A DNA stretch of 35,296 nucleotides from Spirulina sp. CS-785/01 (GTDB lineage: Bacteria; Cyanobacteriota; Cyanobacteriia; Cyanobacteriales; Spirulinaceae). The first letter of the stretch is position 1. Each line of letters begins with the position of its first letter. The translations under genes were made by a program, and so were the position numbers. Location of the stretch: the NCBI RefSeq assembly GCF_028330525.1, contig NZ_JAQMSD010000258.1, positions 1 to 35,296 on the forward strand. Reading direction: 5' to 3'. The notes under the pieces were generated by a model. The model did no database searches and was not told the DNA's origin. It was given only the letters and a program-made list of their open reading frames with translations. Shown here piece after piece: positions 1 through 35,296 of this stretch.

Positions 1-93
1 GGCCAGTGCCGCCGCTTCAGCTTGGGCTAATTCCGCAGCTAAGGCTTCTTCAGTGAAGTCAAAGTCCCACTGTTGTTGCCATGTGTTAGCCAT
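1..93 (-). CDS. N-terminal part of an unidentified protein, cut by the window edge
   Basis: Thirty-one codons are visible, beginning MANTWQQQWDFDF and continuing into an Ala/Glu-rich stretch that runs off the left edge in frame. An AGAGGAG ribosome binding site lies about ten bases upstream of the ATG. The start overlaps the stop of the small upstream ORF (ATGGCTAA), which suggests translational coupling of two genes in one operon. I do not recognise the family, and too little is present to infer a function. Confidence 0.6.
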   Translation of the reverse strand, partial: MANTWQQQWDFDFTEEALAAELAQAEAAALA

Positions 94-196
94 GAATTTG
101 ATACCACTCCTCTAAGAACTTTTGTTGATGTTTGGCCACTAGGTTTAAGGCTGCGATCGCGTCCTTATCCGTAATACTGGGATGCTTCAGACTCAT
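86..196 (-). CDS. small ORF (36 aa) coupled to the next gene; possibly the 3' remnant of a larger gene
   Basis: The ORF begins MSLKHPSITDKDAIAALNLV, ends EEWYQIHG, and its TAA overlaps the ATG of the partial gene downstream. It contains a HIP1-like GCGATCGC and has base use typical of this genome. The reading frame stays open upstream beyond this ATG, into the AT-rich DNA of the restriction-modification island, where the sequence stops looking like native coding sequence. It may therefore be a complete small protein starting at this ATG or the C-terminal end of a longer protein cut off when the island inserted. It is not an ORF of recognised family, and no function is proposed. Confidence 0.45.
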   Translation of the reverse strand: MSLKHPSITDKDAIAALNLVAKHQQKFLEEWYQIHG

Positions 197-203
197 CAAG
201 GGG

Positions 204-233
204 TTGACAGTAAATCTTGATGTGCAATATATT
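204..233 (+). promoter_or_regulatory. sigma70-type promoter for the restriction-modification genes
   Basis: A perfect -35 box TTGACA (204-209) is followed, after 18 bases, by TATATT (228-233), which matches five of six positions of TATAAT. Transcription would start near position 240 and give a leader of about 130 bases before the methyltransferase ATG. The promoter sits where base composition changes from native to AT-rich, so the island may have brought its own promoter. It is predicted from sequence only. Confidence 0.5.
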
Positions 234-369
234 GGTATTTTGAAGCAATTTAGACAGCTACTTTACAAAAATTTAAATGTAGTAATGACTGAGCTTACAA
301 TATTATTTTGTAGTTTCGTTTTAGTTTCATTGTGGTTCAACAAATAAAAAAAGTTAACAACAATTATTT

Positions 370-1542
370 ATGAAAGTATTGGATACATTTGCAGGTGCAG
401 GTGGATTTAGCCTAGGCTTTAAAATGGCTGGATTTAAAATAATAGGTGCAATAGAAACTGATGCTTGGGCTTGCGAAACATTTCAATATAATCATCCTAA
501 AGCATTAGTCATTAATTCTGATATTGAAAAAATTAGTGATGATGAATTATTAGATAATTTTAAATACAATTACCCTGATGTAATCTTAGGGGGGCCTCCT
601 TGTCAAGGATTTTCAATTTGTAATACATACAATCGTAATATCAAAGATCCTAGAAATAGTTTATTTGAAGAGTTTATAAGGGTTGGAGAGCTTTTTTCAC
701 CAAAATTAATGATCCTAGAAAATGTACCTAATCTTACCAAGACTAAAATATCTTCTAAAGAATTAGTTATCGATATTATTAAATTAGAGCTAAAAAGGTT
801 AGGCTATTTTGTCTATTCAAATATACTTGAAGCCACTGATTATGGTGTTCCACAAATTAGAAAGAGGCTTATAGTTATAGCCTCTAAGAAAAAATTAAAT
901 CAGCCATTCCCAAACCCTACCCATTCATGGAATCAGGATAACTTGTTATCTAAAATTCTGCTTAAAACACCCACTTTATGGGAAGCGATTTCTGACCTAC
1001 CAGAGATAGAAGCAAGAGAGGGTGCAGAAGAAATGGAATATACATTCAATCCTAACAATGATTTTCAGCAATATTTACGAAAGGGTAGTCAGAGATTGCA
1101 TAATCATTTAGCGATGAAACATACTAGACGTATGGTTGAGCGTTTCCAAGTAATGAAGTGGGGACAATCAGGGGCAGATGTACCGGAGCATCTTAAACCT
1201 TATAAAAGAAATTCTCAAGGGGTTATTACGAATAAAGTATATGATCAAAACAATCGACGAATGCACCCACATAAACCATGTCACACAATTACAGCCTCCT
1301 TTTATGCTAATTTTGTTCATCCTTATAAACATAGAAATTTTACTGCAAGAGAAGGGGCTAGAATACAAACTTTTCCGGATACATATATTTTTAAAGGAAA
1401 ACCTACCGTTATTAGTCAAAAACTGTTGACTCATGAAGGTCGCATCAATGAAAAACATTTATGTCAATATAATCAAATTGGTAATGCAGTTCCCCCATTA
1501 ATGGCAAAAGCAATTGCTAGTAACTTGTTAGAACAGTATTAA
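370..1542 (+). CDS. DNA (cytosine-5-)-methyltransferase of a type II restriction-modification system
   Basis: This 390-residue protein transfers a methyl group from S-adenosylmethionine to C5 of cytosine in a specific DNA site. The conserved m5C motifs appear in order: motif I FAGAGGFSLGF (residues 7-17), motif IV GGPPCQGFS with catalytic Cys78, motif VI ENVP (117-120), motif VIII QIRKRL (162-167), the motif IX region around FTAREGARIQTFPD, and motif X GNAVPP (371-376). The variable part between VIII and IX (about 170-325) would be the target recognition region. No strong Shine-Dalgarno precedes the ATG. The gene is AT-rich and lacks HIP1 sites, unlike its surroundings, which points to recent transfer. 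The endonuclease gene starts 11 bases downstream and is read in the same direction. The open frame is intact, so methylation is probably active. The recognition site cannot be told from sequence. Confidence 0.95.
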   Translation: MKVLDTFAGAGGFSLGFKMAGFKIIGAIETDAWACETFQYNHPKALVINSDIEKISDDELLDNFKYNYPDVILGGPPCQGFSICNTYNRNIKDPRNSLFEEFIRVGELFSPKLMILENVPNLTKTKISSKELVIDIIKLELKRLGYFVYSNILEATDYGVPQIRKRLIVIASKKKLNQPFPNPTHSWNQDNLLSKILLKTPTLWEAISDLPEIEAREGAEEMEYTFNPNNDFQQYLRKGSQRLHNHLAMKHTRRMVERFQVMKWGQSGADVPEHLKPYKRNSQGVITNKVYDQNNRRMHPHKPCHTITASFYANFVHPYKHRNFTAREGARIQTFPDTYIFKGKPTVISQKLLTHEGRINEKHLCQYNQIGNAVPPLMAKAIASNLLEQY

Positions 1543-1553
1543 GGAGGAGTGTT

Positions 1554-2428
1554 TTGCTAGTTCATGGTAATAATCTTACGCAAAAAGAAAATCATAAAAA
1601 GAAATATATTGATCAAGAATCACGCAGATATTTAGCTGAAATTAGAGAAAAGTATGATCAATGGTCTTATAATAATAACCAATTAATTGGTCCAATAAAA
1701 ACAAGGCAAGTTGATGATCATGAAATAATTACTCAAAGGGTAAACTGGTTAAATGATTATAAAGATTTTTTAGATCAGAAACATTATGCCGAAAAATTTG
1801 ACTCCCGTTCAAATTTACATTCCTCAGTCCTAGAAGAATTTATGTACTATTTGTTTAGAGACTTGGTTACAAGCATTTCAGAACACGCTTTAATAGGTAA
1901 ATCACATTCTTTTAAAGACATATTTTTTAGACCTTCTAATTATGATGATATGATCAAAAAACCTAATGCGGTTATAGAAAAGAAAGATCATGATTTTTCT
2001 ATTGGCTGTACTATACAATACAATCTAGTATGATCTGTCGGGGGTCAGAGCATCAAGAGAAAAATACATGGGATATTCCAGCAATCGCCATTGAATGCAA
2101 AACATATCTTGATAAAACAATGTTACAGGACGCTTCTACTGCTGCGGAGCAATTAAAGCAGAAAAATCCAAATGCAATGTATATCGTGATAGCTGAGTGG
2201 TTAAAGTTAACTGATGCTGTAAATTTGAAAAAAAATAAAATTGATCAAATCTATATATTGAGAAAACAGAAAAATACAGACCGGGAGTTTCGCTATAGAG
2301 ATGAATATATCAAAAATCCAATTTATGCTGATGTGGTTTGTCACTTATTTGAGTTAGTTAGAGAGTTTCTAACTACTGACTGGGAAGGTGGTATAGCTTA
2401 TGGAATTAATCGAGGTTATTTGATCTAA
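1554..2428 (+). pseudogene. Bpu10I-like type II restriction endonuclease, split by a frameshift
   Basis: Two consecutive frames (1554-2033 and 2030-2428) together resemble one endonuclease. The first part ends DFSIGCTIQYNLV; the second carries the PD-(D/E)xK-type core AIAIECKTYLDKT (Glu22 and Lys24 of the second frame) followed by a KIDQIYILRK stretch typical of the Bpu10I family. The sequence ATACAATACAAT at 2013-2024 contains a 5-base tandem duplication. Removing one unit joins the frames as GCTIQSSMICRG and gives a 289-residue protein, close to the roughly 300 residues remembered for Bpu10I subunits. The start is TTG: AAGGAGGAG (1541-1549), overlapping the methyltransferase stop, is well spaced from it and no in-frame ATG is near. 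As read, the product is truncated before the catalytic Glu-Lys, so restriction should be lost unless the two fragments complement each other or slippage restores the frame. The family call is from memory of motifs. Confidence 0.8.
2013..2024 (+). repeat. pentanucleotide tandem duplication at the endonuclease frameshift
   Basis: The run has period 5 over twelve bases (about 2.4 copies of ACAAT). Deleting five bases here restores the endonuclease reading frame exactly, so this duplication is the most economical cause of the break. Confidence 0.8.
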
Positions 2429-2473
2429 ATCAAAAATTTAGTTACATGGCATTAACGATCGGCCACCCCTCGC

Positions 2474-5023
2474 TTACTTCCGACACACCAGATCAAAGGG
2501 ACAATAAGTACAGGCTTTTTGCTGAATATCGGGACTGACGGGGAAATAACCCCTCGTTAAATCCTCCTTCGCTTGTTCTGCAAACTGCGCTAACTTCTGC
2601 TTATCCGACTTCCCACGCATCACTTTTTGCTTGGTGAGGGAGTAATATTGCGCTTTTGCTATAGACTCTTCTGGGAATTGTTGCTGGATAGCTTCCTCGT
2701 ATAACGGTAATTGTAAATCTACAGTCGCTTTCCCTGTCTCATCTTTAATTCCTGTAGGAGCATTACTACTCGTTTTATACTCAAAAATGGTGAAACCGTC
2801 TGTCGTGCGGTCGAGACGATCAATTTTGCCGTACACCTGTAACCCATACCAGTCCGCTTCAAATTCTGTCTCTAATGCCACAATTTCCGTCTCAGAGGAG
2901 AGAAACTCAGGTTTTTGGAAATTTAAGCCCAAGGTCTTTAAATGCTCCTGACGCGCCACAGACCAGCCTTGTAAGCGTTCGATCTTTAATTCCTTTTCGG
3001 CTTCCTGAAAGGCGGTTTCTAGGGGGTGTAACTCTTTTAATAAGTCTTGAGGGGTTTGGACGGATTTAAAGGTTAATTCTAAACAGTGATGATATAATTT
3101 CCCCTTCAAGGTGGGGTTACATTCCGTTTCTGCTTCTTTTAACTCCTTTAACCCTAACCCATGCCCCGCAAACCATTTAAAGGGACATTGGCCAAATTTG
3201 GTTAACTGAGAGGCACTAAATACCCGGTTTTCGGGGTTAAAGGAGATACTAACGACTCCCTCATATTCTTGGGGGGGATGATCACTGGCTCGCTGATATT
3301 CTACCGCTAAAGCGTGTTGAATGGGTGCGGAAAGGGGGTCGGAAGGGGGGAATTGTCCGTGACGACGGGTTTCTTCTCGACTTGCTAAGGGGACGGTGGG
3401 GGGAGAGGTGGGGGTGACTCCTAAACGGGAGAGATAGGGACTCGGTAACTGCACATCGTTGTTTTGGGACTGGGGATAGGAGAGGGTGAGGGATTGTTGT
3501 GGGACTCCTAAAAGGGCGTAAAATGAAAGGGCTTCGCGATCGCAAATTTCCAGCGCAGTCTCCAAGGGAAACCCCTGCTTGGCCAACTGTTTACGCGCAA
3601 AAAAGTCTAACACAGGATCACTCTCTAATGCTGCGGGGAACTGTCCTTCAGCCATCCCCAAGATAAAAACTTGCTCGTATTTGGCCCCAAACAGAGAGAT
3701 GGGTGTATGCAATTCTATCCCACCGCGTCCCGGTTGTACGGGGACAGTGAGCAAAGATAACATTTCCTCCACGTCTTGCAGGAAGTCTGCTTGGGTGACG
3801 ACTTCTTCGGCAGGTCGCGCTAATTCCTGCCAGGCGTTTTGGAGGCGATAATAGGCTACAATTTCCCTAGCCCAGCGTTTCCCCCCTTGCAAGAGTTGGA
3901 AATGCTCAAAAATAGCTTTTAGGTATTGTAACCAGTTTTCTCGTGTGGTTTCTAGGGGGAACTGGAGACAAGTGAGGTCAACCCCCATTTCCTCCCATGC
4001 GGGGAGTCCTTGGGGATGGGTTTTACGGGCCGTTTCCCATAATGTAGCATCCAGTTGGGTGGTGAGGGGATGCGCGAGAAGTTTGGCGGTCAGTTCAAAG
4101 GGGAAGTCGGCCTGGATAACAGTGAGGAGGAGTTGCAACCATGCACCAATGCGGGTGTCTTGGAGGGGAATTTCGTAGAATGCTCTGAGAGGGATATTGT
4201 ACTCCCAAGCGATATCGAGGAGGGTGGGCCCGTAGGTGGTTGGGTTTCTTGCAACGATAACGATGTCTTGTGGGGGTGTTCCTTGTTGGAGGAGGGTTTT
4301 AATTTGTGCTAATGTGCCTCTGACTTCGCTTTCTAGGTCGGGGTAAGCGTGACAATGGAGGTTAGACTGGGTTGGGGGGGTAGCGTTGATAAATGCGGTT
4401 TGTAGAGGTGTAAGAGAACCGTTGTCTTCGGGGAGTTGCCATTTGCGACTGCGGAGAAAGGTTATTGCCTCTAAGTTACTCTGGAATAGTTCATCATCGG
4501 TGCAAGGGAAGGCGAATATACTGTCCTCTGCGGCAATTTTATCAATAAAATGGAGTTGGTCAGGCCGGGGGTCAAAATAGCCGTAAATGACGAGAGAACG
4601 AGGTTTGGGGTGGCATTGGGTGGCTATCCAAAAGAGTTCGCTGGAGTCGAGGCAGTTTTGTTGGTGTAATAGGGTTTGGTATCGTTGCGTTATTTTGGCG
4701 AGTTGACAAATTTTACCGGATGTGCTGTGTTGCAGTTGTTTGAGGTCAATTCCGGCACGCAAGAGGGTTTTAATGGAGGGGAGATGGGTTCTTGCTGTAC
4801 CGATTATATCAGTTTGGGGGACAATTTCGGCTACGGCGTGACGGGTGGCTTTGAGTCCTTGCAATGGGGTTACGAGTCTCCACCCCTGTTGTCTGATGAC
4901 TCCTAATGCTAGACTTTCTATGTCTCGATGGGGATGGTTGAGGGTTCTCGCAATTTGACGAGTGGGGGTGATTACGGTTTGTTGATTTATTGGGGGAGTT
5001 TGGTTTAATAATATTTGGGGCAT
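2474..5023 (-). CDS. AddB/RecB-like PD-(D/E)XK nuclease with C-terminal Fe-S cysteines
   Basis: An 849-residue protein, probably acting in DNA double-strand break processing. The C-terminal third is a RecB-type nuclease: it opens with SQLTKFGQCPFKW, has a conserved IDRLD, then FEYKTSS as the E-x-K part of the active site. It ends with ACTYCPFDLVCRK (Cys838, Cys841, Cys847). Together with the Cys of GQCPFKW these form the four-cysteine pattern of AddB-type nucleases that bind a 4Fe-4S cluster. The N-terminal region resembles an AddB-like helicase scaffold, but I see no Walker A (GxxGxGKS/T), so ATP-driven unwinding would need a partner; none is encoded nearby. The ATG has no obvious Shine-Dalgarno. 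The gene converges on the endonuclease gene with a 45-base gap. An alternative name is PD-(D/E)XK nuclease family protein. Confidence 0.8.
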   Translation of the reverse strand: MPQILLNQTPPINQQTVITPTRQIARTLNHPHRDIESLALGVIRQQGWRLVTPLQGLKATRHAVAEIVPQTDIIGTARTHLPSIKTLLRAGIDLKQLQHSTSGKICQLAKITQRYQTLLHQQNCLDSSELFWIATQCHPKPRSLVIYGYFDPRPDQLHFIDKIAAEDSIFAFPCTDDELFQSNLEAITFLRSRKWQLPEDNGSLTPLQTAFINATPPTQSNLHCHAYPDLESEVRGTLAQIKTLLQQGTPPQDIVIVARNPTTYGPTLLDIAWEYNIPLRAFYEIPLQDTRIGAWLQLLLTVIQADFPFELTAKLLAHPLTTQLDATLWETARKTHPQGLPAWEEMGVDLTCLQFPLETTRENWLQYLKAIFEHFQLLQGGKRWAREIVAYYRLQNAWQELARPAEEVVTQADFLQDVEEMLSLLTVPVQPGRGGIELHTPISLFGAKYEQVFILGMAEGQFPAALESDPVLDFFARKQLAKQGFPLETALEICDREALSFYALLGVPQQSLTLSYPQSQNNDVQLPSPYLSRLGVTPTSPPTVPLASREETRRHGQFPPSDPLSAPIQHALAVEYQRASDHPPQEYEGVVSISFNPENRVFSASQLTKFGQCPFKWFAGHGLGLKELKEAETECNPTLKGKLYHHCLELTFKSVQTPQDLLKELHPLETAFQEAEKELKIERLQGWSVARQEHLKTLGLNFQKPEFLSSETEIVALETEFEADWYGLQVYGKIDRLDRTTDGFTIFEYKTSSNAPTGIKDETGKATVDLQLPLYEEAIQQQFPEESIAKAQYYSLTKQKVMRGKSDKQKLAQFAEQAKEDLTRGYFPVSPDIQQKACTYCPFDLVCRK

Positions 5024-5110
5024 GGGTGAAAAAGGGAACGGGGAATGGGGAATAGTTGTTGGTTTTTGGTGCGTTCAACGGATGTTCAGGTTTTACCAAT
5101 TATTAATCAT

Positions 5111-5145
5111 CCATTATCTATTGTCCATTATTCCTTACCCATTCC
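5111..5145 (+). repeat. degenerate heptamer repeat (CCATTAT-like), about five units
   Basis: Successive 7-base units CCATTAT, CTATTGT, CCATTAT, TCCTTAC and CCATTCC are in register. The repeat overlaps the 3' end of the following minus-strand gene, where it forms the last residues (Asn-Gly) and the stop. It belongs to the short heptameric repeat class known from cyanobacteria (STRR). Confidence 0.7.
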
Positions 5146-5869
5146 CTAAAATCTGATAACAGTCTTGGACGGGTTTGCGGTTTCGCATGGCTTCGACTAA
5201 ACTTTTATAGTTCTCCCAATTGCGTTCTAATAGGGTTTTTGCTTGTAGTTCTCCCCATTGTTGTTTTTGTGGAGATTTTTCTGGAGGTTGGCCAAATAAT
5301 GCTAACGCATCGGTGATTTTTTGACGGTCTTCTCCTCCCCCTTCTACTTTATCAAAGGCTAATTGTTCTGCTGCAATTCCGGCCATCCAAACGGTACAAA
5401 ATCGATCTAGGAGTAATTGTTGTTCTGGGGGAGAGAGTTTTTTTTGAAATGAGGTGGTATCAAATTCGACTCCCCCAACTCCCGAAATTCCCCGTTTTAA
5501 CCCTTCCCATGCAGAGAGGGTGTAGTCTTTCACGGGTATCCCTAAATAGAATGCACAGAGGAAATGGCCTGCTTCGTGGTGTAAGATGCGTTCCCGGTGT
5601 TCTGGGGTAAACCGTGCTAGGGTATCGAGAAATAAGTTGACTCCTTTGTTCTCCCATCCTAATGTATCAAAGGTGAGGAGGCCGAGGATAGAGAGGGTTG
5701 CGATCGCAGGAATACTTGGAGACAGGTTAATCATCGGCCCGACTAACACCGAGAGGGTCATAATAAATATACCAATGGCCACAACGTTCAATGCAGTATC
5801 TTTCATAACAAGGATCAATAAGCTATCGGTGAGATGAATGGTATCTAGATTTAAAGTTAGGGAATTCAT
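5135..5869 (-). CDS. membrane-associated M41-type (FtsH protease domain-like) zinc metalloprotease without AAA domain
   Basis: The protein is 244 residues if started at MNSLTLNLD. Two hydrophobic segments near the N terminus (around LNVVAIGIFIMTLSVLVG and SIPAIATLSILGLLTF) are probably transmembrane. The zinc-binding motif HHEAGHFLCA (HExxH) follows, and then CTVWMAGIAAEQLAF and a GGGEDRQKI stretch resembling the GxxxDxxxA region where FtsH proteases bear their third zinc ligand. The ATPase module of FtsH is absent. Such short relatives are annotated as ATP-dependent Zn proteases in cyanobacteria and have plastid homologues, although this polypeptide cannot itself use ATP. The frame is open to 6025, but that would overlap the divergent Uma2 gene; 5869 or 5806 (MKDTALN) are the likely starts. 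The substrate is unknown. Confidence 0.75.
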   Translation of the reverse strand: MNSLTLNLDTIHLTDSLLILVMKDTALNVVAIGIFIMTLSVLVGPMINLSPSIPAIATLSILGLLTFDTLGWENKGVNLFLDTLARFTPEHRERILHHEAGHFLCAFYLGIPVKDYTLSAWEGLKRGISGVGGVEFDTTSFQKKLSPPEQQLLLDRFCTVWMAGIAAEQLAFDKVEGGGEDRQKITDALALFGQPPEKSPQKQQWGELQAKTLLERNWENYKSLVEAMRNRKPVQDCYQILGNG

Positions 5870-5980
5870 AAAACAATCCGTCATCTGTGATGAGAGAACA
5901 GATAGGAAGATTAGCAATAACTGAAGGTTACTGTGTGTTATTCTATCACTAATGCTTTCTCTACGACACTGAATCCCACT

Positions 5981-6628
5981 ATGCAAGTACAACTGCAACA
6001 GATTGTCGTTTCTCCTGGACAACAACTTTTGATGACAGATGTAAGTTGGTCAATGTATGAACAACTGTTAGAGGAGTTGGGAGAAAAACGCGGATCACGG
6101 ATGAATTATAGTCAGGGTGTTTTAGAGATTATGGTCCCTTTACCGGAACACGAAGATTATAAAGTAATGATTGCTGACTTCGTGAAGGTTTTGTTGGAGG
6201 AATTAGGGGTTGAATTTAGAAGTTTGGGTTCGACGACGTTCAAAAGTGAACAAATGCAGCAAGGGATAGAAGCAGATGATTGTTTTTACATTGAAAATGA
6301 GTCGGTAATTCGGGGAAAACGACGGATTGATTTAACCCTAGACCCACCCCCTGATTTAGTGCTTGAAATTGATATAACGTCTCGCACTCATTTGGATAAT
6401 TATGTTATATTAGGAGTGGGAGAGTTATGGCGATTTAATGGGGCAATTTTAGAAATTAATGTGTTACAGGGGGGGGAATATATCCCGGTTGAAACCAGTC
6501 CCCATTTTCCCGATTTTCCTTTATGCGAGGTCATTCCCCAGTATCTTGAACAGAGTAGAGTTGACGGAAGAAATGCAGCAATTCAAGCGTTTCGGAGTTG
6601 GGTGAGAGGGGTTATAGTTGAGAGTTGA
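5981..6628 (+). CDS. Uma2-family putative endonuclease
   Basis: This is a 215-residue protein of the Uma2 (DUF820) family, very expanded in cyanobacteria and predicted to have a PD-(D/E)XK nuclease fold. The family signature is visible: an N-terminal LEELGEKRGSRMNYSQGVLE, then PPPDLVLEIDITSRTHLDNY followed by LGVGELWRFN. I chose the ATG giving MQVQLQQIV; the frame extends 48 bases upstream without good start context. The gene is divergent from the metalloprotease gene, with 111 bases between starts. The last residues (VIVES) and stop are formed by a heptameric GAGTTGA repeat, so the natural C terminus may have been altered. The physiological role of this family is not established. Activity depends on Asp and Glu residues around PDLVLEID. 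Confidence 0.85.
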   Translation: MQVQLQQIVVSPGQQLLMTDVSWSMYEQLLEELGEKRGSRMNYSQGVLEIMVPLPEHEDYKVMIADFVKVLLEELGVEFRSLGSTTFKSEQMQQGIEADDCFYIENESVIRGKRRIDLTLDPPPDLVLEIDITSRTHLDNYVILGVGELWRFNGAILEINVLQGGEYIPVETSPHFPDFPLCEVIPQYLEQSRVDGRNAAIQAFRSWVRGVIVES

Positions 6629-6649
6629 GAGTTAATAGTTGAGAGTTGG
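6615..6649 (+). repeat. degenerate heptamer repeat (GAGTTGA-like), five units
   Basis: The units TAGTTGA, GAGTTGA, GAGTTAA, TAGTTGA and GAGTTGG are in a perfect 7-base register. They begin inside the Uma2 gene and supply its stop codon. Confidence 0.75.
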
Positions 6650-6710
6650 GGAATTGAACCACTCCAGACACAGGGAGATGGGGGAGATGGGGAAGAACAA
6701 GGATTGATTC

Positions 6711-6757
6711 ATTATCCATTATCCATTATCCATTATCCAACCAATTACCCATTACCC
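6711..6757 (+). repeat. heptamer repeats ATTATCC (four units) and ATTACCC (two units)
   Basis: Four exact ATTATCC units are followed by a short interruption and two exact ATTACCC units. The array abuts the stop codon of the trm1 gene on the opposite strand. It is the clearest STRR-type array in the window. Confidence 0.85.
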
Positions 6758-6758
6758 A

Positions 6759-7865
6759 TTACTCTTTCAATTGTAAGGAACATTGAATACAATCGGCTAA
6801 AGACGCATCGGTTTTAATAGCTTGGGGGTTGATATGGGTGGCGGTGGCTTGGTATCCTTGCGATCGCAACTTAGCAATTAACTCTGCTTTGGGGGGAATA
6901 TCCAATGTACCCCGACGGCCAATTTCACCGAGACTGTAAAAATAAGGGGGAAACTCCGCTTCTTGGGCCATGACTTCTAATAATTGGCTACAATGAGTCC
7001 ATTGCCACTGTTGGGCCAAGGTTTGCATCTCATGGAGAAAAGTCCCATCATGGAGTTGACCTAACCACATGGGTCCGGTGATGGTGAGGGGCCGTTGATT
7101 ACAATGACATTGCGTTTGGCCTAATTTTCGCCACCCCACTTGCTGATACTCCCCACAAGCATGACAATAGCCTAAAAATCCGTAATGGTCTGGGGTAAGT
7201 TGGGATTGCGTCACCAACCGTACTAAGATGCGATAGGTTTCCCCGTGATAAAAGGCAAAAATCGGCTCTATTCCCCATCCTAGACTGGCTGCGGTCTGTT
7301 GCCAACTGCCTAACAAAATGCGTAATGCTTGTTCGTGGTGGGACGGGTGCGATCGCGCATAGGCCCCATAACGGGCTAAACTGGTTTCAGGAAGATGTCC
7401 CGTTAAACTGCGGCCATCGGTACTGGTGAGATAAACCAATCCCCCCGTTTTCACGGCCTGTAGGGTTGAGGCCAAAAATTCCGATACATTGCCAAAACAG
7501 TCCACATCAATAAAATCATAATAGTCTTGACTGAGGGAACAGTGATAGAGGAGACGTTGGGTATTTTCACAAGAGAGTTGTGCGTGTTGCGCGAAAATCA
7601 CCGTTTTAAAATTACTCTGAAGCAGGGGGATTAAGTCGGGGTTTCCTTCATTCACCCATACCCAGTCGGCCTTACTTTCGGCCAGATAACGCAGCGATCG
7701 CACCCCACATCCGGCCATCCCCTCCAACACCCGTAACTCCCCCTTCTCCTGACGATACACCGTCGCTGCTAATATCCCCAAATCTCGCACAATACGGCTT
7801 TCTGAGCGAAAAAACGCCTCTCCAACCTGAAATGTTGCTCCTCCCTCGGAATAAGTCTGTGTCAT
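6759..7865 (-). CDS. trm1: tRNA (guanine-N2)-dimethyltransferase, Trm1 family
   Basis: This 368-residue SAM-dependent enzyme would make N2-methyl or N2,N2-dimethylguanosine at position 26 (Aquifex Trm1 also modifies 27) of tRNAs. Visible features: the start GATFQVGEAFF; the Rossmann SAM-binding LEGMAGCGVRSLRY (residues 47-60); an acidic VNEGN; the catalytic-type FIDVDCFGN (around 118-126); LTSTDGRSLTG; a YGAYARSHPSHHEQALRILL segment; and a zinc-finger-like Cys set (CHAC and CHC, about 230-255). The length fits bacterial and archaeal members. Trm1 is typical of archaea and eukaryotes and uncommon in bacteria, but occurs in cyanobacteria and Aquifex. The gene is monocistronic here. The tRNA-Thr elsewhere in this window has G at position 26, so a possible substrate is at hand. 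Confidence 0.9.
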   Translation of the reverse strand: MTQTYSEGGATFQVGEAFFRSESRIVRDLGILAATVYRQEKGELRVLEGMAGCGVRSLRYLAESKADWVWVNEGNPDLIPLLQSNFKTVIFAQHAQLSCENTQRLLYHCSLSQDYYDFIDVDCFGNVSEFLASTLQAVKTGGLVYLTSTDGRSLTGHLPETSLARYGAYARSHPSHHEQALRILLGSWQQTAASLGWGIEPIFAFYHGETYRILVRLVTQSQLTPDHYGFLGYCHACGEYQQVGWRKLGQTQCHCNQRPLTITGPMWLGQLHDGTFLHEMQTLAQQWQWTHCSQLLEVMAQEAEFPPYFYSLGEIGRRGTLDIPPKAELIAKLRSQGYQATATHINPQAIKTDASLADCIQCSLQLKE

Positions 7866-7965
7866 TGTCTTGACGCTGCATCACTAGATTTAACTGTAAA
7901 CCAACTTAGGCTATTTTTAACCCTGTGATCTAACCTTTCTTCCCAGTTAATCTTCCAACTTATTG

Positions 7966-10023
7966 CTAACCAGAAGAATATACGGGAATAGTAATCAAAA
8001 AGGTTGTACCTTCTTTGGGAGTTGAATGACAGTCCAAAGACCCCCCATGTTTATCCACAATAATTTGATAACTAATTGAAAGTCCTAATCCCGTTCCTTG
8101 ACCAACCGGTTTAGTTGTAAAAAACGGATCAAAAATATGCGCTTGATCTTTTTCACTAATCCCTTCACCATTATCTGTAATTTTTACGGAAACTTTCTCT
8201 GGTTCTAAAAATTCGGTTTTAATCTCAATCCATTTTTCCGGTTTGGGACTATTTTTGAGTGCGTCCAGTGCATTGGCAATAATATTATAAAACACTTGAT
8301 TCAGTTGTCCCGCATAACATTCAACTGGGGGAAGATCTCCATAATGCTTTTTGATTTGAATATCTGGATGATCTTCATTTAACTTTAAGCGGTTTTCCAA
8401 AATAGTCAGGGTACTTTCTAACCCTTGATGAAGCTGTACTTTTTTCTTTTCTGCTTCATCTAACCTAGAAAAATTGCGTAAGGAAAGAATAATTTCTCGG
8501 ATGCGATCGCTCCCCACCTCCATCGAATGTAGTAACTTAGGCAAATCTTCCTCTAAAAACTCTAAATCAATCTCTTGAATGGTTTGCTTAATCTCTTGAT
8601 CTGGAGTATATTTCTGTTGATAAATATGAAGTAAATAGAGTAAATCTTTAGTATAATTTTTAACATAAGGCAAATTCCCGTAAATAAAATTAATCGGATT
8701 ATTAATTTCGTGAGCAATTCCCGCTACCAACTGGCCTAAACTCGACATTTTTTCCTGTTGCACTAACTCCGCAGTAATTTTGCGATTTGCTTGGAAAATT
8801 CGTCGAATAGTTTGGAAGGAAAACTGCCAATCTTTTGGTACAATCGGAATATCATTATCTTGATTTTGACTAACCGTTTCAATATAATTAATGAGTAAAT
8901 TAGCCGGAACAATAAATTCTCGATAAATGACTTGATTCGCTAAAATTAATAGGAGTGTCAACCCCATTAATAAAAGACCTAACCCTAAACTAATTTGCGC
9001 TAAAATTGGCAAAATTAGCGTTTTCTTTTCTAAACATAAAGTAAGTTTCCAAGGTGCTTGATTGACCGGAACAGCAAACAATAAATAAGACCCAAATTCT
9101 TGAGTTTGCAACGTTTCAGAACTTAATAAAGGAGCAACTTTTTCCGGTGGAATTGCATCAGGGAGAACCTCTTTAAATTGTACAATATCCTGATTTGATG
9201 TATGAGCTAATAAAGGATCAGCAAGTAATTGTGCGTTTTCATTGACCAAAAATAATTGACCTCTTGTTAACTTAGATTGGGAGATCATTTGATTAAGTGT
9301 ATCTAAAGTCATATCAATAGCAACAACCCCTCGAAACTGCTTATTTTCATACACAGGTGCGCCACAAGTTACCATTAAAATATTAGTCGCTGGATCAAGA
9401 TAAATCGAAGTCCAAAACAGTTGATGATCCGGGTTATGTTCCGGCAAACCCAGTCGAAAAAAATCATAACTGAGTAAATCTAAGGTAAAATGAAATTGCT
9501 CTGAACTCACCCAAGGATATAAATTGAGAAACTTATGACCTGATAAATAATAAGTCCAAACATCATTAGGAAGCACCTTTAAAGCAGATTGAAACACCGA
9601 ATTGAGAGACAAGGCCATCTCAATTTCTCGATAAAAATCAGAACTGCGTCCCTCTAACGTGCCAATTCCCGTTAAATTTCCGACCAGTTTCGCATTATAA
9701 GGTTCAGGAATTGTTTCTAACCCAAAATAGGTTTGCTGATTTTCCTCATATTCGGTGAGATGATCAAAAATAATGGATTCAAAGGCAGTAATTTGGCTAA
9801 TTTCATAAAATGAAGTCGCTCTAAACTGCATTTGTTCAATATAACTGGTGGTATTTTTTAAGGTTTTATCTAAAGTGGTAACTTCTTCTTTTAGCTCATT
9901 TTTAATTTGATTTATTTCATAATGATACTGAGCATTAAACTGCCAATAAAATAGAACAGAAACCACTACAATAACCATGGCTAAGGTTATTCTAATGATA
10001 ATATTATAACGGGTGAATATCAT
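7966..10023 (-). CDS. membrane sensor histidine kinase with extracytoplasmic Cache-type sensor
   Basis: A 685-residue two-component sensor. TM1 lies near residues 10-28. A long periplasmic region (about 30-337) is dCache-like, with WTSIYLDPATNILMVTCGAPVY and RGVVAIDMTLDTL, the pattern of the YP...D Cache ligand module. TM2 is near 338-362. After a linker of about 60 residues without a clear HAMP consensus comes the phosphoacceptor motif AGIAHEINNPINFIYGN (His438). The ATPase domain follows, with an N-box (NQVFYNIIANALDAL), a G1 box (ITDNGEGIS), an F box (FDPFFTTKPVG) and a G2 box (GTGLGLSIS). All catalytic boxes look intact. No response regulator gene is adjacent, so the partner must be elsewhere. 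The ligand is unknown; Cache sensors often bind small organic molecules. Confidence 0.92.
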   Translation of the reverse strand: MIFTRYNIIIRITLAMVIVVVSVLFYWQFNAQYHYEINQIKNELKEEVTTLDKTLKNTTSYIEQMQFRATSFYEISQITAFESIIFDHLTEYEENQQTYFGLETIPEPYNAKLVGNLTGIGTLEGRSSDFYREIEMALSLNSVFQSALKVLPNDVWTYYLSGHKFLNLYPWVSSEQFHFTLDLLSYDFFRLGLPEHNPDHQLFWTSIYLDPATNILMVTCGAPVYENKQFRGVVAIDMTLDTLNQMISQSKLTRGQLFLVNENAQLLADPLLAHTSNQDIVQFKEVLPDAIPPEKVAPLLSSETLQTQEFGSYLLFAVPVNQAPWKLTLCLEKKTLILPILAQISLGLGLLLMGLTLLLILANQVIYREFIVPANLLINYIETVSQNQDNDIPIVPKDWQFSFQTIRRIFQANRKITAELVQQEKMSSLGQLVAGIAHEINNPINFIYGNLPYVKNYTKDLLYLLHIYQQKYTPDQEIKQTIQEIDLEFLEEDLPKLLHSMEVGSDRIREIILSLRNFSRLDEAEKKKVQLHQGLESTLTILENRLKLNEDHPDIQIKKHYGDLPPVECYAGQLNQVFYNIIANALDALKNSPKPEKWIEIKTEFLEPEKVSVKITDNGEGISEKDQAHIFDPFFTTKPVGQGTGLGLSISYQIIVDKHGGSLDCHSTPKEGTTFLITIPVYSSG

Positions 10024-10334
10024 TCTTTAATCAACTTTGATTGAAAATCAAGAGCAGTAATTTTTCAATTAAATTACAATCAATGGCATGATTGGACTAG
10101 GGAGAGAAATTAGACTCAAGCTAGTTTAATTCTTGAATGTCAGAGCAAGATAGAACCACAAATGGGATTCCCATCTACTCATTTTCGTAAGCCTAAGCTG
10201 TACAAATATATTTTTTTTCAAGTCAATTTAAGAAAAATGTGCTATTTATTGTAGCTGAGTCTGGTTTTTATTCAAAAATAATTAATAAAAATCAGTATAA
10301 ATACTTATTTTCCTTTTCCGGTGATCATGAAAGA
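10024..10334. other. 311-base AT-rich intergenic region without a gene
   Basis: It lies between the kinase start (minus strand) and the 3' end of the sugar dehydratase gene. The sequence is AT-rich with oligo-T runs and stops in all frames. It should hold the promoter of the kinase, but I see no -35/-10 pair good enough to call and no clear terminator or RNA gene. Confidence 0.6.
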
Positions 10335-12257
10335 CTAACTCAAGCGATCGCGCATTGAAACATCTGCAACAGTCGTCAAACGCTGCACACACCCTTGAGC
10401 CAACCGCCACAACTCATCCGACGACACCTCCCCCTTAGCCGCCTGGGAAAGCTCTTGAAACACCTCCGCCAACGTCTCACCAGCAGGAGGAGGACTCGAC
10501 ACCGCCACAATTTTCGGATGCTCCGTTTGGCCCACCGTTTCGCTGCTCCCCACCAATGCCTCATCCAGTTTTTCCCCAGGCCGTAACCCCATAATCTGAA
10601 TAGGAATATCAATATCCGGCTGTAACCCCGCCAACTCAATCATCTGCCGGGCCAAATCATAAATGCGCACCGGACTTCCCATATCCAAAATGAGAATTTG
10701 TCCCGATTTCCCCACCGCCAAACTTTGGATCACCAACTGAGCAGCTTCCGGGGTAGTCATAAAATAGCGCGTCATCCGTTGATCCGTCACCGTCACCGGG
10801 CCACCGCGAGCAATTTGGTCCTGAAAAATCGGCACAACACTCCCCCGACTCCCCAACACATTGCCAAACCGCACCACCAAAAAGCGAGTTTGACTAGCGG
10901 TTGTCTGTGCTTTAATCAGTAACTCCGCCAAACGCTTACTCAACCCCATAAAATTCGAGGGATCAACCGCCTTATCCGTGGAAATAGCCACAAAGGTTTT
11001 CACCCCATATCGGTTCGCCAATCGCGCTAAATGCGCCGAAGCTAAGGCATTATTTTCCAGAGCTTCCGTGGGGTGTTGCTGCATGAGGGGGACGTGCTTA
11101 TGGGCCGCCGCATGAAAAATAATGTCCGGTCGCCATTGTTGAAAAATCTGTTCCATGCGATCGCAATGACGAATATCAGCAATAATGGGCATAACCTCCA
11201 AGTGAGGAAAGGTGCGGCGTAATTCCCGATCCACCAAAAAAATACTATTTTCCCCCCGTCCTAAGAGTAAAAGCCGTTGGGGTTGTAGTCGGGCCAACTG
11301 ACGACAAATTTCTGAACCAATCGTCCCCCCGGCTCCGGTCACTAAGACCGTTTTTTGATAAACTTGTTCACTGGCCGAGGGAAACTGACTGTTAAATTCC
11401 TCAGAAAAATCCAGTCGAATTTCCGGGCGGCCTAGGATATCCTGAATTTGTAGTTCTCGGACTTGGGGAGTTAGCGATCGCTCCTCAATCAACTCCCCTT
11501 GGCCCGGCAACACTTTCAACTGAAGGGGAGTCCCACGGGTTAGGTCAAAAATGCGCCGCATTTGAGCCGCCGAAGCCGAGGGCATACAAATTAACACTTC
11601 CCTAGCATAATATTGCTGGGCAAGACTCACCAGTTGGCTCGTTGGCCCTAACACCTTCACCCCCTCAACCCGACGACCTAATTTCGTGCGATCGTCATCC
11701 ACAAACCCGACAATCTCCACATTGAGATAGGGATTTTGCCGCACCTCCTGTACAATGAGAGACCCCGCCATTCCGGCCCCCACCAACAGCACCCGTTTCG
11801 GGTTACGGGAGCGACGCTGACGACGAAACAGAGGCTGTTGAATCGTCCTGCGTCGCGCATAGCGCACGGCCACCATCCCCATTAAACAAAACGCCCAATC
11901 CACCACCGCCACCCCCAGAGGGACTCCCTTAAACCCCGGTTGTAAATGAAGCATTCCCAAGCGCGTCACCACCAAAACCCCCAGAGAATAAAACGTCACC
12001 GCATTCAAAAGGGTAATACTGTCCTTGAGGCCGAAAAGTCGCCAAACTTGTTGATAGACTCCAAACGCTGTGTGGGTGATTAAACGACCAGGAATGGCAA
12101 TCAGGCTTAACCACAGGGCTAAATCTTGGTAAATCGGTTCAATTTGGCCTTCAAAGCGAATGAAAAACGCCAAGCTACACGCTACCGCCGCAACCAAACC
12201 ATCTAAACCGAGTTGTCCTAGACGATAGACAGAGGGAAAAAAGGTACGTTTCATCAT
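10335..12257 (-). CDS. membrane nucleotide-sugar 4,6-dehydratase/epimerase (WbpM/CapD/FlaA1-like polysaccharide biosynthesis protein)
   Basis: The enzyme is expected to convert a UDP-HexNAc to its 4-keto-6-deoxy form, an early step for surface polysaccharide or glycan precursors. From the upstream TTG (12275) it would be 646 residues; I prefer the ATG giving MMKRTFF (640 residues), though neither start has a good ribosome site. In the 646-residue numbering, four hydrophobic helices occupy about 20-140. A first Rossmann module has VLLVGAGMAGS (162-172) and VEIVGFVDDD. A second NAD-binding domain has VLVTGAGGTIGSE (310-322). The active site reads AISTDKA and NFMGLSKR: Ser-Met-Lys, the altered triad typical of this family, in which Met replaces Tyr. 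It lies in the same broad neighbourhood as an SGNH hydrolase and a GT4, consistent with exopolysaccharide synthesis. Confidence 0.9.
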   Translation of the reverse strand: MMKRTFFPSVYRLGQLGLDGLVAAVACSLAFFIRFEGQIEPIYQDLALWLSLIAIPGRLITHTAFGVYQQVWRLFGLKDSITLLNAVTFYSLGVLVVTRLGMLHLQPGFKGVPLGVAVVDWAFCLMGMVAVRYARRRTIQQPLFRRQRRSRNPKRVLLVGAGMAGSLIVQEVRQNPYLNVEIVGFVDDDRTKLGRRVEGVKVLGPTSQLVSLAQQYYAREVLICMPSASAAQMRRIFDLTRGTPLQLKVLPGQGELIEERSLTPQVRELQIQDILGRPEIRLDFSEEFNSQFPSASEQVYQKTVLVTGAGGTIGSEICRQLARLQPQRLLLLGRGENSIFLVDRELRRTFPHLEVMPIIADIRHCDRMEQIFQQWRPDIIFHAAAHKHVPLMQQHPTEALENNALASAHLARLANRYGVKTFVAISTDKAVDPSNFMGLSKRLAELLIKAQTTASQTRFLVVRFGNVLGSRGSVVPIFQDQIARGGPVTVTDQRMTRYFMTTPEAAQLVIQSLAVGKSGQILILDMGSPVRIYDLARQMIELAGLQPDIDIPIQIMGLRPGEKLDEALVGSSETVGQTEHPKIVAVSSPPPAGETLAEVFQELSQAAKGEVSSDELWRLAQGCVQRLTTVADVSMRDRLS

Positions 12258-12470
12258 AGAGCGAGTTGAAAACAATAGGGTGGGTAGGCTTAGGGGTTTA
12301 GACTGGCTGATCGCCTTTAGGTTTCCCTACAGGAGACTTTTTTCAACGCCATTCATCGCCAGTCTCATGGGTCTTACAACCGACAATAGCCATAGAGTAC
12401 ACTGCCATAGCTCCATCGGCGAAACCACAAGTTACTCCTTTTTGGAAAAAACCAAACCGATATAGCTGTC

Positions 12471-14246
12471 CTATTCTGCCTCAACTTCCAACTCATGTAA
12501 ATTCCAAAACGCGCCTCCCAGGGCCGTAAACTTGAGATTGTCGATGCGATCGCGCACGGCCTCCAACGCCAAAGCATTCACCAAATACAAAAACGGCACT
12601 TGCTCCGCCACAATCTGCTGAAACTCCCCATAAATCTCCTTCCGCCTCTCCTCATCCAACTCCTGGGCCCCCGCTTGGAACAACCGATCAATCTCCTTTT
12701 CCCAATCCGAAACCTCCCACCCTTGAATCGGCGGCTCACCGGAGCGCGGACCCTGATTAAACTGGTGTAACGACCCCCCACTATACCAAATATTAAAACT
12801 ACTGTGCGGCTCAACCCCACCACCGCCAAAACCTCCCACATAGGCTTCCCAACTCCGTTGACGGAGCTTTTTAATCACCGTATTAAAATTCAGCACCTGC
12901 AAATTCGCCTCCATCCCAATCGCCCTTAAATCCGACTGAATTTGCACCGCCGCATCCACACGGGTTTTTTCCTCCGACTTCACCAACAACGTAAACTCCA
13001 CCGGGTTTCCCTCCCCATCCAACAACTGATCCTCCTCGTTATACTGAAACCCCGCTTCTTGTAATAATGCCTTCGCCTTTTCGGGATCATACCGATAGGT
13101 TTTCAACCCCTCCTCCGGCGACAAATAATAGGGACTCGACACATTAAACGGCGAATCCTGAATCACCCCCAACCCCCGATAAATATTATTCTTCATCCGT
13201 TCTCGGTTCACCGCATAGGCCACCGCTTGACGAAATTCGAGAGTATTAAACCAGCGCGACTTAATCGGGTCCACAAACGGTTCACCCTCAGCATTTTTCG
13301 CTTGACTGAGATTAAACCCTAAAAAGCGACTTCCCAGAGACGGCCCCCCATTATAAATCGTGTAATTCCCCCGATCTTCCTCCCGCTTCAACAAGCGAAA
13401 CGCTTCCGGAGTCACATCCAAACTATCCAACTGACCCGACCGAAAGGCAATAGACTGGGCCTCATCGGACTCAATAATTTGCAGAATAATCCGTTTAATA
13501 TAGGGTTGGGGGTTGCCCTGTTCATCCTCGCGCCAATAATAGGGATTCCGTTCAAAAATCACACGCTGACTAGGGATATAACTCACCATCCGATAAGGCC
13601 CCGCACCCACCACCTTTCGGGGGTCGGTATTCGTATTCCACTTGGAGAGAAATTTCAGGTTGCCCTTGTCATCAGTAGTATTGACCGATTTTTCTAAAGC
13701 GTGTTTCGGCAAAATCGAAATCCCCCCCGCGTAGCGCAGGAAAGGAGCAAAGGGTTGAGGGACAGTAAATTGAACATGGAGGTCATCAATTTTACTCACC
13801 GACGGATAACCGTCCCCCACCCGGAGAATATCTCGAATGCCTGTAGGGATTTTTTCATTCAGATAAATACTGTTATAGGAGAACACAACATCATCGGCAG
13901 TCAGGGGTTCACCATCAGACCATCGCAGTCCCTCCCGTAGGGTAAAGACAATTTCGAGATTATCCTCCGACATTTCCCAAGACTTCGCCAAAGCGGGTTC
14001 AAGCTCTGCGGTAATTCCGTTTTGGGTGACAAGACCTTCATTAATAAACCCAAACACACTAAACGCGGAGCTATTCATGGGAGCATTAAACGTGGCCGGG
14101 TCACTGGGACTCACGAAAACCAGTTGGGATACCGGAGTCGCTTGACTTTTGAGGAGTCCTTGACAACCGTTGAGTAGGAGTGTCACCCCCAACAGGAGTG
14201 CAATAACAAGACGTTTTCCCATCCAACCAAAACCGGAGAACTGCAT
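12471..14246 (-). CDS. ABC transporter substrate-binding lipoprotein, family 5 (oligopeptide/nickel type)
   Basis: A 591-residue periplasmic binding lipoprotein. The signal peptide has basic GKRL, a hydrophobic VIALLLGVTLLL and the lipobox LLNGC, predicting lipidation at Cys28. The SBP_bac_5 family pattern follows: the opening FVSPSDPATFNAPM, then LEPALAKSWEMSEDNLEIVF and LREGLRWSDGEPLTADDVVFS, the classic family signature. A KKLRQRSWEAYVGGFGGG segment and a tail before DRIDNLKF are also typical. Substrates of this family include oligopeptides, dipeptides, nickel and some sugars; none can be assigned here. No permease or ATPase genes are adjacent, so it must work with transporter parts encoded elsewhere. 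It is separated from the dehydratase gene by about 200 bases in which I see no gene. Confidence 0.92.
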   Translation of the reverse strand: MQFSGFGWMGKRLVIALLLGVTLLLNGCQGLLKSQATPVSQLVFVSPSDPATFNAPMNSSAFSVFGFINEGLVTQNGITAELEPALAKSWEMSEDNLEIVFTLREGLRWSDGEPLTADDVVFSYNSIYLNEKIPTGIRDILRVGDGYPSVSKIDDLHVQFTVPQPFAPFLRYAGGISILPKHALEKSVNTTDDKGNLKFLSKWNTNTDPRKVVGAGPYRMVSYIPSQRVIFERNPYYWREDEQGNPQPYIKRIILQIIESDEAQSIAFRSGQLDSLDVTPEAFRLLKREEDRGNYTIYNGGPSLGSRFLGFNLSQAKNAEGEPFVDPIKSRWFNTLEFRQAVAYAVNRERMKNNIYRGLGVIQDSPFNVSSPYYLSPEEGLKTYRYDPEKAKALLQEAGFQYNEEDQLLDGEGNPVEFTLLVKSEEKTRVDAAVQIQSDLRAIGMEANLQVLNFNTVIKKLRQRSWEAYVGGFGGGGVEPHSSFNIWYSGGSLHQFNQGPRSGEPPIQGWEVSDWEKEIDRLFQAGAQELDEERRKEIYGEFQQIVAEQVPFLYLVNALALEAVRDRIDNLKFTALGGAFWNLHELEVEAE

Positions 14247-14364
14247 AACTGATCCCTAAAATTGCAACCTCCAGTGTAGCGAATTCCGGGCAGGGGAGAG
14301 AGAAATCGCGCTTCGGGTTCAGTGGAAGCGCGATCATGCTACTAATTGTTATGACTTATTTGAA

Positions 14365-17016
14365 CTAGCGATTTTTCCAACTCCAAAAGGCTTGAAGAGG
14401 GCTTTTGGTCACATTACGAAGCCAATTTTGATCGCCATGAGCGCCATAAGTAGGTTGATAAGCGTGACCACCTTGTACCTCAAGATGTAAATGTCGTCCA
14501 AAACTACCATTCCAAATCGTTCCTAAGTTTTGTCCGACACTGACACGACTTCCGCTTGAAACTGTAGGTTTGGTGAGATGTCCATATACCCATTGATTGC
14601 CATCATCACCATTAATTCCTACAAACCAACCCCGTTTAGCATCATTATAGTTAACCCAGCTAACTTTTCCACTCACCACATTGCTTACTGAGGTTCCGGC
14701 TGATGCGCCAATATCAACACCCGCGTGCCATTTTCCTTGACCATTGTAATAGCTCGTGTCGTTTAAGTAACCTGCTGTCATGCGATAACGCGAACCTAAA
14801 GCAGCTTTAGATAAATCTGTGTAAATCTGCTTAACAGAATTTGGGTTTTTCCATCGTTCATCTGTTTCACCAAACCACATCGGAGGATCAAATCGAGTAT
14901 TATCCGATGTATATTGATCCCATTTATTACTGCTTAACGAGCTTAAACTTGAATAGTATCCAGAATTACGCAAATATATGGATTCATAGGCTACATTGTT
15001 GCTACCGTTACTTTCGCTTACATTGCTGTTCGCATCGGCGGCAAACAGAATATAATTCCAACCAGTATTGGCAGTGGTTGGTAGAGTGACATACTCAGAT
15101 TCATAACTCGATGATCCGGATGAGAGACTCCGCACATAATCATAATCGAGATAGGTATCATCATTGCTAAGAGTTGTATCATCGGAGAGGTAATATTTCA
15201 GACGACTTGACCCAGCATTACCATTCCCTTGGTTTTTCACCCGACTGGTAAGTTTGATGGTATCGCCTAATTTAGCAGAAGTGGGTGCAGTGTCGTTCTG
15301 TACCACTAGGTCCGGTCGAGAATTACGCAAATATATGGATTCATAGGCTACATTGTTACTACCGTTACTTTCGGTGACTTGATGATTAGCATCCGCTTCA
15401 AAAAGAATATAATTCCAACCAGTATTGGCGGTGGTTGGGAGAGTGACATACTCAGATTCGTAACTCGATGATCCGGATGAGAGACTCCGCACATAATCAT
15501 AATCGAGATAGGTGTCATCATTGCTGAGAGTTGTATCATCGGAGAGGTAATATTTCAGACGACTTGACCCAGCATTACCATTCCCTTGGTTTTTCACCCG
15601 ACTGGTGAGTTTGATGGTATCGCCTAATTTAGCAGAAGTGGGTGCAGTGTCGTTCTGTACCACTAAGTCCGGTTGGGGATTGCTCAGTTTAATACGTTCA
15701 TAAGCGATGTTATTTCCTTCGTTGCTTTCGGTGACGCGACTATTAGCATCGGCAGCAAAGAGGATGTAGTTTTGACCTGCTTTAACTGTATTAGGGAGAG
15801 TCACATAATCATATTCGTAACTCGATGATCCGGATGAGAGACTCCGCACATAATCATAATCGAGATAGGTGTCATCACTACTCAGTTTTGTATCATTCGA
15901 GAGGTAATATTTCAGGTAACTTGACCCAGCTTTGTCGCTACCATCATTTTTGACGCGACCTCCCACGTAAATGCGATCGCCCGCTTTGGCAGAATTGGTG
16001 GCGTAGGTGCGACTAACAATAAGGTCAGGCTTATTATTGGCAGCTTCTAAGGTTATCGCTTCATAGCGAATATTATTACTTTCGTTACTTTCAAAAACTT
16101 GTTGGTTTCCGTCTGCTTGAAAGAGTAAATAGTGCTTTCCTCCGCTTACCGTATCAGGTATGGTGACTCGCTCAGTTTCATAACTATAGCGATTCCCACC
16201 ACTCGTCGATAAAGGTTTCACATAATCTTGTCCGAGGAGAGTATCGTTAGAACTCAGGGTGGTGTCGTCGGAGAGATAATATTTTAAGGATGTGGAGTTA
16301 GCGGTGGCTTTCCCTTGATTAATGACGTAACTTCGTAAGTACACTGAATCCCCTGCTTTGGCTGAATTGGGGGCTGTTGTATAGAACATCCGGAGATCAG
16401 GACGGTTACTTTGTTCCATCACGCTATCAGCAGTTGCAAAATGATCATCCTCACTGCGGAAAGCAGTTAATTCAGCGTCAGAGAGAGGATGTCCTTGTAC
16501 TAAGGCTGCAAAAATTGCCCCTTCGTCTCCTGGGGTATCCGTGGTATTAATTTCTGTGTCGATGAAGTGACCGATTTCTTCTAAGACAACACTGGCAATG
16601 GCTTCATTACTGCTGCTATTGACAAATTCTGAGGCTACATAAATTTCTCCGGTTAAACTATCATAAGCCCCATCTGCATGATTCAGGGTTGCTGCACTTT
16701 TGACGCTGATGTTGGGAAGGTTGCCAAAGTCTCCGTCTGCATACTCTTGTAAGAGATCACTGGCAATGTCGTGGGCCAAGTTATCGCCAAAGGGGTGTTG
16801 GAGTTGCGCGATCGCATTTTCCCCACTCGCAAACTCCGTTAAATAGTCTTGGGCCAACTCAATCCCCAATTCTAAATTCTCTACATTAGTCCCTACCGGA
16901 TTATAGGTTTCTTGTGCCGTAGAGGGAATCATCAGATTGTCTGACCCCAATTGCTGATTCGGGTTAGAGAGGGAATCTAAAGAATAACTGGCTTCGTTAA
17001 AGGAAGATACATCCAT
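14365..17016 (-). CDS. large CARDB-repeat protein with C-terminal M23 peptidase domain
   Basis: An 883-residue protein. Residues 1-204 contain a cyanobacterial module with VVLEEIGHFIDTE near 144-156, which resembles an HExxH metalloprotease helix but has Glu in place of the first His. Residues 205 to about 685 hold four CARDB-type beta domains (each about 119 residues, opening PDLxV and ending SNNxxYExIxL). The C-terminal domain (about 755-860) is an M23 (lysostaphin/LytM) endopeptidase: GKWHAGVDIGASAG supplies the His and Asp zinc ligands, and GRHLHLEVQGG the last His pair. M23 enzymes cut peptidoglycan cross-links. CARDB domains usually mediate cell-surface adhesion or spacing. No Sec signal peptide or membrane segment is apparent at the N terminus, so the export route is unclear. 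The gene stands alone, with an AGGA site before the ATG. Confidence 0.88.
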   Translation of the reverse strand: MDVSSFNEASYSLDSLSNPNQQLGSDNLMIPSTAQETYNPVGTNVENLELGIELAQDYLTEFASGENAIAQLQHPFGDNLAHDIASDLLQEYADGDFGNLPNISVKSAATLNHADGAYDSLTGEIYVASEFVNSSSNEAIASVVLEEIGHFIDTEINTTDTPGDEGAIFAALVQGHPLSDAELTAFRSEDDHFATADSVMEQSNRPDLRMFYTTAPNSAKAGDSVYLRSYVINQGKATANSTSLKYYLSDDTTLSSNDTLLGQDYVKPLSTSGGNRYSYETERVTIPDTVSGGKHYLLFQADGNQQVFESNESNNIRYEAITLEAANNKPDLIVSRTYATNSAKAGDRIYVGGRVKNDGSDKAGSSYLKYYLSNDTKLSSDDTYLDYDYVRSLSSGSSSYEYDYVTLPNTVKAGQNYILFAADANSRVTESNEGNNIAYERIKLSNPQPDLVVQNDTAPTSAKLGDTIKLTSRVKNQGNGNAGSSRLKYYLSDDTTLSNDDTYLDYDYVRSLSSGSSSYESEYVTLPTTANTGWNYILFEADANHQVTESNGSNNVAYESIYLRNSRPDLVVQNDTAPTSAKLGDTIKLTSRVKNQGNGNAGSSRLKYYLSDDTTLSNDDTYLDYDYVRSLSSGSSSYESEYVTLPTTANTGWNYILFAADANSNVSESNGSNNVAYESIYLRNSGYYSSLSSLSSNKWDQYTSDNTRFDPPMWFGETDERWKNPNSVKQIYTDLSKAALGSRYRMTAGYLNDTSYYNGQGKWHAGVDIGASAGTSVSNVVSGKVSWVNYNDAKRGWFVGINGDDGNQWVYGHLTKPTVSSGSRVSVGQNLGTIWNGSFGRHLHLEVQGGHAYQPTYGAHGDQNWLRNVTKSPLQAFWSWKNR
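14962..15675 (-). repeat. two near-identical 357-bp in-frame direct repeats (third and fourth CARDB domains)
   Basis: The units 14962-15318 and 15319-15675 match almost base for base and encode 119 residues each. Their protein versions differ at about four positions near LFEADANHQVTES versus LFAADANSNVSES. The first two CARDB domains of the same protein are much more diverged. This suggests a recent tandem duplication within the gene. Confidence 0.9.
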
Positions 17017-17215
17017 GATTGTCTATCCTACTGACCGTTCTACTTAATTCCTTGGGAGAACAACAAATTTTTATGCAGCGTTTCTCAAAATCCATTGGAG
17101 TCTCCCTCACTCTCCACATAAAACAGGACAGACAAAGCTGATGAACCGACTCTAACAGCCAGCGATCGCGGAAACCAGTAGGATCAAGGAGAATGAGACC
17201 AGAATCATTAACTGA

Positions 17216-18199
17216 GTGAAATTGAAAACCCGGACAAAATACCTTTACTGGGGACTCGCAACTTTGGCAGTTGGAATGTTCCTCACAGAAGCCGTCTTAC
17301 GCTGGAAATGGGGATTGGGGAATCCCGTCTTAACCCAAGCGGATGCGGAAATGGGATATCGCTTTCAACCCAACCAAACCACCACTCGCTTAGGCAACCA
17401 GATTCACTATAATCAATATTCCCAACGGTCTGATCCCCTCCTCTCCCAACCCCAAGAGCAAGTGTTTCGCGTCTTAATGGTGGGAGATTCTGTCTTAAAT
17501 GGCGGAAGTGCCATAGACCAGTCTGAGACCATTAGTGAACAACTCGAACAGAAAATACTAAAAAACGGCCAAACGGTCGAGGTGTTGAATGCGTCTGCGG
17601 GATCATGGGGAATTGGCAATCAGTGGGGATATTTACAGAAGTTTGGTACATTTAAGAGTGATTTATTGATTTTACAGATTGGGACTCATGATCTCACTCA
17701 ACCCACTAGCACCAGCGCACGGGTTGGCCATGATCCCAACTATCCCACGGAAAAACCCCTTTTGGCCTGGCAAGAACTCTTGCTGCGGTATCTTCTCCCC
17801 CGTTTCCACCTCTCCCAGAGTCAGGAAATTCCCCCAACCCTTAAACCGGAGCAACAATTTGAGCAAAATCTTGACTATCTTGAACAGATTTTACAAGGAG
17901 CGAAACAGGAAAATCTCCCAGTGGTGGTTTTATATACCCCTAACTGGGTGGATGTTCTCCCAACTCCCCACACTCCTACCTATAAACCCCAGTTTCAACG
18001 GTTTCTGGAGGCCCAACAAGTGCCTTTGATTGATGTCCATAGTGCTTGGTCTTCTCTCCCTCCAGAAACCGTCAAGGGGTATTTTCGAGATTCGGTGCAT
18101 CTCACTCCAGAGGGAAGTGAAGCAGTGGCAGACCTTTTGTATGAAAACTTAACACTTCCAGATTTTTTGATTTTAGGGTCTCCCCTGATTTTTAAGTAA
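17216..18199 (+). CDS. SGNH/GDSL-family hydrolase with N-terminal membrane anchor
   Basis: A 327-residue protein. The N terminus has basic residues and a hydrophobic stretch (YLYWGLATLAVGMFLTEAVL, about 10-29) that would anchor it in the membrane with the enzyme outside. Block I is VLMVGDSVLNGG (nucleophile Ser92). A conserved Gly lies in NASAGSWGIGN, and the Asp-His pair in DSVHLTPEG near the C terminus. The block III GxND is replaced by QIGTHDL, with His instead of Asn. Family members are esterases or acetyl-transfer partners that deacetylate sugars and lipids; the envelope context suggests a polysaccharide O-acetyl esterase, but that is inference. The start is GTG; the nearer ATG at 17193 closes after nine codons. 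No good Shine-Dalgarno is seen for GTG. Confidence 0.85.
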   Translation: MKLKTRTKYLYWGLATLAVGMFLTEAVLRWKWGLGNPVLTQADAEMGYRFQPNQTTTRLGNQIHYNQYSQRSDPLLSQPQEQVFRVLMVGDSVLNGGSAIDQSETISEQLEQKILKNGQTVEVLNASAGSWGIGNQWGYLQKFGTFKSDLLILQIGTHDLTQPTSTSARVGHDPNYPTEKPLLAWQELLLRYLLPRFHLSQSQEIPPTLKPEQQFEQNLDYLEQILQGAKQENLPVVVLYTPNWVDVLPTPHTPTYKPQFQRFLEAQQVPLIDVHSAWSSLPPETVKGYFRDSVHLTPEGSEAVADLLYENLTLPDFLILGSPLIFK

Positions 18200-18732
18200 T
18201 ATTTCTCTACAAAATTTTAATTCGTTCAAGGCCATGAAAATTTCCGCTATTTCACTGAGTTCTTTTGTTTTTCAACTAAGGATTAATACAGAATATTTTG
18301 TCATGCTTTACGCCAATACCCGCTCAATTTACGCAGTATTTCGGAGTGACTAAGGGGGATTTTTTACTGATATTTCCTAGTTGGTTTTACAATCGGTCTC
18401 GCTTTCAGTTATCTTTAACTTTCCAATTGCTGGCGAGAGAGATAAGCTAGAAGAAGATAAACCAATTCTGTGATTAATAGAATTTAACTAGGATTACCTC
18501 CCTAATTTCTGCCCAACACGAACCCTGCTTGGGAGGTAATGGTATATTGTGCTTTACTCTTCCTTACTATCTTTCTTTAGCAAAAAATTCAGAAACTGTC
18601 AAGCCCTAAAGTCTTGTTTTTTTTTAGACAAGAGTGGGAAGAATTAAATCGGTTCTAGTTCTAGAGTATTTTGGTTCAAAACACCTGTTCTTGATACGGG
18701 TGAGTCGTTTACTTGATTTTCGGTGCTTGGGA
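18200..18732. other. 533-base intergenic and leader region before the GT4 gene
   Basis: It contains no convincing gene. It holds a 10-base perfect inverted repeat (18493-18540) and an oligo-T stretch flanked by CTTGT and ACAAG (about 18612-18632), which could form a weak hairpin. The reading frame of the GT4 gene is open from 18634 but starts more plausibly at the ATG at 18733. The rest is AT-rich with nothing recognised. Confidence 0.55.
18493..18540. promoter_or_regulatory. inverted repeat ATTACCTCCC...GGGAGGTAAT in the GT4 leader
   Basis: Two perfect 10-base arms flank a 28-base loop; a GGTATATTG that could be a -10 box follows at once. It could be an operator for a dimeric regulator or an RNA hairpin. 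It is not followed by a T-run, so it is not a simple terminator. Confidence 0.4.
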
Positions 18733-20034
18733 ATGTTAGATAAATTCGACAAACATCTACCACAGCTTATATTGCTCAAAAAAAACACCTCTCGGCACAA
18801 TCCCCGTTCGGTTCAGTCCTCAAAACCGAAAAAAGTTTTGATTCTGACCCAGTTTTATCCACCGGATTATGCGGCAACGGGGCAACTCATTGCTGAATTA
18901 GCCAATCATCTGAGTGAGTTGGGGATGAAGGTGGGGATTTTTACCGGCCAACCGGGTTATGCGTTTGATCGGGATAATGCTCCGAAACAGGAGAGACAGG
19001 AGGGCATTTCGGTACAGCGATCGCGCACCTCCCGTCTCTGGCCCCTCCGCATTCGAGGCCGGGCCATCAACGGGTTGCTCTTTTGCCTCCGGACCGCCAT
19101 GCACCTACTGAAAGTGCAACGACGGTATGAACTCCTCTTAATCACCAGTGAACCGCCTTATTTGTCCATTTTGGGCTATCTGGCCTATCGTTGGTTTGGC
19201 CTCCCCTATACCTGTTTACTGTACGATCTCTACCCCGATGTGGCCGTTGCCCTCAATGTGTTACCCTCCCGTCATCTCCTCGTCCGCTTTTGGGACCAGA
19301 TTAACCGTCATATTTGGAAATCCGCCGAGAAAATTATCGTTCTCAGTCCCTCAATGAAAGAACGAGTCGTGAAAAAATGCCCCAGAATTGAGTCTAAAAT
19401 TCATGTAATCCCCAATTGGGCTGATTCTAGGATGATCACCCCCCTGAAAAAGCCCAAAAACTGGTTTGCCCGTCAACACCGGTTAACGGAGCGTTTTATC
19501 GTGCAGTATTCAGGCAATTTAGGCCGCTGTCATGATTTAAATACTATTCTGGTAGCGGCGGAATTATTGCGAGATCAACCCATTCAATTTCTGTTCATTG
19601 CCCGAGGGGCCCAGTTGGATGCTTGTCAAGAACGGGTAGAACGGGCAAATTTAAAAAATTGTCGATTTTTACCTTATCAAGACAAGGAGGTTTTACCCTA
19701 TTCTCTGACGGCCTGTGATTTGTCGTTGGTGAGTATTAGTCCAGGGTTAGAGGGGTTAGTGGCCCCTAGTAAGCTCTATGGGATTTTAGCCGCAGGCCGT
19801 CCTGTGGCAGCAGTTTGCGCCCCCCATTCCTATTTACGGGATGTTTTAGCGGAGGCTAAATGTGGGCGGGCGTTTGATAATGGGGATGGGGAAGGTTTAG
19901 CAAACTATATTTATAAGTTGTCCCAATATCCCCATTATGCCGAGTCGATGGGGCTATCCGGTCGCCAATATCTTCAAACCCATTTTACGCCTGAGATTGT
20001 GGCTAAGACATATTATGAGGTTTTGAATGGGTAA
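18733..20034 (+). CDS. glycosyltransferase family 4 (WcaI-like)
   Basis: A 433-residue GT-B glycosyltransferase. The N-terminal domain starts KKVLILTQFYPPDYAATGQL, the acceptor-side motif of WcaI-like colanic acid transferases, with a Gly-rich IFTGQPGY. The C-terminal nucleotide-sugar domain has VIPNWAD, FIVQYSGNLGRCHDL, and SPGLEGLVAPSKLYGILAAG, where the Glu of the retaining GT4 ExxG-type motif is expected. It probably transfers a sugar from a nucleotide donor onto a lipid-linked or polysaccharide acceptor at the inner face of the membrane. I use ATG (MLDKFDKHLP); a GTG 99 bases upstream would add 33 residues without family similarity. The stop TAA lies within AATGGGTAATGGGT heptamers, so the repeat forms the terminal Asn-Gly-stop. 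The donor is unknown. Confidence 0.9.
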   Translation: MLDKFDKHLPQLILLKKNTSRHNPRSVQSSKPKKVLILTQFYPPDYAATGQLIAELANHLSELGMKVGIFTGQPGYAFDRDNAPKQERQEGISVQRSRTSRLWPLRIRGRAINGLLFCLRTAMHLLKVQRRYELLLITSEPPYLSILGYLAYRWFGLPYTCLLYDLYPDVAVALNVLPSRHLLVRFWDQINRHIWKSAEKIIVLSPSMKERVVKKCPRIESKIHVIPNWADSRMITPLKKPKNWFARQHRLTERFIVQYSGNLGRCHDLNTILVAAELLRDQPIQFLFIARGAQLDACQERVERANLKNCRFLPYQDKEVLPYSLTACDLSLVSISPGLEGLVAPSKLYGILAAGRPVAAVCAPHSYLRDVLAEAKCGRAFDNGDGEGLANYIYKLSQYPHYAESMGLSGRQYLQTHFTPEIVAKTYYEVLNG

Positions 20035-20046
20035 TGGGTGAGGTAA
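20026..20046 (+). repeat. heptamer repeat AATGGGT (two units plus a degenerate third)
   Basis: AATGGGT, AATGGGT, GAGGTAA in register. It provides the GT4 stop codon and its last residues. Confidence 0.65.
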
Positions 20047-20077
20047 TTGGTTAGTGTTGCCTGTTCCCTTTGTCACC

Positions 20078-20121
20078 AAGAACAAAGAACAAACAACAAA
20101 TAACCAAGAACAAATAACAAA
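20078..20121 (+). repeat. heptamer repeat AAGAACA-like, six units
   Basis: The units AAGAACA, AAGAACA, AACAACA, AATAACC, AAGAACA and AATAACA follow a strict 7-base register and end next to the stop of the downstream minus-strand gene. Confidence 0.8.
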
Positions 20122-20122
20122 C

Positions 20123-20695
20123 TTACTTTAACAACTCCGTCAGTTCTTGGGCAGATGTGCCGAGGATGCGGGCTAAGGTGTTCATTTCGTTGTTGCTAAA
20201 GCCATCTCGGATTTCCATGAGTTCTTTAACAGACTTGCCGAGAATGCGGGAGATGACTTTCAGTTGTTCGTCGCTGATATCCTTCCCTCGGTAAATGTCC
20301 CGTAATTCTTGGGGAGAGAGACGATAGGAGTTGCAGAAGAAAACAAATTCTTTATCTGAGACATCTAATTCTCGTTGCCGATCGCGCAATAAAAATGCGA
20401 TCGCACGAGTCCCATGTTCTGGCCGTTTAGCGTTTTCCAAATAACGCTCCATTAACTTTGTCACCCGGGCCGGATTTCCCCCTGTCCGCTTAATCAAATC
20501 CGCACAGGCCATTTGTAAGGCTTTTCTCAGCGTTTCATTATCATCATGGAGTTCTTCATCTTCGTTGAGGGTTTCAACGATCCGGGCCGCAATTTCTGGG
20601 CTACAAAACCCCACTTCCCGATCTTCATAAACAATAGCAATATAGGTGCGGTCGGCGTTAAATTCCAGATGCAGGGGTTGATTCGTCTGTTTCAT
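20123..20695 (-). CDS. unrecognised protein with three helical repeats
   Basis: A 190-residue, highly charged, soluble protein I do not recognise. The N-terminal half (1-110) contains VYEDREVGFCSPEIAARIVE and an acidic NEDEELHDDNE stretch. The C-terminal part consists of three 22-residue repeats with the same pattern: S113 to I134, S141 to I162 and S167 to L188, each of the form S-x-x-E/Q then a hydrophobic helix, then S-x-x-E-L-x-x-I/L. Each unit looks like a helix-turn-helix pair, but no classic DNA-binding signature is clear. It has a plain ATG start and stands alone between the GT4 gene and a kinase fragment. It is probably a cyanobacterial conserved hypothetical; a regulatory or protein-binding role would be a guess. 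Confidence 0.75.
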   Translation of the reverse strand: MKQTNQPLHLEFNADRTYIAIVYEDREVGFCSPEIAARIVETLNEDEELHDDNETLRKALQMACADLIKRTGGNPARVTKLMERYLENAKRPEHGTRAIAFLLRDRQRELDVSDKEFVFFCNSYRLSPQELRDIYRGKDISDEQLKVISRILGKSVKELMEIRDGFSNNEMNTLARILGTSAQELTELLK

Positions 20696-20818
20696 TAATC
20701 TGACTTCTCACGAAACGGTGGTTCTAAAGCAGGAGGATAGACAAGACTGTCTTAACGCTAGTTCTCAAAGCTAGCTTGGGAGGTCAGTTATCTCAATCAT
20801 AGCGGGTGCTATAAGGGA

Positions 20819-21295
20819 TTATCTCATCTCTAGGGTAGGAAGTCGGACTTGAGCAATGGTTTTAGGGAGTGAACCCGTTTCCCCAGAGGAGATGGCTTGA
20901 GATTCTAGTGTAAACGTTCCGTTATGGGCTTGAACAATTTGTTTAACAATTGCTAATCCCAAGCCATTCCCTGTGGATTTGGTGGTCAAAAAGGGTTGCA
21001 TTAGTTTGGGTAAAAGGTTTGCGGGAATCGGTGAACCGCCATTGATCACGGAAAACACAACTTGTTGTTGTTCTGATTCTACTGACTCAACGGCCTCAGA
21101 CGCATTACTAATTAAATTAATCAACACTTGTTTTAGTTTATCCGAGTCTGCCCACAGAGTGAGGGAGTCAGAAAGGGGAGGATAGTGGAGATGCTGCCCT
21201 GATGTAGATATCATTGCTTTTGTGGATTCGATTATTCCCACCATAAATTCCGCTACATTCAGTTGACAACAGTGTAATGTCTGAGGATTGATAAA
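20819..21295 (-). pseudogene. truncated sensor histidine kinase (ATPase domain only)
   Basis: The reading frame carries the kinase ATPase domain: an N-box (LKQVLINLISNASEA), an F-box-like MQPFLTTKSTG and a G2 box (GNGLGLAIVKQIV). The expected G1 box DxGxG is replaced by VINGGSPIP. There is no sensor domain and no phosphoacceptor His region. Kinase-like sequence continues upstream of the only ATG (21244), as NPQTLHCCQLNVAEF, until a stop at 21296-21298. That stop lies in an ATTACCC heptamer array. The N-terminal half therefore seems to have been deleted, with the break at the repeat. If translated from 21244 it would give a 141-residue ATPase-domain protein, but without the His domain it cannot autophosphorylate in cis. 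A real stand-alone ATPase-domain protein is the alternative. Confidence 0.65.
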
Positions 21296-21315
21296 TTACC
21301 CATTACCCAATTCCC
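21295..21315 (+). repeat. heptamer repeat ATTACCC, ATTACCC, AATTCCC
   Basis: Three units in register, placed exactly at the 5' break of the truncated histidine kinase and upstream of atpD. Confidence 0.7.
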
Positions 21316-21383
21316 ATTGATCGCCGATCCCCGAAGGATGATACCCTGAAGAATGGAAAAAATTGTATTAAATCGAGACTTAG

Positions 21384-22928
<1,545 letters not shown>

Positions 22929-22935
22929 ACCACTA

Positions 22936-22976
22936 AAGCGATGGGTGTTGGATACACCTATCGCTTGATTTTTTTT
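22936..22976 (+). terminator. terminator-like hairpin between atpD and atpC
   Basis: Arms AAGCGATGGGTGT (22936-22948) and ACACCTATCGCTT (22954-22966) pair over 13 positions with one G-U, around a 5-base loop, and are followed by an eight-T run. It has all parts of an intrinsic terminator. Because atpC follows without an obvious separate promoter, it probably acts as a partial terminator or as an mRNA-stabilising hairpin that sets the beta:epsilon ratio. Confidence 0.75.
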
Positions 22977-23000
22977 GGACAATAACACGGGGTTTGAGAG

Positions 23001-23414
23001 ATGACATTAAATGTGCGTGTGATTGCTCCCGATAAGACCGTTTGGGACGATCAAGCAGAAGAAGTAATTTTACCGAGTACCACAGGACAATTAGGGGTGT
23101 TATCCGGTCACGCTCCCCTGTTGACGGCCTTAGATGTGGGAGTCATGCGGGTACGGGATAAGAAAGACTGGTTAAATATTGCCCTGATGGGTGGATTTGC
23201 CGAAGTTGAAGAAAATACCGTCACCATTTTAGTCAATGGGGCGGAACGGGGCGATGCCATTGATGAAGAAAAAGCCCGTTCTGAGTTTGAAGAAGCGAAA
23301 GAACAGTTAAACAAAATGTCGGGGGATGACCGCGCCCGGAAAATCCAAGCCGAACAAGCCTTAAAGCGCAGCAGAGTGCGTTTTCAGGCTGCTGGGGGTT
23401 TGGTGAAAGCCTAA
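23001..23414 (+). CDS. atpC: F0F1 ATP synthase subunit epsilon (cyanobacterial atpE)
   Basis: A 137-residue subunit of the F1 central stalk, which couples rotation and can inhibit ATP hydrolysis. The N-terminal beta sandwich shows [38 protein letters not shown] and [20 protein letters not shown]; the C-terminal two-helix region (about 88-137) starts [15 protein letters not shown]. Its length is typical of cyanobacteria. It is in an operon with atpD. The GAGAG immediately before the ATG is the likely ribosome site. It is followed by a strongly repetitive spacer and a hairpin that probably ends the operon. Confidence 0.98.
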
Positions 23415-23444
23415 CGGTTTTCCCAGTCTTCTCTGTCGAGCAGC

Positions 23445-23514
23445 AGAGACAAAAGCGCGAAAGAGAGACAAAAGCGCGAAAGACAAAGCGCGAAAGACAA
23501 AGCGCGAAAGACAA
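23445..23514 (+). repeat. purine-rich tandem repeat AGACAAA(A)GCGCGAA, four units
   Basis: Four copies of a 14-19 base unit built on GACAAA(A)GCGCGAA follow the atpC stop. The last runs directly into the left arm of a hairpin. There are no spacers or conserved palindromes, so it is not CRISPR. Confidence 0.85.
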
Positions 23515-23553
23515 AAAGGAGGAGAGAGTCAATTTAAACTCTGTCCTCCTTTT
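23514..23553 (+). terminator. hairpin and probable intrinsic terminator of the atpD-atpC operon
   Basis: The left arm AAAAGGAGGAGAGAGT (23514-23529) pairs with ACTCTGTCCTCCTTTT (23538-23553) with one mismatch, leaving an 8-base loop. The right arm ends in TTTT. On the other strand the left arm also ends in a T-run, so it could serve both the atp operon and the convergent ycf65 gene. Confidence 0.6.
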
Positions 23554-23579
23554 CTGTCCTCCTTTTCTGTCCTCCTTTT
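23541..23579 (+). repeat. three exact copies of CTGTCCTCCTTTT
   Basis: Exact 13-base units at 23541, 23554 and 23567. The first is the right arm of the preceding hairpin, so the other two are extra copies of a terminator arm. Confidence 0.9.
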
Positions 23580-23612
23580 ATGGGGAACGGACCAATTAGC
23601 CCATCGGGGGGA

Positions 23613-23942
23613 TTAATTGCTCCCGGTGAAGATAACATGGGGAAACTTGCTTTGGGCCACAGACCAAGGGGTTCTTTTCCCTTCTTCTTGCCAGAAGTTA
23701 ATAACTTCAGTCGCTTGGTTGAGGAGGGCGATGCGTTCTGTTTCATCGATCCAACTTTTGGACTCTAATTCCGTTTTCAGTTGTTCCCAAGCGTCATTGC
23801 GCGGCCAGAAGAAGTATTGGGTCAGAGGACTCGTGCCTTTTCCCACTACTTGATCGACTGCGATCGCAATATTGGCATCCAGCCACAAAATCTTTAAAAT
23901 AAAGCGAGCATCGGTTTCTAAAGCTGTCGTTGTTGTGTCCAA
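23613..23942 (-). CDS. ycf65: ribosomal protein PSRP-3/Ycf65
   Basis: A protein of about 109 residues in the plastid- and cyanobacteria-specific ribosomal protein 3 family, a 30S component found only in these lineages. The family core is clear: [62 protein letters not shown] and FWQ. No ATG lies upstream in frame. The TTG giving [11 protein letters not shown] has GGAGG five bases before it, so I use it; the frame is open to TTG 23954 and a GTG at 23948 is also possible. It converges on the atp operon. Confidence 0.88.
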
Positions 23943-24073
23943 GTCCACCTCCAAGGCAATAGGTTAATTCAATCACGATAAAACCGCAATTTACAATTAT
24001 ATCCTACTGATATCCTTTTGAGGGCTTTATTCCCTCACAGTGAACATCATAACTTTTTCAGTAAACCCTACCT

Positions 24074-24865
24074 ATGATTCTCATATTTGATATTGATGGA
24101 GTCGTGCGAGATGTGAGTCGGTCTTATCGTCGGGCCATTGCCGATACCGTCGAACATTATACGCAAACCGCCTATCGCCCCACCATGGCCGACATCGACA
24201 CCCTAAAAAGCGAAGGCATCTGGAACAACGACTGGGAAGCCTCCCAAGAACTCATACACCGCTACGGGGAGTCCCAAGGCCAACCACGAGAACACCACCC
24301 CATCGACTATCCCCAACTCATCAAATTCTTTCAATCGCGCTATTTTGGCACAAATCCCGAAACCTGGGACGGTTACATCACCACCGAACCCCTCTTACTC
24401 TCCCTCGACTATCTCCACACCCTCAGCGACAATAACATTGCCTGGGGGTTCTTTAGCGGAGCAACTCGCGGTTCAGCCGAATATGTCCTAGTTCACCGTT
24501 TAGGCATCGAAAACCCGGTTATTGTGGCCATGGAGGATGCACCCAGCAAACCTGATCCAACTGGACTCTTTGCCACCATTGAACAATTAGAACAACAACA
24601 TCAATTCGCCGACAATACCCCAGTGTTTTATGCCGGGGATACCGTAGCGGATATGTACACCATTACCAAAGCCCAAGAAAAACAACCTCAACGCCCTTGG
24701 ATTGGGGTAGGCGTTCTCCCCCCTCATGTCCAAGGGGAAACGGAGCGCAGTGAGGCATATAGCAGCAAATTAGAAGACGCTGGAGCTTCTCTGGTGGTCA
24801 AGCAAATAACAGAACTCACCCCAGAGGTTTTGCGTGGGTTTCAGAGTTATATGACATCCGGTTAA
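24074..24865 (+). CDS. HAD-superfamily hydrolase, TIGR01548 type
   Basis: A 263-residue cytoplasmic HAD phosphatase-like protein. Motif I is IFDIDGVVRDVSRS (nucleophile Asp6, second Asp8). A helical cap with EGIWNNDWEAS follows. Motif II is in FFSGATRG (Ser), motif III is the Lys of APSKPDP, and motif IV is YAGDTVADMY. The cap and the overall pattern match the TIGR01548 group of cyanobacteria and plants, whose substrate is not known to me. The gene is alone, with a short hairpin 18 bases after its stop. Confidence 0.85.
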   Translation: MILIFDIDGVVRDVSRSYRRAIADTVEHYTQTAYRPTMADIDTLKSEGIWNNDWEASQELIHRYGESQGQPREHHPIDYPQLIKFFQSRYFGTNPETWDGYITTEPLLLSLDYLHTLSDNNIAWGFFSGATRGSAEYVLVHRLGIENPVIVAMEDAPSKPDPTGLFATIEQLEQQHQFADNTPVFYAGDTVADMYTITKAQEKQPQRPWIGVGVLPPHVQGETERSEAYSSKLEDAGASLVVKQITELTPEVLRGFQSYMTSG

Positions 24866-24882
24866 TCCTTATAAGTTCGTAG

Positions 24883-24900
24883 TAAGCCCTAAAGGGCTTA
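24883..24900. terminator. palindrome TAAGCCC-TAAA-GGGCTTA after the HAD gene
   Basis: A perfect 7-base stem with a 4-base loop is embedded in GTTCGTAG...TATAAT, a context like small mobile hairpin elements common in cyanobacteria. It may act as a terminator. The following TAATAAATT has no long T-run, so this is moderate. Confidence 0.4.
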
Positions 24901-25056
24901 TAATAAATTGGTTTCATACAAATCAAGCGGATTTCATATTAAATGACTCGCCAGAGCATTGAACGTCAGCATTCAGAGTTGGACAGGTTCACCCAGTAGC
25001 CAGTTGGCGAAGTCTAGGGCAATTGTTGGGCGAAAAATTGACGATATTGTCGTACA

Positions 25057-25392
25057 TTAGAGTATCCTTTTACCGAGGGGGACATTGCGATCGGGTTGTA
25101 ACAGGGAGACCTCTCCCCCATCAAGGACAACGCCTAAAACTAGCACTTCCGAGAGGAAATCGGCAATTTGTCGGGGGGGCAAGTTAGTGACGGCAATGAC
25201 CAAGCGATCGCGCAATTCCGCCTTACTATACAGTTGAGTAATCTGTGCGCTCGATGTCTTCACCCCCAACTCCCCAAAATCAATCCATAACTGATAAGCA
25301 GGTTTCCTGGCCTTGGGGAAATCCTCCACCCGTTGAACCCGGCCCACCCGCATTTCAATCTTTTCCAAATCACTGTAACGAATGTCAGACAT
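25057..25392 (-). CDS. csaA: CsaA/Trbp111-like tRNA-binding protein
   Basis: A 111-residue stand-alone OB-fold tRNA-binding domain of the EMAPII/Trbp111 family. The pattern is standard: YSDLEKIEMRVGRVQRVEDF, KARKPAYQLWIDFGELG, SSAQITQLYSKAEL, RLVIAVTNLPPRQIADFLSE and VLVLGVVLDGGEVSLLQPDR, ending VPLGKRIL. Such proteins are dimers that bind the outer corner of tRNA; CsaA has also been linked to chaperone and export functions in Bacillus. The ATG is preceded by GGGAG at a good distance; an adjacent GTG one codon upstream is possible. It is divergent from glgX, with about 170 bases between. Confidence 0.88.
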   Translation of the reverse strand: MSDIRYSDLEKIEMRVGRVQRVEDFPKARKPAYQLWIDFGELGVKTSSAQITQLYSKAELRDRLVIAVTNLPPRQIADFLSEVLVLGVVLDGGEVSLLQPDRNVPLGKRIL

Positions 25393-25562
25393 CACTTCTC
25401 CCTGGGTTAAGTTTGGGGAAATTTTCTCGACTCCCTGCGATCGCGGTCAAGTTTTGAGAAAATCAATTTAAGATAAATTTGCGAATCTTAATCAGGTCTT
25501 TCACCGGAAAATAGAAATCCTCAGCCTGACACCGACCGTATCACCCAAATCACTGCAATATT

Positions 25563-27689
25563 ATGAGCTTATCAATCTGGACTGGACAATCGTATCCACT
25601 TGGGGCCACCTGGGATGGCAAAGGCACAAACTTTGCAATTTTTAGTGAAAACGCCGATGCAGTAGAATTATGCCTGTTTGACGAACAGGACCGAGAAACC
25701 CGCATTGAACTCACAGAAGTCAATCACTTTGTTTGGCATTGCTACCTCCCCGGTATTGGACCCGGCCAACGATATGGTTATCGAGTCTATGGGCCCTTTC
25801 TCCCCAGTTATGGCCATCGCTTTAATGCCAATAAACTCTTAATTGATCCCTATGCCAAAGCCATTGCGGGAGATGTGACTCACGACGAGTCAGTTTTTGC
25901 CTATCCTTGGGAGAGTGACGATGAAGACTTAGGCTTTTCTAGCTTAAATAGTGCCGCTTGCATCCCGAAAGGCATTGTCATTGATGAATCCTTTGACTGG
26001 GAAGGAGATGAACTCCTGAGAATTCCCCGCCATGAGTCAGTGATCTATGAAGTCCATGTGAAAGGGTTTACCCAACAACATCCCGATATTCCCAAACCTT
26101 TACGAGGGACCTATGCTGGGTTAGCCCATCCTGTCGCCATTGATTATCTCAAATCCCTCGGTATTACAGCCGTTGAACTCCTTCCGGTTCACCATTTCCA
26201 CAAAAATCAAGGTCATTTAGTCGCCAAAGGATTAACCAATTATTGGGGATATGACTCCCTCAACTTTTTTGCCCCCTACTCCGGCTATAGTTCGAGTGGG
26301 ATGTATGGGGAACAAGTCCGAGAGTTTAAGGAAATGGTCAAAGCCTTACACCAAGCTGGCATTGAGGTGATTCTCGATGTGGTATATAACCATACCGGGG
26401 AAGGCAACCAAATGGGGCCGACGCTTTCTTTTCGGGGGATTGATAATTCTTCCTATTATCGAACCGTTGAAGATAATAAACGCTATTATATGGACTTTAC
26501 CGGGTGCGGCAATTCCCTCAATGTTCGTCATCCCCAAGTATTAAAGTTAATTACCGATAGTTTGCGCTATTGGGTGCAGGAAATGCACGTGGATGGTTTC
26601 CGCTTTGATCTTGCCTCTGCCCTCGCACGGGAATTGTATGATGTCAATAATTTAGCCGCATTCTTTAATATTATTCACCAAGACCCGGTATTATCCACCG
26701 TTAAACTCATTGCTGAACCCTGGGATATTGGTGAAGGAGGCTATCAGGTGGGGAATTTTCCCTTGCTGTGGTCCGAGTGGAATGGCAAATATCGGGATAC
26801 CATTCGAGATTTTTGGCGCGGCCAAGATAGTAATTTAGCCGAGTTTGCTTATCGGTTTACCGGAAGTTCAGACTTGTATGAGTCCAATGGCCGCAGTCCC
26901 AGTGCTAGTATTAACTTTATTACCGCCCATGATGGGTTTACCCTCAATGATCTGGTAAGTTACAACGATCGCCATAATGAAGAAAATGGAGAAGATAATG
27001 AAGATGGGGACGAACATAACCGTTCTTGGAATTGTGGCGAAGAAGGGGAAACCGATGATTCGGAGGTGTTACAGTTGCGGTCTCGACAACAACGAAACTT
27101 CCTCGTCACCCTCATGTTATCTCAAGGGGTCCCCATGTTACTCGGTGGGGATGAAATGGGCCGCACCCAAAAGGGTAATAATAACTCCTACTGTCAAGAT
27201 AACGAAACCTCGTGGTTTGATTGGAGTTTAGCCACCAAAAATATTGATTTACTAGAATTTACCCGTCAGTTAATCGCCTTCCATCACGAAAACCCCGTTT
27301 TTCAACGTCGTCAATGGTTTCAGGGACGAGCCATTCACGGGTCAGGCATCCGGGATATTGGCTGGTACAATGCCACTGGGGAGGAAATGACTGAGGAACA
27401 GTGGAATGAGGGCTATATTACCGCCATTAGCATCTTTCTCAATGGCGAAGAAATTAATATCCCAGACGAGAAAGGACGGCGTATTATTGGGGATAGTTTT
27501 CTCCTCCTGTTTAATGCCCATTATGAACCCTTAGAGTTTACTATTCCCGAAGACTTGCAGCAATGGCAATGGCAAATGTTAATTGATACCACCTTGCCCA
27601 AGTTTGTGGAAAATGGGAAAGTTTATGAGGATGATCAACCCATCGAAGTGGAAGCCCGGTCTTTAATGGTTTTCAAACGACTACGCTAG
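25563..27689 (+). CDS. glgX: glycogen debranching enzyme GlgX (isoamylase type)
   Basis: A 708-residue GH13 enzyme that cuts alpha-1,6 branches of glycogen in the cytoplasm, releasing linear oligosaccharides for storage-carbon breakdown. An N-terminal CBM48 domain (about 10-120) begins SYPLGATWDGKGTNFAIFSE. The GH13 catalytic barrel has VILDVVYNHTGEG, VDGFRFDLASAL (nucleophile Asp349), KLIAEPWDIG (acid/base Glu385) and FITAHDGFTLND (Asp457). The C-terminal beta domain ends VEARSLMVFKRLR. All catalytic residues are present and the length is normal. The gene stands alone, convergent with the DUF3493 gene nine bases downstream. Confidence 0.97.
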   Translation: MSLSIWTGQSYPLGATWDGKGTNFAIFSENADAVELCLFDEQDRETRIELTEVNHFVWHCYLPGIGPGQRYGYRVYGPFLPSYGHRFNANKLLIDPYAKAIAGDVTHDESVFAYPWESDDEDLGFSSLNSAACIPKGIVIDESFDWEGDELLRIPRHESVIYEVHVKGFTQQHPDIPKPLRGTYAGLAHPVAIDYLKSLGITAVELLPVHHFHKNQGHLVAKGLTNYWGYDSLNFFAPYSGYSSSGMYGEQVREFKEMVKALHQAGIEVILDVVYNHTGEGNQMGPTLSFRGIDNSSYYRTVEDNKRYYMDFTGCGNSLNVRHPQVLKLITDSLRYWVQEMHVDGFRFDLASALARELYDVNNLAAFFNIIHQDPVLSTVKLIAEPWDIGEGGYQVGNFPLLWSEWNGKYRDTIRDFWRGQDSNLAEFAYRFTGSSDLYESNGRSPSASINFITAHDGFTLNDLVSYNDRHNEENGEDNEDGDEHNRSWNCGEEGETDDSEVLQLRSRQQRNFLVTLMLSQGVPMLLGGDEMGRTQKGNNNSYCQDNETSWFDWSLATKNIDLLEFTRQLIAFHHENPVFQRRQWFQGRAIHGSGIRDIGWYNATGEEMTEEQWNEGYITAISIFLNGEEINIPDEKGRRIIGDSFLLLFNAHYEPLEFTIPEDLQQWQWQMLIDTTLPKFVENGKVYEDDQPIEVEARSLMVFKRLR

Positions 27690-27698
27690 TGGGGTACG

Positions 27699-28001
27699 CT
27701 AGTTGGGGGGAGTCCGACTCCGGCCTTGTTTGGGGCTTTTTTTCCGTTCCTTATCAATGCGGAATAACCACACCATCAAGGCTACCACCCCCACCTGTAG
27801 CGCGAAATTGGGTAATGCGTTACTCACATTACGGCCTGCGGCAATTTGCGCTAAGAAAATGACAGCCCCAATGAGTCCAGAGGCCCCGAAGGTAAAATAC
27901 GCAAACCGCCGTAACCCACGATAGGGGTTACGGGCTTCTTCTTTCAACTTGGCGTATTTTTCGGGGCCGAGTTTTTTACCGGGGGGGTTAGACTTAGACA
28001 T
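27699..28001 (-). CDS. DUF3493 small membrane protein
   Basis: A 100-residue protein. The basic N terminus has KLGPEKYAKLKEEARNPYRG; two transmembrane helices follow (about 32-54 YFTFGASGLIGAVIFLAQIA and 63-81 FALQVGVVALMVWLF), and the tail is basic. This matches the DUF3493 family of cyanobacteria and chloroplasts, whose plant members have been linked to photosystem II assembly; the exact role of this protein is not known from sequence. Its stop is only nine bases from the convergent glgX stop. Confidence 0.82.
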   Translation of the reverse strand: MSKSNPPGKKLGPEKYAKLKEEARNPYRGLRRFAYFTFGASGLIGAVIFLAQIAAGRNVSNALPNFALQVGVVALMVWLFRIDKERKKSPKQGRSRTPPN

Positions 28002-28121
28002 GGAAGACTTCGCATTGAACGGGCGACTGGATGACCAAGCATCAGGACTCGCTTGGAGAAAATTGTAACAGGTTTTCTCCTCTAGTGTTCTTATGTTATA
28101 GTGGGTAATTGCCGATGAATT

Positions 28122-28193
28122 GCCCGATTAGCTCAAAGGTAGAGCGATCCACTCGTAATGGATAGGCTAGCGGTTCAAGTCCGCTATCGGGCT
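28122..28193 (+). tRNA. tRNA-Thr (anticodon CGT)
   Basis: A full cloverleaf: acceptor GCCCGAT/ATCGGGC, D arm GCTC/GAGC, anticodon stem ATCCA/TGGAT with loop CTCGTAA (anticodon CGT at 28154-28156, reading ACG), a 5-base variable loop, and T arm AGCGG/CCGCT with loop TTCAAGT. The discriminator base is T and no CCA is encoded. Position 26 is G (28146), the target of Trm1-type enzymes. A TATAGT (28097-28102) sits about 20 bases upstream. Confidence 0.95.
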
Positions 28194-28282
28194 TTAAAAA
28201 TTTTTCCCGATCTAGCCTCCTTTCACACTGCCCTATCCATTCCAAGGGTTAACCTCTAGTAGGGGATTTACTCGACTTTAAT

Positions 28283-28303
28283 CAGTCATCAGTCATCAGT
28301 GAA
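28283..28303 (+). repeat. heptamer repeat CAGTCAT, three units
   Basis: CAGTCAT, CAGTCAT, CAGTGAA in register, in the gap between the tRNA and the 3' end of the disulfide reductase gene. Confidence 0.65.
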
Positions 28304-28444
28304 ATAAGCCTTGAACAGTCAGGTTTTCCAGCATTGGCTATGCTCAAACGCATCCCCGTAATGCTAGATCAATGGCCCATCTCACCCCTGCAAAAAAGCT
28401 CTAGACATCACGAGACAGCGCGATCTCCTTCACGAGAGACTAGC

Positions 28445-30100
28445 CTACAGGAATCCATTTCCTGCGAAATTTAAATAGGTTTGATACCCTCCCGTTAAAT
28501 TTGCCGCATCATAGCCATTTAAGCGTAAAGCACGGGTGGCATAATAGGCCCGTTGACCCACTTGGCAATAGACGTGAATCGGTTTCTCTTGAGGGAGTTC
28601 TGCCATTCGTTCCCGTAATTGATTCAAAGGAATATTCACCGTCCCTTCAACATGGCCGCGCTCAAACTCATCCACATCTCGGACATCTAACAACACCCCC
28701 TGAGACAAGTCCACTTGGTCCCATTGAATAATCGGTGCATCTCCCCGTAAATGGTTGGCCGCAATCATTCCGGCAAAATTCACTGGGTCTTTCGCTGCGC
28801 CAAATTGGGGAGCATAACACAACTCGGCCTCCTCCAAATCATACACCGTGCTATGCTGTTGCACGGCCATGGCAATCACATCAATGCGCTTTTCCGTCCC
28901 TTCTTCGCCTACCGCTTGCGCTCCCAAAATACGCCCATCCTCTGGGGAAAAGAGCAGTTTTAAATCAATGGGTTTTGCTCCAGGGAAGTAACCAACGTGG
29001 TGGCCGGGGTGTAAATAGACTTTCTCGTAGGGAATATTGGCTCGTTTCAGGGTTTTTTCACTTGCTCCGGTACTCGCTACGGTGAGGCCAAAGATGCCAC
29101 AGACAGATGTACCTTGAACCCCTCTAAATTCTACCTCTCGGCCCGCGATGGTGTCCGCAGCAATGCGGCCCTGGCGGTTGGCGGGGCCTGCTAAGGGGAT
29201 CAGGGTCCATTCCTTGGTAATATAATCTTGCACCTCCACGGCATCCCCCACAGCCCAGATAGAAGGATCGCTGGTTTGCATCTTTGCATTAACGCGAATG
29301 CCTCCCCGTTGGCCTAATTCTAAACCCGCGTCTTGGGCGAGTTTATTCTCCGGACGCACCCCAATGCCTAAAATGACGAGATCAGCGTGATATTGTTGTC
29401 CGGACTGGGTAGAGACGATGATTTCGTCCTCTGCTTGGGTAAATTCTTTCACTCCGTCACTCAGAGCAAGATTCACTCCTTGGGCTTTTAATTTATGATG
29501 GACAGGTGTCACCATTTCGGGATCAACGGGGGGTAAGACTTGGGGGAGTTGTTCTACGAGGGTGACGTTAATGTCTCGATGAACGAGGTTTTCAGTCATT
29601 TCTAAGCCGATAAACCCCCCACCGACGACAATGGCCCGTTGTACATTATGTTCGCTGATCCAACTGCGAATGCGGCGACTGTCGGGGATGGTGCGTAGGG
29701 CAAAGATTCCTGGTAAGTCTAACCCCGGAATGGGGGGACGCACGGGGGACGCACCAGGGGCTAAAACTAGCGCATTGTAGGCTTCTTGGTAGGTTTTATC
29801 CTGTTGTAAATCTTTAACGGTGATGGTTTTTTGGTCTCGATCAATGCTTAATACTTCATTTTCGAGACGGACTTCTATGTTAAAACGGTCTTTAAAGAGT
29901 TCTGTATTGGCAACGAGGAGCTTTTTCTCCTCTTGGATGACATCTCCCACGTAGTAGGGGAGGCCACAGTTGGCAAAGGAGACAAATGAACCGCGATCGA
30001 ACATGATGATTTCTGCATCTTCATCCATACGACGCGATCGCGCGGCACAAGAGGCCCCTCCCGCAACTCCGCCAACGATTAAAATTCGTTTCTGTGCCAT
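28445..30100 (-). CDS. CoA-disulfide reductase-like flavoprotein fused to a rhodanese domain
   Basis: A 551-residue protein of the pyridine nucleotide-disulfide oxidoreductase class. FAD binding is at RILIVGGVAGGASCAARSRR (5-24). The redox Cys is in SFANCGLPYYVG (Cys45), the single-Cys arrangement of CoA-disulfide and NADH-dependent persulfide/polysulfide reductases. NAD(P)H binding is at RAIVVGGGFIGLEMTENL, and a second FAD motif is IWAVGDAVEV. The C-terminal part (about 455-551) is a rhodanese domain with active-site loop HVYCQVGQRA (Cys512). The fusion matches CDR-RHD/NPSR-type enzymes, which reduce CoA disulfide, CoA persulfide or polysulfide. A role in sulfane sulfur or thiol homeostasis is therefore likely. 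It has a plain ATG and stands alone. Confidence 0.9.
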   Translation of the reverse strand: MAQKRILIVGGVAGGASCAARSRRMDEDAEIIMFDRGSFVSFANCGLPYYVGDVIQEEKKLLVANTELFKDRFNIEVRLENEVLSIDRDQKTITVKDLQQDKTYQEAYNALVLAPGASPVRPPIPGLDLPGIFALRTIPDSRRIRSWISEHNVQRAIVVGGGFIGLEMTENLVHRDINVTLVEQLPQVLPPVDPEMVTPVHHKLKAQGVNLALSDGVKEFTQAEDEIIVSTQSGQQYHADLVILGIGVRPENKLAQDAGLELGQRGGIRVNAKMQTSDPSIWAVGDAVEVQDYITKEWTLIPLAGPANRQGRIAADTIAGREVEFRGVQGTSVCGIFGLTVASTGASEKTLKRANIPYEKVYLHPGHHVGYFPGAKPIDLKLLFSPEDGRILGAQAVGEEGTEKRIDVIAMAVQQHSTVYDLEEAELCYAPQFGAAKDPVNFAGMIAANHLRGDAPIIQWDQVDLSQGVLLDVRDVDEFERGHVEGTVNIPLNQLRERMAELPQEKPIHVYCQVGQRAYYATRALRLNGYDAANLTGGYQTYLNFAGNGFL

Positions 30101-30210
30101 GATGATTTTCCCTAAGCAACTGCTTCTATGAGTATATTGTTATATGGATTAAAGCCAAGGCCAGAAAATTTCAGGATTGTTTTGGGTTACTGTTGTAGAT
30201 CAAGCCGTTG

Positions 30211-30253
30211 TAAGCATTCAGCATTCAGCCGTTAGCTGATGGCTGAATGCTTA
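30211..30253. repeat. heptamer-derived hairpin TAAGCATTCAGC...GCTGAATGCTTA
   Basis: Perfect 12-base arms (30211-30222, 30242-30253) enclose a nested alternative pair ATTCAGCC/GGCTGAAT. The left arm contains two GCATTCA heptamers (30214-30227). It lies in the divergent gap between the disulfide reductase and the first binding-protein gene. It could be a mobile repeat or an RNA hairpin. Confidence 0.65.
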
Positions 30254-30365
30254 CTACTATAACTTGGGCAAACTCAGCTTTTCCTCTTGATTTGGTAGTA
30301 TAGAATCCTAAGTTCACTGGGAAAATTGCCCAGAGTTGCTTGCTGTCTCATTTTTTTGGATTATT

Positions 30366-31904
30366 ATGTCGCAGAAACGCGAAATCAAACTGTTACTCAG
30401 TACCCTCATCATCACAGCAGTGATCCTTGGAGGGGGATATTGGTTGTTACGAGGGCAGTTTGGGGGAGAAACTGCATCGAGAAACAGTCAAACAGATACT
30501 TCGGGCAACTCTCAACCCCTACCCGCAAAAATCACCACGGGAGACAGTATATTATTCTCCAATGCTACCCCACAAAAACAGGATGCGGTTCAACAGTTAG
30601 CCAATGGGAATTATACCGAAGCACAAAACCTTTTGAATGTCTCACTCAAGATAAACCCCAATGATCCCGAAGCGGTGATTTATCGCAATAATGCCCAATT
30701 ATTGGCCAACCCCCAAAATGAATATTACACCATTGCAGTGGTTGTCCCAGTGCGCGTGTTAGATGACCAAAATAAAGCAGCGGCCATCTTGCGAGGAGTG
30801 GCACAGATGCAAACGGAAATTAATCAGTCTTCTGCCCAAATTAATGGCAAGGGGTTAAAGGTAATTATTGCCGATGATGCTAATAGTTTAAGTGAAGCTG
30901 AAGCGGTGGCCCAAGAGTTAGTCAATCAAGAGGAATTAATTGCCGTTATTGGTCACTATACCAGCGAAACCACTGAAGCTGCGTTACCGATTTATCAAGA
31001 AAATCAAGTGGTGTTAATGTCGGCCAGTAGTACCTCGGATACTTTTTCTAACTATTGTCGAAATCAGAGTAATTCTTGTGTCTTCTTCCGCACCATCGCT
31101 AATAATGAGAAGTCGGTGGATTTCTTCTCGGAAAGACTAATTAATAATGCCCGTCGTGCCAGTCTTTTGTATAGTCAGAATAGCGAGTATAGTCAGTCGT
31201 TTCAAAAGAACTTCCAAGAGACGTTCCCCAATAAAGGAGGCACAGTCATTAATCTGTCACAAACCGATTTATCCACGGCAGGGTTTAACCCTTCCCAAGT
31301 GATAGAAAATGCCCAACAACAGGGAGTAGAAGGATTGGTGCTTGTTCCCGATGGGGGAACTTCTGCGGCCTCGTTAAGAAATGCCATTGCTTTAATCGAA
31401 ACGAATCAAGGTCAATTATGGATGGCGGGTTCAAGTTCCTTATATAATCCTACGGTTTTAGACTCCCTGCAAAATGCTCCAAACCAAACCTTAAATACAT
31501 TGGCAATTTATACCCCTTGGCATTATAGTAATGGTTGTGAAACTCCGGCAGGACAACAATTTTGTAATGGCGCACAGCAATTATGGGGGACTCGTTTTGT
31601 GAGTTGGCGAACGGCAACGGCTTATGATGCCACCAGTGCGCTTACTGCGGGATTAAAGCAACTCTCGCCTAACACGAATAATCCTCAAGAAATCCGGCAA
31701 GGTTTATTGAATACTCTTGCTAATCCGAGCTTTGAAACCCAAGGTGCGACAGGAATTGTGGCGTTTGATCCGAATACTCATAACCGCGTTAATCCTCCTT
31801 TAGAAATTGTCAAAGTTCGCCAATGTTCTGGAGTACAATATGGTTTAGCTTTTGTTCCCATAGAATATAATTCGACTAAGGAAGCGGGATTAAGTTGTTC
31901 TTAG
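30366..31904 (+). CDS. membrane-anchored type 1 periplasmic binding protein (branched-chain amino acid type), copy 1
   Basis: A 512-residue protein starting MSQKREIKLLLS, chosen because the tandem paralogue begins the same way; the frame opens 30 bases upstream at a TTG. A single hydrophobic segment (about 9-28, LLLSTLIITAVILGGGYWLL) with no lipobox predicts an uncleaved anchor. A single TPR-like unit (NGNYTEAQNLL to AVIYRNNAQLL, about 75-115) follows. The rest is a Leu/Ile/Val-binding-type fold: YYTIAVVVPVRV, AAILRGVAQMQTEIN, LKVIIADDANS, AVIGHYTSETTEAALPIYQ, MSASSTSDTFSNYC and VLVPDGGTSAASLRNAIAL. Such proteins feed ABC transporters or act as sensors. No permease or ATPase is adjacent, so a sensory or scaffold role is possible. 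The ligand is unknown. Confidence 0.85.
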   Translation: MSQKREIKLLLSTLIITAVILGGGYWLLRGQFGGETASRNSQTDTSGNSQPLPAKITTGDSILFSNATPQKQDAVQQLANGNYTEAQNLLNVSLKINPNDPEAVIYRNNAQLLANPQNEYYTIAVVVPVRVLDDQNKAAAILRGVAQMQTEINQSSAQINGKGLKVIIADDANSLSEAEAVAQELVNQEELIAVIGHYTSETTEAALPIYQENQVVLMSASSTSDTFSNYCRNQSNSCVFFRTIANNEKSVDFFSERLINNARRASLLYSQNSEYSQSFQKNFQETFPNKGGTVINLSQTDLSTAGFNPSQVIENAQQQGVEGLVLVPDGGTSAASLRNAIALIETNQGQLWMAGSSSLYNPTVLDSLQNAPNQTLNTLAIYTPWHYSNGCETPAGQQFCNGAQQLWGTRFVSWRTATAYDATSALTAGLKQLSPNTNNPQEIRQGLLNTLANPSFETQGATGIVAFDPNTHNRVNPPLEIVKVRQCSGVQYGLAFVPIEYNSTKEAGLSCS

Positions 31905-31915
31905 ATTTGGTTTAG

Positions 31916-31950
31916 AAGGCAAAAGGCAGAAGGAAGGAAGAAGGAGGAAG
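31916..31950 (+). repeat. heptamer repeat AAGGCAA-like, five units
   Basis: AAGGCAA, AAGGCAG, AAGGAAG, GAAGAAG and GAGGAAG in register, starting 11 bases after the stop of the first binding protein. Confidence 0.7.
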
Positions 31951-32062
31951 TTAGCCTAAGAAGAAGGACAGAAATTAATCAGAGTAAGGCTGTTAGCTCA
32001 ATTTAAGTAATTTTAGTTTCTGGATAGTCACTAAAACTAATTACCAATTACCAAATAAGACC

Positions 32063-33589
32063 ATGGCCAAGCTACGGGAAATCAAAATTTTAATCGGCAC
32101 ATTAGGGATTACTGCTGCTATTTTGGGGGGAGGATTTTGGGTGATCAAAGACCGTTTCTTAGGAAACCAAGCGAGGGATCCCAACTCCTCCTCCACCGAA
32201 GAAACCTTACCAGCCCAAATCACTGCCGGAAGCACCATTTTATTTGCCGATCCCTCTGAGGAGAAACAACAGGCCGCAGCAGCGTATAATCAAGCCAATT
32301 ATGCCGAAGCGGAGACGTTATTTCAAGCGGCTTTAGCGGAGTCTCCCAACGACCCCGAAACGGTGATTTATTATAATAATGCTCAATTGCTGGCCCAGGC
32401 GGATGCCGACTATTATACTATTGCTGTGGTTGTCCCAGCACGGGTAAAGGATGATCAGAATAAAGCGGCGGGAATTTTGCGGGGAGTGGCCCAAGTTCAA
32501 CAACAAATTAATCAGTCGGCCACCCAAATTAATGGGAAGGGATTAAAAGTCATTATTGCTGATGATGCCAATAGTTTAAGTGAAGCGAGAAAGGTTGCTC
32601 AAAAGTTAGTCCAGGATGAGGAAATTTTGGCGGTGATTGGTCATTATAGTAGTGGGACGACTGAGGCCGCTTTATCGGTTTATCAAGATAATCAGATGGT
32701 TCTCTTGTCTGCAAGTAGTACCTCTGACACCTTTTCGACCTTTTGCGAAAGTCAGGCCGACTGTGTGTTCTTCCGGACTATTGCCAATAATCAGAAGTCG
32801 GTGGACTTTTTTGCGGAACAGTTAATTGAGAATGCGCGACGGGCGACGATTTTTTATAGTTTCAATAGTGATTATAGTCAGTCCTTTCAAGAGAACTTTC
32901 AAACCCTGTATCCCCGTCAAGGGGGGACGGTGGTGGAGTTGGGTCAAACAGACTTGTCAAAAGCGGGGTTTAATCCGTCGCAAGTGTTGGAAGAAGCGGG
33001 ACAGCAGGGGGTTGAGGGGTTGGTGTTAGTGCCGGATGGGGGGACTTCTGCGGCTTCGTTGAGGAATGCGATCGCGTTAATGGAAACCAACCAAGGCCAA
33101 TTGTGGGTTGCGGGGTCTAGTTCCCTGTATAATGCGGCGGTTCTAGAAGCCTTAGCAGACGACTCAGAGCAAGTTTACAATACGTTTACGGCTTATACCC
33201 CTTGGCATCATACAACGGGCTGTAATACGCCCTCTGGGCAACAGTTTTGTCGAGAAGCGCAGCAAGTCTGGGGGACGAAGTTTGTCAGTTGGCGGACGGC
33301 TACTGCTTATGATGGGACTCGTGCGTTAGAAGCAGCTTTAAAACTGCTGCCTAGAGATAATAATAATCATAGACAACTCCGCCAACAGTTAAGGAATATT
33401 CTGGCGGATGGGAATTTTGAAACCCAAGGGGCCACGGGAGTGGTGGCCTTTGATGAGGGAACACACAACCGCACTGATCCCCCTTTGGAAATGGTGCGTA
33501 TTCGCAGTTGTCCTAGTGCGAGTTATGGGTTAGCGTTTGTGCCGAGTGAGTATAATTCCGCCGAGGATGCGGGGTTGAGTTGTAATTAG
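32063..33589 (+). CDS. membrane-anchored type 1 periplasmic binding protein, tandem paralogue (copy 2)
   Basis: A 508-residue paralogue of the preceding gene with the same plan: anchor (MAKLREIKILIGTLGITAAI), one TPR-like unit (NQANYAEAETLFQAALAES), then the type 1 binding fold with near-identical blocks (QINGKGLKVIIADDANS, EGLVLVPDGGTSAASLRNAI, ETNQGQLW, VSWRTATAYD, FETQGATG). Differences cluster in the linker and in short loops. The 158-base gap from copy 1 holds a heptamer repeat and no clear terminator, so co-transcription is possible. Codon usage is more GC-rich at many synonymous positions than in copy 1. Its TAG overlaps the convergent GST stop. Ligand and function are unknown. Confidence 0.85.
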   Translation: MAKLREIKILIGTLGITAAILGGGFWVIKDRFLGNQARDPNSSSTEETLPAQITAGSTILFADPSEEKQQAAAAYNQANYAEAETLFQAALAESPNDPETVIYYNNAQLLAQADADYYTIAVVVPARVKDDQNKAAGILRGVAQVQQQINQSATQINGKGLKVIIADDANSLSEARKVAQKLVQDEEILAVIGHYSSGTTEAALSVYQDNQMVLLSASSTSDTFSTFCESQADCVFFRTIANNQKSVDFFAEQLIENARRATIFYSFNSDYSQSFQENFQTLYPRQGGTVVELGQTDLSKAGFNPSQVLEEAGQQGVEGLVLVPDGGTSAASLRNAIALMETNQGQLWVAGSSSLYNAAVLEALADDSEQVYNTFTAYTPWHHTTGCNTPSGQQFCREAQQVWGTKFVSWRTATAYDGTRALEAALKLLPRDNNNHRQLRQQLRNILADGNFETQGATGVVAFDEGTHNRTDPPLEMVRIRSCPSASYGLAFVPSEYNSAEDAGLSCN

Positions 33590-34242
33590 CTTTTTTGCAC
33601 CATGGCCTTGATTTTAGCTTTTGCGGCTTCAATTTCTTCTGGGGTGGGGGTGGTTTGTTGCCAACTGTCTCGTTGTTGCAAGCGATCGCACCATTGCTCA
33701 ATTTTAGGATAATCGGCGAGAGACTGTCCTAACATGGGTAAGACGGGGATTGTGGTCCCGGCCACGACATCGGCTAAGGTTAACTGTTCTCCCATAAAAT
33801 AGGGACTGTCTTCTCGTAATAAATCATTTAAAAAGCCTAAGACGGTGGCAATCTGTTGATGGGTTTTTTCTAATTGCTTGGCTTCTACGGGGACTTCCAT
33901 CCATTGACGCAAAAGCGGAATGGTTGCGGGTTGAAATTCATTGACGATGACTAATTCGATCATGCGGACTGTTGCAATATCTCGCGCATCCATGGGTAAG
34001 AGGGAGGGACTGGGATATTTGGCCTCTAAATAGTCTAGAATGGCGAGGGATTCAAAGACCCGAAAGCTGTCATCCACCAACACGGGGATATGGTGAAAGG
34101 GGTTGAGTTTAAGAAAGTCCTCTTGAAACTGATCCCCATTTAACTGCATGAGGATGGGTTCAAACTCTAACTGCTTTTCGAGGAGGGAAACCCACACCCG
34201 ACGGGCGTTGTTAGAAATGGGGGTATAATAAAATTGCAACAT
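33586..34242 (-). CDS. glutathione S-transferase family protein
   Basis: A 218-residue cytoplasmic protein. The N-terminal thioredoxin-fold domain runs LQFYYTPISNNARRVWVSLL, with the catalytic-type Ser/Asn near residues 8-12, then the glutathione-binding HHIPVLVDDSFRVFESLAIL with the cis-Pro and Glu-Ser pair. The helical C-terminal domain has LNDLLREDSPYFMGEQLTLADVVAG, the N-capping box of GSTs. The ATG (MLQFYY) has GGTGG eight bases upstream; a GTG four codons earlier is possible. Members conjugate or reduce substrates with glutathione; this substrate is unknown. Its TAA overlaps the stop of the convergent binding-protein gene by three bases. Confidence 0.9.
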   Translation of the reverse strand: MLQFYYTPISNNARRVWVSLLEKQLEFEPILMQLNGDQFQEDFLKLNPFHHIPVLVDDSFRVFESLAILDYLEAKYPSPSLLPMDARDIATVRMIELVIVNEFQPATIPLLRQWMEVPVEAKQLEKTHQQIATVLGFLNDLLREDSPYFMGEQLTLADVVAGTTIPVLPMLGQSLADYPKIEQWCDRLQQRDSWQQTTPTPEEIEAAKAKIKAMVQKS

Positions 34243-34281
34243 GGGCGTATCCACCGAGACGAGACTACCGCGATTCTCATT

Positions 34282-34836
34282 TTACCCCAGAAGCTCTGCC
34301 TGCTTGGGATGGTTTGCCTCGGTTGCGTGAGACAGGGCATAAATGGACACGGGAAAGCCTTGAAAAACTGTTTTTGTTTCCCGTTGTAGTCCCACTTTTT
34401 CTGCAACCCGAATGGAGCGTCTATTGTCGGGGGCGATAATGGAAATGAGACGCGGGATTTTTAGGGTATGAAAGGTGTAATCTCGAATTGCGATCGCGCT
34501 TTCCGTCGCCAACCCTCTCCCCCAATAGGGATAAGCCAACCGATACGCCAATTCTACCTCTTTCTGTTCCCCCAAGGTTTGCGCCAGTAATCCACAAAAA
34601 CCAATCAGTCGCCCCTGAGCTTTTTCCTCCACCGCATACAGGCCAAAGCCATTTTCACGATAAGAAGCCAAAATGCGCGACTTTAAAAAGCCTTGGCTTT
34701 CTGCGGTATTCATTGCCCCTTTCAGGGAAAATTCCATCACTTTAGGGTCTGCCAAAATCATTGCTAAATCGGGCAAATCAGCGATTGTAAAGTGTCGCAG
34801 TTGTAAGCGAGGGGTTTCTGCAATGATGGTCAGCAT
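34282..34836 (-). CDS. GNAT-family N-acetyltransferase (RimJ/RimL type)
   Basis: A 184-residue acetyltransferase of the RimJ/L-like branch. The start is TPRLQLRHFTIADLPDLAMIL. The core beta strand is GFGLYAVEEKAQGRLIGFCGL, the family block is VELAYRLAYPYWGRGLATES, with the acetyl-CoA pyrophosphate loop in GRGLATE, and LISIIAPDNRRSIRVAEKVGL ends the fold. It would acetylate an amino group of a protein N terminus, small molecule or drug. The ATG giving MLTIIAETP is chosen because the family begins there; the frame opens 69 bases upstream. It lies 39 bases upstream of the GST gene on the same strand, so the two may form an operon. Confidence 0.88.
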   Translation of the reverse strand: MLTIIAETPRLQLRHFTIADLPDLAMILADPKVMEFSLKGAMNTAESQGFLKSRILASYRENGFGLYAVEEKAQGRLIGFCGLLAQTLGEQKEVELAYRLAYPYWGRGLATESAIAIRDYTFHTLKIPRLISIIAPDNRRSIRVAEKVGLQRETKTVFQGFPVSIYALSHATEANHPKQAELLG

Positions 34837-35187
34837 TCTCAACAAAAGTTGCAGGCTTGACAGTCTATTGTAATGGATTTTTTGGTATGAGACCGAGATT
34901 TTCAATCCCTGACGGTGTTACACCTAAACCGTCACCAATGGGTTTTAGCTAAATTCCCGACTCATGTTCTGTGAATTTTTATTAAATTATGGTGAGTTCT
35001 TTGAAAATTGCAAAAATAGCATCACAATATGCAAAATAATCATTTGACAGATCAAAAAAAAATCCGGTTTTATTAAGTTAAGTGGGAGTTGTTATTCCGT
35101 TGCCATGACGCTTCCCAGAAATCCCCAGTTTAATCTTCAAAATTTATTTAATCTTCAGAAGACCCTCGCCTCCGGCGATGGGATGAA
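34837..35187. other. 351-base AT-rich intergenic region ending in the IS200/IS605 right end
   Basis: No gene is visible. It should carry the promoter of the GNAT/GST pair on the minus strand. Near its right side TTTAATCTTCA occurs twice (about 35129 and 35147) and is followed by the IS hairpin. The exact element boundary cannot be set. Confidence 0.55.
35166..35178. mobile_element. hairpin at the right end of an IS200/IS605-family element
   Basis: The perfect hairpin TCGCC-TCC-GGCGA lies ten bases beyond the tnpA stop. That is where these elements carry the subterminal hairpin recognised by TnpA as single-stranded DNA. Confidence 0.6.
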
Positions 35188-35296
35188 TCAGGGGGCAGTT
35201 TGATTCTCGACATACTGTTTTAATGTCTCAATTGTCACCCCTCCGCAACTAGCCACAAAGTACGAGCCTGTCCAAAAAACCTTTTTGCTATAGAAA
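35188..35296 (-). mobile_element. tnpA: IS200/IS605-family transposase TnpA, C-terminal end (runs off the window)
   Basis: About 36 codons are visible. They read KKVFWTGSYFVASCGGV followed by TIETLKQYVENQTAP and a stop. This is the C-terminal helix region of the HUH Y1 transposase TnpA: the GSYFVAS-GGVTIE block and the KQYIENQ helix that carries the catalytic Tyr (here Tyr of KQYVEN). TnpA excises and inserts the element as single-stranded circles. The N-terminal part with the HUH metal site lies outside the window, so intactness is unknown. Confidence 0.85.

Follow-up and report, generated by a model that had tools for sequence, protein, structure and literature searches.

Bidirectional intrinsic terminators are a known kind of element between convergent genes, and replication slippage is a well-known mechanism for the gain of tandem copies. 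Among short repeats, a close named class for the arrays described here is that of the cyanobacterial short tandemly repeated repetitive (STRR) sequences. A third system is that of the GGGNATC heptamer repeats of Xanthomonas and Nostoc: they are reported to be intergenic and rare between divergent genes, with the G-rich strand being the sense one downstream of a stop codon and the antisense one upstream of a start codon; they were proposed to form quadruplexes, and inverted repeats were noted as able to form stem-loops (Rehm 2015, PMC4692102).

In this work we analysed an atpE–ycf65 spacer that resembles each of these systems in part. It lies in a window of 35,296 nucleotides (the whole stretch of DNA that was analysed) from Spirulina sp. 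CS-785/01, whose genome amounts to 5.4 Mb in 351 contigs. A purine-rich array, a strong hairpin and an exact 13-mer in three copies follow each other in that order; the array–hairpin–array arrangement noticed in a preliminary description was confirmed in the sequence, and the spacer is indeed shared with a convergent PSRP-3/Ycf65 gene, which ends at 23613 on the - strand. The features are the following.

23001-23414, + strand: atpE/atpC, F1 ATP synthase epsilon subunit (TIGR01216, 139 bits for a cut-off of 67.25; PF02823; PF00401)
23445-23509, + strand: purine-rich tandem array GACAAA(A)GCGCGAA (TRF scores 78 and 91; direct repeats D1 and D3)
23510-23529, + strand: hairpin left arm, which starts with the fifth GACA (23510) and has its core at 23514-23529 (inverted repeat I1)
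23530-23537: hairpin loop, 8 nt
23538-23553, + strand: hairpin right arm, which includes 13-mer copy 1 (23541-23553) (fold and inverted repeat)
23541-23579, + strand: pyrimidine-rich array of three exact CTGTCCTCCTTTT copies (TRF score 80; pattern search)
23613-23954, - strand: ycf65/PSRP-3, the convergent gene (NF002740, 182.7 bits for a cut-off of 135; PF04839 above cut-off)

Elsewhere in the window, two adjacent overlapping ORFs (1554-2428) correspond to successive segments of a single Bpu10I-type restriction endonuclease model and probably represent a split restriction gene; a C5 cytosine methylase gene (370-1542) adjoins them. The product of the gene at 14365-17016 is 883 aa long and combines CARDB domains with an M23 peptidase domain; the gene contains a 357-nt tandem repeat in 2.7 copies. 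Two paralogous proteins of the periplasmic binding (receptor-ligand) type are encoded side by side at 30336-33589.

The CTGTCCTCCTTTT copies start at 23541, 23554 and 23567 and are identical, the first being part of the hairpin right arm, as the preliminary description had proposed. All four GACAAA(A)GCGCGAA units that it placed before the hairpin were also found (starts at 23448, 23467, 23482 and 23496), but not with a single period: their spacing is 19, 15 and 14 nt, and TRF reads the left array as 2.1 x 19 nt (23445-23483) and then 3.5 x 14 nt (23466-23515, a row that extends partly into the first bases of the hairpin), all these unit numbers coming from one assembly, in which a copy-number error is possible. 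The TRF scores are 78, 91 and 80; in 1000 dinucleotide-shuffled versions of the spacer the best score is 65, so that none reaches 78. Like STRR sequences, these are short tandem arrays in a spacer, and the 14-nt period is 2 x 7, the left unit parsing as GACAAAG + CGCGAAA. They differ from STRR in that the right unit has 13 nt and the left array also has a 19-nt period, neither of which fits a doubled 7-nt unit as 14 does, and in that the units are not dispersed at many places in the genome. Within the order, weak array matches came from 9 other genomes out of 291. Seven weak-match loci were read; five of them (L208, L209, L210, L211 and L213) carry 7- or 14-nt arrays of the ACAAAGA/GACAAAG kind, at unrelated places, and the other two (L212 and L214) contain no ACAAAGA-like array. 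Given the arrays at these five loci, the left unit would fit a doubled cyanobacterial heptamer, which the right unit does not.

The hairpin arms (23514-23529 and 23538-23553) are 94% complementary over 16 nt around the 8-nt loop. The fold of a 186-nt stretch of the spacer has a z score of -3.7, equalled by none of 200 shuffles; 23505-23566 folds at -27.3 kcal/mol on the + strand, and the energy of the stem-loop ranges from -22.7 to -27.3 kcal/mol (+) and from -22.2 to -32.8 kcal/mol (-) according to the stretch folded. Since it lies about 100 nt past the atpE stop and 60 nt past the ycf65 stop, it is the stable stem-loop shortly after a stop codon that is expected of an intrinsic terminator. 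As in bidirectional intrinsic terminators, a stable stem stands between two stop codons, with an A run on one side and a T run on the other that would make it usable from both strands. It is unlike them in that the T run is within the stem and one arm is tandemly repeated. The stem itself ends in TTTT and is followed by CTGTCCTC, which is why a consensus terminator scan, which looks for a strict T run, did not flag the hairpin. A search for known RNA families in positions 20000-28500 found a tRNA alone, and our literature search found no report of tandem arrays within terminator arms among the papers it listed. A canonical terminator-like hairpin with eight T is present at 22936-22966, between atpB and atpE. 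A short inverted repeat occurs in 59 of 95 distinct atpB–atpE spacers, with at least five T at or after the stem in only two of them, that of the window included; this terminator-like hairpin could lower epsilon output relative to beta.

The 13-mer (23541-23579) has CCTCCTTTT in common with the putative 16S rRNA 3' end of the same genome, and the first part of the left arm (23514-23523, AAAAGGAGG) is a perfect Shine–Dalgarno-like sequence. Anti-Shine–Dalgarno mimicry was rejected: no start codon is found at the usual distance except the TTG, on the - strand, of a 99-aa antisense ORF that has no Pfam match. The CCTCCTTTT likeness is taken as a by-product of the purine/pyrimidine composition.

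Among 110 loci with an epsilon gene, ycf65 is convergent within 900 bp at 36. These gave 32 distinct spacers, of which 31 remained after one with N runs was dropped and 30 were tested, one being too long for shuffles. Inverted repeats better than 95% of 100 mononucleotide shuffles were found in 26 of the 30 (window included), in species that are not independent of each other; the other four have no significant hairpin. The arms are mostly unrelated in sequence from one spacer to another, with the exception of a group with AAAAGGCAAAAG-like arms (L013, L049, L061 and L074). Tandem arrays (TRF score of at least 36) are present in 6 of the 31 spacers (window, L015, L022, L035, L037 and L057). With a hairpin in 26 of 30 spacers and arrays in 6 of 31, it is the hairpin that recurs at the atpE–ycf65 junction, and the arrays are optional. 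An array overlaps a hairpin arm in five of the six array-bearing spacers, compared with 4.08 expected by random placement (p = 0.35). In four other cyanobacteria (L037, L057, L035 and L015) the arms at this junction are formed by unrelated tandem arrays: TAGGTAA/TTACTTA, GTTGTTA/AACAACC, a CAGTGACCAGTAAC array and a 32-mer. Left arms at the junction have more G than C (20 to 7) and are rich in purines (24 to 4) in these 31 related, hence not independent, species.

How common arrays are in spacers of this genome was determined with genes called by a simple hexamer score, in 347 kb including the window and then in a further 278 kb. Among spacers of 40-350 nt, arrays occur in 19 of the 42 that are convergent, in 47 of the 138 codirectional ones and in 9 of the 55 divergent ones; the 3'-side frequency differs from that of divergent spacers with p = 0.005 in the pooled samples and 0.013 in the first. 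Because so many convergent and codirectional spacers carry them, an array beside a gene end is ordinary in this genome. Period 7 is the commonest (66 of 119 arrays), and period 14 (2 x 7) occurs 9 times. Another 3'-end spacer of the window (6616-6761) contains AGTTGAG, GGGAGATGG and CATTATC arrays in series. Overlaps between an array and a hairpin arm were counted in the same samples (convergent 2 for 1.4 expected, codirectional 3 for 6.0 expected) and in two other genomes, G009 (codirectional 1 for 1.3) and G044 (convergent 1 for 0.5, codirectional 4 for 4.7); divergent spacers have none in any sample. These numbers are at the level of random placement, so that a preferential seeding of arrays in hairpin arms is not supported and the amplified arm does not reflect a general rule; isolated spacers do have an array in a hairpin arm (7 of 153, among them L138:1467-1525 and L135:8682-8732).

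We propose, with a probability of roughly 0.7 for the two parts taken jointly, that the bidirectional 3'-end hairpin is the working part of the spacer and that the flanking arrays are near-neutral minisatellites born of slippage. The hairpin is the likely functional part, and the arrays likely slippage products, because a hairpin, mostly of unrelated sequence, is found in 26 of the 30 spacers. On the + strand it reads AAAAGGAGGAGAGAGT...ACTCTGTCCTCCTTTT and would form the 3' end of the atpB–atpE transcript, while a near-identical structure on the - strand would form that of the ycf65 transcript; it probably ends transcription, protects 3' ends, or both. Replication slippage would have copied the hairpin right arm twice more to give the right array, and the GACAAA-GCGCGAAA sequence that borders the left arm on its outer side to give the left array. 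The extra copies are predicted to leave the dominant hairpin as it is and are probably close to neutral. The arrays, the hairpin, the convergent genes, the single occurrence in the genome, the dominance of copy 1 in folding and the hairpins of relatives are observed, and termination in vivo, the slippage origin and near-neutrality are inferred; the arrays at this junction look like ordinary fast-changing cyanobacterial spacer repeats.

Neutral slippage by itself does not account for the strand polarity of arrays in these genomes. In the first sample, the sense strand of arrays at gene 3' ends is mostly G-rich (33 to 7 of 41), whereas those in the later half of codirectional spacers are G-rich to C-rich 8 to 13 of 25 (p = 3e-5). 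The same comparison of G-rich to C-rich arrays gave 19 to 11 versus 3 to 8 in the second sample (p = 0.007), 16 to 5 versus 1 to 8 in G009 (p = 0.001) and 12 to 3 versus 1 to 13 in G044 (p = 0.0003), that is 47 to 19 versus 5 to 29 when these test samples are pooled (p = 3e-8), all p values being optimistic since one spacer may contribute several arrays. The rule, replicated in three test samples, is thus that the sense strand of an array is rich in G past a stop and rich in C ahead of the next gene; the few arrays of divergent spacers are mixed in polarity. Both arrays of the spacer studied here follow this rule, the left one weakly and the right one strongly (skew 0.67 on the ycf65 sense strand).

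This polarity leads to the alternative that the arrays themselves are 3'-end elements, G-rich sequence after the stop and C-rich sequence further on making a generic, sequence-relaxed stem, in an order that would be selected across cyanobacterial spacers. This alternative would agree with the arrays found on both arms in 3 of the 31 atpE–ycf65 spacers (L015, L037 and L057; 1.06 expected, p = 0.054), and the same polarity is reported for GGGNATC-type repeats (Rehm 2015, PMC4692102). Array-free hairpins show no G-to-C polarity genome-wide (22 to 18). The arrays of one spacer are, however, no more complementary to each other than to those of other spacers (65 pairs, p = 0.45; by genome, p = 0.50 in Spirulina, 0.60 in G009 and 0.01 in G044, the last on 8 pairs only), although the test is slightly weakened by the chance that a true partner was drawn among the other spacers; mutual complementarity is not supported overall. 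The lack of polarity of array-free hairpins and of preferential pairing within spacers indicates that the polarity is not simply hairpin geometry. The random level of array–arm overlap also speaks against arrays acting as stems, the left array of this spacer has only a slight excess of G over C (skew 0.13-0.21), and array-free half-spacers, which otherwise have no polarity, are G-skewed in the first halves of G044 too (40 to 17). We consider it rather unlikely that the arrays are themselves the 3'-end elements. It also seems unlikely that, in filamentous cyanobacteria at large, arrays are ordered 3'-end elements providing a loose, renewable stem, which would have taken over the arms at atpE–ycf65 repeatedly and independently with unrelated units. 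The spacer arrays share with GGGNATC repeats an intergenic position, scarcity between divergent genes, a G-rich strand that is sense past the stop and antisense ahead of the next start, and inverted repeats with stem-loop potential (Rehm 2015, PMC4692102); they differ in lacking G triplets, GGG being absent from both units on either strand where a quadruplex would need four such triplets, which makes a quadruplex impossible.

The preliminary description had also suggested that alternative hairpins with different loops can form. Copies 2 and 3 are indeed complementary enough to the left arm for pairing (93%, inverted repeats I2 and I3), and the extra 13-mers might by this route give longer-loop hairpins whose copy number tunes termination strength or the position of the 3' end. 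Pairing with the left arm amounts to -22.7, -15.3 and -15.4 kcal/mol for copies 1, 2 and 3 on the + strand and to -22.2, -14.1 and -13.4 kcal/mol on the - strand, which places the alternatives 7-9 kcal/mol above copy 1 on both strands. In the whole-spacer ensemble the mean pair probabilities of the three copies are 0.989, 0.000 and 0.000 (+) and 0.920, 0.074 and 0.000 (-), copy 2 thus taking 7% of left-arm pairing on the - strand, and on the + strand copy 1 is synthesised before the others. Outer purine units pair somewhat with copies 2 and 3 on the - strand (4.9 and 8.8 expected pairs), and this lengthens the stem and does not replace it. The alternative hairpins exist on paper and are not populated; a tuning role of copy number is therefore very unlikely.

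Whole-genome searches found the array at this place alone, and the dispersal as a mobile repeat envisaged in the preliminary description was not seen: BLAST of the spacer against its own genome returned, apart from the spacer, eight matches that span 15-22 nt and have E values no lower than 0.34, and with at most one mismatch the 14-mer occurs at 4 other places (2 for its reversed control) and the 13-mer at 8 places beyond its three copies and the left arm (13 for its reversed control). The insertion of a dispersed mobile repeat, for which the related ACAAAGA-type heptamer arrays of other cyanobacterial genomes might argue, is highly improbable given these counts and the absence of any match between the array and viral contigs, and a MITE- or REP-like element, which should be present in several copies at unrelated places, was rejected.

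The locus itself matters little, being one more fast-changing tandem array that adjoins a terminator-like hairpin. What the comparison adds is that an array polarity published for one G-rich heptamer (Rehm 2015, PMC4692102) extends, in three sampled genomes, to tandem arrays of many units, and that atpE–ycf65, one gene pair with sequence-unrelated hairpins, allows the role of arrays at the ends of transcripts to be tested.
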